From: Synechococcus sp. CBW1002 | Lineage (GTDB): Bacteria; Cyanobacteriota; Cyanobacteriia; PCC-6307; Cyanobiaceae | Direction of reading: 5' to 3' | Assembly (NCBI RefSeq): GCF_015840915.1 | Contig: NZ_CP060398.1 | Span: 2,976,001-3,040,000, forward strand | Length of the DNA: 64,000 nucleotides | In this document: positions 1-64,000 of the stretch, one piece after another | Numbering within the stretch: position 1 is the first letter of the stretch | Layout: the number at the start of each line of letters is the position of its first letter | Program-made: the position numbers and the translations under genes | Notes under the pieces: generated by a model | Told to the model about the DNA's origin: nothing | The model's input: the letters and a program-made list of their open reading frames with translations, nothing else | Databases searched by the model: none

Positions 1-430
1 CGTTAGGATTTTGAAGAACTGCTTCTCGTAAAATTTTGGCTGCGTTATCAGCATCTCCGAGCTGTTGCAAGAATGATGCTAGTGCAGTTACATCCAGCTT
101 CTTGGTCGGCTTCTGTAGAAGAGCCCTGCTCGCGTACTCTTGTGCTAAAACTTTATTACCTTCTTGAAGCCTCAGCTTACCAATACGAGAAAGCAATCTG
201 ATGTCTTCAGGTGTTAATGAAAGTGCTTTTTCAAGGTGAGCCATTGCAACTGCGGCATCACTTTCTGATCGAGCAATTGCAGCCATGGCTACGTGATATG
301 GAGCGTAGAGTTCCCCATCAGGAACTCCGGCCAAGATCCGCCTTGCTTCAGGAAAATTCTTCTCATTAACGATCAGAGAGCGCACCTGCTTAAAGGTAGA
401 TTTCAAGTGACCTGGAAGCACCGAAGCCAT
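1..430 (-). CDS. TPR-like repeat protein, N-terminal part (runs off the window)
   Basis: The reverse strand stays open for 143 codons from an ATG at 428-430 to the window edge, so the C-terminus is outside. The protein begins MASVLPGHLKSTFKQVRSLI and then shows helix-turn-helix pairs with TPR spacing: a pair around FPEARRILAGVP, a pair around AVAMAHLEKALSLTPEDIRL, and further pairs ending in AQEYASRALLQKP and AKILREAVLQNP. The A-x-x-x-L-x-x-A-L-x-x-x-P pattern is typical of TPR hairpins, which serve as protein-interaction scaffolds. There is no signal peptide. The gene is A+T-richer than the IS DNA next to it, like the cluster at 12163-15511, and probably belongs to the same native locus. TPR units often accompany sulfotransferases in picocyanobacteria, which fits the sulfotransferase at 13459, but the link is inference. 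Confidence 0.7.
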   Translation of the reverse strand, partial: MASVLPGHLKSTFKQVRSLIVNEKNFPEARRILAGVPDGELYAPYHVAMAAIARSESDAAVAMAHLEKALSLTPEDIRLLSRIGKLRLQEGNKVLAQEYASRALLQKPTKKLDVTALASFLQQLGDADNAAKILREAVLQNPN

Positions 431-628
431 TGTTAAGCATTCCTAAACACGTGCATTTTAGCACCGTGAACTAGCGGCAGTCAACTCCGGATGCCTGGCG
501 TTGATCTAAGATATAATTACAATCTGAAAATCTGAGTTTTTAGAATGCTCAACAGGGAGATTTTATCCGCTTTAAGGTTGCATGAATTCCTTTTCCAGTG
601 AATTCTGAGCTGCTTTAGAACTTAAAGA
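431..628. other. Native A+T-rich intergenic segment ending at an IS target
   Basis: No convincing gene is present. It is the upstream region of the TPR-like gene. Its last six bases, TAAAGA (623-628), are the left target-site duplication of the element starting at 629; the matching copy lies at 11454-11459. Confidence 0.6.
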
Positions 629-743
629 GGGACTCCTGAAAAATCCAGATCCATTGCGCCCCAGCTGGTCTCAGGCATGAGAAGCCGCTAAAGTGGCCGT
701 GAACCAGGCAATCAGTGATTGCCTTTACTCCTGATCGCTCCAG

Positions 744-848
744 ATGTACCGGAGGCACAATAACGGTCAGATCTCAATCAAGGAGTTCCACCTGCCATTT
801 GGCGGCACACTTGATCCCGAGAATCGCTGGGTTCAACTGGAGGGGCTG
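744..848 (+). pseudogene. Transposase N-terminal stump of the outer ISDol1-like element
   Basis: The first 35 codons (MYRRHNNGQISIKEF through VQLEGL) match the intact 516-residue transposase at 1094-2644. The frame then runs into the end of an IS3 element at about 847. The continuation of the same gene lies at 8960-10083, lacking roughly codons 36-144. The upstream non-coding end has a few substitutions relative to the intact copies, so this is an older copy. Confidence 0.85.
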
Positions 849-978
849 AGGTGGGTGCCTTTTATTGGACAGTTCCGGCCCCTGACATCGTTAACCCAGG
901 ACGGGTGGAACATGGTTCGGCCTCAGTGTAGACCGCGTGGGGAGTTTTGCCTCCAAGGGAACTGTGAGGTCTTACATG

Positions 979-2745
979 GGGACTCCTGAAAAATCCAGAT
1001 CCATTGCGCCGCAGCTGGTCTCAAGCATGAGAAACCGCTAAAGTGGCCGTGAATCAGGCAATCCGTGATTGCCTTTACTCCTGATCGTTCCATATGTACC
1101 GGAGGCACAATAACGGTCAGATCTCAATCAAGGAGTTCCACCTGCCATTTGGCGGCACACTTGATCCCGAGAATCGCTGGGTTCAACTGGAGGGGCTGAT
1201 CCCATGGGATGAGCTGGAAGAAACCTATGCCCCTCAATTCAGCGCCACAATTGGCGCTCCAGCCAAATCAGTGAGAATGGCCTTTGGTGCTCTCTACATC
1301 AAACAGAAGTTAGGGCTCACCGACGAAGAGACAGTCCATCAGATCAGAGAGAACGCCTATATTCAGTTCTTTCTCGGCTTTGCGGGCTACACAGCTAAGG
1401 CACCGTTTGATGCCTCGATGATGGTGCACTTTCGCAAGCGTTTTTCTGACGAGGATCTGCGCCGTATCAACGAGCTGGTGGTGCAGCGCGGCAAAGAGAT
1501 CCTTCTGGAAGCACTTGCTCAGGCAGCAGACGATGACGACCATGATGATCGTGATTCCAGTGGAGGAGGCGCTCAGCTAGAACTTGATGCGTTGATCAAG
1601 CCTGCTGACTGGCCAGAAGGAAAGAATTGGGGCACTCTCACGATTGATGCCAGTTGCACTCCAGCCGACATCACCTATCCCAGAGACCTCAAGCTCCTCA
1701 ACGAGGCTCGCACAACGACCGAGCGAGTCATTGATGATCTGTGCAGTCAGTCATCGGGATTCAGGAGACATCGACCTCGCTACGACCGTGGCCTTGCTCG
1801 TGCTCATTTCCTGAGAGTGGCGAAGCAAAAACGACCACGTCGCCGCAAAGTGAAGGCTGCCATTAAACATCAGCTTGGCTATGTGCGGCAGAATCTCAAG
1901 GCCATTGATGCTCTGATCGGCTGCGGGGCAAGGCTTTCCGAGCTTAAGAGGCATTGGTGGCAGAAGTTGTTGGCCTGCAGCGAGTTGGAGCGGCAACAGG
2001 GCCTTCTGCTCGCCTCTCAGACCAACAGCATTCCAGACCGCCTGGTGAATCTTGTGCAGACCCATATCCGCCCAATGGTGCGAGGCAAAGCACGTGCTGC
2101 GGTGGAGTTTGGAGCCAAAATCAGTGTTTCGGTTCAAAACGGCTTTCCGTTCTTGCACCGCATAAGCTGGAACCCCTACAACGAAGGAGAAGACCTTATC
2201 GCTCAGGCGGAAAAATACAAGCTGGATACAGGATCTTACCCAGAGCGAATCTGCGCCGACCGGATTTATATCACGGCCAAGAATAGGCATTTCTGCACGA
2301 GGAACGGTATTCGCCTCTCCGGCAAGCGATTGGGTCGCCCGCCCAAGGATCCTGATGTCACCACTGCACACAAGCACCAGCTCCGATCTGATCAAGCTCG
2401 ACGCAATGAAGTGGAAGGCGTCTTTGGCTCTGGAAAGCGCAAGTATTCCCTGGATCTGATCATGGCTCGTCTACCAGCTGGTGCCGAATCCTCCATCTCG
2501 ATGGCCTTTGTCGTGATGTGCGCGGAAAAGGTCTTGAGGCTGCTGCGCCTCTTTTTTGTCCTTCTTTTTGGGTGGATCTACAGCTTTTTTATGGCCTGGT
2601 CAGCGATCAGAGCGCCTGAGGGCATCTGCAAGCCATGCTTTTGAGATCTGGCCGACTTGATGTCACCGCGCTTGCCAGCCTGATTAACGCGAAGCAAACG
2701 GACGAATCCGGCGCCGATGGGCCGAGAATCTTTTTCAGGAGTCCC
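979..2745 (+). mobile_element. Intact ISDol1-like element, copy 1
   Basis: The 1767-bp element starts GGGACTCCTGAAAAA and ends with the inverted TTTTTCAGGAGTCCC. The 6-bp target duplication TACATG (973-978, 2746-2751) lies inside IS3 copy B. The length equals that of the copy in the group II intron, and the encoded protein is identical, so movement was recent. Confidence 0.9.
1094..2644 (+). CDS. DDE transposase (ISDol1-like / DUF772 type), copy 1
   Basis: This 516-residue transposase cuts and joins the 1767-bp element. The N-terminal about 150 residues match the InsH/DUF772-type DNA-binding region (FGALYIKQKLGLTDEETV, FDASMMVHFRKRF). An acidic DDDDHDD spacer follows near residue 145. The presumed catalytic acids lie in LTIDASCTPADI, in ICADRIYITAKNR, and in RNEVEGVFGSGKRKYSLDL near the C-terminus. 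The last about 40 residues are hydrophobic. The start is the ATG 115 bp inside the left end. The same 516 residues are encoded at 35007-36557. Family assignment beyond the DDE class rests on element size and TSD length. Confidence 0.9.
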   Translation: MYRRHNNGQISIKEFHLPFGGTLDPENRWVQLEGLIPWDELEETYAPQFSATIGAPAKSVRMAFGALYIKQKLGLTDEETVHQIRENAYIQFFLGFAGYTAKAPFDASMMVHFRKRFSDEDLRRINELVVQRGKEILLEALAQAADDDDHDDRDSSGGGAQLELDALIKPADWPEGKNWGTLTIDASCTPADITYPRDLKLLNEARTTTERVIDDLCSQSSGFRRHRPRYDRGLARAHFLRVAKQKRPRRRKVKAAIKHQLGYVRQNLKAIDALIGCGARLSELKRHWWQKLLACSELERQQGLLLASQTNSIPDRLVNLVQTHIRPMVRGKARAAVEFGAKISVSVQNGFPFLHRISWNPYNEGEDLIAQAEKYKLDTGSYPERICADRIYITAKNRHFCTRNGIRLSGKRLGRPPKDPDVTTAHKHQLRSDQARRNEVEGVFGSGKRKYSLDLIMARLPAGAESSISMAFVVMCAEKVLRLLRLFFVLLFGWIYSFFMAWSAIRAPEGICKPCF

Positions 2746-4179
2746 TACATGGCAATACCGCCACAGGAAGCGGGCCAGGCTGATTTCAGCGTCCCAGCCA
2801 TCGCTGTATGCCCGTAGGTAGACCTCCTCGTACTTGACAGTCCTCCACAGCCGTTCAACAAGGATGTTGTCGTAGCACCGCTTTCTGCCGGACCAGCTGA
2901 TCTGGATCCGCTCCCCTTTGAGTCTGGCCACAAAGTCAGCGGACGTGAACTGACAGCCTTGATCGGAGTGGAAGATCTCTGGCCTACGGCCGCCTCCCAA
3001 GGCCATCTCCAGGGCCTCCAGACAGAACTTCGTGTCAAGGCTGTTGGAGAGCCTCCAGCTGAGCACATGCCTGGAATGGAGATCCATGATCGCCACCAGA
3101 TAGAGGAACCCTTTCTGCAGAGGGATGTAGGTGATGTCGGTCGCCCAGACCTGATCCACCGACGTGACCTGCGTGAGGTCCACCAGGCAGGGGAACCGCA
3201 CGGACGGATCACCTGGAACCGTCGTCCGGGGCTTCTGGTAGATCGCCCGTAATCCCATGCGCCGCATGAGGTTTCGCACTCGATCTCGGCTGATCGGGAT
3301 ACCATCTTGGGCCAGATAGTCCACCATCCGGCGGCTGCCGCTGCAGGGATCCTCCAGGTAGAGAGCATCGATCCTGGCCATGATCCGCAGCGTCGATACA
3401 CGGACCGGTGTCGGCCGGTAGTACAGCGTGGATCGAGGCAGCCCCAGCAGCGCACACTGCCTGCTGATGCTGAGCTCGGGGTGGTCGTGATCGACCAGCT
3501 TGCGCAGTTCACGGGCATCAGAGCAGTTGAGACTTTTTTTTGAGCCACTCCAGCTCCATCTGCAGCCGTCCGATCTGCTGGAACAGCTCCGCCTCCTTGG
3601 CCTGCCCCTCCTCCTTGTCCTTGGTCTTCTTGCCTCGGGTGAAGAGCTCGCTGGCACCGTCCAGGAGCTGCCGCTTCCACTGGCTCACCTGGATCGGGTG
3701 GATGGCGTGGTCGGCGGCGATCTCCTGGATCGTCTTGCGGCCACTGATCGCCTCCATGGCGACCCTGGCCTTGAACTCGGGGCTGTGGGTGCGGCGCTTG
3801 CTCATCGGTGGGAGCCCCTTTCAGGGGCGGTACCCCGCCTCAGAGGTTAACGATGGGGCCTGTCCAGAAAAGCCAGACCACCTCAGCACCGCCTGGTCTG
3901 CCCCTGCTGTTCCACCAGCACCTGTGCCTCGTTACCGGCGGAGGTGGAAGTAAGCCATTACGGTCCCCGGCTCAGTGCTCTGGTGGGTCTGCTGGGTAGT
4001 GCCTTCCCGTTGAGTTTCAGCAAGACCCAGGCGCTGCTGGATCAGCTGCTGGGGGTACAGATCAGCCGGGGAGCGATGGCCACTATCCGGCGACAATCTG
4101 GTTGAGGGGCGCGCCAAACAGGTTGACCGCTCCTGAGGGGCTCTGCTGAATCCGGTTGCCATGCGCAGGGCACCGGCTC

Positions 4180-5775
4180 ATGCCTGCTCCCCTCACCGCT
4201 CAACAGATTGCGCTGTACATGTCCAAACGACGAGCCGGCAGCCGCCAGGAGGTGGCTGCCGCAGCGGCGGGCATTTCGGTGAGCAGTGCCCACCGCATTG
4301 ATGCTGGCCGCCTCCAACCCAAAGCCGCCAAGCCCCGTGGCCGGCGGCGGCCCGATCCATTGGCTGAGGTCTGGGAGCCCCTGTTGCTGCCGCTTCTGGA
4401 GCGCCATCCAGCCCTGACGCCCACCACCCTGCTGGAGCACCTGCAGGAGCAGAAGCCAGATCAAGACTGGAGTTCGCTCAAACGCACCCTGCAGCGGCGG
4501 GTGCAGCAGTGGAAGGCCTTGCACGGTCCAGCGCCGGAGGTGATGTTCCCGCTGGCCTACCAGCCTGGAGAGATCGGCTTCTGCGATTTCACCCGGCTGA
4601 AACGGGTGGCGATCACCCTGCGCGGCGAACCATTTCCCCACCTGCTGTTCCACTACCGCCTGGCCTGGAGCGGCTGGGCTTATGGGCAACTCATCCATGG
4701 TGGCGAGAGCTTTGTCGCCCTTTCAGAAGGGCTGCAGAACGCCCTGGCCGCCTGCGGTGGGGTGCCCAAGGAGCTGCGCACCGATCGACTGTCGGCCGCC
4801 AGCCGCAATCGGGATGGCAGCTACGCCCTCGACATCACCCCCCGCCACCAGGCGCTCTGCGCCCACTACGGCCTCAGTGCCAGCCGCAATAACCGCGGCG
4901 TGGCTCACGAGAACGGCATCATCGAGGCTCCCCATGGCCATGTGAAACGTCGGCTGGAGCAGAAGCTGATCCTGCGGGGCAGCTGCGATTTCGAGGAGCC
5001 CGCCGAATACGCCCAGCTGCTCGCTGAGGTGTTCTGTGCCCTCAACGCCCCCCGGCAGCAGCGTTACGAGCAGGAGCTGGAGCACCTGGGGCCCCTGCCG
5101 GCCTTCCGCTTTGCCGACTACGAGCTGCTCACAGTGCGGGTGCGCAGCACCAGCACGATCGAGGTGCGGCAGGTGATCTACTCAGTGCCGCCCACCCTGA
5201 TCGGCCGCCAGGTCATGGTGCGGCTGCACCACGACCGGCTGGTGGTGTTCCTGGGCAGCGACTGGGTCTGCCAGCTCCCCCGCCTCTATGGCGCCTCTGG
5301 TGGCAAGCGGGCCTGGTGCATCGATCTGGAGCACCTGATCGATGCCCTGCGGGCCAAGCCCCGGGCCCTGCTCCATTGCCGCTACCAGCGCTACCTCTTC
5401 CCTGATTCCCGCTGGTGGGACTTCTGGCAGCAACTCCTGGTCGGCGGTGACCGTGACGCCGCTGCCCGGCTGATGGTCGAGGCCCTGTATGTGGCGGTGC
5501 GGGTGGCCTCCTATGCGCTGGTGCTCGCCTTCCTGGAGCAGGCCCAACGCCGCCAGACCCTTTCGCTGTCGGCTCTGCAGCAGCGATTCCGCGTTCCTCC
5601 CCGTTGCCAGAGCCTCCCCGATCCCGCCATCCCCCAACACCTGCTGGCTACCTATGACCACCTCGTCCCCATGCCCGCGCTCTGCGGCGGTGGAAGCGGC
5701 GCTGCCGCTCCTGCTCAAACAGCTGAAACTGGCGCGCTTCCGCAGTCACTGGCAGCCGCTGGCCGATCAGGCTGA
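4180..5775 (+). CDS. istA: IstA transposase (IS21), copy 1
   Basis: This 531-residue IS21 transposase starts at the ATG giving MPAPLTAQQIALYMSKRRAG, parallel to the second IS21 copy at 16107; a TTG 24 bp upstream is less likely. An N-terminal helix-turn-helix (QEVAAAAAGISVSSAHRI) is followed by the rve/DDE integrase core: FCDFTRLKRVA, then KELRTDRLSAASRN, then NNRGVAHENGIIEAPHGHVK with the catalytic Glu. A C-terminal Mu-transposase-like region (VRSTSTIEVRQVIYSVP) follows. It acts with IstB on the element ends. The 3' end overlaps istB by 122 nt in another frame, far more than the usual few bases. Confidence 0.92.
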   Translation: MPAPLTAQQIALYMSKRRAGSRQEVAAAAAGISVSSAHRIDAGRLQPKAAKPRGRRRPDPLAEVWEPLLLPLLERHPALTPTTLLEHLQEQKPDQDWSSLKRTLQRRVQQWKALHGPAPEVMFPLAYQPGEIGFCDFTRLKRVAITLRGEPFPHLLFHYRLAWSGWAYGQLIHGGESFVALSEGLQNALAACGGVPKELRTDRLSAASRNRDGSYALDITPRHQALCAHYGLSASRNNRGVAHENGIIEAPHGHVKRRLEQKLILRGSCDFEEPAEYAQLLAEVFCALNAPRQQRYEQELEHLGPLPAFRFADYELLTVRVRSTSTIEVRQVIYSVPPTLIGRQVMVRLHHDRLVVFLGSDWVCQLPRLYGASGGKRAWCIDLEHLIDALRAKPRALLHCRYQRYLFPDSRWWDFWQQLLVGGDRDAAARLMVEALYVAVRVASYALVLAFLEQAQRRQTLSLSALQQRFRVPPRCQSLPDPAIPQHLLATYDHLVPMPALCGGGSGAAAPAQTAETGALPQSLAAAGRSG

Positions 5776-6457
5776 TGCCCAGGGCTGGAGCCCGGGCCAG
5801 TTCCTCTACGCCCTCTGTGAGCAGGAACTGGAACAACGGCAGATTGCCCGCCAGCAACGCCTGCTGCGCGGTGCCCATCTCCCGTGGCAGAAAGGTCTCG
5901 ATGGCTTTGACCACCAGCACCTCGAGCCCCACCACTGGCAGGAGCTCCAAGGCCTGACGCGGCAGACCACCTGGCTCCTGCAGGCGGAGAACCTGCTGCT
6001 GTTTGGTCCCAGCGGTGTGGGCAAGACCCACCTGGCCATTGCCATCACGATGGCGATGGCGGCGCAGGACCAGGCCTGCCGCTTCTTCCCGGCCACCACG
6101 CTGGTGCAGCTGCTGCAGAAGGCCAAGGCGGCCTACGACCTGCCGGCGATGCTCCAGAAGCTCGATCGCTATGCCCTGCTGGTGATCGACGACATCTCCT
6201 ACGTGCGCCGCAGCGAACTGGAGACCTCGGTGCTGTTTGAGCTGATCTGCCACCGCTACGAGCGGAAATCCCTGCTGGTGACCAGCAACCAGCCGTTCCG
6301 GGAGTGGGACGACATCTTCCCGAGCGGATCGATGACCGTGGCCGCGGTGGACCGGTTGGTGCACCACTGCCACATCATCGGGATCAAGGGCGAGAGCTAC
6401 CGGCAGAAGGCAGCTGCCGCAAGGGTTTCCAAGGATTCCAGCAACCCGCCAACGTAA
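5654..6457 (+). CDS. istB: IstB ATPase (IS21 helper), copy 1
   Basis: This 267-residue AAA+ ATPase is DnaC-like and helps IstA select target DNA. It has Walker A GPSGVGKTHLA, Walker B LLVIDDISYV, sensor-1 VTSNQPF and the conserved ending MTVAAVDRLVHHCHII. The start ATG lies inside istA. The protein ends SKDSSNPPT, and its stop codon lies in the first of the subterminal repeats. Confidence 0.92.
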   Translation: MTTSSPCPRSAAVEAALPLLLKQLKLARFRSHWQPLADQADAQGWSPGQFLYALCEQELEQRQIARQQRLLRGAHLPWQKGLDGFDHQHLEPHHWQELQGLTRQTTWLLQAENLLLFGPSGVGKTHLAIAITMAMAAQDQACRFFPATTLVQLLQKAKAAYDLPAMLQKLDRYALLVIDDISYVRRSELETSVLFELICHRYERKSLLVTSNQPFREWDDIFPSGSMTVAAVDRLVHHCHIIGIKGESYRQKAAAARVSKDSSNPPT

Positions 6458-6710
6458 TTGACGCGGACGTCATGGCCGCCACGATCAACGGCAACACCGG
6501 CCCAGCCCGGCAAAACCAAGGCGGCGACACGAAAACTGGCCCTCTCGCCATGAGATTGAGGCCAGAACCACAACTTGATTGACGCGCCACGACAGCCATG
6601 GGCACGATCGAGGCCCCATCAGGATTTCAGGCCTGGTGCCGCAGCAAAATTCAACCGGCTCACCGGTCAACCTGATTGGCACAAGCCATCAACCTGATTG
6701 ACACGGGACA
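6455..6710. repeat. IS21 right-end multiple terminal repeats, copy 1
   Basis: The non-coding right end contains several spaced variants of an ACCTGATTGRCRC motif: GTAATTGACGCG (6455), ACTTGATTGACGCG (about 6575), ACCTGATTGGCAC (about 6669) and ACCTGATTGACAC (about 6692). Such repeats are the transposase-binding sites of IS21 elements. The left end carries related CTGGTTGAG and CAGGTTGAC copies. Confidence 0.7.
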
Positions 6711-7572
6711 GGCCACTATCCGCCAGCGCTTGAGTGCAGCACTGGAGCAGCCCATGCAGGAGGCCCTTGCGTTTGCCCGTCAGCAGTCGGTGGTCTATGT
6801 CGATGAAACCGGTGCCCCCACCGGTAATGCCGATGGGGGCAACCCCGATGGCCGGCGCGGCTGGGAGTGGGTCATGGTGACCGCCATGGGGGTGACAGTG
6901 TTCTTGCAGAGCCTGAGCCGCTCGGCTGCCGCCGCGATCGACCTGCTCGGGAATGCCTTTGGCGGAATTGTGGTGAGCGATCGCTTCTCCGCCTACAACC
7001 ATCTCCCGCTGGAGCAGCGCCAGCTGTGCTGGGCGCACGTGATCCGCGATCTCACTGCCATCGCTGACCGTCAGGGCGCCAGCGGTGAGATTGGAGCGGA
7101 GCTGCTGGGCCTGCAGCAGCAGCTGTTTGCCCAGTGGCACCGCTACAAAGACGGAACGATCGACTGGTCCACGTTGCAGCAGGGCTGTCGGCCGATCCGC
7201 CAGGCGTTTGTGGGCACGCTGCATCGGGTTGTGGAGCTGGGCTGCCAGCGCGGCGAGCGAACGCCGTGGGCCAAGACGGTGCGTACCTGCCATCAGTTGC
7301 TGCAAGTGAGCGATGGCCTCTGGACCTTCCTGGAGATTGAAGGGATCGAGCCCACCAACAACGCAGCCGAGCGTGCCCTGCGCCATTCGGTGATTCAGCG
7401 CAAGATCAGCCATGGCGTCCAATCCCGCCAGGGTGCAATCTGCCGCAGCAGGTTGCTCACGGTCACCACCAGCCTGCGGCAACAGGGCCGTGATATCTGG
7501 CAGTTCCTGGAGCAGGCCTTGATCGCCCATCATCGTGGCGGTGAGATGCCATCGCTGTTGCCGAATCCCTGA

Positions 7573-7845
7573 GCCGGCCGTCATCGATCGTGGTGTCTGT
7601 GGTCGCTTGGTGATCAGCGATCAAGGGCGGTGAATGCTGCGCGGCTGCGTCACGGCCCCTGAACGGATACAGAAATCCAGCCTTCACTCCCACCGGGGTG
7701 GCGGCCCAATCGGCTTCTGAAATCCCGGCCGGTGGGGTGGTCATCGCAAGGAGTCTCTTACTGAGATGCAACCAGGAATCAAGCCACCGTCAAGGGTTCA
7801 GCAAGCCCGATGTTCGTTGCGAGCTGTCCCGACTCCTGAACGGGT
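7573..7845. other. Non-coding junction between IS66 and IS110 remnants
   Basis: I see no gene here. The segment follows the IS66 stop codon and ends where identity with the intact IS110 begins (TCCCCAGGTTGACTG). It may hold the IS66 right end, but no matching left end is available to define it. Confidence 0.4.
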
Positions 7846-8662
7846 ACTCCCCAGGTTGACTGCCTGGATCTTGATAGTCCGAGCCGGCAAGCTCTGTCAT
7901 CAATGATTGTGCCGCAAGCTCGCAGGCCCTGATCTTCTCTGAATAGGTGTCAAAGAGCTCAACTGCGATCTTCAAAGAGAACAAGTGATCGTCTTGGTAG
8001 TTCCCCTCAAGAGCAGCCGCAATTGTTGCCGCGCTCTCCTTGCAGCGTCTGTCTCGGAGAGAAGCGAGTCTTTCGGGGTCCCTCTCACCTGAAAGTATGG
8101 CATCGATGATTCGCCTACCGGTTAGTCCGCTGATATCTCTGACAACATGATGAAGCTGAAGATTCATAAGCATCAGCGCCTTCTGGATGTGTTGCTGATG
8201 AGACGAGCGGTATCGAACAAGTTGATCACGCTGCCGCAGATATGAGCGTAGTTCTGTGATTTTTTGGTCTGGACGAAAGCTTGCTCTCACCAGGCCGTAG
8301 CTGTGGAGCTGCTGAAGCCATTGTGCATCGTTGATATCCGTCTTGCGGCCCGGAACATTCTTGGCGTGCCTGGCATTAACAAGAAAGACGTCAATGCCTT
8401 TGCCAGAGAGAATCTCGTAAAGCGGAACCCAGTAGATTCCAGTGGACTCCATGGCAATGGTGCTAATTCCAACTGCCAGCAGCCATTCGGCGAGTGCGAT
8501 TAGATCCTTTGTGAAGCTTGAAAACTTGCGGACGGGATTCGGATCAAGCTCGACAGGAACAGCAACAACGTGGAATCTACTGCCGACATCAATTCCAGCG
8601 GAACGAGGGTTAATGACTTTCAGACGAGCTCGGCGCTTGCCTGCTGAAATTGGTTCTCCCAT
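7846..8662 (-). pseudogene. IS110-family transposase, 3'-truncated copy
   Basis: The first about 270 codons match the intact IS110 at 22384-23727 (MGEPISAGKRRARLKV, SAGIDVGSRFHVV, MESTGIYWVPLYEI, DINDAQWLQQLH). Identity stops after DPGSQPG, and the frame runs into about 18 unrelated codons. The C-terminal domain with the catalytic serine region is gone, so this copy is inactive. The upstream 297 bp are also shared with the intact copy. Confidence 0.92.
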
Positions 8663-8959
8663 GGCTTAAGGACTCACTAGGTGATCGGGAGGGCATCAGG
8701 CAGGATTCGCGCACTAAAATCAGCAAATTCCTAATCGGGATCGGCCGACTAACTCATTGGTCAGTCGAGCCGTCGCCAGGGCAGGGAGCGCAATTCGAAT
8801 CCCAGGCCACGTTTGCTTTCGGGGTCAGGCCTCCAAAGATGTCATCGGCCATGGCCCGATGTCCTCATGACCAGAGTGGCAAGGGCGCTCTGGCTTGGCC
8901 GTGGGTGTTTCGGGCGCGAGGGCGTACGCGCGTACTGGTTCGTTTGCTGACACTGGGGG
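8663..8959 (-). ncRNA. Candidate bridge-RNA region of truncated IS110
   Basis: The 297 bp upstream of the truncated IS110 gene match those upstream of the intact copy up to 8959, where the two sites diverge; this marks the element end. IS110 elements are known to encode a guide (bridge) RNA in this position. The predicted hairpins are described under 23728-24024. No expression evidence exists. Confidence 0.35.
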
Positions 8960-10083
8960 AGGTAGCAGACGATGACGACCATGATGATCCTGATTCCAGA
9001 GGAGGAGGCGCTCAGCTGGAACTTGATACGTTGATCAAGCCTGCTGACTGGCCAGAAGGAAAGAATTGGGGCACTCTCACGATTGATGCCAGTTGCACTC
9101 CTGCCGACATTACCTATCCCAGAGACCTCAGGCTCCTCAACGAGGCTCGCACAACGACCGAGCGAGTCATTGATGATCTGTGCACTCAGTCATCGGGATT
9201 CAGGAGACATCGACCTCGCTACGACCGTGGCCTTGCTCGTGCTCATTTCCTGAGAGTGGCGAAGCAAAAACGGCCACGCCGCCGAAAAGTGAAGGCTGCC
9301 ATTAAACATCAGCTTGGATATGTGCGGCAGAATCTCAAAGCCATTGATGCTCTGATCGGCCGTGGGGCAAGGCTTTCTGAGCTCAAGAGGCATTGGTGGC
9401 AGAAGTTGTTGGCCTGCAGCGAGTTGGAGCGGCAGCAGGGCCTTCTGCTCGCCTCTCAGACCAACAGCATTCCAGACCGCCTGGTGAACCTTGTGCAGAC
9501 CCATATCCGCCCAATGGTGCGAGGCAAAGCACGTGCTGCGGTGGAGTTTGGTGCCAAAATCAGTGTTTCGGTTCAAAACGGCTTTCCGTTCTTGCACCGC
9601 ATCAGCTGGAACCCCTACAACGAAGGAGAAGACCTGATCGCTCAGGCGGAAAAATACAAGCTGGATACAGGATCTTACCCAGAGCGCATCTGCGCCGACC
9701 GGATTTATATCACGGCCAAGAATAGGCATTTCTGCATGAGGAACGGTATTCGTCTCTCCGGCAAGCGATTGGGCCGCCCGCCCAAGGATCCTGATGTCAC
9801 CACTGCACACAAGCAGCAGCTCCGATCTGATCAAGCTCGACGCAATGAAGTGGAAGGCGTCTTTGGCTCTGGAAAGCGCAAGTATTCCCTGGATCTGATC
9901 ATGGCTCGTCTACCAGCTGGTGCCGAATCCTCCATCTCGATGGCCTTTGTCGTGATGTGCGCGGAAAAGGTCTTGAGGCTGCTGCGCCTCTTTTTTGCCC
10001 TTCTTTTTGGGTGGATCTACAGCTTTCTTATGGCCTGGTCAGCGATCAGAGCGCCTGCGGTCATCTGCAAGCCAGCCTTTTGA
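8960..10083 (+). pseudogene. Transposase C-terminal part of the outer ISDol1-like element
   Basis: It starts in the acidic spacer (VADDDDHDDPDSRGGG) directly at the IS110 end and runs to the normal stop. It contains the catalytic blocks LTIDASCTPADI, ICADRIYITAKNR and EVEGVFGSGKRKY. It differs from the two intact copies by scattered substitutions (for instance a C-terminus of VICKPAF), so it is older. An open frame extends upstream into IS110 DNA, but that extension is a chimera and not a real N-terminus. Confidence 0.88.
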
Positions 10084-10180
10084 GATCTGGCCCACTTGAT
10101 GTCACTGCGCTTGCCGGCCTGATTAACGCGAAGCAAACGGACGAATTCGGCGCGGATGGGCCGAGAATCTTTTTCAGGAG

Positions 10181-11446
10181 TGAGGTGGTCTGGCTTTTCT
10201 GGACAGGCCCCATCGTTAACCTCTGAGGCGGGGTACCGCCCCTGAAAGGGGCTCCCACCGATGAGCAAGCGCCGCACCCACAGCCCCGAGTTCAAGGCCA
10301 GGGTCGCCATGGAGGCGATCAGTGGCCGCAAGACGATCCAGGAGATCGCCGCCGACCACGCCATCCACCCGATCCAGGTGAGCCAGTGGAAGCGGCAGCT
10401 CCTGGACGGTGCCAGCGAGCTCTTCACCCGAGGCAAGAAGACCAAGGACAAGGAGGAGGGGCAGGCCAAGGAGGCGGAGCTGTTCCAGCAGATCGGACGG
10501 CTGCAGATGGAGCTGGAGTGGCTCAAAAAAAAGTCTCAACTGCTCTGATGCCCGTGAACTGCGCAAGCTGGTCGATCACGACCACCCCGAGCTCAGCATC
10601 AGCAGGCAGTGTGCGCTGCTGGGGCTGCCTCGATCCACGCTGTACTACCGGCCGACACCGGTCCGTGTATCGACGCTGCGGATCATGGCCAGGATCGATG
10701 CTCTCTACCTGGAGGATCCCTGCAGCGGCAGCCGCCGGATGGTGGACTATCTGGCCCAAGATGGTATCCCGATCAGCCGAGATCGAGTGCGAAACCTCAT
10801 GCGGCGCATGGGATTACGGGCGATCTACCAGAAGCCCCGGACGACGGTTCCAGGTGATCCGTCCGTGCGGTTCCCCTGCCTGGTGGACCTCACGCAGGTC
10901 ACGTCGGTGGATCAGGTCTGGGCGACCGACATCACCTACATCCCTCTGCAGAAAGGGTTCCTCTATCTGGTGGCGATCATGGATCTCCATTCCAGGCATG
11001 TGCTCAGCTGGAGGCTCTCCAACAGCCTTGACACGAAGTTCTGTCTGGAGGCCCTGGAGATGGCCTTGGGAGGCGGCCGTAGGCCAGAGATCTTCCACTC
11101 CGATCAAGGCTGTCAGTTCACGTCCGCTGACTTTGTGGCCAGACTCAAAGGGGAGCGGATCCAGATCAGCTGGTCCGGCAGAAAGCGGTGCTACGACAAC
11201 ATCCTTGTTGAACGGCTGTGGAGGACTGTCAAGTACGAGGAGGTCTACCTACGGGCATACAGCGATGGCTGGGACGCTGAAATCAGCCTGGCCCGCTTCC
11301 TGTGGCGGTATTGCCATGTAAGACCTCACAGTTCCCTTGGAGGCAAAACTCCCCACGCGGTCTACACTGAGGCCGAACCATGTTCCACCCGTCCTGGGTT
11401 AACGATGTCAGGGGCCGGAACTGTCCAATAAAAGGCACCCACCTCA
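10181..11446 (+). mobile_element. IS3-family element copy C, intact
   Basis: This 1266-bp element has the ends TGAGGTGGTCTGGC and GGCACCCACCTCA and the target duplication GAG (10178-10180, 11447-11449). It sits inside the right inverted repeat of the outer ISDol1-like element. Confidence 0.92.
10261..11431 (+). CDS. IS3 orfAB transposase, copy C (programmed frameshift)
   Basis: OrfA (10261-10548, 95 residues) has an HTH (IQEIAADHAIHPIQVSQWKR) and a coiled coil. The A8 run at 10525-10532 allows a -1 shift into orfB, which ends at 11431. The fusion carries HTH_21 (LYLEDPCSGSRRMVDYL) and an rve core with Asp in ATDITYIPL, Asp in IFHSDQGCQF and Glu in ILVERLWRTVK. OrfB has no good start of its own, so the fusion is the likely active transposase. 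It is identical to copy D. Confidence 0.9.
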
Positions 11447-11453
11447 GAGTCCC

Positions 11454-12162
11454 TAAAGAAAAACACACCGTTCGACAACCACCATTGATTGACTTTGCCA
11501 AACCTCGTCTGTTCGAGTGAACAATATCCTTGGCTTCCTCGCTTGCAAGTTTGTTGCTAGGTTGCTCTTCTCGTGAGCTTGAACCCTAAGCATAGTCAAT
11601 CGAGATTAGCGTAGTTGCGCAAGTTAAGATGTGTCGAGTCGAACACACATCAATTACTCATCTAAAATGAACATTACGTTAAAGCAGCTATACTTTTTGA
11701 CGTATGTCTATTCATGGCAGCTTATATTAACCCAAATATTATTTGCCTCTAACTAATGGGATGCAAAGACAATGTCTATGCCTGTCTTATTGGTCTTGGG
11801 CGTGGGATCACTTCAAATAGCAGATGCAATAACTTGATCAGACCGACCTAATCTGAATAATTCTCACTATCGCTCAGACAAGCCTCAATCAGTATAGTCA
11901 ACGTGGTCGGCCTCTGCCTCAACCACTAGATGATCACTGCGTGGTGCTCTCGGTAGATCGCCGAAGTGGAACAATGGATGCCATATTGAACACAGCCATG
12001 CCATGCTCTCTGAGCATCAGCCGTCGTTTCGGCGTCTCTATTGCTCGTTTCCCGTTCTGAAAGGACTGTTCGAAGCGCGGCCTTCCCCTTGTTTGATTGT
12101 CAGCACGAATGGTGAACCCTCACCAATCCTGGTTTAATCTTAATCTGTGATCCACAGTATCC
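11454..12162. other. Native A+T-rich intergenic region
   Basis: About 700 bp without a convincing gene. The first six bases are the TAAAGA duplication. In the ancestral sequence this region followed position 628 directly, so it is the upstream region of the 12163 gene run and probably holds its promoter. No clear -10/-35 pair can be singled out. Confidence 0.5.
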
Positions 12163-12903
12163 ATGTTTACTCTTTTCCTGCCTGGCAGTTTTCGCCGCAG
12201 TTCAGATTATGTCTGGTTGAGTAAATGCTTGGCTCATAATAGCGACTTTTATACTGTTGATTATCCGGTTAGCTCTACTGTAGCCAAATTAAACTCTGAG
12301 TTCTATGTTTCAGACTGTTTACTACAGGTTCGTCGTGAACTAATCTATGGTAGCCAATCAACATCAGATTCAAGACTTTCGATTGCCTATGAGGAGTCAG
12401 TCATTGGATCATTTTTAGGGCAAGTTAGGAAACGTCATGGCAAATCAATTTCTGATCATGAGATCCTTTCTCAAACACTAATCATTGGTCATAGTCAAGG
12501 AGCAGGGCACGCCGCAGTTATTGCTATGGATAACAGTCTTAACGGCGTACTGCTCATTTCAGGACCAGCTGATTCATACCAGCATGTTCCTTCTTCCTGG
12601 ACCGGGATCAGGGCAAGAACTTCCAGAAGTCGTTATAAAATGTTTGTCCATGCTGAAGATAGACATTCGAGAATGTGTCTATACCATTCAACACTTCTTG
12701 GATTACAGAATATTAGCGTACTCACGGAGTCATCTAAACTAGAAGATATCATATCCAGTCAAGTTGTCATTGACACACGGCCCTTGCCCCCCTTAAAATC
12801 ACATGACTGCTTGACGTTCGATTCCGAAAAGCTTGATGACTTCAATAAGTTATATTTATCTGCAGTTATTGCCAAACATAATTCAGCTCTAGTGCCTTTT
12901 TAA
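12163..12903 (+). CDS. Alpha/beta-hydrolase-like protein
   Basis: This 246-residue protein begins MFTLFLPGSFRRSSDYVWLS, a typical first strand of an alpha/beta-hydrolase. It contains the nucleophile elbow IIGHSQGAGHAAVIAM near residue 110. A later Asp (LLISGPADS, or HAEDRHS) and a late His would complete the triad. There is no signal peptide, so it is probably cytoplasmic. It opens a co-directional run with the acidic protein, sulfotransferase and 14447 protein. A role as thioesterase or esterase on the product of the KS-AT enzyme (26105-29404) is possible but inferred. The substrate is unknown. Confidence 0.65.
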   Translation: MFTLFLPGSFRRSSDYVWLSKCLAHNSDFYTVDYPVSSTVAKLNSEFYVSDCLLQVRRELIYGSQSTSDSRLSIAYEESVIGSFLGQVRKRHGKSISDHEILSQTLIIGHSQGAGHAAVIAMDNSLNGVLLISGPADSYQHVPSSWTGIRARTSRSRYKMFVHAEDRHSRMCLYHSTLLGLQNISVLTESSKLEDIISSQVVIDTRPLPPLKSHDCLTFDSEKLDDFNKLYLSAVIAKHNSALVPF

Positions 12904-12944
12904 TGAGTACTTACTCGCGTTAATTGAACTTAATCGATTCAGCA

Positions 12945-13472
12945 ATGAAGACCTCCCCGTTTTTTAATTTCCTTCCCCCTGCATCTGTGGACAACTCTTC
13001 TCATGAACCTCATGACAATGAAGATTCGCAGCACGAGATCGCCAATTCCATCGACTCTTATCTCGAAGTCTTGATGGAACGAGCTAATCTTGACAGCACT
13101 GTTGCTGGTCGAGAAAATAGTATTGAATACAATACACTGACGCAGATTGTTTCAGTTTCCCGAAAAGATGCTGATCAATCTTACGTTGATGTCTCCGATG
13201 ACGAAGATGCTGAACATCAGCTTGATCCACAGCCATCAAGTTCTGAGCTTGTAGCGGAGCCCTTCAGTGAGATGGAGTCTGAAAATGCTCATGTAGCGTT
13301 ATTTAAATTTTTGTTTGAGCCAATTGATTCTTCTACTGTAAATGACGAGTCACCTGATTTAGTTCTTTCCACTGAACTCATTAATGATCTTCAGGACCTG
13401 AAGGACAGGATGCAACATCGCTACAATGTCATAAGGCGCAATCTTTTCAACAGCTCAAATGGTCATGATTGA
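12945..13472 (+). CDS. Acidic hypothetical protein
   Basis: This 175-residue protein of unknown function begins MKTSPFFNFLPPASV; a TTG seven codons upstream is a weaker start. It is rich in Asp, Glu and Ser (DVSDDEDAEHQLDPQPSSS) with a more ordered, basic C-terminal helix (LINDLQDLKDRMQHRYNVIR). It overlaps the next gene by 14 nt, suggesting translational coupling with the sulfotransferase. The shape suggests an adaptor or intrinsically disordered partner, but no family is recognised. Confidence 0.6.
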   Translation: MKTSPFFNFLPPASVDNSSHEPHDNEDSQHEIANSIDSYLEVLMERANLDSTVAGRENSIEYNTLTQIVSVSRKDADQSYVDVSDDEDAEHQLDPQPSSSELVAEPFSEMESENAHVALFKFLFEPIDSSTVNDESPDLVLSTELINDLQDLKDRMQHRYNVIRRNLFNSSNGHD

Positions 13473-14442
13473 TCCTATTTTTTTATTGAGTCCGCCTCGT
13501 TCTTTCTCATCAGTTGTTTCGTCTATTATTGGCCAGCATCCTGATCTCTATTGTTTTCCTGAGCTCCACCTTCTTTATCGTGATGACATAGGTCATTTAC
13601 TATCTAATAAGTCAAACATCAAGTATGCAAGATTTGCACCTAGTGGCCTTCTGAGAGCAATCGCACAGGTTCACGAAAACAAACAAGATAGTGCAGCCTG
13701 TAGCCGTGCTTGGATGTGGCTGGCGAACAATCAGTCAATGACTAGCAAGCAGCTGTTTGAATATCTATGCAATGCCTATTATCCTAGGGTCTGTATCGAG
13801 AAGTCGCCGCCAAATACTAAGACAATTGATCGCATGATCAGATTATTTAAATACTATCCAAATGCCAAATTTATTCATCTTACGCGAAGTGTTGTCGGTG
13901 CTTCAAAATCTTTGAAGGAGTTCTTCGAGTTTAGGCGTACAGTTAATAGTCCTGCGGCAGGGCATCCTATGGTTAAGGAGAACTATGCTTTAATGTGGTA
14001 TGCCATGCATCGCAATATACTGAAGTTTCGCTCTATTGTTCCGCCTTCCAACTTCCTTACTGTTAGTGGGGAGGCAATTCTATCTGATCCACGAGTAGTT
14101 CTACCTCAACTATGTCGCTGGCTTGGTGTCTCGGACGATAGTTTATGCATTGATGAGATGCTCAAGCCTGAGGCGTCCCCTTATGCCTTTTATGGTCCAC
14201 GTATGGCACCTTGTGGCAATGATCCGAAGTTTATAACTAATCCGGAGTTTCGGCAAATGAGGCGAAAAAAATATTCTCAATACGATGTACGGGAGTATCT
14301 TCTTTCTAATGGACGACCTGCATTTACTCGTTCCTACCTTGATAAGCTTGATGATGAAGCAACTATAGAACGCCTACATTCCTGGGATTACTCTATGCTT
14401 GAACTAGTTATGGATATGGAGGCACAACTTGGCTACGCCTGA
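13459..14442 (+). CDS. Sulfotransferase-family protein
   Basis: This 327-residue protein has the PAPS-dependent sulfotransferase fold. The 5'-phosphosulfate loop is FLLSPPRSFSSVVSSIIGQH near residue 8, and a 3'-phosphate-binding segment FIHLTRSVVGASKS lies near residue 138. A downstream ALMWYAMHRNILKF helix is also typical. Members transfer sulfate from PAPS to hydroxyl or amine groups of small molecules or glycans. The start overlaps the acidic protein by 14 nt, and an ATG two codons later is also possible. Together with hydrolases and a KS-AT enzyme it suggests a sulfated acyl or polyketide product, or sulfation-assisted decarboxylation; both are inference. Confidence 0.75.
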   Translation: MVMIDPIFLLSPPRSFSSVVSSIIGQHPDLYCFPELHLLYRDDIGHLLSNKSNIKYARFAPSGLLRAIAQVHENKQDSAACSRAWMWLANNQSMTSKQLFEYLCNAYYPRVCIEKSPPNTKTIDRMIRLFKYYPNAKFIHLTRSVVGASKSLKEFFEFRRTVNSPAAGHPMVKENYALMWYAMHRNILKFRSIVPPSNFLTVSGEAILSDPRVVLPQLCRWLGVSDDSLCIDEMLKPEASPYAFYGPRMAPCGNDPKFITNPEFRQMRRKKYSQYDVREYLLSNGRPAFTRSYLDKLDDEATIERLHSWDYSMLELVMDMEAQLGYA

Positions 14443-14446
14443 ACGA

Positions 14447-15511
14447 ATGAATTTACTTTCTATTCCCCTCCCTGGAGGGACCAACGATACTCAGCAAATA
14501 TTGGCTGTCCATCAGTCAATTAATTCTGTCGGAATGTGGATTCTTCTTTCTACGACTTCTTCTCGCACTCTTGTCTACTGTACATCATCTAATTCTGATT
14601 CATGCTTTGTACTTCCGTACAATTTTGTTTATCTTGGTTCATCGCTCAATGGTGAGTTATTTTTCATAACTGACGAAACCGAAAGCGCTAAATCCTTGTT
14701 GTATATTATAAATTTTGATCCTTCTTTTGGCATCAAGGTGACTAACGTTAATATTAAGTTTAAGCCCAGTCATTTGAATGAACTACTTAAATACTGTAAG
14801 CCTCGTATTGACCTGGCAGGTTCTTCTACTTTGAATAATTCTCCTTTACTTAATGATAATGCGCTCAACGAGGCTACCTTAACTTCTGTTTGTGTTCCAT
14901 TCCATAGTTATCGCGATGTTTTATCTATTAGAAATATTACACTGCCAATATCATCTTGTTATGAATGCAATTCAAGCATTGCCAACGCTATCTCTGTCTT
15001 TCAATCTCACTATCCGTACCTGTCGCTTGTTGATGCTATTGAGCTCCGTGATCATTCGGTTGTACTTATAGCCAATGATTCTTCTATAAGAACTTTGAGT
15101 TGTGGGGTTGAATCCAGACTGTTTACCTGTAAGGGCTCGGCTAAGCCAACCCTTGTTCTTGGACGTTCTCTCTTCTCCATTGATAATTCATTATCGATAG
15201 CACCTTCTGCGTCAGGCTTAGTTCACCCATCACTAGGCTTAGTCTTAGCCTCTTCACATGATTGTGACTTGTCTGCTAAGGTTTGTCAGTCTAACATGCT
15301 TTGTGTATTAAGCCTAGATTATACCACAACTTCTATGTTTTGTTCATCTGACAATGGTTCTACATTTTTTTTAGTCGATAAAGTAGTGCATCGTGATCAT
15401 GACCTTGTGCCGATGCTTATTCATCATCTTGATCATTCCCAAACCCTCTTTTATTCCTCTCGAGTTGATCGCTCAGCTATTTATTTCTTAAATAATTTTT
15501 TCATTTCATAA
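14447..15511 (+). CDS. Hypothetical beta-rich protein
   Basis: This 354-residue protein has no recognised family. The ATG giving MNLLSIPLPGG lies just after the sulfotransferase stop; a TTG six codons earlier overlaps it. The sequence alternates short hydrophobic strands and Ser/Thr/Asn loops (GMWILLSTTSSRTLVYCTSS, ELFFITDETES) in a way reminiscent of beta-propeller blades. It has an unusually high number of Cys and Ser residues and no signal peptide. It ends the four-gene run and is interrupted from the rest of the locus by IS DNA. Confidence 0.6.
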   Translation: MNLLSIPLPGGTNDTQQILAVHQSINSVGMWILLSTTSSRTLVYCTSSNSDSCFVLPYNFVYLGSSLNGELFFITDETESAKSLLYIINFDPSFGIKVTNVNIKFKPSHLNELLKYCKPRIDLAGSSTLNNSPLLNDNALNEATLTSVCVPFHSYRDVLSIRNITLPISSCYECNSSIANAISVFQSHYPYLSLVDAIELRDHSVVLIANDSSIRTLSCGVESRLFTCKGSAKPTLVLGRSLFSIDNSLSIAPSASGLVHPSLGLVLASSHDCDLSAKVCQSNMLCVLSLDYTTTSMFCSSDNGSTFFLVDKVVHRDHDLVPMLIHHLDHSQTLFYSSRVDRSAIYFLNNFFIS

Positions 15512-15663
15512 CCTTTGTGCCAGGTCACAACTTTTCTGATTTGCAACTCGTTCATACCATGAGTTAAGTTTTGAATTTCTCGTCGTAATGTGTAGATTGC
15601 ATTATATCTGCAGTTATGCTCCTTGCCATATGTGGCTTCTATGTCTAGTGGCAACGGCAGGAG
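15512..15663. other. A+T-rich segment with a possible reverse-strand gene end
   Basis: A reverse-strand frame here ends inside the 3' end of the 14447 gene (stop near 15481) and encodes a charged helical tail (NAIYTLRREIQNLTHGMNEL). It could be the C-terminus of a native gene cut by the IS3 remnant, but the fragment is too short to assign. Confidence 0.3.
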
Positions 15664-15672
15664 ACGCCGGGA

Positions 15673-15890
15673 ATGCAGGTAACTCAGAACGCTCTGATTA
15701 CCGCTGAGATTCAGTTGGTTTTCGAGCAGCATCGTGACTACTACGGTTCCTCGCGCTTGCACCGTGAACTGATGGCTTCCGGCCACAGGGTTTTTCGTCA
15801 CCGCGTCGCCCGGCTCATGAGACGTGCACAGCTCAATGGCAGAACCCGCAAGGCGTTCCGGCCCTGCCGTCAGGACAGCGGTTCGGCGAT
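15673..15890 (+). pseudogene. IS3-family orfB fragment (second IS3 type)
   Basis: The fragment ALITAEIQLVFEQHRDYYGS, then RLHRELMASGHRVFRHRV and ARLMRRAQLNG matches the HTH_21 region at the start of IS3 orfB proteins. Nothing of the DDE core follows. It breaks off at the 16-bp direct repeat at 15897. Confidence 0.75.
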
Positions 15891-15896
15891 ATTACC

Positions 15897-15912
15897 TAGG
15901 GCCTCCTGAGAA
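15897..15912. repeat. 16-bp direct repeat bounding the IS256 fragment (left copy)
   Basis: TAGGGCCTCCTGAGAA here is identical to 20395-20410. It could be a target duplication or the trace of recombination that trimmed the IS256 element. Confidence 0.5.
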
Positions 15913-16106
15913 AGGGCAAAGCGGCTGCGCCGCAGTGGATCCGAGCAGATTTCATCGGCGCGGCGGAGGGGAACTGCTTGCGCAGCATCTCGGTGACCCG
16001 CTGCCAATGGGTGTCCGGCGACGATTAGGTAGGCGGGTCCGCGCAACTACATAGGCGGGTCTCAGGACGCGACAACAGGGTTCCGATTCCGGTCTGGAGC
16101 CCTGCC

Positions 16107-17828
16107 ATGCCCGCCCCTCTGTCGTTGCGGATCAAGGAGCGGTACATGGCAAAACGGGCCAATGGGCTCAGCCAACAGGTGGCGGCTGATGCGGCGGGGA
16201 TTTCGGTGCGCAGCGCGCAACGGATCGATCGGGGTGAGCTGCAGCCCGAGGGGCAACAGCAGCAGCGGGGTCGCCATTGGCGCACCCGAGCCGATCCCCT
16301 GGCCGAGGTCTGGGAGAGCGTGCTGGTGCCGATGCTTGAGAAGGCGCCGCAACTGGAACCCCAGACCCTGCTGCTTCACCTGGAACAGCTCAGGCCTGGC
16401 GAGGAGTGGTACCGGCGCAAGCGGACCCTGCAGCGCCGCGTCGAGCAGTGGCGGGCCCTGCACGGCCCGGCCCAGGAGGTGATGTTCCTGCAGCAGCACC
16501 GGGCCGGTGTACTGGGGATCTCGGATTTCACGTTGCTCAAAGGTGAGCCGATCACCGTGGCGGGGGAGGTGCTGGAGCACCGGCTGTTCCACTTCCGCCT
16601 GCCCTATTCGGGCTGGTGCCATGTGGCGGTGATCCACGGCGGCGAAAGCTTTGTCGCCCTATCCGAGGCCCTGCAAAACGCTCTCGCTCTTTGCGGTGGG
16701 GTGCCGGCGGAGCACCGCACCGACAGCCTGAGTGCTTGCTTCCGCAACCGCGACGGCAGCTACGCCGGCGATTACACGAGCCGTTACCGCGAGCTGTGCG
16801 CCCACCTGGGGGTGATCGCCACCCGCAACAACCGCGGCGTTGCCCACGAGAACGGCGCGATCGAGGGCCCGCACCGGCACTGGAAACATCGGCTGGAGCA
16901 GCAGCTGATCCAGCGCGGCAGCCGTGATTTCGCCACCGAGGCCGACTACCGGCAGCTCGTCGCCCAGGTCACCAACACGCTCAACAGCCGCTACCAGGTG
17001 CAGGGGAACCTGGAGATTGAGCAGCTGCATCTCCAGCCCCTGCCGGTGGAGCGCTTTGCCGACTACGAGCCGGTGGTGGCGCGGGTGCGGAGCACCAGCA
17101 CGATCGAGGTGCGCTCGGTCACCTACAGCGTCCCCTCGCGGCTGATCGGCCAGCAGCTGACGGTGCACTTGCGCCATGACCGGCTGGATCTGTTCCTGCG
17201 CAGCAAGTTCGTGGAGACCCTGCCACGGTTGCGTCGGCGAGCGGGAGAAAGCGGGCCGTTGCGGCGGATCGATTTCCGCCACGTGATCGAGAGTCTGCGC
17301 CGCAAACCCCGGGCGCTGCTGCGTGCCCAGCTGCAGTCCGACCTGCTCCCCGGAGAGACCTGGCGTCAGTTGTGGCGCTTGCTTTTGGCGGCCCTGCCGC
17401 CGGATGAGGCCGCCAAGGTCATGGTGGACGCCCTCCATGTCGCTGCCCGGACGGACGATCTGGCCGGTGTGGAGCGGTATCTGCGGCGTCAGCTCCGCCG
17501 CGGTGAGCTGAACCTCACGGCCCTGCGCGATCACTACGGCCTGCGGCCCCCCCGGGGCCTGGCGGCCATGCCCCAGCTCGACATCCCCGAACACACCCTC
17601 AGCAGCTATGACGAACTCCTGGTTGGAACCCCCGAGCAGGCCGGCACTGGAAACGGCTCTGCCATCGGTGTTGAAACAGTTGAAACTGCCCCAGTTCCGC
17701 AGCCAGTGGCAGGCGGCCGAGCAGCAGGCCACAGCCGCTGGCTGGAGTCCAGCCAGCTACCTCTATGTGCTGGCAGAGCAGGAACACCAGCAGCGGCATC
17801 AAGCCCGTCAACGGCGGCTGTTGCATGA
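16107..17828 (+). CDS. istA: IstA transposase (IS21), copy 2
   Basis: This 573-residue IS21 transposase begins MPAPLSLRIKERYMAKRANG. The HTH is QQVAADAAGISVRSAQRI. The rve core has Asp in GISDFTLLKGEP, Asp in HRTDSLSACFRN and Glu in NNRGVAHENGAIEGPHRHWK. The C-terminal beta-barrel region is VRSTSTIEVRSVTYSVPSRL. It overlaps istB by 221 nt, an unusually long overlap that adds a Pro/Ser/Ala-rich tail to IstA. Confidence 0.92.
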   Translation: MPAPLSLRIKERYMAKRANGLSQQVAADAAGISVRSAQRIDRGELQPEGQQQQRGRHWRTRADPLAEVWESVLVPMLEKAPQLEPQTLLLHLEQLRPGEEWYRRKRTLQRRVEQWRALHGPAQEVMFLQQHRAGVLGISDFTLLKGEPITVAGEVLEHRLFHFRLPYSGWCHVAVIHGGESFVALSEALQNALALCGGVPAEHRTDSLSACFRNRDGSYAGDYTSRYRELCAHLGVIATRNNRGVAHENGAIEGPHRHWKHRLEQQLIQRGSRDFATEADYRQLVAQVTNTLNSRYQVQGNLEIEQLHLQPLPVERFADYEPVVARVRSTSTIEVRSVTYSVPSRLIGQQLTVHLRHDRLDLFLRSKFVETLPRLRRRAGESGPLRRIDFRHVIESLRRKPRALLRAQLQSDLLPGETWRQLWRLLLAALPPDEAAKVMVDALHVAARTDDLAGVERYLRRQLRRGELNLTALRDHYGLRPPRGLAAMPQLDIPEHTLSSYDELLVGTPEQAGTGNGSAIGVETVETAPVPQPVAGGRAAGHSRWLESSQLPLCAGRAGTPAAASSPSTAAVA

Positions 17829-18402
17829 GGCCCAGCTGCCGGTCCCCAAGACCCTGGCGGACTACGACTGGAACGCCATCCCGGATCTTGAGCGTCCTCA
17901 GATCGAGCAGCTCGCCCACGACACCGGCTGGCTGGATCGGGCCGAGAACCTGCTGCTATTCGGTCCCAGCGGTGTGGGCAAAACCCACCTGGCAGCAGGC
18001 ATCTGCCGCAGCCTGATCGCCCTGGACCGCACGGCGCGGTTTTTCTCCGCCACCACGCTGGTGCAGGAGCTGCAGCGCGCCAAAGCCGATTACGCCCTGG
18101 CTAAGGCCCTGACCCGACTGGATCGCTTTGCCCTGCTGGTGATCGATGACATCGGCTACGTCCGCAAGGACGAGGCCGAGACCTCGGTGCTGTTCGAGCT
18201 GGTGATGCACCGCTACGAGCGCAGATCCCTGTTGGTGACCAGTAACCAGCCGTTCAGCGAGTGGGAGAACGTCTTCTCCACCAGCGCCATGACCGTGGCA
18301 GCGGTGGACCGGCTGGTGGACCACAGCACGCTGATTCAGATCAATGGCGAGAGCTACCGCCGCAAACGGGCACGGCGGATTGACCGCTCCAGCGCAGGCT
18401 GA
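17608..18402 (+). CDS. istB: IstB ATPase (IS21 helper), copy 2
   Basis: This 264-residue AAA+ protein has Walker A GPSGVGKTHLA, Walker B LLVIDDIGYV, sensor-1 LVTSNQPFSEW and the ending MTVAAVDRLVDHSTLIQI. It starts at an ATG deep inside istA and partners IstA in target capture. Confidence 0.92.
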   Translation: MTNSWLEPPSRPALETALPSVLKQLKLPQFRSQWQAAEQQATAAGWSPASYLYVLAEQEHQQRHQARQRRLLHEAQLPVPKTLADYDWNAIPDLERPQIEQLAHDTGWLDRAENLLLFGPSGVGKTHLAAGICRSLIALDRTARFFSATTLVQELQRAKADYALAKALTRLDRFALLVIDDIGYVRKDEAETSVLFELVMHRYERRSLLVTSNQPFSEWENVFSTSAMTVAAVDRLVDHSTLIQINGESYRRKRARRIDRSSAG

Positions 18403-18498
18403 TTCGTCGCCGCGACCAGGCGTCAATTACCCGCCAACCACAAGCCAACCCCTGGCGCCAGGTGCCGGTGATGAGCTCCGCGCTGCCGTCGGACCGTG

Positions 18499-19764
18499 TG
18501 AGGTGGGTGCCTTTTATTGGACAGTTCCGGCCCCTGACATCGTTAACCCAGGACGGGTGGAACATGGTTCGGCCTCAGTGTAGACCGCGTGGGGAGTTTT
18601 GCCTCCAAGGGAACTGTGAGGTCTTACATGGCAATACCGCCACAGGAAGCGGGCCAGGCTGATTTCAGCGTCCCAGCCATCGCTGTATGCCCGTAGGTAG
18701 ACCTCCTCGTACTTGACAGTCCTCCACAGCCGTTCAACAAGGATGTTGTCGTAGCACCGCTTTCTGCCGGACCAGCTGATCTGGATCCGCTCCCCTTTGA
18801 GTCTGGCCACAAAGTCAGCGGACGTGAACTGACAGCCTTGATCGGAGTGGAAGATCTCTGGCCTACGGCCGCCTCCCAAGGCCATCTCCAGGGCCTCCAG
18901 ACAGAACTTCGTGTCAAGGCTGTTGGAGAGCCTCCAGCTGAGCACATGCCTGGAATGGAGATCCATGATCGCCACCAGATAGAGGAACCCTTTCTGCAGA
19001 GGGATGTAGGTGATGTCGGTCGCCCAGACCTGATCCACCGACGTGACCTGCGTGAGGTCCACCAGGCAGGGGAACCGCACGGACGGATCACCTGGAACCG
19101 TCGTCCGGGGCTTCTGGTAGATCGCCCGTAATCCCATGCGCCGCATGAGGTTTCGCACTCGATCTCGGCTGATCGGGATACCATCTTGGGCCAGATAGTC
19201 CACCATCCGGCGGCTGCCGCTGCAGGGATCCTCCAGGTAGAGAGCATCGATCCTGGCCATGATCCGCAGCGTCGATACACGGACCGGTGTCGGCCGGTAG
19301 TACAGCGTGGATCGAGGCAGCCCCAGCAGCGCACACTGCCTGCTGATGCTGAGCTCGGGGTGGTCGTGATCGACCAGCTTGCGCAGTTCACGGGCATCAG
19401 AGCAGTTGAGACTTTTTTTTGAGCCACTCCAGCTCCATCTGCAGCCGTCCGATCTGCTGGAACAGCTCCGCCTCCTTGGCCTGCCCCTCCTCCTTGTCCT
19501 TGGTCTTCTTGCCTCGGGTGAAGAGCTCGCTGGCACCGTCCAGGAGCTGCCGCTTCCACTGGCTCACCTGGATCGGGTGGATGGCGTGGTCGGCGGCGAT
19601 CTCCTGGATCGTCTTGCGGCCACTGATCGCCTCCATGGCGACCCTGGCCTTGAACTCGGGGCTGTGGGTGCGGCGCTTGCTCATCGGTGGGAGCCCCTTT
19701 CAGGGGCGGTACCCCGCCTCAGAGGTTAACGATGGGGCCTGTCCAGAAAAGCCAGACCACCTCA
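18499..19764 (-). mobile_element. IS3-family element copy D, intact
   Basis: 1266 bp with target duplication GTG (18496-18498, 19765-19767). It lies between istB and the right end of IS21 copy 2. Confidence 0.92.
18514..19684 (-). CDS. IS3 orfAB transposase, copy D (programmed frameshift)
   Basis: Identical to copy C. OrfA (19397-19684) ends after the A8 slippery run, and the -1 frame gives the DDE-carrying orfB, which ends at 18514 with the C-terminus TMSGAGTVQ formed by the terminal repeat. The element is presumably active. Confidence 0.9.
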
Positions 19765-20403
19765 GTGGGGTCCGCCGGCTCGTGCGCTCCGCTGCAGCGC
19801 TCAGGCGGGACAGCAGCAAGAGCACCGGCCAACGGGCTTGACGCCTGGGGCCGATCAGAAGATCCCGGCTCCATGGCAGAGGACCGGGCCAGGGTGGCTC
19901 ACTTTTCGCTGTCGCCTCCCCCTGCCATGGCAGGGGGAGGACCCGGGGTAACCCGCCTACGTAATTGACGCGACCCGCCTACGTAGTTGACATCGGGCAG
20001 CCAATGGGCGCGCACCTGATCGGGGGCCTGGATCACGAACACGGCTTTCATGGCAGCGGCCACCATGTCCTGGCCAGCTTTGGGCACGTGGGAGAGCAGG
20101 TTGCGCAGGAAGTGCACCCGGCAGCGCTGCCAGCAGCAGCCCTGGAACATCCGCTTGATCGCCGCCGTCAGCCCCAGATGGGCGTCCGAGATCACCAGCC
20201 GGGTGCCGTCCAGGCCTCGTTCCTTGAGTGAACCAAGGAACTGCCTCCAGAAGCCCTCGGCCTCACTGTCGCCGACGGCAATGCCCAACACCTCGCGGTA
20301 GCCGAGGGCATTGATGCCGATGGCGACGACAACGGCCCGGGAGACCACCTGCATGTTGCGGCCGAGGCGGCCGTGTAGGTAGGTGGCGTCGAGGTAGGGC
20401 CTC

Positions 20404-20719
20404 CTGAGAAGGTAAGAACCACCCCCAGGGCAACAATATGGGGAGGGCCGGCTGACCTCTGAGTGTTGCTCGGGCTGCAGCCGGTTGATTGCTCAGGCGG
20501 CGCCTATCAGCAAAGATGTCCGCTCAGGGTACTGATCTGAGCACCTTCGAAAGCCTACTCCGGATGGAGGATCATGGGCTTCGAGATCGGATGTTGATCG
20601 TCATCGCGCGTTGATCAGGAGCGCAGGCTTGAGCGGCCGGCCCCCGGTCGGAGGCTGAGGCCGGCCCGCCTCTTGCGGGCGGTCCAACCACAACCCCCTG
20701 GGGCCTGGGTTTCTGATCT
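20404..20719. other. Non-coding DNA between IS256 fragment and second IS3
   Basis: No gene seen. It contains a GC-rich imperfect inverted repeat (GGCCGGCCCCCGG...GAGGCCGGCCCGCC near 20634-20680) that may act as a transcription stop for one of the neighbouring IS elements. Confidence 0.4.
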
Positions 20720-21778
20720 TCAAGCAGCGACAGTGTCCTGCGGTCTGGGATGGTTGACCCGCACGACTGTTGGCTGAGCCCAATCGCGAGGTGGCCTGGC
20801 CCAGCGGCGTGGATGTTGCGCACGCGCCTGCTCATAGGTCTGCTGACGGACTCTGCAGATCGCGTCAGCTTCTCCGTAGTGACGTTGATTGGGCGTCACA
20901 TACTTGATGCCGCTGTGACGATGCTCAGCGTTGTACCAGTCAACAAAACCATCGACCCAGGCACGCACTGAGAGAAGATCCCGGAAACGACGCACTGGAT
21001 AGCTCTGGTGATATTTCATGGTTCGGAACCATGACTCAACGTAGGCGTTGTCATTGCTCACCCGCGGCCGCGAGAATGACAGGGAGATGCCGAGCTCGGC
21101 CAGCTTGGCGGCCAAGGTGTAGGAGCGCATGGGTGCTCCGTTATCGGCGTGCAGGATCGTGGTCGACCCCGAGCTGATCCCTTCATCACGGCAGACACGA
21201 TCAAAGAAGTGCTTGGCCAGTTCGCCGCATTCACGATCGTGCACCTCAACGCCAAGGATGCGCCGGCTCCACACATCCATCACCATATAAAGGTAGTAGA
21301 ATTGACCCTTCACAGGCCCCGGCAACAGGGTGATATCCCAGGCCAGCACTTGATGGATGCCCGTTGCCTCCAGCACGGGTGGCTCTCTTGGCTCCCGCGG
21401 TGGGCGGCTCCTGCCGCGATGATTTAACAGGCCTTCCTGGCGCATGATGCGGTAAATCGTTGACTCCGATCCCACGTAGACTCCCTCCTCGGCAAGGATC
21501 GCCACGATCTGACCAGGCGTGAGATCGGCAAAGCGTGGATCGTTGACAGTGGACAACACCTGTTGGCGCTCCTCCTCGCTGAAACGATGCATGACATGCC
21601 TGGACGCTCCCTTGCGTTGATCGCAGCTGAATCCCTGGGTCCGAATCATCAAGCCCCATCGCCTCAGCGTGCGTGTCGCCAGGCCGAAAAGATCAGCAAT
21701 GGCCTTGGCCGAAAGGCCACGACTGATGCCTTCCTGTAGAAGCGCGACGATCGCACCGCGATCGCCAGACGGAATCAA
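20720..21778 (-). CDS. IS3-family orfB transposase (second IS3 type)
   Basis: This 352-residue orfB begins MIPSGDRGAIVALLQEG with an HTH, followed by a second HTH (LTPGQIVAILAEEGVYVGSE) and the rve core: Asp in LAWDITLLPG, Asp in ILHADNGAPM and Glu in NDNAYVESWFRTMKYH. It ends with the typical YVTPNQRHYGEADAI block. The start codon overlaps the orfA stop (ATGA-type overlap at 21775-21778), so it is coupled to orfA. Confidence 0.88.
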   Translation of the reverse strand: MIPSGDRGAIVALLQEGISRGLSAKAIADLFGLATRTLRRWGLMIRTQGFSCDQRKGASRHVMHRFSEEERQQVLSTVNDPRFADLTPGQIVAILAEEGVYVGSESTIYRIMRQEGLLNHRGRSRPPREPREPPVLEATGIHQVLAWDITLLPGPVKGQFYYLYMVMDVWSRRILGVEVHDRECGELAKHFFDRVCRDEGISSGSTTILHADNGAPMRSYTLAAKLAELGISLSFSRPRVSNDNAYVESWFRTMKYHQSYPVRRFRDLLSVRAWVDGFVDWYNAEHRHSGIKYVTPNQRHYGEADAICRVRQQTYEQARAQHPRRWARPPRDWAQPTVVRVNHPRPQDTVAA

Positions 21779-22284
21779 GGATCCTCGTCCGGTTGAAAGA
21801 TCTGGTTGAACTTTTTTGAGAGCATCAACAACGTCGCCGCTTCTGTCAGTGCTTTTTCTTTCTTCTGCAATTCACGCTCCAGCTGGCGATTCCGCCGGAC
21901 CAGTTCCTGATTCTTGCGTTGCAGTTCCCGCTGATCAGCCATGCTCGGCGCGCTGGGGCCATTGGCATCCTCGGCGGCCTGGCGCCAACGGGCAACCTGC
22001 TTGGGGTACAGCCCCCGCTCCCTGCAGAACGACCCGAGCTCGCTTCCGTTCAGTCCTGCGGCCTGGATCACGGCTGCCAGCTTGTCGGCAGCGCTCCACT
22101 GCTCCGGCGGCCGGTTCGTGGCAGGCACCAGCTGGCCCTGCTTCTGCCACTGGCTCCGCCAGTTGTAGATGGTCTGCGCCGTGATCCCGGTGTCGCGGGC
22201 GATCTCAGCCACGCTCTCAAGGTTCGGAGGGCTCATCCGCAGGCGGACGGCTTCCCGCAGAGCGGCGTCATAGGGCGGTTGCAT
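21775..22284 (-). CDS. IS3-family orfA (second IS3 type)
   Basis: This 169-residue DNA-binding protein has an HTH_Tnp_1 helix-turn-helix (SVAEIARDTGITAQTIYNWR), a second one (GSFCRERGLYPKQVARWR) and a long coiled coil (RELQRKNQELVRRNRQLERE). It regulates the orfB transposase and recruits it to the element ends. Confidence 0.85.
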   Translation of the reverse strand: MQPPYDAALREAVRLRMSPPNLESVAEIARDTGITAQTIYNWRSQWQKQGQLVPATNRPPEQWSAADKLAAVIQAAGLNGSELGSFCRERGLYPKQVARWRQAAEDANGPSAPSMADQRELQRKNQELVRRNRQLERELQKKEKALTEAATLLMLSKKFNQIFQPDEDP

Positions 22285-22383
22285 AGTCGTCGGTTGGGCC
22301 CCCAGGTGGACGGGTCAAACCGAGCGGACTTCTTCCTAAGAAACACCAACGGCCAACAGGGATCTCGGCTGACTGACCACACC

Positions 22384-23727
22384 TCAAGCAGAGGCAACAA
22401 GTTGAAAACCAAGGGCAATGGCGCGTCGCTGGAGACCACGAATCTGACGATCCCTTGATTCCTCCTGATATGCGGCAGCACCGGGATCCTGATATACCAA
22501 ACCATCACGGAGCGTCTTGTAGTAAAGAATGGCAAGCTTTCGGGCAGTAGCAATTAATGCTTTACTCTTTCCGGCACGTGCTGCCAGACGACGTTGAAAA
22601 GCACCCAGTGCAGTATTCGTTCTTCCCAGCGGTACGGCAGCCATCCAAAAGGCACTACCTGCTCGCGTAGTGCCCTGTCGTGTTCGTGAAGAAAGTACCT
22701 TTCCCCCTGAGATCCTGTTCTGAGGACTGAGTCCCAGCCATGACACAAAATGCTGGGCACTGGGCCAGCGCTTCATGTCCAACCCACACTCACTAATGAG
22801 CGTGAGAACTGTTGTTGGTCCTAATCCCGGAAGCCTTAGAAGATTGTGGCCTGACAAGGCTTGAATTAGGTGGGTTGGGTTAAATGCAAAGCCATGTCCG
22901 CATATCTTCCAATCCCCAGGTTGACTGCCTGGATCTTGATAGTCCGAGCCGGCAAGCTCTGTCATCAATGATTGTGCCGCAAGCTCGCAGGCCCTGATCT
23001 TCTCTGAATAGGTGTCAAAGAGCTCAACTGCGATCTTCAAAGAGAACAAGTGATCGTCTTGGTAGTTCCCCTCAAGAGCAGCCGCAATTGTTGCCGCGCT
23101 CTCCTTGCAGCGTCTGTCTCGGAGAGAAGCGAGTCTTTCGGGGTCCCTCTCACCTGAAAGTATGGCATCGATGATTCGCCTACCGGTTAGTCCGCTGATA
23201 TCTCTGACAACATGATGAAGCTGAAGATTCATAAGCATCAGCGCCTTCTGGATGTGTTGCTGATGAGACGAGCGGTATCGAACAAGTTGATCACGCTGCC
23301 GCAGATATGAGCGTAGTTCTGTGATTTTTTGGTCTGGACGAAAGCTTGCTCTCACCAGGCCGTAGCTGTGGAGCTGCTGAAGCCATTGTGCATCGTTGAT
23401 ATCCGTCTTGCGGCCCGGAACATTCTTGGCGTGCCTGGCATTAACAAGAAAGACGTCAATGCCTTTGCCAGAGAGAATCTCGTAAAGCGGAACCCAGTAG
23501 ATTCCAGTGGACTCCATGGCAATGGTGCTAATTCCAACTGCCAGCAGCCATTCGGCGAGTGCGATTAGATCCTTTGTGAAGCTTGAAAACTTGCGGACGG
23601 GATTCGGATCAAGCTCGACAGGAACAGCAACAACGTGGAATCTACTGCCGACATCAATTCCAGCGGAACGAGGGTTAATGACTTTCAGACGAGCTCGGCG
23701 CTTGCCTGCTGAAATTGGTTCTCCCAT
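22384..23727 (-). CDS. IS110-family recombinase, intact
   Basis: This 447-residue DEDD/serine recombinase has an N-terminal RuvC-like domain (SAGIDVGSRFHVVAVP, AMESTGIYWVPLYEI, VPGRKTDINDAQWLQQLH) and a C-terminal Tnp_20 domain (LLRLPGLGPTTVLTLISECG, FVSWLGLSPQNRISGGKVLS) that carries the catalytic serine. IS110 enzymes act with an element-encoded bridge RNA and leave no inverted repeats. A truncated second copy lies at 7846-8662. Confidence 0.92.
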   Translation of the reverse strand: MGEPISAGKRRARLKVINPRSAGIDVGSRFHVVAVPVELDPNPVRKFSSFTKDLIALAEWLLAVGISTIAMESTGIYWVPLYEILSGKGIDVFLVNARHAKNVPGRKTDINDAQWLQQLHSYGLVRASFRPDQKITELRSYLRQRDQLVRYRSSHQQHIQKALMLMNLQLHHVVRDISGLTGRRIIDAILSGERDPERLASLRDRRCKESAATIAAALEGNYQDDHLFSLKIAVELFDTYSEKIRACELAAQSLMTELAGSDYQDPGSQPGDWKICGHGFAFNPTHLIQALSGHNLLRLPGLGPTTVLTLISECGLDMKRWPSAQHFVSWLGLSPQNRISGGKVLSSRTRQGTTRAGSAFWMAAVPLGRTNTALGAFQRRLAARAGKSKALIATARKLAILYYKTLRDGLVYQDPGAAAYQEESRDRQIRGLQRRAIALGFQLVASA

Positions 23728-24024
23728 GGCTTAAGGACTCACTAGGTGATCGGGAGGGCATCAGGCAGGATTCGCGCACTAAAATCAGCAAATTCCTAAT
23801 CGGGATCGGCCGACTAACTCATTGGTCAGTCGAGCCGTCGCCAGGGCAGGGAGCGCAATTCGAATCCCAGGCCACGTTTGCTTTCGGGGTCAGGCCTCCA
23901 AAGATGTCATCGGCCATGGCCCGATGTCCTCATGACCAGAGTGGCAAGGGCGCTCTGGCTTGGCCGTGGGTGTTTCGGGCGCGAGGGCGTACGCGCGTAC
24001 TGGTTCGTTTGCTGACACTGGGGG
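23728..24024 (-). ncRNA. Candidate bridge RNA upstream of intact IS110
   Basis: The 297 bp between the IS110 start codon and the inferred element end (24024) are non-coding and conserved in both copies. They hold several hairpins: CATCGGCCATGGCCCGATG (23908-23926), CCAGAG...CTCTGG (about 23936-23958) and the palindrome GTACGCGCGTAC (23989-24000). IS110-group elements encode their guide RNA in this position. The RNA itself is inferred. Confidence 0.4.
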
Positions 24025-24415
24025 CATGGCCAAAATCCCCGAGCTCGAGGAAATGTTGAAGCCCACCGATGGTGATCCGGCCAAGCGGGCGGCAGTAGCC
24101 ATGAGCTGAAACGCACCAACTCCTTCCTCGATCTACACGAATCCCCTCGATCGCTGAGTTGCACATTCAGCGATCAGGGTTCATAGTGGAACGATGGAGC
24201 TGCGCAATCAGCTCCCAAGCAGTCATCCCCTGACTGCTCCTGATCACCCTCCTGAAAGGGTCACAGGACCTCCTGAGTTACACCACTCGCAGGGGCGCTA
24301 CCGCACCACGCGCTCCGAATGTTGCCCTTTGCTCCTGTCTATTCATGGTTGATACATTTGGCAATTGCTAGGTCTTTCTCCGTCTTTGTCTGGCTAATTA
24401 CTGGCACAAGCATTC
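24025..24415. other. Region between IS110 and esterase gene
   Basis: Only a tiny frame is seen, 24026-24109 (27 codons, MAKIPELEEMLKPTDGDPAK). It starts one base after the IS110 end and may be the stump of an interrupted gene. The remainder is non-coding and becomes A+T-rich towards 24415, the presumed native promoter region of the next gene. Confidence 0.4.
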
Positions 24416-25330
24416 ATGGCATCTAACCTTTGGAAGTCTTTGCTCCGTTGCAAGCGATTTCTTCGTAAGCCGTCCTCTCAGCTATCGTCATCACGCTTGC
24501 CCTCAGAGGTTTCTGTTCATTGTCATAGTGATATTTGTTACGCGCCGTCGCTCAAGGCCTCTCATGGTGACAAGGTGACCCTTGATGTCTTTAAGCTTGC
24601 GTCTACGCCTGCCAAGGGAGCTGTTATCTTTCTGCATGGAGGAGGGCTTAGGAGGGGATCCAAGAAGCATGTCCTAGGCAAGGATTTATACTTTAACTCT
24701 CTCGGTTATAACTTTGTCTCATGCAACTATCCTTTGTCCGCTGAATGTACTGCTTGTCTGATCGATGACCAGCTGCTGGCTCTGCGATCACTTGACAAGT
24801 GGGTCGGAACCGAGTTGCGTACACTTTCTCAAGTCGAACCTTCTTCGCCAGTCATCTTCCTGGGGCATTCGGCAGGCGCATACTTGCTCGCATTGGCGGT
24901 CTCCAAGGGGCTCTTCTGCAATCCTCGTACATCATTTATTCTTGTTGATTCAGCGGCATATGACTTGTCTAAGCGATATGGGGCGGCTCGTCCGAATGTT
25001 AGGCTTGAGATAGAACGCCTAGTCGGCTATGAGGATGGCAATAAAGGTAGCCTAGATGAGCTCATCAGTGCCTATTCTCCCGTAAGTAATCTGCTGCAAT
25101 GCCCTGCAGGTGGCCCTGGTCCCGACATGGGTTGGGTCTATCTCGCAACTACGAGGAAGCGTTTCAGTCTTGACAGTTCCACTGTCCTTGCATCACTTCT
25201 TAAGAGTAAGTTGAACATGCATGCTTCGGTCAAAGCCTACCCGCTCAGCCATGTGGATATCTCGCGAGAGATAGCCTACCCAGATAGCGAGATTGGCAGG
25301 GACATCGCCCATTTGTTAGGCAATATGTAA
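24416..25330 (+). CDS. Alpha/beta-hydrolase, carboxylesterase-like
   Basis: This 304-residue alpha/beta-hydrolase has the oxyanion-hole motif FLHGGGLRRGSKKHV near residue 73 and the nucleophile elbow IFLGHSAGAYLLALAV near residue 150. The late HVDISREIAYPDSEIGRDIA could supply the triad His. The N-terminus is basic with no signal peptide. It resembles the product at 29762-30844 in all these blocks, so the two are paralogues flanking the PPTase and KS-AT genes. Possible roles are release or deacylation of the pathway product; the substrate is unknown. Confidence 0.75.
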   Translation: MASNLWKSLLRCKRFLRKPSSQLSSSRLPSEVSVHCHSDICYAPSLKASHGDKVTLDVFKLASTPAKGAVIFLHGGGLRRGSKKHVLGKDLYFNSLGYNFVSCNYPLSAECTACLIDDQLLALRSLDKWVGTELRTLSQVEPSSPVIFLGHSAGAYLLALAVSKGLFCNPRTSFILVDSAAYDLSKRYGAARPNVRLEIERLVGYEDGNKGSLDELISAYSPVSNLLQCPAGGPGPDMGWVYLATTRKRFSLDSSTVLASLLKSKLNMHASVKAYPLSHVDISREIAYPDSEIGRDIAHLLGNM

Positions 25331-25444
25331 TGGCCTGTTGGATGGCTGAGAGACTGGCCTTATGGGGTGGGAATTCGTATGATTCACGTATCCTTATGTC
25401 TATGATTGTCGAATTAAAGAGGGTTCAGTCAAGCAGTCACAGTA

Positions 25445-26101
25445 CTACAAGCGCTGCTTGGCCACGGAAATAGTCCAGTCAGCCTCGGCTATTCCTTTCC
25501 CGCCATAGTAATGGTCTTGAAAAGCTGCTTCAAATGAAAATGTGCAGGGCCAAGCCACTGATTCACCTGTGTAGAAGCTGATGGACAATAGACGAAAGTC
25601 GGCTTCGGAAACGAGACCACCATATAACTTGAAGCCAGCTTCAAAGATTGTCCAGATGCAACAACATACAATCTCAGTTGGCAACTGATTTGCTGGTACA
25701 GGCATGGGCCACCGCATGTAAGCAAAAATGGCTTGCCAATCATGGCCTGCGACATGTTCGATGTCTAGACCGATTGCAGAGTGATCTGTAATGCCAACGA
25801 GCACCAGTCCACGAGAATGTGAAACAGATACAAATAGACCGTGGAGATTCTGCTGGCAGTAATAAAGCTTGGGTGGGCTGGCAGGCGGACCGTAGAGCTC
25901 CAGTTGAGATGCAGCAATAGAACCATGTTTCAGCCATTGTTGCAACAGAAGCTTGCCCATTAGACGGCTGGCCACATAGTCAGCTATTCGCTTGTTATGA
26001 CGAAGCCTAGAAACATACCACTTCTCTTGATCGGATAAATACTTCTCGGAAAGATACTGGCATAACAGTGTGTCAGGTGCCTTTGCCAGTAGCATTGACA
26101 T
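25445..26101 (-). CDS. Sfp-type 4'-phosphopantetheinyl transferase
   Basis: This 218-residue protein would transfer phosphopantetheine from CoA to carrier-protein serines. It has the substrate-binding SVSHSRGLVLVGI, the metal-binding IGLDIEH and the C-terminal helix WTIFEAGFKLYGG. The canonical W-x-x-K-E-x-x-x-K signature here reads W-T-I-F-E-A-G-F-K, so the first Lys is Phe while Glu and the second Lys remain. The start ATG lies 3 nt after the KS-AT stop codon, so the two genes form an operon. That suggests a dedicated activator for a carrier protein of the same pathway, although no carrier is visible in the window. Confidence 0.8.
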   Translation of the reverse strand: MSMLLAKAPDTLLCQYLSEKYLSDQEKWYVSRLRHNKRIADYVASRLMGKLLLQQWLKHGSIAASQLELYGPPASPPKLYYCQQNLHGLFVSVSHSRGLVLVGITDHSAIGLDIEHVAGHDWQAIFAYMRWPMPVPANQLPTEIVCCCIWTIFEAGFKLYGGLVSEADFRLLSISFYTGESVAWPCTFSFEAAFQDHYYGGKGIAEADWTISVAKQRL

Positions 26102-26104
26102 TGA

Positions 26105-29100
26105 TTAATCAACCTGTTTTAGGATCTGCTTTGAGCTGGCTTCTGCGCTGGCCAGAATCGTCAAGATGGTTCGGCTGTGCTCCAGCAGAAGTTGTTGGCC
26201 CAGCACAGGATCCTGCTCTTTGACAACCGGGACAGGTAATGCGTTCGGGCTGGATGTGGATCTGGCTCCAGAGGAGGTGGGATCACTGATAACCGCCATG
26301 GAGGTAGGGTCCTGGGCAGACACGGTCTGGCTAGACGACTCACTTCGGCTTCCTGAAGAAGGGGGGACGACGTCTGAAGCTAGTGAGGTCAGAAAGTCCC
26401 TGAGCCCGACGGAGTTATATTGAGGAATTTCTGAATGAACCGGGACTGCGGTTGCTGGCTTGATCACGGTCGCCAGGCCTGTTCGATAGCGTTCGATGAA
26501 AAGGCCATCGAGAGCTCCCAGATTGAGGTCCAGCCCCGATGTCCACAGGATTGCCACCGACTGGAGAAAGGCAGTGGTGCTGTCTTTACGGGAGGTCCCT
26601 AGCGAGACAGCAACAATGTCTGGGAATTCAGAAAGTGCTTCCTTCGTATAACTAGTGAGCGTAGTATTTGGCCCCAGCTCAATAAAGTATCTGGCTCCGT
26701 CGGCATACATATTTCGGATCGTCTCTTCATACCTGACAGGATTGAGCCACTGATCGATAAAAATCTGCATCCCTTGCTCATAGTCAGAGGGATAGGGCTT
26801 GGTTGTCAAGCAGCTGTATGCGACTGCATGATGTGATTCGAATTGTATCGAATGAGGAAACTCTCTATAGAGTCTACGATGCGTTTCGGCACCATTTTTG
26901 AAGTATCGTGTATGATATGGTCGTGTTAATGGGGTCGGCAAGATGTTGCCTCCAGCAGCAGCTATGTGCTCAACCAGCTCCTCGCAGAAGTCAGCCTCAG
27001 AAAATACGACGCGCTGTGAGCGACAGTTGTCAGAAATTAACGACCATTCAGATCGCATCTTTAAAATAGTATTAAGTTGGCCTAGTTCAAGTCCAGAGAT
27101 TGCAAACGTCGACCCCTCAGGGAACTCATCGATCGAATCGGCTTTCGAGAAGAACTCATGAATTTGCTTTATCCTTGTCCTAAGGTCATCCTGATTCTTC
27201 ATTGTGGCTAGGCTACCTGACAGCATCACTGCATTAGACTCTCCTTGGCTATGTCCAACCAGCTGATCTGGCCGCAGTCCTATGCGAGAGGCAATTTCAT
27301 AGAAGGACATCAGGCACGCAGCAATAATTTGCGTGGCTGAATCCTGAGCATAAAGAAGCTCAATTCGCCTTGCATTGGCTGATCTGGCACAGTCTAAGTC
27401 AGCATTCGGCAAGCAAGTGACTAATCCGAGTGGGATCTCACGGCCCAAAGCCTCATCCATGAAATTATACCAATACGCAAATAAATCAATGTTCGTTGTC
27501 AGGTCGCCGAGCATTTCAGGCGATTGTACTCCTTCTCCAGGAATTAGGAATGCTATCTTTCCTCGTGAATCTGCCGACTCAGAATAAATAAAGTGACGTC
27601 CACGATGACTTGATGACGATGGATTGGATGCCAGCCAAGATGAGGCATCCTGCAGACCCTCGCCAAGATTTCTGTGCGATGATGCAAAGATAACTAGTCG
27701 GGTTGCAGCTCTCGATGACTGGTTGTTGCTATGGGTCGATTTGAACAGGACTGCCTGATGTATCTTGTCAACTTCAAGACCAGCAATTAAGTCTTGTAAT
27801 TCAGAGCGCGAGTCTGCCTCAAGAAAGATAGCTCGACCAGTTGTGGTATAGCCTTGGTGCTGATATTTGAGTAATCCACGGTAAGTCTTTCCAGATGAAT
27901 CATTGCCAATGCTTGGATCAGTATCAGCAAGGAGATCTGGCGACTTTGAGGCCGTATATGGGAACAGAATGACGGGCGATCCAGCCTGCTGATTAGAATC
28001 CGTGAATTCCTGAAGCAGTAAGTGCCCATTGATTCCTCCAAAGCCGAAGGAATTAATGGCTGCAATACGTGGCTTTGCGGGTGAATGGAACCAACGTCGA
28101 AGCGTGCGATTAATATAGAAAGGGGTGGAGTGATCAGCGACAGCTTCTAACGGATCTGGACAAACTGATGGTGGAAGTAGTTTATTCTGAAGGGCGAGCG
28201 AGGCCTTGATCAGGCTGGCAACGCTAGAGGCGGGAATTGTATGGCCAATCAGAGATTTGCTTGATCCAACGGCAATTGTGGATAGGCCACGATGACAGCC
28301 CTCGAAGACTTCCAGCATCGATGAAAGTTCGGTGTTGTCACCATGCGGAATTCCTGTAGCATGAACTTCTACTAGTGAAACATCTGAAGGCTTAATGTCG
28401 CATTTCTGATATGCTCTCTTCATTGCCAGCACCTGTCCTTGACGATTTGGTGCAAGCAAACCCTCACCTTTGCCATCGCTGGCCAAGGCGACTGAACGGA
28501 TAACAGAATATATCGGGTCGCCAGATTCTACTGCATCTGACAAACGCTTCAAAGCAATGAAGCCAACTCCTTCGGAAAGCAGTGTTCCGGATGCGGACTT
28601 TGACATTGGGAATATTCCTTCTTCCGATAAGGCATTAATTGTGCAAAACAACTGGTAAATTGGGAAATTCATCGTGGCCTGAACTCCGCCAACAAGCATT
28701 AGATCAGCGTCGCCAGTATCTAGTTGCTTGATTGCATGATCTACTGCGATCATGCCCGAAGTGCAGGCACCATCTACAAGGTGGTTTGGACCAAGTAGGC
28801 CAAGCCTGTTCGCAATCGTCCCAGAAACAACGTTAGAGATGAGATTGGGCGTTATTGCGGGGTCAGTAACCAGCTCAAAAGCGGACGAAAGCAGTGATCG
28901 GAGTTGCTTCCTTCGCGCTCCTTTGAGAACTGCACCCACGGAATCTGCAAGAACATCAATGAAATGCTCCAAGATCATCCCATTCATCAACGCCCCGACG
29001 ATGCCTCGATGAGGATGGTCACCCATGCCGACCACCACTCCGGTCCGTTCATGGGGAATCCATTCCGGTGCCCGTCCGCGCAATGCGTCAGCCATTGCCT

Positions 29101-29404
29101 CGGCGGCCACCTGGAGGCAAAGGTACTGCGATGGATCGCCTTCAACAAGGTTTGGAGGAAATGCGAACCGAAGGCAATCTATCCAGCTATTTTCGGCGAT
29201 TGACCCATATTTCTTGGTGTATATCGTGGAGTAAGATTCTCGTGGGTTGGACCTGTCCTGGTCTTTGCTGTAGTAAAGACTGGCCCAAGGATCAGTCATC
29301 TCCTTTAGGAGTGATTCCCCTCTAACAAGTGCTTGCCAGTAAGATGAGGTGTCCTTGATCCCTGGATATCTGCATGCCATGCCTACAATTGCGTAGCCCT
29401 GCAT
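26105..29404 (-). CDS. Stand-alone KS-AT polyketide synthase
   Basis: This 1099-residue protein has a ketosynthase (about 1-470) with a complete Cys-His-His set: Cys214 in VDGACTSGMIAV, His348 in VEVHATGIPHGD and His388 in SSKSLIGHT. An acyltransferase follows (about 615-930) with AFLIPGEGVQS, Ser719 in LVGHSQGES and a likely His831 in RPYHTRYF. After a Ser/Thr/Pro-rich linker the tail DPVLGQQLLLEHSRTIL resembles the helical hook after the AT in PUFA- and heterocyst-glycolipid-type synthases. There is no KR, DH, ACP or TE. The KS active-site context differs from the usual DTACSSS. It probably condenses acyl units on a separate ACP; the product is unknown. Confidence 0.85.
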   Translation of the reverse strand: MQGYAIVGMACRYPGIKDTSSYWQALVRGESLLKEMTDPWASLYYSKDQDRSNPRESYSTIYTKKYGSIAENSWIDCLRFAFPPNLVEGDPSQYLCLQVAAEAMADALRGRAPEWIPHERTGVVVGMGDHPHRGIVGALMNGMILEHFIDVLADSVGAVLKGARRKQLRSLLSSAFELVTDPAITPNLISNVVSGTIANRLGLLGPNHLVDGACTSGMIAVDHAIKQLDTGDADLMLVGGVQATMNFPIYQLFCTINALSEEGIFPMSKSASGTLLSEGVGFIALKRLSDAVESGDPIYSVIRSVALASDGKGEGLLAPNRQGQVLAMKRAYQKCDIKPSDVSLVEVHATGIPHGDNTELSSMLEVFEGCHRGLSTIAVGSSKSLIGHTIPASSVASLIKASLALQNKLLPPSVCPDPLEAVADHSTPFYINRTLRRWFHSPAKPRIAAINSFGFGGINGHLLLQEFTDSNQQAGSPVILFPYTASKSPDLLADTDPSIGNDSSGKTYRGLLKYQHQGYTTTGRAIFLEADSRSELQDLIAGLEVDKIHQAVLFKSTHSNNQSSRAATRLVIFASSHRNLGEGLQDASSWLASNPSSSSHRGRHFIYSESADSRGKIAFLIPGEGVQSPEMLGDLTTNIDLFAYWYNFMDEALGREIPLGLVTCLPNADLDCARSANARRIELLYAQDSATQIIAACLMSFYEIASRIGLRPDQLVGHSQGESNAVMLSGSLATMKNQDDLRTRIKQIHEFFSKADSIDEFPEGSTFAISGLELGQLNTILKMRSEWSLISDNCRSQRVVFSEADFCEELVEHIAAAGGNILPTPLTRPYHTRYFKNGAETHRRLYREFPHSIQFESHHAVAYSCLTTKPYPSDYEQGMQIFIDQWLNPVRYEETIRNMYADGARYFIELGPNTTLTSYTKEALSEFPDIVAVSLGTSRKDSTTAFLQSVAILWTSGLDLNLGALDGLFIERYRTGLATVIKPATAVPVHSEIPQYNSVGLRDFLTSLASDVVPPSSGSRSESSSQTVSAQDPTSMAVISDPTSSGARSTSSPNALPVPVVKEQDPVLGQQLLLEHSRTILTILASAEASSKQILKQVD

Positions 29405-29761
29405 CGAACTTTTTTAGCTGTCTTTCAGATTAGCATGATTATGAGCAGTGCAGACTGTAGGCACGCCGCCTTCGCACTCAAGTAATCCCTCCCTGTCTGC
29501 ACCACCATCGGCTGCGGTGCTGACGCAGGCTCTTTCATGCTGCACTGAGCAAGCTGAACTGCTCTGTAACGAAGGGACTTCCGATCCCAAGAACTTATCT
29601 TATATTCATTGCTCTAAACCGATGAGTCTGACATCTGCCAGCACTGCAGACCTCAGCTATTGATCCACGAGAAGCAGTGCAGTCGTGGTCATGTTCAGTC
29701 TGTGCAGATTGGCGAATGCGATTGACGGATAGATGGGCATTTGGAAGTACGCGGATACATG
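29405..29761. other. Intergenic region between KS-AT and lipoprotein esterase
   Basis: 357 bp without a convincing gene. It is the upstream region of the KS-AT/PPTase operon. No strong Shine-Dalgarno sequence precedes the KS-AT start. Confidence 0.5.
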
Positions 29762-30844
29762 TCAATGTTTTAGGGCTCCAAGGATGGCCGCTCCTGTGCT
29801 GCTTCCAGGTTCTCCGATGCTCGTGTGCATCTCTTTGTGGTCATAAGGATGAGACGAGACCGAGGCGTTGAACGCCGAGCATTCATTGAGGGCACTCGCG
29901 AACGACCTGATTTCGTCCTGCTGTTTTTCTGGCCGCTGGGTTGAATACATGACCATCACCTCAGTCGGAGATGATTTCTTTGGACATGATGTCCTGACAA
30001 GTTGAGCAGGAACCCATTCTGCAATAAGGGAATTCTTGCCTGGCTCGCTTACGGCACTCTGCCCAAAAATTGCGACAAGGCTATCCTTGTATCGACGAAC
30101 TTTGCCTGTATACCAATTGGAGTCGTTCAGGATAAATTTGCTATAGATGTCTGCTGTTTTCCGATAGGATGGACTTGTGAGGGTAAGTGCTGCTAGATAG
30201 GCCCCTGCTGAATGCCCAATCATGGATGCATCTTTCATGGTGCATGAAGGTGAGGTTCTTCTTAGATTGCCTTCAAGCCATGCTGTGGCGGAAGCAACTG
30301 CACTCATCTGCTGCGCGATCAGCCCCTCGATCGGGCGTCCATACACTGGATAGTTTAAGGAGACAAGGCAGAAGCCATTGCGATTCAGCAGCTCGGGCAT
30401 GGATCCGACACTCCTTTTATCGCCTCTCATCAGAGATCCTCCATGAATATATACAAGTGTCGGACAAGGAGGCCCAGATGACTGCCTGCAAGCAAATATT
30501 TCGAGAGTATTGCTGCCTGCAGGAGCCCCTGGAATCAATGCTGAATAGGGCCATCCACCTGTTGATACATTGACTGGTTTAGCTGCTGCAGACTGCCTAG
30601 GGCCGCCCTGCATGCGGCGCTGGAATGACCTGGCCATAGCGCAGCTTGAGAGTATGGTTTCCGTCAGCAGCAAGATGGCCAAGAGCAGCAGCGAAGACTT
30701 CCATTTTCTACCCGGCGGTTGTGAAACCTTCTCTGCATGCGGGCCTGCAAGGATTGCCTTGGTTCGGCTCTGAGATCGTGACTTCTTGTTTGGTGGAGAG
30801 TTGAAACTAAAATAGTTTCGTTGAACCATGAATTGTTTTGCCAT
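29762..30844 (-). CDS. Alpha/beta-hydrolase, probable lipoprotein
   Basis: This 360-residue protein starts at the ATG (MAKQFMVQRNYFSF) that is preceded by a strong AAAGGAGG ribosome site; an upstream start 38 codons earlier lacks one. A basic leader of about 50 residues is followed by the hydrophobic stretch SLLLLAILLLTETILSSC, whose LSSC fits a lipobox, so membrane anchoring is likely. The catalytic part has VYIHGGSLMRGDKRSV, SMIGHSAGAYLAALTL and a late HPYDHKEMHTSIG. It is paralogous to the esterase at 24416-25330. An extracytoplasmic copy beside a cytoplasmic one suggests product export or surface tailoring, which is inference. Confidence 0.75.
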   Translation of the reverse strand: MAKQFMVQRNYFSFNSPPNKKSRSQSRTKAILAGPHAEKVSQPPGRKWKSSLLLLAILLLTETILSSCAMARSFQRRMQGGPRQSAAAKPVNVSTGGWPYSALIPGAPAGSNTLEIFACRQSSGPPCPTLVYIHGGSLMRGDKRSVGSMPELLNRNGFCLVSLNYPVYGRPIEGLIAQQMSAVASATAWLEGNLRRTSPSCTMKDASMIGHSAGAYLAALTLTSPSYRKTADIYSKFILNDSNWYTGKVRRYKDSLVAIFGQSAVSEPGKNSLIAEWVPAQLVRTSCPKKSSPTEVMVMYSTQRPEKQQDEIRSFASALNECSAFNASVSSHPYDHKEMHTSIGEPGSSTGAAILGALKH

Positions 30845-31299
30845 GTTTCCTCCTTTGAGTTCGATGGATGAGGTCGATGCTTTGAACAGAAACGTCTTCG
30901 AGTGCTTCTTGAGGGCATTGTACCTGGAATAGTCAAGGGACATGACAGCGGCTGTCATGTGCGAAACGGCCGATGTCTCCTGGCGCTGAGTCGTCTTCTC
31001 CCTTCATGCGCGAGCATGATCCATTGCGGCAACTGGATACTCCGGCCTCGCGATACTTTCAGTGGCTCCCAGCGATGGTGCGTTGTCAAGGAGTTTCGGT
31101 TGAAGTTAGTAACATCTCCGCTGTCTGAAGCTCAGCTTGGTCGACACCTTCAGGGGGGGGGCTCGACCCGAATCCAAGCTCGGTTTCTTAAGTGTTCAGG
31201 GAAGCGGGACAGCACTAGGGGAAGGCCGACTCTGCTGAACCCCTTACGCCTCCCTGAATTCCGGCATCAACTTAGGCTGGGAGCGCTTGCGATGAGGAC
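30845..31299. other. Upstream region of the lipoprotein esterase and edge of IS remnants
   Basis: The ribosome-binding site of the reverse-strand esterase is at about 30848-30858. The rest is non-coding; base composition turns GC-rich near 31130, where degraded IS DNA begins. Confidence 0.5.
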
Positions 31300-31510
31300 A
31301 CCTCCGGCCCGGATTCCAGCAGTGGACTGCTTGGTAACTCCAGCAAGGATCCGAATGCTGATCCTTGCTCAGCAGCAGCAGATTCAGGAACTCAGCCAAC
31401 GCAATGAGGAGCTGCAGCTGCAGCTCCAGATCATCGACATGGCCACTTCACTGGCCCGGCTGCGGGAAGGGATCGTTCGTAGCTCCCGTAATTCCTCCAA
31501 ACTGACGTGA
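31300..31510 (+). pseudogene. IS66-family transposase N-terminal stump
   Basis: The frame encodes ARIRMLILAQQQQIQELSQR, a coiled coil, and then LARLREGIVRSSRNSSKLT, equivalent to the IS66 leader ending in NSSKPPS. It stops at the junction with an IS481 remnant. The zinc finger and DDE core are absent; a complementary 3' part of an IS66 gene lies at 3887-7572. Confidence 0.65.
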
Positions 31511-31512
31511 CC

Positions 31513-31825
31513 CCAGCGGATTGAGCGCCCGCCGCTGGGTGTGGCTCATGCTGCGATGAATCGACAGTGAGGCTGGGCCACCGAAGCGATACTGGGTCAG
31601 CCAGAGGTAGGCACAGTGCAGGCTGATCCCGTTTTCGTCCGCCAGCTCCGAGAGTCTGCGGCCATGCTCCAAGTGCTGGTTCACAAGCCGGAGCCGGCCT
31701 CGCTGGGTCAGAGCGGCATTAGGTTTCCTAGGAGCCTGTCGCGCATAGATCAGCACCCAGTCTCTCCACAGCCGCCCATCAATCTGCCCAGATCCCAGTG
31801 ACTGCAATGGATCTGGGCGATACAC
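31513..31825 (-). pseudogene. IS481-family transposase N-terminal fragment
   Basis: The reverse-strand frame contains PNAALTQRGRLRLVNQHLEH, SELADENGISLHCAYLWL and YRFGGPASLSIHRSMS, the helix-turn-helix leader of IS481 transposases. The frame then runs into IS66 DNA and the rve core is lost. A hairpin CCAGATCC...GGATCTGG sits at its 5' edge (about 31791-31819) beside the IS1182 start. Confidence 0.65.
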
Positions 31826-34800
31826 TCGGGCATGCAGAAGCGCAAGACCTTTCGCCCCTGGCAGCCGCAGCAGGCCACCCTGCTGCCGCCGTCACCGCGT
31901 GAGTGGCTCTCAGAAGACCACCAGGTGTATTGGCCGCGTCCCTTGGCGTGGTGTAAATCCCGAGGCCCGATTGCCCTGGACTGAGGGAGAACAGGGGTGA
32001 ATGACGGGCTGTCATTCTCGAGGCGCATGTGCACCTCGTTATTTCACGATGAATCCAGACGATTGACTTGTCAAGTCTTTCGTCTGGATTGCCGATCGGT
32101 TGTGGGCTACACCTGCAATCTTGGTCGTGACGTCTGCGGTGCCGGCCCCCGGGCGGTGATCGCCGCCGCTGCGCCCTGTGGGGGCGCTACGGCGCGATCT
32201 CCTGGGGCCTGAGGCTCAGGCCGCTGCTTCTTGCAAGGAAGGCTGCGTGGGCAGCTCCGCCAGTGAGGGGATGGCGGCCATGCTCTCGGCGGAGAACATG
32301 CGCCGGCCCTCCAGCTGCCAGTGCTCGTCCTGCTCCAGCAGCACAGCCCCCACCAAGCGGGTGATCGAGGCGTCATTCGGGAAGATGCCAACCACCCGAG
32401 TGCGGCGTTTGATCTCCTCATTGAGGCGCTCGAGCAGGTTGGTGCTCCAAGTCTTTTTCCAGTGTTGAGGCGGGAAGTGACGGAAGGCGAGCACGTCTTC
32501 CCGGGCGTGCAGCATGAGCTCAGCAGCCTTGGGGAAGCGATCCACCAGTGAGCTGGCCAGATCGTCCCAGCGGGCCTCGATTTCGTCCGTTTTCTCCTGG
32601 GCGAACACCGAGCGCAAGGCAGCGGTGACCATGCCTTGGTGGGCCTTGGGCACCCGTTGGAGCAGGTTTCTGGCGAAATGGACCCTGCAGCGCTGCCAGC
32701 AGCTGCCCTGCAGCATCCGCCGGATCGCCTTGGTGAGGCCCACGTGCGCGTCGCTGATCACGAGCTTGACCCCAGTGAGGCCGCGCTCCTTGAGCGAGCC
32801 AATGAACTCGCTCCAGAAGCTCTCGGTTTCGCTGTCGCCCACCTTGATGCCGAGCAGCTCGCGGCGACCATCGGCATTGACGCCCATGGCCACCACCACA
32901 GCCCTGGAGCAGACCTGCATCGCCTTGCCGAGACGCCCGTGGAGATAGGTGGCATCGAGGTACAGGTAGGCGTAGCCGGTGGCCTCAAGGGGGCGGTTCA
33001 GGAAGGCCTGCACCTGGATGTCGATGTCAGCGCAGATGCGGCTCACCTGAGATTTGGAGATGCCGCTCTGGACTCCCAGGGCGGCCACCAGGGCGTCGAC
33101 CTTGCGCGTTGAGATGCCGCCGACATAGGCCTCCATCACCACGCCGTAGAGGGCCTGGTCCACACGGCGGCGCGGCTCCAGGATCGAGGGCAGGTGGCTG
33201 CCGGAGCGCAGTTTGGGGATGCGGAGATCGATGTCCCCCACCTGGGTGGCCAGGGTGCGCGGCCGGTAGCCGTTGCGGTAGCCGAGCCGCTCCTCGCTGC
33301 GCTCATGGCGCTCTGCGCCGAGCACGGCAGCGACCTCCAGCTCGATCAGCTGCTGCAGGCCGTGGCGCACCAGCTCGGGGATCAGCTCACCGGCGCTGCT
33401 GCCATCCAGTAGCGGCGCCAGCTCAATTGCGGCACGATTGGACGTGGGCGTGTGTCACGAGTCAGCAGGTGAAAGCCAAGGCTGATGAAACTGCATCGGG
33501 GATGGGAGTGTGGCCTCCCGGGATCGGCCTGCAGGGGCTGGTACCAAACCACCCCGTGCTGCTGCGTTCAAAAGACGTGGTGGTGAGCGACGGGGAAACG
33601 GCGGACTGGATCCGTCAGGTGTGCGACGAGAAGGTGAGCGCAAGCGAACCGTTGATGACGCGCCGATATCTATTTCAGACGCTGCCAAAACGGGAGGCGG
33701 CCCAAATCTCCTGGATCAGTGTGGACAGAGCCTGTCTATGGACCACACGGCAGCCGGCGTATAGACGGCACGAGCTCATCGCAGGCCCTGATGCGGAACG
33801 TGAGAACCTGCCATGGAATGCCAAGGGAACATCCCAAGTGGTCACCACCATGAGGGTCAATACCGATGTCTGTGGCAGGGGCGGAGCAACCCGTAGTAGC
33901 GATGATGGGTCTGTAACGGACTCGGAGCCAAGGGGTTGCATCATCCCGTTTGGAGTCTCCCATCAACTGCCTACGGCAGGAGGAATGGGATGACAACAGA
34001 CAAGCCGCTACCGATTACCAAGGTGATGGTCTGGAAGGCCTATCAACAGGTGAAACGGAACGGACAGGCGGCCGGTGTGGATGGCCAAAGCCTGGACGAC
34101 TTCAACAAGGATCTGGAGAATAATCTCTACAAACTCTGGAATCGGATGGCATCAGGAAGTTATCTTCCGCCACCAGTTCGGCGTGTGGAGATTCCCAAAT
34201 CCGGTGGAGGCGTCAGGCCGCTGGGTATCCCGACGGTTGCTGATCGCATCGCACAGATGGTGGTCAAGCAGGTGCTGGAGCCAGAGCTGGAGCTGATCTT
34301 TGATCAGGATTCCTACGGCTACAGACCGGGCAAGTCAGCGCATCAGGCAGTAGAGGTCTGCCGTCAGCGCTGCTGGAGGTCCAACTGGGTTCTCGATCTC
34401 GACATCAAGGGGTTTTTCGATGCTATCGATCACGACCTGTTGATGCGCGCGATCAAGGCCCATACCTCCGAGCGCTGGGTGGTGCTCTACCTGCAACGAT
34501 GGCTGCAGGCACCGGTTCTGTTGCCGGATGGCACGCTCCATCCCAGGGACCGGGGCACACCGCAAGGTGGTGTCATCAGTCCACTGCTGGCCAATCTGTT
34601 CCTGCACTATGCGTTTGATGTGTGGATGCGCCGGAGCCACCCGGCCATTGCCTTTGAGCGCTATGCAGATGATGTGATCTGTCATTGCCACAGCGAGAAG
34701 GAAGCTCGGCGGTTGCTGGAGGCATTGCAGGATCGCTTTGCGTCCTGTGGCCTCCAGCTTCATCCCCAGAAGACCCAGGTGGTCTACTGCAGGGATAGCA

Positions 34801-34891
34801 ACCGCCGGGCACCGCTTGCTGATGTCACGTTCACGTTTCTTGGTTTCGCGTTTCGGCCACGTGTGTCTCGCAATTCTCGCGGAGTCATCTA

Positions 34892-36658
34892 GGGACTCCT
34901 GAACAATCCAGATCCATTGCGCCGCAGCTGGTCTCAAGCATGAGAAACCGCTAAAGTGGCCGTGAATCAGGCAATCCGTGATTGCCTTTACTCCTGATCG
35001 CTCAATATGTACCGGAGGCACAATAACGGTCAGATCTCAATCAAGGAGTTCCACCTGCCATTTGGCGGCACACTTGATCCCGAGAATCGCTGGGTTCAAC
35101 TGGAGGGGCTGATCCCATGGGATGAGCTGGAAGAAACCTATGCCCCTCAATTCAGCGCCACAATTGGCGCTCCAGCCAAATCAGTGAGAATGGCCTTTGG
35201 TGCTCTCTACATCAAACAGAAGTTAGGGCTCACCGACGAAGAGACAGTCCATCAGATCAGAGAGAACGCCTATATTCAGTTCTTTCTCGGCTTTGCGGGC
35301 TACACAGCTAAGGCACCGTTTGATGCCTCGATGATGGTGCACTTTCGCAAGCGTTTTTCTGACGAGGATCTGCGCCGTATCAACGAGCTGGTGGTGCAGC
35401 GCGGCAAAGAGATCCTTCTGGAAGCACTTGCTCAGGCAGCAGACGATGACGACCATGATGATCGTGATTCCAGTGGAGGAGGCGCTCAGCTAGAACTTGA
35501 TGCGTTGATCAAGCCTGCTGACTGGCCAGAAGGAAAGAATTGGGGCACTCTCACGATTGATGCCAGTTGCACTCCAGCCGACATCACCTATCCCAGAGAC
35601 CTCAAGCTCCTCAACGAGGCTCGCACAACGACCGAGCGAGTCATTGATGATCTGTGCAGTCAGTCATCGGGATTCAGGAGACATCGACCTCGCTACGACC
35701 GTGGCCTTGCTCGTGCTCATTTCCTGAGAGTGGCGAAGCAAAAACGACCACGTCGCCGCAAAGTGAAGGCTGCCATTAAACATCAGCTTGGCTATGTGCG
35801 GCAGAATCTCAAGGCCATTGATGCTCTGATCGGCTGCGGGGCAAGGCTTTCCGAGCTTAAGAGGCATTGGTGGCAGAAGTTGTTGGCCTGCAGCGAGTTG
35901 GAGCGGCAACAGGGCCTTCTGCTCGCCTCTCAGACCAACAGCATTCCAGACCGCCTGGTGAATCTTGTGCAGACCCATATCCGCCCAATGGTGCGAGGCA
36001 AAGCACGTGCTGCGGTGGAGTTTGGAGCCAAAATCAGTGTTTCGGTTCAAAACGGCTTTCCGTTCTTGCACCGCATAAGCTGGAACCCCTACAACGAAGG
36101 AGAAGACCTTATCGCTCAGGCGGAAAAATACAAGCTGGATACAGGATCTTACCCAGAGCGAATCTGCGCCGACCGGATTTATATCACGGCCAAGAATAGG
36201 CATTTCTGCACGAGGAACGGTATTCGCCTCTCCGGCAAGCGATTGGGTCGCCCGCCCAAGGATCCTGATGTCACCACTGCACACAAGCACCAGCTCCGAT
36301 CTGATCAAGCTCGACGCAATGAAGTGGAAGGCGTCTTTGGCTCTGGAAAGCGCAAGTATTCCCTGGATCTGATCATGGCTCGTCTACCAGCTGGTGCCGA
36401 ATCCTCCATCTCGATGGCCTTTGTCGTGATGTGCGCGGAAAAGGTCTTGAGGCTGCTGCGCCTCTTTTTTGTCCTTCTTTTTGGGTGGATCTACAGCTTT
36501 TTTATGGCCTGGTCAGCGATCAGAGCGCCTGAGGGCATCTGCAAGCCATGCTTTTGAGATCTGGCCGACTTGATGTCACCGCGCTTGCCAGCCTGATTAA
36601 CGCGAAGCAAACGGACGAATCCGGCGCCGATGGGCCGAGAATCTTTTTCAGGAGTCCC
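34892..36658 (+). mobile_element. Intact ISDol1-like element, copy 3, in the intron
   Basis: 1767 bp with target duplication CATCTA (34886-34891, 36659-36664) inside the intron maturase gene. One mismatch (GAACAATCC for GAAAAATCC) near the left end and a few upstream bases distinguish it from copy 1. Confidence 0.93.
35007..36557 (+). CDS. DDE transposase (ISDol1-like / DUF772 type), copy 3
   Basis: This 516-residue product is identical to that at 1094-2644: the same DUF772-like leader, acidic spacer and catalytic blocks (LTIDASCTPADI, ICADRIYITAKNR, EVEGVFGSGKRKY). Being intact, it could mobilise all copies in trans. Confidence 0.9.
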   Translation: MYRRHNNGQISIKEFHLPFGGTLDPENRWVQLEGLIPWDELEETYAPQFSATIGAPAKSVRMAFGALYIKQKLGLTDEETVHQIRENAYIQFFLGFAGYTAKAPFDASMMVHFRKRFSDEDLRRINELVVQRGKEILLEALAQAADDDDHDDRDSSGGGAQLELDALIKPADWPEGKNWGTLTIDASCTPADITYPRDLKLLNEARTTTERVIDDLCSQSSGFRRHRPRYDRGLARAHFLRVAKQKRPRRRKVKAAIKHQLGYVRQNLKAIDALIGCGARLSELKRHWWQKLLACSELERQQGLLLASQTNSIPDRLVNLVQTHIRPMVRGKARAAVEFGAKISVSVQNGFPFLHRISWNPYNEGEDLIAQAEKYKLDTGSYPERICADRIYITAKNRHFCTRNGIRLSGKRLGRPPKDPDVTTAHKHQLRSDQARRNEVEGVFGSGKRKYSLDLIMARLPAGAESSISMAFVVMCAEKVLRLLRLFFVLLFGWIYSFFMAWSAIRAPEGICKPCF

Positions 36659-37187
36659 CATCTACACAGGCTTTTTGCCGGCAGTGAGTCCGCAGGCTCT
36701 CCAGCGTATGCGGGAGAGGATTAGGTCGATAGGGCTTCCATCGCTCGTGTATCTGTCGCTTGAGGAGATCGCTAAAGTGCTGAATCCAGTGATTCGTGGC
36801 TGGATTCAGTACTACGGTCGTTTCTATAGGACAGAACTGATCAGGAAGTTGTATCGCTACCTGGATGACAGAATTGCAGCCTGGTTACGGCAGAAGTACA
36901 AAAGGCTGCGGGGTCGTCGGCTCCAAAGCTGGCGAGTACTTGCCAGGATCAGGTCTGGACATCGTGATCTGTTCGCGCACTGGCGTCGAGTCAGTGAAGT
37001 GGCATGTGGATGATGGGAGCCGTATGACGCGAGAGTGTCACGTACGGTTCTGTGAGCACCTCGGGGGGAAGTTCCCCGGGGTGACTCGACATGGTTCGTC
37101 TGGTTGAGGTAGTGCTCAAACCAGGGTCACGGGCCTGCCCACCCCTTGCAACGCTGGCCGCTGAGCGGAACGTCTGAGGTGCGCGCT

Positions 37188-37210
37188 CAACCCCGGCTAC
37201 GCCGGGGTTG
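37188..37210. promoter_or_regulatory. Hairpin in the IS256 5' leader
   Basis: CAACCCCGGC-TAC-GCCGGGGTTG is a perfect 10-bp stem with a 3-nt loop. It lies between the IS256 right end and the transposase start. Such leader hairpins can block read-through or translation from outside promoters; that role is inferred. Confidence 0.5.
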
Positions 37211-38705
37211 AGGTCCCCAGGGATTTACACCAACACAGGGGACGCAAGCGGTGTATTTCCTGCTGGACCTGGTGGATGAGCTGGATCTCTCCGCGATCCT
37301 CGTACCCGCTCAGGCCAAGGACCCCCGCGGAGAGAAGGGATTCGATCCACGCATGATGACGATGCTGCTGCTTTACGCCTACTGCGTGGGCATCGTCTCC
37401 TCCAGGAAGATCGAGCGGGCCTGCTACGAGGATCTGGCATTCCGCGTGCTGACCGGCAACCAGCAGCCGGACCACAGCCGAATCAGCGAGTTCCGCCGGC
37501 GCAACCTTGATGCCCTCAAGGGCCTGTTTATTCAGATCCTGCGCCTGTGCCAGAAGGCGGGGATGGTGAGCCTGGGCCATGTGGCCCTCGATGGCACCAA
37601 GGTGCAGGCCAATGCCTCCAAGCACAAGGCGATGAGCCACGAGCGGATGCTCAGGGCGGAGAAGGAGCTCCAGAAGGAAATCAACGCCTTGATCCGCAAG
37701 GCCGAGATCCTGGATGCCCAGGAAGACCGGCGCTACGGCAAAGGAAACCTGGGCAGTGAACTTCCCGATGAGCTGCGCCACAAGCAGGGCCGCCTCGCAA
37801 AAATCCGTCAGGCCCGCAAGGAGATGGAGGCGGAAACCGCTGCAGCTGCAGCGCGGCAGCGGCAGGAGGAAGCCGAGAAGGCCAGAGCCAAAGCGACCGC
37901 AGCCGAGGAATCGGATGGATCGGCCCCTGAGCAGGCCGAGCTGAACAGGAAAGCGGAAGCCGCAGCGGCAAAGGCAGCAGCGGCGGGGGACAAAGCCATC
38001 GAGGCCGCCGAGAGCGCTGGCCTCGAGCCACCAGATCTGGAGCCACTCGCCTCTGACGCGATGCCCAGGCGTGGTCTGGCGAGAAAGGCTGACGGCACAC
38101 CGACGGCCAAGACCCAACGGAATTTCACAGATTCCGACAGCCACCTCATGCAGTCCGGCGGCACCTACCTGCAGGGCTACAACTGCCAGCTGGCGGTCGA
38201 CAGTGACCACCAGGTGATCGTGGCGGTGGGCGTCAGCAACCAGCCACCGGACGTGGAGCACCTGGAGCCCATGCTGGAGCGGATCGCCGCCAGCGCCGGT
38301 GAACTGCCGGACGTGATGACGATGGATGCGGGCTACTGGAGCGACGACAACGCAGGTCACTGTGAGGACCTTGGCATTGACGCCTACATCGCCACCGGCC
38401 GTCTGCCGCATGGGAAGCCGCCACCGCCACAGCGAGGACCGCTGCCCAGAGATGCCGACGCCAGAACCCGCATGGCCCGCAAGATCAGAAGCAAGAAGGG
38501 ATCCAGGATCTACGCCCAGCGCAAAGCGATCGTGGAGCCGGTGAACGGCCAGATCAAGGAAGGCCGGGGCCTGCGGCGGTTTCTCTTGCGGGGCCTGGAG
38601 AAGGTCGATGGTGAATGGCATCTGATCGCTGCCACCCACAACCTGCTCAAGTTGTTCCGGTACAGGCGATCACAGCAGCAGCTCTGGGCAGCAGCGACGG
38701 GATGA

Positions 38706-38850
38706 GGGGTAGAGACCCTGGCAATGCCGCCAGGGCTGAGTCAACCTCGCCCCAATGAACCAGCTCAGCGGGAGAGGTAGACCTCAGAGCTCACCTCACC
38801 GGGATTCGTCGTGACCAGGGGCTCGCTGCTCTATTGGCAACAAACTCCTA
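38706..38850. other. IS1182 right-end DNA up to IS630
   Basis: Non-coding. It contains the inverted repeat CCCTGGC-AATGCC-GCCAGGG just after the IS1182 stop, a possible transcription stop. The exact IS1182 right end is not definable because the left end is buried in IS481 DNA. Confidence 0.4.
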
Positions 38851-39939
38851 GTGTGCCGTCCCGGAGATCTGCGAGCAAAGTCGCTGGAGCTTCTCCAGGA
38901 TTGAATCCGCTGTGGCCGTCCAGTTGAACGGCGCCTTGGTCTTGTTGTAGGCCGCCACGAATTGCTCGATCTTGGAGATCAACTCCTTGACGCTGGAGAA
39001 GCTGCCGCGTCGGATCGCCCGCTGGGTGATGATCCCAAACCAACGCTCCACCTGGTTGATCCAGGAGGCGTAGGTCGGTGTGTAGTGCACGTGGAAGCGG
39101 GGCCGCTGCGCCAGCCAGGCCCTCACCTTGGCGTGCTTGTGGGTGCAGTAGTTGTCCACGATCAGGTGGATGTCCAGGTCATCGGGAACCGACGTCTCGA
39201 TCTGCCGGAGAAATCCCAGGAACTCCTGGTGCCGGTGGCGGGGTTTGCACTGGGTGATCACCTCTCCGGTGGCCACGTCCAGGGCGGCGAACAGGGTGGT
39301 GGTGCCGTGGCGGATGTAGTCATGGGTCACCCCCTCCACGTAGCCCAGACCCATGGGCAGCAGCGGCTGGGTGCGGTCCAGGGCCTGGATCTGGGTCTTC
39401 TCGTCGACGCAGAGCACCATCGCCTTGTCGGGCGGATTCAGGTACAGGCCGACGATGTCCCGGACTTTCTCGACAAAGAACGGATCGGTCGAGAGCTTGA
39501 AGTGCTTCTGCCGGTGGGGCTGGACCGAGAAGGTCTGCAGCCAGCGGTGAACCGTGGTCTTGGAGATCCCAGTCGCTGCAGCCAAAGTCCGTGCGCTCCA
39601 GTGGGTGCTGCCATCGGGAGGCCTGGTCTGCAGAGCCCGGTTGATCACCTCGGCCACCTTGTCGTCCTCGTAGGTGCGGGGACGGCCGGGACGCAGTTCG
39701 TCATGCAGGCCCTCGATGCCCAGATCGATATAGCGCTGCCGCCATTTGCCCACGGTTGAGCCGCGGACCCCAAAGCGCTTCGCGACAGCGGTGTTGGTGT
39801 CACCAGCAGCGCAGGCCAGCACGATCTGGGCCCGATGAACGATCGAATGCGGCAAGGTTCTTGATCCAGCCAGGCTCTGGAGCTGGCTGGCCTCATCAGC
39901 CGAAAGCTCCAGAGGAGCCATGGGCCGACCGGTCGGCAT
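38848..39939 (-). CDS. IS630-family transposase
   Basis: This 363-residue transposase starts at the ATG giving MPTGRPMAPLELSADEASQL; a longer upstream frame leaves the element and is ignored. It has an HTH (AVAKRFGVRGSTVGKWRQRY), HTH_32 (DGSTHWSARTLAAATGISKT) and the DDE_3 core: Asp in LCVDEKTQIQAL, Asp in IHLIVDNYCTHKH and Glu in SWINQVERWFGIITQRA. The stop codon TAG is formed by the terminal repeat, the duplicated TA and the first flanking base, so the C-terminus depends on the insertion site. Confidence 0.92.
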   Translation of the reverse strand: MPTGRPMAPLELSADEASQLQSLAGSRTLPHSIVHRAQIVLACAAGDTNTAVAKRFGVRGSTVGKWRQRYIDLGIEGLHDELRPGRPRTYEDDKVAEVINRALQTRPPDGSTHWSARTLAAATGISKTTVHRWLQTFSVQPHRQKHFKLSTDPFFVEKVRDIVGLYLNPPDKAMVLCVDEKTQIQALDRTQPLLPMGLGYVEGVTHDYIRHGTTTLFAALDVATGEVITQCKPRHRHQEFLGFLRQIETSVPDDLDIHLIVDNYCTHKHAKVRAWLAQRPRFHVHYTPTYASWINQVERWFGIITQRAIRRGSFSSVKELISKIEQFVAAYNKTKAPFNWTATADSILEKLQRLCSQISGTAH

Positions 39940-39998
39940 GAAACGACCCCGCGAGGAGACACCCCCATATCTTACCGTGTATTTGCGGGACGGAACAC
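38851..39998 (-). mobile_element. IS630-family element
   Basis: 1148 bp with inverted ends GTGTGCCGTCCCG and the inverse GTGTTCCGTCCCG. It is flanked by the TA duplication (38849-38850, 39999-40000) that is typical of IS630/Tc1 elements. Confidence 0.92.
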
Positions 39999-40001
39999 TA
40001 G

Positions 40002-41066
40002 GCGATTCCTTGGGATGCCTTCCGGCCACTGCTGGAGCAGAGTTACAGCTATGAACGTAGGAGCAATGCTGGCCGGAAGCGGATTGAGGGCACCTCGATA
40101 AATTCGGGATCTGCGGGATCCGGCAATTGAGACTCATTGCCACGTCAGGCCAGGCTTGAGGGCTCCGTCTTGGTGGAGGCAATTTTTCGAGGTGCCCTTG
40201 ATCCGCTGATCTTTATCAAGATGCTTGTTCTCCAGCCGCTATTTTACCTCAGTGATGACGAGGTTGAGTTTCAGGTGAATGACAGGCGTTCCTTTGAGGA
40301 GTTTGTGGGACTGGGTGTGATGAACATCATTCCTGATGCAACCACAGTCGCCGTTTTCAGGGAGAGGCTGCGCAAAGCAGGAGTGATTGGGGAGCTCGTC
40401 GAGATGTTCGAGGCATACCTTCGCTCACAGGAACTCCAAGCCCGTGGTGGTCAGATTCTTGATGCGACTCTCGTACCTGTTCCCAAACAACGCAACACCC
40501 GTGACAAGAACATGGTGATCAGAGCAGGTAGGCTGCCGTAAGACTGGGATGAAAACCCAGATCGTCTGCGGCAGAAGGATCTAGACGCTCGCTGGGTTAA
40601 AAGGAACGGCATCAACTACTTCGGTTACAAGAACAGCATCTGCATTGACGTCGACCATGGCTTTATCCGCCGATATGCCATTACGCCTGCCAATATTCAT
40701 GACAGCCAGTTGCTTCCACGGCTGCTGGACCCGGAGAATGAGCATGATTATGTCTGGGCAGACTCAGCTTATTCAGATGAGTGCTTTGAAGATCTGCTGA
40801 GCTTGGGGCGCTTCGAAAGCTTGATCCACGAAAAGGGCGCTCGCAATCACCCGCTCAGCGATGCCGCCAAGGACCTGAATCGCGTCAAGTCAGCCATCAG
40901 AGCGTGTGTGGAGCATGTCTTCGGCTGCATGACAATGTCAATGGGTGGGATGCTGACGCGAAAGATTGGGCTGGCCAGGAACGAGGCATGGTGGGGGCTC
41001 AAGAATATGGCCTACAACTTCCTTCGCTATCTTCAGTGCATCAGCCATGCACCAGTGGTGGCGTAA
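40002..41066 (+). pseudogene. IS5-family transposase with MITE insertion and nonsense codon
   Basis: The 5' end is missing. The frame reads AIPWDAFRPLLEQSYSYERR and NAGRKRI, is broken by a 110-bp MITE, and resumes DPLIFIKMLVLQPLFYLSDD exactly where IS5 proteins continue. DDE motifs remain: GGQILDATLVPVPKQRN, YVWADSAYSDECFE and RACVEHVFGCM. A TAA at 40539 replaces the Glu codon expected in the I-x-A-G-x-x-P-E-D-W block (RAGRLP stop DWDENP). It is inactive. Confidence 0.9.
40088..40197. mobile_element. 110-bp MITE inside the IS5 pseudogene
   Basis: The ends GGGCACCTCGATAAATT and the inverse GGGCACCTCGAAAAATT form a 17-bp inverted repeat with one mismatch. The target duplication is TTGA (40084-40087, 40198-40201). 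The same 15-bp end (TTTTTCGAGGTGCCC) is the right end of the surrounding IS5 element at 41185-41199, so the MITE is probably a non-autonomous derivative of its host's family. MITE plus duplication is 114 bp, so the frame is kept but a stop is introduced. Confidence 0.85.
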
Positions 41067-41131
41067 ATCCTCGAAGGAGGGCCCGATAGCGCAGTAAAAA
41101 GCTCACTCGCCGATACAAGATTCTGCTGCCT

Positions 41132-41153
41132 GCCGCCATTGGCGGCTTTTTTT
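41132..41153 (+). terminator. Rho-independent terminator after the IS5 transposase
   Basis: GCCGCC-ATT-GGCGGC followed by seven T residues is a classical intrinsic terminator between the pseudogene stop and the IS5 right end. Confidence 0.85.
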
Positions 41154-41182
41154 GCATGCCTGCAGAACACTGGGAAACCGCT

Positions 41183-41199
41183 TATTTTTCGAGGTGCCC
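41183..41199. repeat. IS5 right terminal inverted repeat
   Basis: TATTTTTCGAGGTGCCC matches both ends of the MITE at 40088-40197. The left end of this IS5 copy has been lost. Confidence 0.7.
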
Positions 41200-41202
41200 A
41201 TT

Positions 41203-41558
41203 ACCGATAGGGGGGTTCGCACAAGGAGGGCCACCCCAGCCTGATCCTTGTGTACGACGTGATCGACGGCTCACGCTTCGCCAATGGCCGGATGTTCTGC
41301 GACATGGGCCCGGCCATGGCCGATGGCCTCACCTGTGTTCTGGATGGCACTGTGTGGACGAGGTCCGGCTGGGTCGATCCGAGTCTCGACGGTGTGAGCT
41401 CGTTTTCTCCGGGGGGAGAGCTGATCGGCCGGATCCACCTGCCGGAGGTTGTCTCCAATCTCTGCTTCGGCGGGCACCTGCGCACTCGCCTGTTCATCAC
41501 GGTCGCCCAGTCGGTCTATGACACGTATGTGCAAACCCAGGGGGCTGCCTTCCCTTGA
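41203..41558 (+). pseudogene. SMP-30/gluconolactonase C-terminal remnant
   Basis: The frame around LILVYDVIDGSRFANGRMF, MADGLTCVLDGTVWTRSGW, and GELIGRIHLPEVVSNLCFGG matches the last third of SMP-30/gluconolactonase/LRE-like six-bladed propellers, which hydrolyse sugar lactones. The N-terminal two thirds are gone; the remnant begins directly after the IS5 end. The stop is followed by the PIG-L gene. Confidence 0.75.
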
Positions 41559-41595
41559 GCCCCATGTCCGCCTATCCCGTCCAAAGCCCCCGGCC

Positions 41596-42279
41596 ATGTC
41601 CACCATCCTTGCCATTGGCGCCCACCCCGATGACATCGAGATCGGCTGCGGCGGGACGGTGCGCAAGTTGATCCAACAGGGATGGCGGGCTGTGCATGTG
41701 TGCGTCACCTCCGGCGAGGCCGGTAGCAGCACCATCGACAAGTCCGTTCTCGCCGCCACCCGGGAGCAGGAAGCCCGCAGGGCCGCAGAAGTGCTGGGCT
41801 CGGAGCGGGTGGTGTTTCTGGGCGCCCCTGATGGGCTGACGCAGTATTCCCGCGACCAGAAGATCGCCGTAATTGATCTGATCCGAGAGGTGCGCCCTGA
41901 GATCCTTTTCCTGCATGCCAGCAGCGACAGCTTCCCCGATCACCGCGTGGTGCATGAGCTGGTGATGAACGCCGTGGCCGGCGCTGCGGGGCCCTGGTAC
42001 CAGGAATCCACCGGAGAACCGCATCGCCCGGCCACGATCCTCGGTTACGAGGTGTGGCATCCCCTCAGCAGCCATGAGCTGGCGGTGGACATCACCGCCA
42101 CGGTGGAGCGGAAAATGGATGCCCTCCGCTGCCACCGGTCCCAGATCGAATCCATGCACTACGACGAGGCCTTTCTCGGACTTGCGCGCTATCGCGGGGT
42201 GATGAGCTTCGCCGGCAGCCACGCGGAGGTGTTCGAGGTGCTGCGCACCCCCCTGAGCCTGCCCGCCGGGCTCGCCTGA
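41596..42279 (+). CDS. PIG-L/LmbE-family deacetylase
   Basis: This 227-residue zinc-dependent deacetylase-like enzyme acts on N-acetyl sugars or sugar conjugates in its family. The metal-binding AHPDDIEIGCGG is at residues about 8-19, TSGEAGS follows, and DSFPDHRVVHELV carries the downstream His. Length and motif order are normal. The start is the ATG just after the lactonase remnant; upstream in-frame codons belong to that remnant. The FAD monooxygenase follows 20 bp downstream, so both may be co-transcribed. The true substrate is not evident. Confidence 0.85.
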   Translation: MSTILAIGAHPDDIEIGCGGTVRKLIQQGWRAVHVCVTSGEAGSSTIDKSVLAATREQEARRAAEVLGSERVVFLGAPDGLTQYSRDQKIAVIDLIREVRPEILFLHASSDSFPDHRVVHELVMNAVAGAAGPWYQESTGEPHRPATILGYEVWHPLSSHELAVDITATVERKMDALRCHRSQIESMHYDEAFLGLARYRGVMSFAGSHAEVFEVLRTPLSLPAGLA

Positions 42280-42299
42280 CCTGTTGTTGCCGCTGATCC

Positions 42300-43856
42300 G
42301 TGTCGTCGCCTCTGCCCCGCCAGACCGCCGTTCTCGTGGTGGGTGCCGGCCCCACGGGGCTGCTGCTGGCGGCGGAGCTGCAGCGGCGCGGGGTGCCCAC
42401 CCTGCTGATCGACGCCCTCCCTGAGGCGCTGCACTGGGACCGCGCCACGGTGATCCATTCGCTGTCGCTGGAGCTGTTCGAGGCACTGGGGCTGGAGCAG
42501 GCCTTCCTGGCCGCCGGCTGTCGCCAGCGCCGCATCCTGATCCATACCAACGGCCACAGGCTGGGGGAGGTGGACCTGGCTGGCAACGGCAGCCGCTATG
42601 GCTTCAACCTCGGCCTCTCGGAGGAGGTGACCGAAGCCATCCTCACGGGCCATCTCGAGCGCCACGGGGGAACGGTTCAGCGCTCCTGCCGGCTGCATAA
42701 CCTGCAGACGCACGATTGCGGCGTGACCGCCACGATCGCCTGTGGCGAGCAGGAGCAGACCGTGGAGGCCTGCTGGCTGGTGGGCTGCGACGGCCTGCGC
42801 AGCAGCACCCGCGAGCTGAGTGGCATCGGCTTCGAGGGCCATGCCATCGCGCGTTCCTGGGCCGTGTTCGATGCCGCGGTGGAGGGCTGGCGCGACACCT
42901 ATGAGGCCAACGCGGCCTACCTCGACGCCTTGCCGCTGATCCTCACGGCCCTGCCCGGGCAACGCTGGCGTGTGTACATGCGGCCCGCCTCCGAGCAGGG
43001 CGATCTGGTGGCGGAGGCCAGTGCCGTGCTGCGGCGTTACCTGCCTGCGGCCCGCTTTCGCGACGTGGAGAACCCCAGCCGCTTCCACTGCCACACCCGG
43101 ATCGCCAGCGCCTTCCGGGCCGGGCGGGTATTCGTGGCGGGCGATGCCGCCCACGTGTGCTCCCCCGCCAAGGGGCACGGCATGAACTGCGGCTTGCAGG
43201 ATGCCGCCAACCTGGCCTGGAAGCTGGCCTTGGTGCATCAGGGCGTGGCGGCCCCCGCTCTGCTCGACAGCTACGAGCAGGAGCGGCGGCCGGTGGCCGA
43301 GCAGCTCACCGGCCGCAGCGATGCCGCCGACCAGGCCCAGCTGCTCGAGGGCAGCGGCGAGCTGGCCGCGCGCGACCGGGCGATTGCGGCGATGCTGGCC
43401 GATCCGGTGGCCCGCCGGCAGGAGGCGGTGGCGGAAGCGGAGCTGAACGTGAGCTACGCCGGCTCGGCGATCACCAGCGGGTCAGACAGCGGGCCACTCG
43501 GTGCGGGTCAGCGGCTTCCCACCACGATCGCGCTGCCGTGCGGTCAAGGGGCAACCCACCTGCATCAGCTCACGCACAGGCGCAACCACACGCTGCTGCT
43601 GCTGGCAGACAGCCAGGCATCCATGCAGGCCCTCACCACCCTGCAGGCGCAGCTGGAGGCCGACCTCGCCGCCGGCGTGCAGACCCAGGTGCTGGTGGAA
43701 GCCGTGGTGCTGCAGCGGCTGGAGGATGCCGCGAGCCTGGGGCTCGGCCCCCTCACCCTGCTGGCGGTGAGGCCCGACGGCTTCATCGGCCTGCGGGCCG
43801 ACACCGACCACCGGGACGCGCTAGGGGGGTATGCGTCGCAGCTGCAGTGCCGCTGA
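42300..43856 (+). CDS. FAD-dependent aromatic-type monooxygenase
   Basis: This 518-residue flavoprotein is of the PHBH/UbiH class. The dinucleotide-binding VLVVGAGPTGLLLAAELQRR is at the N-terminus, the DG motif is CDGLRSSTRELSG near residue 163, and the second FAD motif is RVFVAGDAAHVCSPAKGHGM near residue 278. The C-terminal about 110 residues resemble the thioredoxin-like domain of phenol-hydroxylase relatives. It would hydroxylate an aromatic or polyketide-like substrate with NAD(P)H and oxygen. The start is a GTG (MSSPLPRQTA), 20 bp after the PIG-L gene. The substrate is unknown. Confidence 0.85.
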   Translation: MSSPLPRQTAVLVVGAGPTGLLLAAELQRRGVPTLLIDALPEALHWDRATVIHSLSLELFEALGLEQAFLAAGCRQRRILIHTNGHRLGEVDLAGNGSRYGFNLGLSEEVTEAILTGHLERHGGTVQRSCRLHNLQTHDCGVTATIACGEQEQTVEACWLVGCDGLRSSTRELSGIGFEGHAIARSWAVFDAAVEGWRDTYEANAAYLDALPLILTALPGQRWRVYMRPASEQGDLVAEASAVLRRYLPAARFRDVENPSRFHCHTRIASAFRAGRVFVAGDAAHVCSPAKGHGMNCGLQDAANLAWKLALVHQGVAAPALLDSYEQERRPVAEQLTGRSDAADQAQLLEGSGELAARDRAIAAMLADPVARRQEAVAEAELNVSYAGSAITSGSDSGPLGAGQRLPTTIALPCGQGATHLHQLTHRRNHTLLLLADSQASMQALTTLQAQLEADLAAGVQTQVLVEAVVLQRLEDAASLGLGPLTLLAVRPDGFIGLRADTDHRDALGGYASQLQCR

Positions 43857-43877
43857 GCAAACGCAACGACCGCAGGA

Positions 43878-44714
43878 TCAGCGGCGGAAATCCACCATCT
43901 GATCCATCGCTGGATCCACCGTCTCCAGCCAGCCGATGGTGAGATCGAGCGGATCCTCCTGCAGATAGAAGTAGCCGCTGCCATCGGCCATCACCACGGC
44001 GCGGTAGTGGTAGTCGACCCCGGCGCTGTCGCGCTGCACCACGGTGGCCAGGCAGTCTGCGGTCAGCGCGATGGTGCCGGTGTAGGTGGCCGTTTCGAGC
44101 TCGCCCGCGTAGCTGCTCAGGGCCACTCCCTGCACGCGGCGGTTCTGCCAGGTTTCGCGCTGCACAACAGCGTTGGCCCCCCAGCCGTCCTTCCAGCTCA
44201 GCCCCTGCTGCTGGCTGAGCACCGTTCCAGTGAGCGTCGCGGCTGAGCAGGCCACCGCCGGTTGCCGGCGCCACACGCCGGTGATCGTGCTCCCGGGCGA
44301 GAGGCTGAGGCTGTAGCGGGGCAGGCCGGCGGCATCGAGCACGGCCTCGGCCTCGTGGCGGGCGCCGGACCCGGCGCCTGGCGTGTTGCGCTCCAGCCGC
44401 ACCAGACAGCTGCCCAGGGGCCGGAACGTGCCGTTGTAGCGGAACTGACGGAAGGCTTTGCCGCTGCGCTCGAACACGCTTCCCTCCATCGTGCCGTCGG
44501 CTTTCCAGTTCTCCTGCCGCAGCCGGGCCAGCGGCTGCTGATCAGTGCCTTTGCCCTGCGATCCCCTCTCCATCACCACGTAGCGCCCCAACAGAGGGGG
44601 CGGGCAGGAGTCCGCCTTCGGCGCGGCTCTCCCCGGCAGCGGCAGGAGCAGGAACCCCGAGGCCAGCACTCCCAGCGAGGCCGAGGGGCGACAGCGAGCC
44701 GGAACGGAGGGCAT
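43878..44714 (-). CDS. Secreted hypothetical protein
   Basis: This 278-residue protein begins MPSVPARCRPSASLGVLASG with a signal peptide ending near GRAAPKA. The mature part has no recognised domain and seems to contain two related beta-rich halves (RYNGTFRPLGSCLVRLE in one, TYTGTIALTADCLATVVQR in the other), perhaps an internal duplication. It is convergent with the monooxygenase and divergent from the gene at 44808. The reverse frame stays open upstream of this start, but that part is antisense to the next gene and lacks coding features. Confidence 0.65.
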   Translation of the reverse strand: MPSVPARCRPSASLGVLASGFLLLPLPGRAAPKADSCPPPLLGRYVVMERGSQGKGTDQQPLARLRQENWKADGTMEGSVFERSGKAFRQFRYNGTFRPLGSCLVRLERNTPGAGSGARHEAEAVLDAAGLPRYSLSLSPGSTITGVWRRQPAVACSAATLTGTVLSQQQGLSWKDGWGANAVVQRETWQNRRVQGVALSSYAGELETATYTGTIALTADCLATVVQRDSAGVDYHYRAVVMADGSGYFYLQEDPLDLTIGWLETVDPAMDQMVDFRR

Positions 44715-44807
44715 CGAACCACCTCTCAACTCCCCTTGACCGTAGTGGCGTGCGGGGCGGGGGTTGGCATGGTGGAGGGGGAAGCCGGTGTACGGGGGTC
44801 GGTCGTC

Positions 44808-45824
44808 ATGCACACAGAACTGGTGGCCCGCTGCGGGATTGCTGCCGGGCGCACGGTGGAGTGGATCGCGGCTCTGATTGAGTCCTCTGACGGCCTGGGT
44901 GACGACCTTGTGGGTCACTACAAGGCTCCCTACCTGATGCAGCTGGCCGGGCGGCCCCGCCAGGCCAGCCTGCTTCTGGATGACATCGCGGCCCGCTTCC
45001 AGCAGAGCAACGGTGACTTTCTCAGTGGCCCGCACCTCCGCACCGCCGACCCGGTCTTGGCCGGCTATCCCGCCTACATGACCGGTTGGATCGCGATGGC
45101 GGCCCACAAGGTCGGCCGCTTTGACCTGAGCCTGCCGGCCTGGCGCTTCCTGCAGCGTTTCTGGAGCGACGACCCGCCCGGCTTCACCCTGCAGCCCCGG
45201 CCCAATCCCGCCGCTACTGAACCTGATGATGATGGGGGGCCTGCCGGCGCGGTGCTGGAACTGCTCACCTGCGCCCATCTCGGTCTGGTGTCGCTGTATC
45301 TGGGAGACCTGGAGCGGGCCCGGGGGGCGGCCAGTACCCTGCAGCGGTTTCTCGACCTGCAGCCCTCTCCCTCCAGCCGCTTCTATCTGCGGATGACCCC
45401 CGAGGAGCGCTTGCAGACCGAGTTTCCCGCAGAGGCAGCCGGTCTGCATGTGGTCGACGCCGGCCAACCAGGCCAGGCCTGGTTCTTCCTCGGCTATCCG
45501 ATGGCCTTTCTCTGCCGCCTGAACCAGGCCACCGGGGAACCGGTGCCGCTTGCCACGGCCCGGGCCTACGGCGTCTTCGCCGAAGCCTGCGCGCCCCGGA
45601 TGGTGGGGGAGCCGCTTGCCCACAAGGTGGCCTGGGGTTGTGCCGAACTGGCTGCCGCCACGGGCGATACCGCCCCGCGCTCACTCAGCGTGGCGATCGT
45701 GCGTCAGCTGCTCAAGGATCAGAACGCCGATGGCACCTGGCTGCCCGAGGCGCCGCTCAGTACCCGCATTGACCAGAGCGTGGAGATTGCCATCTGGCTG
45801 CTGGAGGTCAGCGCACTCGGATGA
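44808..45824 (+). CDS. Alpha/alpha-toroid-like protein of unknown function
   Basis: This 338-residue protein starts MHTELVARCGIAAGRTVEW; an ATG 13 codons upstream is possible. It is made of helical hairpins (YPAYMTGWIAMAAHKVGRFD, LTCAHLGLVSLYLGDLERAR) and ends with KDQNADGTWLPEAP, a QW-like motif of prenyltransferase/terpene-cyclase toroids. No DXDD or Zn site is visible, so catalysis is not established. A fragment 36/46 identical to its C-terminus lies at 58700-58852, showing that a paralogue existed nearby. Confidence 0.65.
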   Translation: MHTELVARCGIAAGRTVEWIAALIESSDGLGDDLVGHYKAPYLMQLAGRPRQASLLLDDIAARFQQSNGDFLSGPHLRTADPVLAGYPAYMTGWIAMAAHKVGRFDLSLPAWRFLQRFWSDDPPGFTLQPRPNPAATEPDDDGGPAGAVLELLTCAHLGLVSLYLGDLERARGAASTLQRFLDLQPSPSSRFYLRMTPEERLQTEFPAEAAGLHVVDAGQPGQAWFFLGYPMAFLCRLNQATGEPVPLATARAYGVFAEACAPRMVGEPLAHKVAWGCAELAAATGDTAPRSLSVAIVRQLLKDQNADGTWLPEAPLSTRIDQSVEIAIWLLEVSALG

Positions 45825-46434
45825 GAGTGCCCCTGCTCGATGTGGTGAACGAGCCCTTGGACCCCGGCCTGAATAGAAGCCTGGTCAGAGGCTACAGGGT
45901 GTTCTGGCTGGAGAGTCTCGTCACGGCTCCTGGCCGGTCCGCGACCCTGCGGCAATGTTGGAACGCTTGGATGCCGCTACCGCCGCCTCCCGATGCATCG
46001 CGTCCGATACCTTGCTGATGTTGAGGTACACCACACGGCGGTTCTGGGAGTTCCCTGTGTGCTGAGAGAGAGGCTTGATCTGGCTGGCCGGTTGCTGAAG
46101 AACCTGAACATCAGGCCGGAGGGGACGGGCCTCGGCCAGAGCACGCCTTTACGGCGATCTGCAGGGGATCCGTGGATGGCAGCTCCGCTTATGTCGAGGT
46201 GGGGAGGTGGATCGTTCCCCATCGTGCTCACGGCCTCGGCCACCGACATGGGACTGAAGAGGCGATGCAGCCCATGGGCCGCGCTGAGCCGACGTGGATA
46301 GGGTCAAGGAGATTGATCACCATCGGGCCTGACGTCTCCCAGCAGAGCCATCCCCCTGCCGATGGTTTCCGGCGGCGCCGTGGTGTGCGCAGCAGTGGCC
46401 CACGATCCGGCGCCCACGCCCTTCTCTCCCCCAC
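45825..46434. other. Region without a clear gene
   Basis: About 600 bp with short broken frames (for instance VEVHHTAVLGVPCVLRERLD near 46020) but no recognised product. It may hold a decayed gene plus the promoter of the methyltransferase. Confidence 0.35.
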
Positions 46435-47472
46435 GTGCCAGTAAGCGAATCTGATCCTTCGGCCATCCTGGCCATCGCTAGTGGCTACGGCGTCTCCAAG
46501 GCGTTGCTCTCGGCCGTGGGGCTCGGGCTGCACACACGGCTGGCGGCCGGACCGATGACGTGCGAGCAGATCGCGGCCGCCTTCGGGCTGCAGAGCCGGC
46601 CAACCCGCGACTTCCTCGATCTGCTGGTGTCGGTGGACATGCTGGCCCGGGAGGGCGACGGCCCGGAGGCGCTCTACGGCAACACACCGGCCACCGCGCG
46701 CTTTCTGGATCGCGGCCAGCCGGAGTACATCGGCGGCCTGCCCGAGATCTGGGAGCTGCGCGACTACCGCTTCTGGGCCGACCTCACCGAAGCCCTGCGC
46801 ACCGGCCGGCTGCAGAACGAGGCGAAGCATGCCGGCACTCCGTTCTTCGAGGCGATGTACCGCGATCCGGAGCGGCTGGAGGCCTTCATGAACGCCATGA
46901 ATGGCTCCTCGCTCCGCAACTTCCAGGCCCTGGCGAAGGCGTTCCCCTTCGGCTCCTACGCCACGCTCAGCGACATCGGCGGAGCCGATGCACTGCTGTG
47001 CCGCGAGGTGGCCGCCGTGCACCCCGGCCTCCACTGCGTGAGCTTCGATCTGCCGCCCGTCACGTTGATCGCCGATCGCCGGATCGCCGCGGCCGGCCTG
47101 GGGGAGCGGATCCACGCCGTGTCCGGTGATTTCTTTGCGGATCCCTGGCCGCCGGCGCAGCTGATCACGATGGGAATGATCCTGCACGACTGGAACCTGG
47201 AGCGGAAACAGACCCTGATCCGCAAGGCCTACGACGCGTTGCCGGAAGGGGGGGCGCTGATCGCGATCGAGGCGTTCATCGACGATGCCCGCCGGCACAA
47301 CACCTTCGGGCTGTTCATGTCGCTGATGATGCTGATCGAGTTCGGCGACGCCTTCGACTTCACGGCGGCCGAGTTCCGCCAGTGGTGCTCCGCCGCCGGC
47401 TTCAGCCGCTTCGAGACCATCCCGCTGGACGGCCCCTCCAGCGCCGTGGTGGCCTACAAGGATCCCCGCTGA
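46435..47472 (+). CDS. SAM-dependent O-methyltransferase
   Basis: This 345-residue enzyme is of the acetylserotonin/caffeate O-methyltransferase class. An N-terminal winged-helix dimerisation domain (GPMTCEQIAAAFGLQSRPTR) precedes the SAM-binding YATLSDIGGADALL near residue 175 and the catalytic MILHDWNLERKQTLIRKAY near residue 242, where His-Asp is the expected base. It would methylate a hydroxyl on a small molecule. The start is a GTG (MPVSESDPSAI). The 3' end overlaps the convergent amidase gene by 19 nt. Confidence 0.85.
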   Translation: MPVSESDPSAILAIASGYGVSKALLSAVGLGLHTRLAAGPMTCEQIAAAFGLQSRPTRDFLDLLVSVDMLAREGDGPEALYGNTPATARFLDRGQPEYIGGLPEIWELRDYRFWADLTEALRTGRLQNEAKHAGTPFFEAMYRDPERLEAFMNAMNGSSLRNFQALAKAFPFGSYATLSDIGGADALLCREVAAVHPGLHCVSFDLPPVTLIADRRIAAAGLGERIHAVSGDFFADPWPPAQLITMGMILHDWNLERKQTLIRKAYDALPEGGALIAIEAFIDDARRHNTFGLFMSLMMLIEFGDAFDFTAAEFRQWCSAAGFSRFETIPLDGPSSAVVAYKDPR

Positions 47473-48986
47473 GGCGTGCCAGCCCCCAGGGTGGGGAGGA
47501 AGCTGGGCGGCCGCCGGTGCCGGGTGGCCTGCTCGAAGGCATGGGCGTAGCCCAGCAGCTTCCCCTCCTGCCAGGGGCCGGCGAAGAACGACAGACCCAC
47601 CGGCAGGCCGTGCACGTAGCCGGCAGGCACGGTGATGTGGGGATAGCCGGCCACAGCCGGGGGCGTGGAGCAGCCACCTCTGAGGATGTGGTCGCCGACC
47701 ACCGGATCGATCATGAAAGCGGGGGAGCCCTCCGTGGGGGCGATCAACGCGTCGAGCCGGTGCTCCTGCAGGGCTCTGTCGATGCCGTCGCTGCGGCCCA
47801 GCCGCCGCAGCTCCGCCACGATGCGCCGATGGCCGGCATCACCGAGCTCGCCGGCCGCCAGGGCCTGCTCGAGGAATTCCTGCTGGAAGAAGGGCATCAC
47901 GGCGGCGGCATGGTCGCGGTTGAAGCGGATCAGCTCCTCCAGCGAGCGCACGCGGGCGCCGGGGTGGTCGGCCAGGTAAAGGTTGAGGCTGGCCTTCACG
48001 CCGTAGAGGAACAACTGCAGCTCGAGTTCGCCGAAGAAGGGCAGCTCACTGGCGCGCACCGGATCCACGATCACCGCCCCCAGCTCCCTGAGCTGCGCGA
48101 TGGCCTGCTCGATCAGCGCGTCGGTGCCCTCGTGCTGGCCGAAGCATTCCCGCGCCACCCCCAGGCGGGCACCCTGCAGGGCCGCCGGATTCAGGAAGGC
48201 GCGGTAATCGGGTGCTGCCCGGCGCGCCCCTTCGGCGCTGATCGGATCGAGAGGGTCATGGCCGGTGAGGACATTGAGCAGCGTGGCCACATCGGCCACG
48301 CTGCGCGCCATCGGCCCTGCGGTGTCCTGAGGGTCAGCCACCCCGATGATGCCGGACCGGCTGAGCAGGCCCACGGTGGGCTTGAGGCCCACGATGCTGT
48401 TGCTGGAGGCTGGCCGCACGATCGAGCCATCCACCTCGGCGCCGATGGCCGCCACGCAGAAACCCGCCGCCACCGCCACCGCCGAACCCGAACTGGACCC
48501 GAGGGGACTGCGGTCGAGCACGTAGGGGTTGCGCACCTGGCCGCCTCGGCTGCTCCAGCCGCTGCACGCCCTGGTGGAGCGCATGTAGCCCCACTCGCTC
48601 ATGTTCGTCTTGCCGAGCAGCACAGCGCCGGCCTGCCGTAGCCGCTGCACCACAAAGGCATCGCGGCCGGCCACGTTGCCCACCAGGGCCAGGGAGCCGG
48701 CGGTGGTCATCATCCGGTCAGCGGTGTCGAGGCCGTCCTTCACCAGCAACGGCACCCCGTGCAGGGGGCCGCGGGGTCCCTGCTGGCGTCGCTCCCGGTC
48801 GAGCGCCTCGGCGATCGCCGGGGCGTCGGGATTGGTCTCGATCACCGAACGCAGGGTGGGGCCGGCGGCATCGAACACTGCAATCCGCTCGAGACAGGCC
48901 TGGCACACAGTGAGCGCCGTGCAGACGCCCTGCTCGTAGGCGGACTGCAGCTCGGCGATGGTGGTTTCCGAAGGTGGCAGGTTCAT
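47454..48986 (-). CDS. Amidase-signature family enzyme
   Basis: This 510-residue amidase has the Ser-cisSer-Lys triad. The Lys is in HGVPLLVKDGLDTADRM, the glycine/serine-rich core is SPLGSSSGSAVAVAAGFC, and the nucleophile context is GAEVDGSIVRPASSNSIVGL, followed by KPTVGLLSRSGI. It hydrolyses amide bonds of an unknown substrate; the domain also occurs in GatA, but there is no GatB/C context. The start chosen is the ATG giving MNLPPSETTIAELQ; the longer frame is upstream DNA. Confidence 0.88.
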   Translation of the reverse strand: MNLPPSETTIAELQSAYEQGVCTALTVCQACLERIAVFDAAGPTLRSVIETNPDAPAIAEALDRERRQQGPRGPLHGVPLLVKDGLDTADRMMTTAGSLALVGNVAGRDAFVVQRLRQAGAVLLGKTNMSEWGYMRSTRACSGWSSRGGQVRNPYVLDRSPLGSSSGSAVAVAAGFCVAAIGAEVDGSIVRPASSNSIVGLKPTVGLLSRSGIIGVADPQDTAGPMARSVADVATLLNVLTGHDPLDPISAEGARRAAPDYRAFLNPAALQGARLGVARECFGQHEGTDALIEQAIAQLRELGAVIVDPVRASELPFFGELELQLFLYGVKASLNLYLADHPGARVRSLEELIRFNRDHAAAVMPFFQQEFLEQALAAGELGDAGHRRIVAELRRLGRSDGIDRALQEHRLDALIAPTEGSPAFMIDPVVGDHILRGGCSTPPAVAGYPHITVPAGYVHGLPVGLSFFAGPWQEGKLLGYAHAFEQATRHRRPPSFLPTLGAGTPQRGSL

Positions 48987-49168
48987 GGCTTCAGGAGGGT
49001 CAAGGCTCGTGCGTGGGCCCGGCTGGCCCAGAGATTCCCTGGCTGTCCACAACGTGCTGAGTGCTGCGCAGCCTGGCCCGAAGGAATGAAATGGAGACCG
49101 GTCCCCTGCAGGCTGCCACCCCATGGTGGCTTCAATGAGGCCGGCCGGTCACGGCAAAGGAGCGCGCC

Positions 49169-49870
49169 TCAGCTCAACCTCTCCAGCTCCTCGGGGAAGG
49201 GCGTGGAGTGGAGGAGATCCGTGATCCCGAGTCGATCCCTCCATACCGTGATGGGTTCGCTCCATCCTTCCTCCCAGCGCATGGCCAGCAGACGCTTGCC
49301 GACCTGCGCAGCAAGATCCAGACCGAAGCGCACTCCCTCCCAGATCAGTCTGCTCTCCTGCGGGTTTTCCATGGCATGGAACATCCAGGCCGAAAGGATC
49401 GCCCCGGAGCCGAACTCATTGAGAGCTGCGGCGTAGTACGAAGCCCCAGCCGCCTCTCCCGCCACACTTATCGGGAGTGCAAATACGGTGTGGTGGATGT
49501 CATGGGTGGTCAGCCGCCGCTTCTGAAGATAGGCACCGTCATCCAGCCCGTCGTTGATCTCCAGAGGCGGCAGAGCATGCAGCCCCAGTCGGTCAAAACG
49601 ATCCTGATGCAGACGCCCAAGGCTTCCCTCAGGCATCGCCCGCATCTCTACGGGGTCTGGCCATTCGCGCTGATACCGCACGGCGGCAAGCTCTCGGAGC
49701 TCAGGATCCTCAAGCAGGCAACTGCGGGTGATCTTTCCCAGCGCCGACTCATCGACCATCTTCAGGACCGGCAGAGCATGCACGACCACGGAGGCCGGAT
49801 TCCTGGCCGTCTCCAGCAGAGCCACAGCAGATTGCAGTGCGTGTCGGCGGAGCTTGGGATCAATCTTCAT
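49169..49870 (-). CDS. Coq4-family protein
   Basis: This 233-residue protein carries the Coq4 signature: LTTHDIHHTVFALPISVAGE with the His-Asp-x-x-His...Glu metal site near residue 122, preceded by PEGSLGRLHQDRFDRLGL. In eukaryotes Coq4 acts in ubiquinone synthesis, reported as decarboxylation/hydroxylation at ring C1. Cyanobacteria lack ubiquinone, so the role here may be in plastoquinone or another ring pathway, or unrelated. The C-terminal SAWMFHAMENPQESRLIWEG helices are also typical. Monocistronic by spacing. Confidence 0.75.
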   Translation of the reverse strand: MKIDPKLRRHALQSAVALLETARNPASVVVHALPVLKMVDESALGKITRSCLLEDPELRELAAVRYQREWPDPVEMRAMPEGSLGRLHQDRFDRLGLHALPPLEINDGLDDGAYLQKRRLTTHDIHHTVFALPISVAGEAAGASYYAAALNEFGSGAILSAWMFHAMENPQESRLIWEGVRFGLDLAAQVGKRLLAMRWEEGWSEPITVWRDRLGITDLLHSTPFPEELERLS

Positions 49871-50225
49871 GGCTGGAGATGTCAGGGGTCTTCAGATGGA
49901 TTCCCACCAGGGAGGTTGAAATGTGAGTACGGAAGATGTCCTCAGATTCTGGCACTGAGGGCACCTATAGCGATAACTGCCTGTGTTCGGTGCTCAATGG
50001 ATCACGAAGAAAACAACGGCTTCCGCCATCTACACCACGTACCGATTCAGCAGCATCAGCCAGTCACCCATGAGATCTTCCCACTGTCCTCCCGCTGTGG
50101 CTTCCCCTCACGCCGCCAACCACAGGCACGGATCACCAAGGCGCAGCAGGAGGCGAACGGACATACCGGCTTGGTACAGAGAACCACCGCGGCAACGCCC
50201 CCATCAATCCGTTGGATGGACTGGA
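49871..50225. other. Intergenic region
   Basis: 355 bp between two reverse-strand genes. No coding frame with recognisable features was seen. It should contain the promoter of the Coq4-like gene. Confidence 0.4.
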
Positions 50226-50888
50226 TCATCGAACGGGCGGCAGGGACATCCAGTCCTTCCAGTCGAAGTGCCACCATTCGGTGGGGAAGACCACGAACCC
50301 CCGCCGTTCCATCGCCTCCTGCAGGCGACGGGCATGGGTAGCCTGCTCGGAGGTAGCCATCGGACTGCCGACATGGGCCGCTGCTGTGAAATCGTCGAAG
50401 TCGGAGGGCATCACCAAGGCCTTGCCCTTCCGGTCCACCAGCGTCACATCCACGGCGGTGCCGCGGGTATGGCGCCCCGCATTTACGGATGGATCCGAGA
50501 CATAGCGTGGATCCCTGATCTTCTGCCACATCCTCTCCTGAACACTGAGGGGCCGGTAGGCATCCCAGATTTTCAGTCCAAGCCCTTCTCGGGCGAGGTC
50601 CTGCTGCACCTGCTGGAGCGCGAGGGCGACGGGGCAACGCAGCTGCGCCAGGGGTTGGTCATAGAGCACTTCCCCCATGAAGTTGTACGGACTCGCATAG
50701 CGCAGTTCCAGCAGGGGCCTGGGGCTGATGGCCGTGAGTGACACGAGGCCATCGCCGCTGCACTGCAGGGGAAGGATGGCGGCGGGGGCGAGGGTCTGGG
50801 CGGAGGCCGCCGGGGAAGCCAAGAGGCCGGTGGCAAGCGCACCTGCGAGAACATCGAAGCGGTGAGGGCGTTGGGGCATCGGTCTCAT
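50226..50888 (-). CDS. D-alanyl-D-alanine dipeptidase (VanX-like)
   Basis: This 220-residue peptidase has a signal peptide (MRPMPQRPHRFDVLAGALAT to ASAQTL) and the zinc-site motifs of the DdpX/VanX family: LKIWDAYRPLSVQERM, RHTRGTAVDVTLVDRKG with His and Asp, and FPTEWWHFDWKD with the catalytic Glu and third zinc His. It would cleave D-Ala-D-Ala in the periplasm for peptidoglycan recycling. No VanHA genes are nearby, so glycopeptide resistance is not implied. An ATG three codons further in is an alternative start. Confidence 0.88.
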   Translation of the reverse strand: MRPMPQRPHRFDVLAGALATGLLASPAASAQTLAPAAILPLQCSGDGLVSLTAISPRPLLELRYASPYNFMGEVLYDQPLAQLRCPVALALQQVQQDLAREGLGLKIWDAYRPLSVQERMWQKIRDPRYVSDPSVNAGRHTRGTAVDVTLVDRKGKALVMPSDFDDFTAAAHVGSPMATSEQATHARRLQEAMERRGFVVFPTEWWHFDWKDWMSLPPVR

Positions 50889-51014
50889 CCCGGGTCGTTG
50901 GGTCTTGCTTCTTGAGCCGTGGTTGTGCTGCTGTCTGGTCTTCCATCACCACTCTGCAGGGGGCGGTGGACAGCACAGCGGGCACCACCTCCATCGCTCC
51001 TGGCTGGTCTCCAA

Positions 51015-52355
51015 CTAGCTCAGGCGTGCACGCTGACCATGGATGGCCAGGGCCAGGGAGGTGAGGGTGGGGTTCACCAGAAGCCGCGTCGGAATCACGG
51101 CATTGCCGGCGATGTCGACACCCTCGAAACCATGCAACGTGCCGTTCTGGTTGGTGACGGACGTGCCGTCCTCAGCGCCCATCCTGCAGCTCCCCATCAG
51201 GTGGGCGGTGCCGGGGGGAGACCAGCGGGGCTCACAGCCGCGCCGCAGGCGACCGAGACCCTGCACCAACCCCATCACATCGCTTTCGATGGCGTTCAGC
51301 CGTTCCTGATCAGTGGGCCTGATCGGCACGTCGAAGTGCACAGCACCGCTGCCGTCCAGCCACATGCGGTTGTCGGGGTGGGGATCGATCGGACCGAACG
51401 CCTGGATCTCCACCAGGCGATGGGGAGGCACCGCAAGATCAGATGGATCGACGGGGAGGGGATTCGTGTCGCGCAGCACCATCACAAACCAGGGGTGGCT
51501 CGGGGTGGCAGGGATCCCAAGGCGTGGCAGGGGGTCGTTCTCGGACACAGCGATCGAGCCCTCATCAAGGACGACCTGGGTCGCGAGGACGGGGTGGAAG
51601 GAGAGATGGCGTCCGAGCGCAGGGTTCGCAATTCCGGATCGCCAGAGCATCAAGGGGGCATCCACGGCTCCCGTGGCCAGCACCACGTGGTGCGTGGTGT
51701 GCAGGGTTTCCCCCACCCACACTCCGCTCACCTGATTCCCGTTCAGCTCAAGACGTTCGGCTGAGCCATCCAGGCGTGTCACCCTCCGGGAGCCCGCGGC
51801 GAGCACGTCTGCGGGGGCGCTGTAGTGGATGGTTTCGGGCCCCAGTCTCCGCCCGGCCAGAGGCAGATGGCAGAGGCTCCGCCCCTGTTCCGACAGGGTG
51901 TCTTGCAGGGCCGCACGGATGACGGAGGCACGGCGGCTGTCGGCAAACTCCTCCCGGCGTACATCGAGGTAGATCTCCGCTTGCCGGTAGGCCTCCTCCC
52001 ACTCGCGCTCCTGCAGGTGATCAGGCTGGTCCAGGCCGGCTGTGGCCCTGGGGCAGTTGTTGGTCCAGAGGATGCCACTGCCACCCACGATCGAGGAGGT
52101 GTAGGCCCCCGGCAGGGCAGGATCGTCAGCATCCGAATCGAGATAGGTCACATAGCGGTCGACCGTCCCGAACCATCCGTCAGGATCCTTGCGGTAATCA
52201 CTCCGGTTGCGCAGGTGGGAGCCTGCTGGTTCGCTCACAGGCTGGCCACGCTCGACCATCAACACCTGGCGACCGGCATCAGCGAGCGTGCGGGCCACAC
52301 AGGCGCCGGTGAGCCCACTCCCGATGACGATGTCGTCCCATTGCGCCACGGGCAT
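51015..52355 (-). CDS. GMC-family FAD oxidoreductase
   Basis: This 446-residue flavoprotein has the ADP-binding DDIVIGSGLTGACVARTLAD at the N-terminus, GGSGILWTNNCPRAT near residue 90, and the C-terminal GTAHLMGSCRMGAEDG with the catalytic His. The closing NPTLTSLALAIHG is the second FAD contact. It would oxidise an alcohol or sugar; the closest class by length is the pyranose-oxidase/sorbosone-like group. There is no signal peptide. The substrate is unknown. Confidence 0.85.
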   Translation of the reverse strand: MPVAQWDDIVIGSGLTGACVARTLADAGRQVLMVERGQPVSEPAGSHLRNRSDYRKDPDGWFGTVDRYVTYLDSDADDPALPGAYTSSIVGGSGILWTNNCPRATAGLDQPDHLQEREWEEAYRQAEIYLDVRREEFADSRRASVIRAALQDTLSEQGRSLCHLPLAGRRLGPETIHYSAPADVLAAGSRRVTRLDGSAERLELNGNQVSGVWVGETLHTTHHVVLATGAVDAPLMLWRSGIANPALGRHLSFHPVLATQVVLDEGSIAVSENDPLPRLGIPATPSHPWFVMVLRDTNPLPVDPSDLAVPPHRLVEIQAFGPIDPHPDNRMWLDGSGAVHFDVPIRPTDQERLNAIESDVMGLVQGLGRLRRGCEPRWSPPGTAHLMGSCRMGAEDGTSVTNQNGTLHGFEGVDIAGNAVIPTRLLVNPTLTSLALAIHGQRARLS

Positions 52356-52480
52356 CTGGCGACTCAGGTGACGCTAAACCGGCCATCAGGGGCTCGAAAC
52401 AATGTGGCTGATATTAGGCTTCGTGGTTGGCTGTGAGCCCTTTGTAAAGGATGTGTCAGGGTCATAAACGCCACGGGTAG

Positions 52481-53060
52481 TTGATCCAGATGACAGATGG
52501 CCCAGCGATGGCCTGGCCGCGGGGGAGTGGATCTCGGATCTTCGCTGGCGCCTGTGCCATTGCGCTCGGACTGGGAGTGGTGCGGTTCGACTTCGAGGCT
52601 CTGGGTCGCCAGATGCTGGAGTCTGACTGGGTGGAGCCATGGGCCATCGGGCGGCTGGCCGGACTCAACCTCGCCGGCTACGTGCTGGGATCCATCCACC
52701 AGACCCAGATCCGTGGTGCCCGTCAGCTCAGCCGCGTGTTGGTTCTGGCCCTTGGGGTGATCGTGGCTTCCCTCTGGCTGGAGGCCCTGGGAGTGTGAGC
52801 GGATGGTGGCAGGGGGAGTCTGGAGACTGCTTGCCGGTTGGGCCTCCGGCAGCCTGATGGCCGCTGTGCCTGGACTCGCCCTGCAGGGTCTGACAGGCAG
52901 CCGCCGTCGGCGTGGCACGGCCCTGGTCCGTGGCGCCTATTGCGGAGCAGAGCAGCAGGCCCAGGGCCGCCGTCAAGGTGTGTGGTTGCCCCCTGGTGGG
53001 ATCACCCGTCCATGGGATTGGCGTCGAAACCGGCGCTCTCCTGGTGCAGTTGCTCCGTCA
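52481..53060 (+). pseudogene. YbfB/YjiJ-type MFS transporter, decayed
   Basis: The first frame (52481-52798) has the leader GACAIALGLGVVRFDFEALG and NLAGYVLGSIHQTQIRGARQ, as in YbfB/YjiJ MFS proteins. It stops after ASLWLEALGV. Homology continues in another frame at about 52800 (VWRLLAGWASGSLMAAVPGL) and is lost by about 53060. At least one frameshift and a large 3' deletion are present. Confidence 0.7.
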
Positions 53061-53219
53061 GTGCCGCCTCCCCGGTCATCAGCCTCGCCGCCCAGGCCTC
53101 AGCTCCAGCTGCTGATCGTCACCGGCCCAACTCAGACCCTGCGCCGAGCCCGGGGTCGCTGCCCTTCCTGCACCCTGCAGCTGGTGCTCTCCTTCCCGCC
53201 ATCACGGCCCCGGCGGCAG

Positions 53220-53520
53220 CGACGCATCCACCCCCGCGCCACGGCGCACGCCCTCGCGCTGGAGCACCTGGACCTTGCAGACAAGATCGCCGGCAACTTC
53301 GCCCGCCGCACCTTCCATCCCTTCGACGATCTTCGCCAGCTCGGCGTGATCGGTCTGCTCAAGGCCGCAGATCGCTTTGACCCCAGCTCCGGCCGCCCCT
53401 TCCGCCCCTACGCCCGCACCTTCGCCAACGGTGAGATCCCCATTACCTGCGGGATCACGGCTTTGCCCTCAAGGTGCCGCCTTCCTGGCGCGATCTGCAC
53501 GCCAGCGGGCAGATCTTCAC
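53220..53520 (+). pseudogene. Sigma-70 factor region 2 fragment, frameshifted
   Basis: The frame encodes ALEHLDLADKIAGNFARRTF, DLRQLGVIGLLKAADRFD and RPYARTFANGEI, sigma-70 region 2 of the type-III/SigF-like class. One missing base after GEIP shifts the frame; the continuation HYLRDHGFALKVPPSWRDLH is then readable in the neighbouring frame. Regions 3 and 4 are absent, and the N-terminus is fused to the MFS remnant. Confidence 0.75.
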
Positions 53521-53652
53521 GCTGCATGCCGGTTCATCCGCCAGCTTTTCGCCAGTGAGGAGGGTCCACTGGCGCAGCAGGGTGCGGAGCATCGAGCGCT
53601 TCTGGCCCGCTTAGGTTTCCAAGGCATGCCAATGCCTGAGAATAGGAGAGAG

Positions 53653-54413
53653 ATGGAGGCTCCCGAAGCGCCGGTCGACTCCGGAATCGGTGGGCTCAGG
53701 GCCATCCGCGATGCGGCCCATCACCTCGCGCTGGTAGAGCGCACCCGCCAGGTGATGGAGCTGTTGAGCAACTATCAGGTCCTGGTCTGCAACCCCAACC
53801 GCACCTTCAGCGTGCTGCTGATGAGCCATCTCCAGGAGTGGAGCGCAATGGGTCCGCTCCAGCGGCTCGTGGGCATTGCCCACACGAGTAACGAGGCGCG
53901 CTCGCTGATCGAACGGATCCATGAGCGGCTCCTCGTGGTCACCACCGTGGCCCTTCAGGATGCTCCGGTCCACGGCTGACTGGCGGAGCTGCACCGTCGC
54001 ACCACCCCCACCAGGGTTCTGATGCTGATGGATGCCGCCCATCGCGCCAGGGTGAAGGCCGCGGTCGAGGCCGGAGTCGACGCGCTGCTGGTGCAGCACA
54101 ACATCGGCCAGGGTGCGCTGCTGGAAGCCCTGGAGGCGCTGGAAGCCGGTGAGCGCTACCTCGACCGGACTGCCGTCTGGCCCTGGATTCACGGGAGCGG
54201 GTCTCCGACGAGCTTTCGGAGCGCGAGGTCGAGATCCTGCAGCTGGTGGCGGAGGGCTGCTCCAACCGGGAGATCGCGGGCCGGCTCACGATCGCCGAGG
54301 TCACGGCCCGCGACCACATGCAAAACATCCTACGCAAGCTGCGGGTGGACAACCGCACCGCCGCCGTGCTGGCGGGGGTGCGCGAGGGCTACCTGCACTG
54401 GACGAACACCTGA
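53653..54413 (+). pseudogene. LuxR/NarL-type response regulator, decayed
   Basis: The start ATG is preceded by AGGAGAG. The receiver-like part reads YQVLVCNPNRTFSVLLMSHL to RLLVVTTVALQDAPVHG, then an in-frame TGA at 53977, then LAELHRRTTPTRVLMLMDAA. A frameshift near 54180 precedes the LuxR HTH (SEREVEILQLVAEGCSNREI, TARDHMQNILRKLRVDNRTA). The typical phospho-Asp strand is not well preserved. Two lesions make it non-functional unless the sequence is wrong. Confidence 0.75.
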
Positions 54414-54762
54414 ACAGGAAGACCTCCCCAGGCTGCGCGCAGAAGCGTCCCTCCGGATCGTGAAAGCGATCTGACGGAAATTCCGCAGCCGGCATCGCTG
54501 CCGACTCGTCATCAGGCAGAGGCCACCACCTCGCATGGCTTTGCAGCGATCCGGTGGAATCCTTCAGATGAAGGATCTTCCCAAATGCTCCTTCATGCGC
54601 AGGATTGATGACCTGCTTCCTTCACTTGAAGGATGTGGCCAGCAACACCCTGAGCGAGCATCAAATCACTGGCAGAGGGTCATCGAAATGCCGATGGATC
54701 AGCTCTGATGTCGTCACGTCGAGACCTGCCCGAAACCGATCTCATCCATCAGGAGAAGACTC
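54414..54762. other. Upstream region of the RTX gene
   Basis: About 350 bp without a gene. It contains three regularly spaced palindromic sites (54561-54634) and a Shine-Dalgarno AGGAG at about 54750, 8 nt before the ATG of the RTX gene. Confidence 0.6.
54561..54634. promoter_or_regulatory. Three 29-bp-spaced palindromic operator-like sites
   Basis: CCTTCAGATGAAGGAT (54561-54576), the weaker CCTTCATGCGCAGGAT (54590-54605) and CCTTCACTTGAAGGAT (54619-54634) begin exactly 29 bp apart. Sites 1 and 3 are near-perfect palindromes of the form CCTTCA-NN-TGAAGG. They lie about 130-200 bp upstream of the RTX start and look like an array of dimeric regulator sites; the regulator is unknown. Confidence 0.6.
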
Positions 54763-57123
54763 ATGAATGATCTAGTTGTGAACTCAATCATTGCAGCTAA
54801 TTCAGGCGAGCAGGATGACATGCTCGCCAAGGCCGGTGAAAAAGTGGTGTACCTCGGCAAAGGGACCCTGTCGATTGTCGATCCCGTGGGTCGACCGGAT
54901 CTGAGTCACGAGGCAACCCTGGCGGTGGCCGTAGAGGATGGATCCAGGATCAAAGTAGAGGGTCAGCAAGATGCCATCCTCGTGTCCCAGGAAACTCACG
55001 GGTATGGGGGTACCCTGATCACCTTGGAGGGCGGCAGAGGAGCTGACATTCTTATCGACCATGGTGGCATTCGCCAGGAAGACTGGGACACTGCCACTGC
55101 CTCAACATTCTTTGAGGTCGTACAGCCAAGCAGACCGGCCGGGACGGCCACAAATTTCATGGATGGTGGTGATGGAGATGATTTCATCATCACCGGCTAT
55201 GGGAGCGACACCGTAAAGGGAGGCTCTGGCGACGATGTGATCTGGCTGAATGCCATGGGGAAATACACCCTTGAGGGAGGGAAGATGGTCTTCGATCAGA
55301 ACGTGCTGGAGGGAGGAACTGGCGCCGATACATTTGTCGTGAGCACCTTCGCTCAACAGCACTTGAACTACAGCTTTGATCCCGGTGGCTTCAGACAGCA
55401 TCACCAAAGCACAAGCTGGACCGAGGAATTCCGTGACATCTCTCTAGAGATAACTTCATACGCCCCTGTAGTCGGCGATTTCATCGGATTTGCCAAAGGC
55501 ATGGCCGACAGGATCAGCGGATATGTCGCTCCCACCTATGCTGGTACATACACACCTCCCTCCCTTCAGATAGACGTTCCGGTTCCCGAACAGTCTCAGC
55601 TCATTACAGACTTCAACCCACTGGAGGACGTCCTGATCGTCGATCTCGCCCCAGACAATGAGTCACGATTGACGTTCACAGCCAAGCACAGTGCTCAAGG
55701 ACATGGCTTCTACGTCAGCCAAGCCGACATCAGCACGCCACTACTGGATGTCACCCTCAATCTCGCTGAAATCAGAAGCCAGATTGGCGGCACCGCAGGC
55801 AACCTCAGCGACAGCGACTTGAGCGCAGCATTGATGTATTCGATGGAGCGGAGTTATCTCTACATGGATGGCAACAAGGCTGAACTCGCCTTCGGTTCCA
55901 ACCTTGACAAAGGATTCTCCAGTGACGTTGGCTGGCTCGGCAGCAACAAGATTGCTGCTTTTGGGGCCTTTGGCGCCCCACTGATTGAGATGGGAGGCCT
56001 ACGGAACGTCAACTTCCTCACGGGCACCAACGGGGACGAGATCCTGGCAGGATTCTCAACAGGCTCTTGGGCCCCTGAAGCCCCCATCGTCAACGATGTG
56101 AAGCTTTTCGGATTCGCCGGCGATGACATTCTGATGGCAGGCGCGGGCAACAATCAGCTCTATGGCGGCACGGGAAATGATACGGCTTACTACAACTATG
56201 ACATGAATGGAAACCCTCGTGCTTTAGGGATTGAAGTTGATATGGCTCAAACAAATACCACGTCATCAGGCACTTACAGCTCAGTCTTTCACGGAACCGT
56301 TCCTGACGTGGCCAACGCCACAACTTTCACCGACCATCTGTTCGACATCGAGAACATTACCGGAAGCATGTTCAAGGATGTGATCCGTGGTGACTATCAT
56401 GCCAACAGGATCACAAGCGGCCTGGGCGATGATATCCTGGCCGGTCGTGGAGGTGCTGACACCTTCATCCTCAGCGGCGGCAGCAACACCATCGAGGACT
56501 TCGTCGGCGGCGAGGACCGGATCCAGATCGCCATGCAGGCCTATGCAGGCCTGAGCTCCGGGGCGGATCTGCGCTTCACCTTCAGCGCCAGCGACGGTCT
56601 GACGATCAGCACCGTTGCCGGCACCGGGATCGCCGTACTGGAGAACATCGACCCGACCCTTGATGCCTCCGCCTTCCAGGTGGGGCGAGATGTGCAGCTC
56701 GTCGATGCCGATGGGCAGATCCATGCGGTGACGGGCAGTGTGGACGTGATCACCGGGGATCCCATCGAACCGATGGATCCCGGCAGCGACGACCCCGGTC
56801 TCCCAGACCCCGGCACGCAGGGGCCGGTCGATGGCGTGACCGGCATCGAGGTGAACAGCACCGACACTCACCTTCTGGCCAGGGAGGGCGTCGCGGAACG
56901 GTTCGTGATCTCCTACGCCTGGGGCCGTGACCTCACCATCCAGGGATTCGATGCGACCGAGGATGTGCTGGATCTGACGGCCTTCGCCCACGAGACCCTG
57001 CAGCCCGGCATCAGTGACCACTCGTTCGGCACCCTCATCGATCTGGCCTTCAACGACCAGAGCATCTCCCTGACCGGCGTGCTCTCGGCGGATCTCGGCC
57101 ATGGCGGCCTGCTGCTGGGCTGA
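54763..57123 (+). CDS. RTX-type calcium-binding repeat protein
   Basis: This 786-residue acidic protein has hemolysin-type nonapeptide repeats in three groups: GGDGDDFIITGYGSDTVKGG (about 135-165), FGFAGDDILMAGAGNNQLYG with GGTGNDTAYY (about 447-475), and SGLGDDILAGRGGADTFIL near 550-570. The Asp/Gly loops bind calcium. A Pro/Asp/Gly hinge (about 660-690) is followed by a C-terminal beta-rich domain ending HGGLLLG. There is no Sec signal, as expected for type I secretion, but no ABC/HlyD exporter is nearby. It may be a surface or matrix protein. The SD AGGAG supports the start. Confidence 0.85.
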   Translation: MNDLVVNSIIAANSGEQDDMLAKAGEKVVYLGKGTLSIVDPVGRPDLSHEATLAVAVEDGSRIKVEGQQDAILVSQETHGYGGTLITLEGGRGADILIDHGGIRQEDWDTATASTFFEVVQPSRPAGTATNFMDGGDGDDFIITGYGSDTVKGGSGDDVIWLNAMGKYTLEGGKMVFDQNVLEGGTGADTFVVSTFAQQHLNYSFDPGGFRQHHQSTSWTEEFRDISLEITSYAPVVGDFIGFAKGMADRISGYVAPTYAGTYTPPSLQIDVPVPEQSQLITDFNPLEDVLIVDLAPDNESRLTFTAKHSAQGHGFYVSQADISTPLLDVTLNLAEIRSQIGGTAGNLSDSDLSAALMYSMERSYLYMDGNKAELAFGSNLDKGFSSDVGWLGSNKIAAFGAFGAPLIEMGGLRNVNFLTGTNGDEILAGFSTGSWAPEAPIVNDVKLFGFAGDDILMAGAGNNQLYGGTGNDTAYYNYDMNGNPRALGIEVDMAQTNTTSSGTYSSVFHGTVPDVANATTFTDHLFDIENITGSMFKDVIRGDYHANRITSGLGDDILAGRGGADTFILSGGSNTIEDFVGGEDRIQIAMQAYAGLSSGADLRFTFSASDGLTISTVAGTGIAVLENIDPTLDASAFQVGRDVQLVDADGQIHAVTGSVDVITGDPIEPMDPGSDDPGLPDPGTQGPVDGVTGIEVNSTDTHLLAREGVAERFVISYAWGRDLTIQGFDATEDVLDLTAFAHETLQPGISDHSFGTLIDLAFNDQSISLTGVLSADLGHGGLLLG

Positions 57124-57129
57124 GCACGG

Positions 57130-57430
57130 TCATGCCTCCGCACCCGTCGATGGGGTGTCCGCTGCCGGCGGCGTGTGCGAGCCGTCGCAGAAGGGCTCGT
57201 TAGCCGAGAGGCCGCTGTGGCAGAGCGGGCCGTGCCGCGGTCCCAGACGACCAGACGGGCGGAAGGGCAGTGAGCCGCCTGGAACTCCACATCGCGGCGG
57301 ATGTCGGGGTCGTCGGAGCGCTTCACCAGCCTCCAGGTACCGTCCAGCCAGTCGCAGAAGCGGGCATCGGAGCAGAGAGCGGGCGTCGGTGATCAACAGC
57401 GCCGGGCCGTCGATCGCATCGGCCTGCTGG
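57130..57430 (-). pseudogene. CDGSH/Fer4-type iron-sulfur protein remnant
   Basis: Reverse-strand frames give DGPALLITDARS, then (shifted) FCDWLDGTWRLVKRSDDPDI, DVEFQAAHCPSARLVVWDRG and finally (shifted) CHSGLSANEPFCDGSHTPPA. The order matches proteins with a Fer4_19-like segment followed by a CDGSH domain. At least two frameshifts and a deletion between the two parts are evident, and the first CxC of the CDGSH site is lost. Confidence 0.65.
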
Positions 57431-57539
57431 AGGTGGGGAGTGGCCGGCGGCCGCGACGATCCGCCCCCACCAACCAAACTGCTTCAGAGCCCGGTGGCCT
57501 CATCACCCGGCTCCCTCACATCGGGGAGACAACATTGAG

Positions 57540-57565
57540 AAGGGCGCCCCGTGTCGGGCGCCCTT
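57540..57565. terminator. Strong hairpin between RTX and RecD genes
   Basis: AAGGGCGCCC-CGTGTC-GGGCGCCCTT has a perfect 10-bp stem. It sits between the RTX gene and the end of the reverse-strand RecD remnant and could stop transcription from both sides, though no long T-tract follows. Confidence 0.5.
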
Positions 57566-57745
57566 GGGCCGGTTGCAGGGTCTCGGTTCGCGCTGCCCTG
57601 GTCGAGGCCTCTGATTCATTGATAGATCCGCTGGCATGCCTTGTCAGTAAGGCAAGCCGAACCCTCGAGCGCCGCCGGCGCTGGGGTGGGTTCAGTTGCC
57701 CTGTGAAAGGAAAGGCCATGACCGCCTCGTCGCCCTGGTAACTGC

Positions 57746-58697
57746 TCAGCTGAGCCACTCCGCCAGATTGGTGTAGCGCCTGCGCCCCAGGTGATTCTTG
57801 ATGGCCATCGCCAACGCCTTCTTCTGGCCCACCAGCACCACCAGCTGCTTCCCGCGGGTGATGCCGGTGTACACCAGGTCGCGCTGCAGCATCGCGTAGT
57901 GCTGGGTGAGCAGGGGGATCACCACGGCGGGGTATTCACTGCCCTGGCTCTTGTGGATCGTGCAGGCATAGGCGGGCACCAGGTTGTCGAGTTCCCCCCA
58001 GCTGTAGGTCACCTCGCGGCCGTCAAATCGCACCGTCAGCTCGCTGACATCGGCGTCGATCGTTTCCACCGTGCCCACATCGCCGTTGAACACCTCCTTC
58101 TCGTAGTCGTTGGCCACCTGCATCACCTTGTCGGCCGGGGCAAAGCGCCACCCGAAACGATCCACCTGCTCAGGTGGATCGGGGTTGAGCAGCTGCTGCA
58201 GCTCGATGTTGAGCGACCTTGACCCGCAGCCCCCACGCGCCATCGGGCAGAGCACTTGCACCTGGGCGATGGGATCGAGGCCAAAGCGGGACGTGATGCG
58301 CTCGCCCACCACCTTGAGGATGAGGGCCACCGTCTGCTCGGGGGTGTCGGCAGGCAGGAAATAGAAGTCGGTGGTGGCCTCAGCAGCCGGGGGCCGCAGA
58401 TCGGGGATGGTGCCGGCGTTGATGGCGTGGGCGGTGGTGATGATGCGGCTGGAGGCCGCCTGGCGGAACACTTCCGTCAACCAGGCCACCGGCAGCGCGC
58501 CGCTGTTGATCAGATCGGCGAGCACCTGGCCGGGCCCCACCGAGGGCAGCTGGTCCACATCGCCCAGCAGCAGCAGGGCCGCCTCGGCTGGGAGGGCGTC
58601 CAGCAGGGCGGCCATCAACGGCACATCCACCATGGAGGTTTCATCCACCACCAGCAGGTCGCACTCCAGCGGCAATTCGGCGTTGCGCTTGAAGAGG
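57746..58697 (-). pseudogene. recD: RecD-type helicase, C-terminal half only
   Basis: The frame encodes helicase motifs from the Walker B region onward: [56 protein letters not shown], and [19 protein letters not shown] with the UvrD_C_2-like [20 protein letters not shown]. The N-terminal half with Walker A is missing. Codons upstream of [11 protein letters not shown] run into an unrelated gene fragment on the other strand at about 58698. RecD/RecD2 proteins need the whole ATPase, so this is inactive. Confidence 0.85.
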
Positions 58698-58699
58698 CC

Positions 58700-58852
58700 G
58701 CCCTGCGGGCGCTGAGCGAGGCGATCGTGCGCCGCCTGCTCGCGGGCCAGAACGACGACGGCACCTGGCTGGCGGACGCCCCGCTGCTCACCCTCATCGA
58801 CCAGAGCGTGGGCATCGCCATCTGGCTGCTGGAGGTGAGTGCTCTGGGCTGA
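58700..58852 (+). pseudogene. Toroid-protein C-terminal fragment
   Basis: The last 46 codons ([20 protein letters not shown] to [10 protein letters not shown]) match the C-terminus of the protein at 44808-45824 at 36 of 46 positions. It is joined tail-to-head to the broken RecD gene, so a deletion removed the rest of this paralogue and the RecD N-terminus. The natural stop remains. Confidence 0.8.
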
Positions 58853-58874
58853 GCCGAGAGCGGTGGTGGCCTAA

Positions 58875-60243
58875 GAGTTTGCGGAAAAACCGCCTGAGAA
58901 GCAGCGTTTTTCCCTCCTGAGAGCTGGTGCAGCTCATTTCGGTCTGGTTTTCAGAGTTTCAGCGGCTCAGAGCTCCCCTTTTGGTGTGTTTTGCCCCTTT
59001 GGGGCTCCCTGATCACTGCCGTCTGGGCACACTTCTGGGCAACCACCTGTTCACGCCGCCGCCATCGCCGGTTTGAGCAGGTTGCCCAGGCGGATCAGGT
59101 TGTAGGCGATCACATTCAGGCCGAACACCGCACTCACCTTCTCGGTGCCGCGCAGCTTGAACTGGCGCAGACCTCCCCACTGTTTGATCCAGCCAAACAC
59201 CTTCTCGATGCCGCGGCGGGCATGGATCGACTTGGCGTAGCCCACGTGGCGGGTGGTGCGGCCATCGATGGCGGAACCACCAGATCGGGCGGTGTTCTGC
59301 ACCACGTGCGGCGTCACGCCGATGCGGCGCATCTCGGCGACAAAGCCCCTGGTGTCGTAGTGCTTGTCGGCACCGATGGTTTTCTGGTGGGCACCGGGAC
59401 GATCCGCGGCCATGGCTTTGGCGGCATCCCGCTCCCCGGTGCCCGTGGCTTGCGTGACCTTGCAATCGACGATCAGGGCATGGCGGTTGTCCATGAGCAC
59501 ATGACCCCGGTAGCTCGGTTGAGCCGGGTGGGCGTTGGATTTCCGGGCCAGCAAGGCGTCGGGATCACTGCCGGAGCGGTGGGTCTTGTTGCTGAGCTTG
59601 ATGCCTCGGAAATCCCCTTTCGCTCGCTTCTTGCCGGGCTTTGGAGCGCCAAAACCCTCGCCAGGGCCTGACGGCGGTGGCGGCGGATCGTCCTGCCCAT
59701 CGATCCGCTCCAGTGAGGCATGGGAGGCCCAGGCCTGCAGCAAGGTGCCATCGACGGAGAAGTGCTCGTCACTGAGCAGCGGCTTGACCTCCGGAGCACC
59801 CATCAGCTTCTCCAGGAACTTCCCCATCACCTGCTCGTTCAGCAGCCGCTCCCGGTTTTTTGTGAATGTGGTGGGATGCCAGATCGGATCATCTGGGCTC
59901 AGCCCCACAAACCAGCGGAACAGCAGGTTGTAGTGGAGCTGCTCGAGCAGCAACCGCTCCGAGCGGATGCCGTAGAACGCCTGCAGCAACGAGGCCAGCA
60001 GCAGTTGCTCCGGCGGCACTGATGGCCGGCCTTCTGCGGCGTACAGATCACAGAAGGTGGGATTGAGGCGATCGAGGGCCTGATCGGCCAGCTTGCGGAT
60101 CCGCCGCAGCGGATGGCCGGCCGGGATCCGATCCTCAATCGACACGTAGGAGAACAGGGAGCCGCTGCGCTCCCGTTGACCTCGCATCTGGGCTGGACAG
60201 CTGGCCCATTCTCGCAGAGATGGCCGGGTTTTTCAGCAAACTC
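58875..60243 (-). mobile_element. IS5-family element, intact
   Basis: 1369 bp with ends GAGTTTGCGGAAAAACC and the inverse GAGTTTGCTGAAAAACC. The target duplication is CTAA (58871-58874, 60244-60247), the YTAR type preferred by the IS5 group. Confidence 0.92.
59051..60187 (-). CDS. IS5-family transposase
   Basis: This 378-residue DDE transposase has the DUF772 N-terminus (RPSVPPEQLLLASLLQAFYG, NLLFRWFVGLSPDDPIW), the catalytic Asp in FSVDGTLLQAWASH, a middle Asp in KTIGADKHYDTRGF and Glu in RRGIEKVFGWIKQWGGLRQ. A Pro/Gly-rich insert (DGQDDPPPPPSGPGEG) follows the first Asp. The start is the ATG 57 bp inside the right end. The element appears complete. Confidence 0.92.
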   Translation of the reverse strand: MRGQRERSGSLFSYVSIEDRIPAGHPLRRIRKLADQALDRLNPTFCDLYAAEGRPSVPPEQLLLASLLQAFYGIRSERLLLEQLHYNLLFRWFVGLSPDDPIWHPTTFTKNRERLLNEQVMGKFLEKLMGAPEVKPLLSDEHFSVDGTLLQAWASHASLERIDGQDDPPPPPSGPGEGFGAPKPGKKRAKGDFRGIKLSNKTHRSGSDPDALLARKSNAHPAQPSYRGHVLMDNRHALIVDCKVTQATGTGERDAAKAMAADRPGAHQKTIGADKHYDTRGFVAEMRRIGVTPHVVQNTARSGGSAIDGRTTRHVGYAKSIHARRGIEKVFGWIKQWGGLRQFKLRGTEKVSAVFGLNVIAYNLIRLGNLLKPAMAAA

Positions 60244-61188
60244 CTAAAGGGATCCAGGCTGAGGGGTGTTGGCTGGAGCTGGGCTGCCGCTGCCGAAGCG
60301 CTGACGCCAATGGCGGGCGATGTCGATCCGCCGGGCCATCCAGGCGGAGCCGGTGCCTGCCACATGGTTCAGGAACCGCTCCAGACCGGCGATCCGGCCG
60401 GGGCGGCCGATCAGGCGCGGATGGATCCCCACCGAGAGCATCGTCGGGTGGTGTTCGCCCTCCCGCGCCAGCCAGTCGTATGCCGCAATGCAGTAGCTGG
60501 CGAAGTCGTCCCCCTGCACGAAGGTGCCGCCGGCCATGAAGCGCATGTCGTTGGTGTCGAAGGCATAGGGCAGCACCACGTGCTCGCGGCCCGCCACCGA
60601 CACCAGATAGGGCAGGTCGTCGTCGTAGGCGTCGGAGTCGTATGCAAAGCCGAAGTCCTCCACCAGCAGTTGGCGGGTGTGGGGTGAGGCAGCTCCCTTG
60701 GTGTGCCATCCAAGCGGCCGGGTGCCGCAGGCCCGCTCGATCGCTTCCACCGCAGCGGCGATCACCTCCCGTTCCCGCTCGACCGCCATGCCGGCATGGC
60801 GCTCCCAGCGGTAGCCATGGGCGGCCACCTCGTAGCCGCGCCCGGCGGCGTCTCGGCCAAGCCAGGGAGCGCGATCCATGGTTCGGCCCGCGGCACTCAC
60901 GGTGCAGCTCACGCCGAAGCGCTCCAGCAGCCGCACGATGCGCCAGTAGCCGGCGCGGCTCTCGTAGCCGAAATGGGAGGAGAGTGCCGGATTGGGCGCC
61001 CCGGCCACCGGCTCCACGATGTCGTACAAGGATTCGTTGGTCTCGTCGCCGTAGGCGAGGGAAAGTTCGGCCCCGGCCTCAAGGTTCATCACCAGCGACA
61101 CGGCCACGCGCGCCCCGCCCGGCCAGCTCGGGTCGGGCGGGGCGCCGCCATAGCCGCGCAGGTCGACCGCCAGGGGATCGGGTGTCAT
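60244..61188 (-). CDS. Polysaccharide deacetylase/allantoinase (PuuE-like)
   Basis: This 314-residue NodB-fold protein is of the PuuE-like class. RVAVSLVMNLEAGAELSLAY is the typical first strand; AAGRTMDRAPWLGRDAAG and YEVAAHGYRWERHAG follow, and late His residues are in HPTMLSVGIHPRLIG. It could hydrolyse N-acyl or cyclic amide bonds, as in ureide catabolism. The ATG overlaps the MFS stop codon (ATGA), so it is translationally coupled to the transporter. The stop codon TAG lies in the CTAA duplication of the IS5 element, which left the protein intact. Confidence 0.82.
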   Translation of the reverse strand: MTPDPLAVDLRGYGGAPPDPSWPGGARVAVSLVMNLEAGAELSLAYGDETNESLYDIVEPVAGAPNPALSSHFGYESRAGYWRIVRLLERFGVSCTVSAAGRTMDRAPWLGRDAAGRGYEVAAHGYRWERHAGMAVEREREVIAAAVEAIERACGTRPLGWHTKGAASPHTRQLLVEDFGFAYDSDAYDDDLPYLVSVAGREHVVLPYAFDTNDMRFMAGGTFVQGDDFASYCIAAYDWLAREGEHHPTMLSVGIHPRLIGRPGRIAGLERFLNHVAGTGSAWMARRIDIARHWRQRFGSGSPAPANTPQPGSL

Positions 61189-62465
61189 GGATGGGCTCCT
61201 CCAGGCCACCGCTCGGGCCGCCAGATCGTCTGGATCGCCAGCCATGCCGCCGCTCCGCACGCCAGGGCGAACAGGAACGGCGCCGCCGGCCCGGAGGCCG
61301 TGAGCTCACCACCGAGGAACGACACGCTCGCGGCGGCGAGGGTGAACACCGCCGTGGAGAAGCCCATCACCCAGCCCTGCTCCTCGGCCGAGGCGGAGCG
61401 GGAGTAGGCCGCCAGCAGGGTGGGATAGCCGATGCCGTGCAGGGCGCCGGCAGGCAGTAGCAGCGCCAGGGCCAGCGGGCCGGACGGCACCGCCACGAAG
61501 GCCGCGATCACGGCGCAGAGCAGCAGCGCCACCCAGCCCAGCAGTGCGCCTGACGACAGGCGGGCGTTGAGCGGCTCCACCAGCAGGCCGCTGGCCAGGG
61601 CAAGGCCGGTGCCGAGCAGGAACATGGCCAGGCTGGCCGCCTGGGTGCCGTAGCCGAAGCGTGCCGTGAGGCTGGCGGCGGCGAATACATAGAACCCCAT
61701 GAAGCAGAGCATGTAGGGAAAGAACACGGCGGTGACCCGCCGCACGGCGCGCCGCTGCAGGCCACGGCCGAGTAGCTGACCCACCTCCAGTGGGCTGAGC
61801 CGCAGCGGCGCCAGGGCCTGGCGGGCATCGCGGAAGCTCAGCGCCACAAACACCAGCGCCACCAGGCAGAGCCCGCCGCCCACCATGAACGGCAGGGTGG
61901 GGGAGGCCCAGGGCCCCAGGATCGCCGGATCGGAGAACACTCCGCCAATGATCGGCCCGATCACCAGGCCGCCGCTCACACCCACGTTCACCAGGCCGAG
62001 GTTGCGGGTGCTCTCCGCCTCGCTGCGCGCCAGGTCGATCATCGCCGCGGCGGCGATCGGCTGGGTGCCGGCAGTGAAACCGGTGATGGCGCGGGACGCC
62101 ACCAGGAGCGGGTAGCTCCGCAGCGGGATGGCAGCCGCGGCCAGGGCGTACCCCGCGAAGGCTCCCACCAGGCAGATCAGGATGCCCCGTTTGCGGCCGA
62201 TGCTGTCGGAAAGTCGGGCCACATAGATCGAGCCGAACAGCCAGGTGAGGAAGAACGTGCCGATGGCGATGCTGTAGAGCAGCTCCGCCTGGGATCGGGA
62301 GGTTGCCACCGGCAGAAAACCGGAGCCGCTCTTCAGCAGCAGCGTGTCGAAGATCGGGAAGGCCAGCCCCTGGCCCATCACATCCACGAAGCACACCACC
62401 ATCAGGGCGAATACGGCGAGCCTGAGGGAGCCGTCTGACGACCTGGGCCTGGCGGAGCCGGTCAT
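61185..62465 (-). CDS. Major-facilitator transporter
   Basis: This 426-residue MFS protein has about 12 membrane segments. The first is LRLAVFALMVVCFVDVMGQG; the A-motif-like loop is ARLSDSIGRKRG, and ASRAITGFTAGTQPIAAAAM is the segment-4/5 region seen in multidrug and metabolite exporters. The start is the ATG giving MTGSARPRSS; the longer frame adds a Pro/Arg-rich stretch without membrane features. It is coupled to the deacetylase downstream, suggesting transport of that enzyme's substrate or product. Confidence 0.88.
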   Translation of the reverse strand: MTGSARPRSSDGSLRLAVFALMVVCFVDVMGQGLAFPIFDTLLLKSGSGFLPVATSRSQAELLYSIAIGTFFLTWLFGSIYVARLSDSIGRKRGILICLVGAFAGYALAAAAIPLRSYPLLVASRAITGFTAGTQPIAAAAMIDLARSEAESTRNLGLVNVGVSGGLVIGPIIGGVFSDPAILGPWASPTLPFMVGGGLCLVALVFVALSFRDARQALAPLRLSPLEVGQLLGRGLQRRAVRRVTAVFFPYMLCFMGFYVFAAASLTARFGYGTQAASLAMFLLGTGLALASGLLVEPLNARLSSGALLGWVALLLCAVIAAFVAVPSGPLALALLLPAGALHGIGYPTLLAAYSRSASAEEQGWVMGFSTAVFTLAAASVSFLGGELTASGPAAPFLFALACGAAAWLAIQTIWRPERWPGGAHP

Positions 62466-62621
62466 GAGGAGAGAAGAGTCGGGTGGAGAATCAGCCTCAG
62501 CTTGGTCATGGCCTGGCGAACTGGCCGCCAGCGGTGAGACGATCCTGCGGGCTCTTGGCCGCGGCCTGGGGAACGGCGGAACCGGCCTGGGCCTGGGCAT
62601 CTCCGCAGGGCAGGAACAGGG

Positions 62622-63128
62622 TCAGGGCAGATCCTTCGGCACGATGTCGATCACGATCGCCTTCGCCGGGGCATCGGTCTCGTTGCGCCACCAATGCACC
62701 ACCCCGGCCGCTTCAAAGGCCACCTCCCCTGGAGCGAGCGGCTTCGGCTGGGCAGCAGGGGCGCGTCGCTCGGTCATCTCCCCTTCCAGCATCACGGCGA
62801 CACCCGGGCGGCGTTCATGGCGATGCACGCCGATCTGGCCGCCGGGGGCAACGGTGATTTCGCGGGCGCGCAGCACGTAACCCTTCATCGCTGGGAAATC
62901 CTGCTCCAGATCCGTGGATCCGAGCAGGCGCACAGATCGAACCCCACGCGTTTCCTTCGGGGCACCGGGCAGGACGTGCTCCAGCCCCCGCCGCTCGTTC
63001 TCGGGAACGACCGCCCTGGCGTCAGCCCTGGCAGGCAGAGACCAGCCGGTTGTGATGCACGCAGCCAGGCAGACAAGGGCGGTCTTTGTCCAGCCTGCGG
63101 TCGTGGGATCTGTGGTGCAGATACGCAT
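62622..63128 (-). CDS. Exported cupin-domain protein
   Basis: This 168-residue protein has a signal peptide (MRICTTDPTTAGWTKTALVC to LPARADA) and one cupin domain. Motif 1 is PGGQIGVHRHERRPGVAVML with two metal-type His residues; motif 2 is LAPGEVAFEAAGVVHWWRN. Such small periplasmic cupins bind metals or small ligands, and the function is not predictable. The start is the ATG, with a TTG four codons upstream as the alternative. Confidence 0.8.
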   Translation of the reverse strand: MRICTTDPTTAGWTKTALVCLAACITTGWSLPARADARAVVPENERRGLEHVLPGAPKETRGVRSVRLLGSTDLEQDFPAMKGYVLRAREITVAPGGQIGVHRHERRPGVAVMLEGEMTERRAPAAQPKPLAPGEVAFEAAGVVHWWRNETDAPAKAIVIDIVPKDLP

Positions 63129-63485
63129 CGACGCAGCCAAGAATCTGATCCAATCCTGCCAGCCTTGGCGGATTGGTTCTCTCTACCTTGCGTAGCCCTG
63201 AACCAATGGCCATTCGATCAGCACGCCACACGTGCTCCTGCGAACTGTGCTCGAGCATCGCTCTGTGATTCCCAACGAATCGCAAGTTCGATGCCAAAAC
63301 CCACGCTGCGAACGTGCTCCGACACAATCGAGATCAGGACGATTGCAGGTGCCGGCCCAGGCATGGGATTCCGCGACGCAGCCACGCGCCATGCCCACCC
63401 ACCGAGGCACGCAACAGACTGCGGCAGAGCCCGCGCCCTCAGCCGCTGCGCGGGCGAACGATCCTCACCATCCGCCCCGATCACG

Positions 63486-64000
63486 ATGCTGAGACCCCTG
63501 GCAGTTCTGCTGGCCCTGCACGTTGCTCAGCCGGTGGCGGCGCAGTTGCCCCAGGCTCCCGCAGCGGATCGAACCTTGCAGCGGCAGAGCCAGGCGCGGA
63601 TCGAGCCCTTCCTGGCCGAGCTGGGCAGCCTGGTGGCGATCGACAGCGGCAGCGACCGGCCTCAGGGTCTGGACCGGATGGCCACCCACCTGGAGCAGCG
63701 GCTGCAGGGGCTCGGGGCCAGGGTGGAGCGGCACCCGGCCAGGCCCGCCGCCGGCGACACCCTGGTGGCGCGCCTCGAGGGGCGCGGCGATCGGGGCATC
63801 CTGCTGATGGTCCACTACGACACGGTCTTCCCGGACGGCGAGGCGGGACGGCGCCCATTCCGGATCGAGGCGGGCCGCGCCACGGGGCCGGGGGTGGCGG
63901 ATGCCAAGGGCGGGGTGGTGATGATCCTGCAGGCGCTGGAGCTGCTCAGAACGCGCAACGGCAACGACCACACTCCGATCACGGTGCTGTTCAACCCCGA
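63486..64000 (+). CDS. M20-family metallopeptidase, N-terminal part (runs off the window)
   Basis: The frame is open to the window end. A signal peptide (MLRPLAVLLALHVAQPVAAQ) is followed by the peptidase-M20 catalytic domain: MVHYDTVFPDG holds the first zinc His and Asp, and GPGVADAKGGVVMILQALE holds the bridging Asp. The sequence breaks off at VLFNP, just before the catalytic Glu-Glu. It resembles glutamate carboxypeptidase (CPG2-like) enzymes and would act outside the cytoplasm. Confidence 0.88.
   Translation, partial: MLRPLAVLLALHVAQPVAAQLPQAPAADRTLQRQSQARIEPFLAELGSLVAIDSGSDRPQGLDRMATHLEQRLQGLGARVERHPARPAAGDTLVARLEGRGDRGILLMVHYDTVFPDGEAGRRPFRIEAGRATGPGVADAKGGVVMILQALELLRTRNGNDHTPITVLFNP

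Follow-up and report, generated by a model that had tools for sequence, protein, structure and literature searches.

Gene content and dispersal of the cluster

The analysed window comprises 64,000 nucleotides (positions 2976001-3040000) of the host genome, a single contig of 3.85 Mb (G000) that is G+C-rich and IS-rich and shares its GTDB family with Cyanobium sp. FGCU52 and Synechococcus sp. Tobar12-5m-g. An operon of a KS-AT gene and a phosphopantetheinyl transferase (PPTase) gene, which begins 3 nt after the KS-AT end on the same strand (-), two related esterases, a run of genes at 12163-15511 and a TPR gene were all found as open reading frames where an initial annotation of the window had placed them (Table 1). 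Its remark that these genes are A+T-richer than the rest agrees with a GC content of 38-50% in the cluster genes versus roughly 55-70% in IS blocks and backbone. The esterases are homologous to each other (about 26-27% identity) and share the sequence GHSAGAYL. Structure prediction for the 360-aa protein from four sequences gave no usable model (pLDDT 44).

The A+T-rich island extends beyond the window start (2976001) by 34 kb on the upstream side, to about G000:C1:2942046. The annotation had seen no acyl carrier protein (ACP), which is true inside the window, but two ACP domains are encoded upstream in the same island, one forming the end of a 1949-aa synthase and the other the start of an ACP-sulfotransferase. 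In G162 and G320, two genomes from the family of the host, all cluster genes lie together in about 30 kb without IS blocks, ACPs included. The IS-free relatives that the annotation had proposed to look for thus exist, and its view of a single biosynthetic locus pulled apart by IS elements is borne out.

Table 1. Features of the cluster and of the IS elements around it. Plain positions refer to the window; those beginning with G000:C1 refer to the contig and lie upstream of the window.
Feature	Position	Strand	Remarks
TPR protein, N-terminal part in window	1..430	-	Whole gene G000:C1:2975399-2976430, past window start; 91% identical to G162, 81% to G320
IS copy	10181..11446		Forms an inverted repeat with 18499-19764 (1266 nt, 100% complementary arms)
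Alpha/beta hydrolase, BPSS1187 family	12163..12903	+	NF047580 3e-21, below its cut-off; present in G162 and G320 clusters
Acidic protein, no family match	12924..13472	+	Kept in G162 and G320
Sulfotransferase, 327 aa (Sulfotransfer_3)	13459..14442	+	PF13469 4e-25; closest solved structures are OLS and CurM sulfotransferases
Uncharacterised 360-aa protein	14429..15511	+	Kept in G162 (78%) and G320 (52%)
IS copy	18499..19764		Forms an inverted repeat with 10181-11446 (1266 nt, 100% complementary arms)
IS110-family transposase	22384..23727	-	IS block before KS-AT block; NF033542 3e-74
Esterase 1, BD-FAE-like alpha/beta hydrolase	24416..25330	+	Pfam matches weak and below cut-off; found in the clusters of G162 and G320
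PPTase	25445..26101	-	Weak HetI/AusB matches; GLDIE motif; PF01648 on KS-AT-DH fusion in relatives
KS-AT, second synthase subunit	26105..29404	-	Family matches; 82% identical in G162, 78% in G320
Esterase 2, paralog of esterase 1	29762..30958	-	PF20434 4e-9, above cut-off; in G162 and G320 clusters
ACP-sulfotransferase, 438 aa	G000:C1:2943902-2945218	-	
KR-DH	G000:C1:2952457-2954613	-	Position as called
ER-KS-AT-ACP synthase, 1949 aa	G000:C1:2955006-2960855	-	Same A+T-rich island
485-aa protein			Upstream in island
Third sulfotransferase-like protein			Upstream in island
864-aa membrane/HlyD protein			Upstream in island

The order and orientation of the gene blocks vary across the three genomes, whereas the blocks themselves are kept: ER-KS-AT-ACP with KR-DH; ACP-sulfotransferase with the 485-aa protein; sulfotransferase with HlyD and TPR proteins; hydrolase, acidic protein, sulfotransferase and 360-aa protein; and PPTase, KS-AT and esterase 2. 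The gaps between the blocks are occupied in the host by IS5, IS21, IS110 and other transposases, and the inverted pair of IS copies brackets the block at 12163-15511. Further along the window, parts of a group II intron were found at 33504-33620 and 37015-37090 with a reverse transcriptase/maturase ORF at 33936-34892; an IS5-family-like copy (35007-36557) directly follows this ORF and appears to sit in the intron. A 786-aa protein with weak matches to RTX/calcium-binding repeats (54763-57123) lies outside the cluster.

Every cluster gene is open in the host genome, and the genes are, judged from substitution patterns, under purifying selection (pN/pS 0.09-0.42 in 15 cluster genes). All four internal IS blocks lie between genes, none inside one. 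The unity and intactness of the cluster are evident from these comparisons, which indicate that it is scattered by transposons, not broken; the locus is dismembered, as the annotation had put it, in the position of its genes only. A decaying, IS-degraded remnant without function would also consist of gene groups separated by IS blocks; rearrangement has occurred, and two genes are damaged in the otherwise IS-free cluster of G162 (the PPTase by an in-frame stop, the HlyD gene by a frameshift; G162:C1:2192198-2192351 and 2203403-2203602). Against the open frames, the low pN/pS values, the intergenic location of the IS blocks and the intact catalytic residues in the host, however, such a remnant is very improbable. 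Divergence from G162 is mosaic within the hydrolase block, with a pS of about 0.32 for 12163-13472 and 14429-15511 and of 0.75 for the sulfotransferase gene between them (13459-14442). This sulfotransferase is 88% identical to the G320 version, and the pattern suggests the replacement of a single gene inside the cluster.

The core synthase and the wider cluster family

The KS-AT of the window had been taken to stand alone; instead, it is the second subunit of a synthase resembling those for polyunsaturated fatty acids (PUFA) and heterocyst glycolipids (Hgl), whose ER-KS-AT-ACP and KR-DH parts are encoded upstream of the window. In relatives, DH and PPTase are joined to the KS-AT in one fusion protein; here the DH is gone and the PPTase is encoded by the following gene, which accounts for the KS-AT/PPTase operon. 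This subunit has the KS triad (Cys214/His348/His388) and, in the AT, the GHSQGE motif and His831. Across the synthase, the KS, AT, ACP, KR and DH domains are all evident with their catalytic residues, of which the Ser/Tyr of the KR and the His/Asp of the DH are invariant in nine relatives. The ACP carries the PUFA-type motif LGIDSIKRIE, and the N-terminal ER is FabK-like (TIGR03151, 2e-18 at residues 318-617, below its cut-off) with ECGGHIG present. KS, AT and KR are closest to PfaA-type models. Since all scores are below the curated family cut-offs, the synthase is a relative, not a member, of the named families, and since the second subunit has one complete KS and no CLF, and thus no KS-CLF didomain as in PfaC/HglC, the same applies to types A/B/F. 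Islands of hgl genes are delimited by at least seven hgl homologs in the cluster, with hglT in true heterocyst islands; among the cluster proteins scanned against family models, none matched a thioester reductase or a glycosyltransferase. On these domain assignments, the cluster encodes an uncharacterised relative of the PUFA/heterocyst-glycolipid-type secondary lipid synthases. Its core would work as an iterative FAS/PKS in the order ER(FabK-like)-KS-AT-ACP and then KR-DH, together with the second KS-AT and a dedicated PPTase.

Other cyanobacteria, and also Chromatiaceae, carry clusters similar to this one. The 485-aa protein is predicted to be a beta-propeller (pLDDT 88), for which a fold search returned generic propellers only (query-normalised TM below 0.5) and no specific structural relative. 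An alignment search with this propeller found 55 loci in named genomes, and in 47 of them homologs of PKSs or sulfotransferases lie in the flanks, at most 10 kb on each side. In two Chromatiaceae loci (L067 and L110), a single run encodes sulfotransferase, hydrolase, sulfotransferase, HlyD protein, ACP-sulfotransferase, propeller, ER-KS-AT-ACP, KR-DH and KS-AT. A gammaproteobacterial metagenome-assembled genome (L061) contains much of the set plus homologs of both esterases and of the 360-aa protein (the latter distant, 27%), and the hydrolase at 12163-12903 has homologs in the Chromatiaceae loci L063, L067 and L110 and in Prochloron (L066). A scan of genome contigs with the KS-AT alone gave no matches, a tblastn search of plasmids with it found distant PKSs only (27-33% identity in the best rows), and further searches for family members led to the same genomes again. 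The cluster family, comprising propeller, ACP-sulfotransferase and secondary lipid synthase, spans cyanobacteria and proteobacteria, and none of the papers searched describes a product for it.

A probable frameshift signal at the ACP-KR junction

The KR-DH of the host lies in the -1 frame relative to ER-KS-AT-ACP and lacks a start codon. It is preceded, at the ACP-KR boundary and outside the window, by an SD-like GAGG and, 10 nt further on, by the slippery heptamer GGGAAAG (G000:C1:2955009-2955015, -). In G000, G162 and G320, the KR-DH frame becomes open 34-40 nt ahead of the stop of ER-KS-AT-ACP, and the junction reads GCAGAGG-N10-GGGAAAG-TA(A/G) with a hairpin about 8 nt past the heptamer. 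Although synonymous sites are near saturation among these genomes, CAGCCGGGAAAGTA is the longest run identical in all three over the gene, tied with two others. No canonical KR-DH start was found upstream of the slip site. Downstream of it, the first 134 codons in G000, 41 in G162, 93 in G320 and 138 in G493 likewise contain none, and in all four the protein encoded in the -1 frame is conserved, beginning at the slip.

GGGAAAG is present between ACP and KR in 14 homologs (the host's site recurs in L116-L121, L123, L124, L129, L130 and L069), nine of them split, with KR-DH in the -1 frame and a 0-frame stop 2-13 codons on, and five fused in frame, with a -1 frame stop 3-10 codons on. Outside this position, these genes and their flanks contain it three times in about 80 kb. 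In five further fused homologs (L122, L126, L127, L128 and L077), four of which are nearly identical to each other, this position is taken by A_AAA_AAA, preceded by GAGG or AGGAGG, and a stop in the -1 frame follows 7 codons later. An SD-like element (match of at least 4 nt) precedes the heptamer in 17 of these 19 members, which are related and not independent rows, at a spacing of 7-13 nt (mostly 9-10 in the GGGAAAG group); G049 and G493 have no 4-nt match upstream of the slip. The downstream hairpin is present in G000, G162, G320, G284, G552 and G126 (with z values between -2.1 and -2.7 for the three closest genomes) and weak or absent in G493, G049 and G246. The distance of the alternative-frame stop alone gives moderate evidence (Fisher p about 0.003, with rows that are not independent), and it is the motif that carries the case for frameshifting. 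L121 has two tandem copies of the slippery element, 24 nt apart. G_GGA_AAG has been reported as highly shift-prone in E. coli (PMC5009743). Literature searches, mostly confined to openly available papers, found no ribosomal frameshifting described in PKS or FAS genes.

The GGGAAAG signal is absent in the Chromatiaceae loci L067/L110 and in L074 and G136. A frameshift general to Hgl-like synthases was rejected, as the ACP-KR junctions of lower-scoring cyanobacterial homologs have no such signal. Three of these homologs (L140, L142 and L144) have A runs upstream of the KR match, with stops in another frame close by, which may represent a slippage site of its own.

Two explanations dispense with slipping. 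Some other synthases have PfaA-like cores divided among separate genes, and KR-DH might likewise be a separate protein made by termination-reinitiation (coupling) or from a non-canonical start; G329, G246 and L069 have an ATG 14 codons past the slip, which in two of them overlaps the stop as TAATG. The 41-138 codons without a canonical start in the four genomes named above, where the -1 frame is conserved throughout, argue against this, as does the exact heptamer in all 14 members, including fused genes in which re-initiation plays no part, and we consider re-initiation improbable. Still less probable is that GGGAAAG is kept only because the peptide Leu/Pro-Gly-Lys is needed. The 0-frame of the GGGAAAG members indeed always encodes (L/P)GK, but GGA makes up 21% of the Gly and AAG 53% of the Lys codons in these genes, and yet all 14 use GGA AAG after G; moreover, the sister group encodes Lys-Lys by a slippery A_AAA_AAA with an SD-like element upstream, and a stop is nearby in the other frame in every case.

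The core enzyme thus very probably depends on a programmed, dnaX-like -1 ribosomal frameshift. We infer from the signal and the reading frames, both evident in the genomes compared, that frameshifting occurs: translation would give ER-KS-AT-ACP, and a fraction of ribosomes would slip at GAGG-N10-G_GGA_AAG-stop-hairpin to give ER-KS-AT-ACP-KR-DH. As KR-DH has no start of its own and would be made as a -1 extension, a short form without KR-DH and a long form with it are expected. In the fused relatives, which keep the signal and whose -1 frame stops at once, frameshifting would instead give the short form, as in E. coli dnaX. A tree of KR-DH requires six changes among four states, with many deep branches unresolved, and the signal seems to have outlasted repeated switches between split and fused frames. 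We consider it likely that the conserved frameshift determines how many protomers carry KR-DH and how many lack it, and that selection acts on the dual output itself, not just on the long product. KS proteins dimerise, so one may speculate that mixed dimers of short and long forms could tune ketoreduction in each cycle. If both forms are needed, reduction in an iterative synthase could be programmed by recoding. Gene callers present such synthases as two genes or drop the first ~130 KR-DH residues, as in the host genome, and the domain order in annotation and antiSMASH would therefore be wrong.

Product and comparison with known systems

The nearest solved relatives of the ACP-sulfotransferase (4gbm, 9e-40; 4gox, 5e-38), as of the 327-aa sulfotransferase, are the sulfotransferases of CurM and of the olefin synthase (OLS). 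Together with the several alpha/beta hydrolases of the cluster, this similarity would accord with a terminal alkene made by the CurM/OLS route, in which a beta-hydroxyacyl chain is sulfated by the ACP-sulfotransferase and a hydrolase encoded separately serves as thioesterase for decarboxylative elimination. The histidines aligned between CurM and OLS are, however, not kept in the ACP-sulfotransferase of this clade, which was therefore not filed as a decarboxylating enzyme; no thioesterase is fused to it, the hydrolase hyd246 has no PDB match, and three sulfotransferases and an HlyD exporter fit a sulfated product better. An alkene is thus unlikely, and a sulfated long-chain lipid is the likelier product. 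Of the small, possibly sulfated acyl or polyketide product proposed in the initial annotation, the association of acyl/polyketide genes with sulfotransferases stood; a long-chain lipid is more likely than a small acyl compound. As to product structure and export, we infer that the second KS-AT and the ACP-sulfotransferase would complete and modify the chain, which would probably be passed to the ACP-sulfotransferase and be modified by up to three sulfotransferases and by hydrolases/esterases; the HlyD protein suggests export of the product. Taken together, we assign a probability of roughly 0.85 to the reading that the window genes are the right-hand part of one intact, IS-scattered cluster of about 16 genes (G000:C1:2942046-3006958) with a -1 frameshift in the core synthase, and that its product is an uncharacterised long-chain lipid, probably sulfated and exported.

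The cluster shares with the PUFA (Pfa) and Hgl synthases (types A/B/F of Shulse and Allen, PMC3098273) the iterative KS-AT-ACP-KR-DH core, the PUFA-type ACP motif, an ER of the FabK/NMO-family flavin type, a second KS-AT subunit and a PPTase. It differs from them by the N-terminal fusion of the ER, a second subunit without KS-CLF didomain or DH pair, the KR-DH in the -1 frame, and the addition of sulfotransferases, beta-propeller and esterases. With the ACP-ST-TE of CurM and OLS it has in common an ACP followed by a PAPS-type sulfotransferase, whereas the fused thioesterase and the aligned histidines are missing here and several sulfotransferases are present. The frameshift signal resembles that of E. 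coli dnaX in its internal SD-like element, its X_XXY_YYZ heptamer, the hairpin that follows it in part of the members and the predicted derivation of a short and a long form from one gene. The heptamer of dnaX is A_AAA_AAG, whereas here it is G_GGA_AAG or A_AAA_AAA and lies in a biosynthetic megasynthase, and this family comprises both arrangements, in which slipping would yield the long form from split genes and the short form from fused ones.
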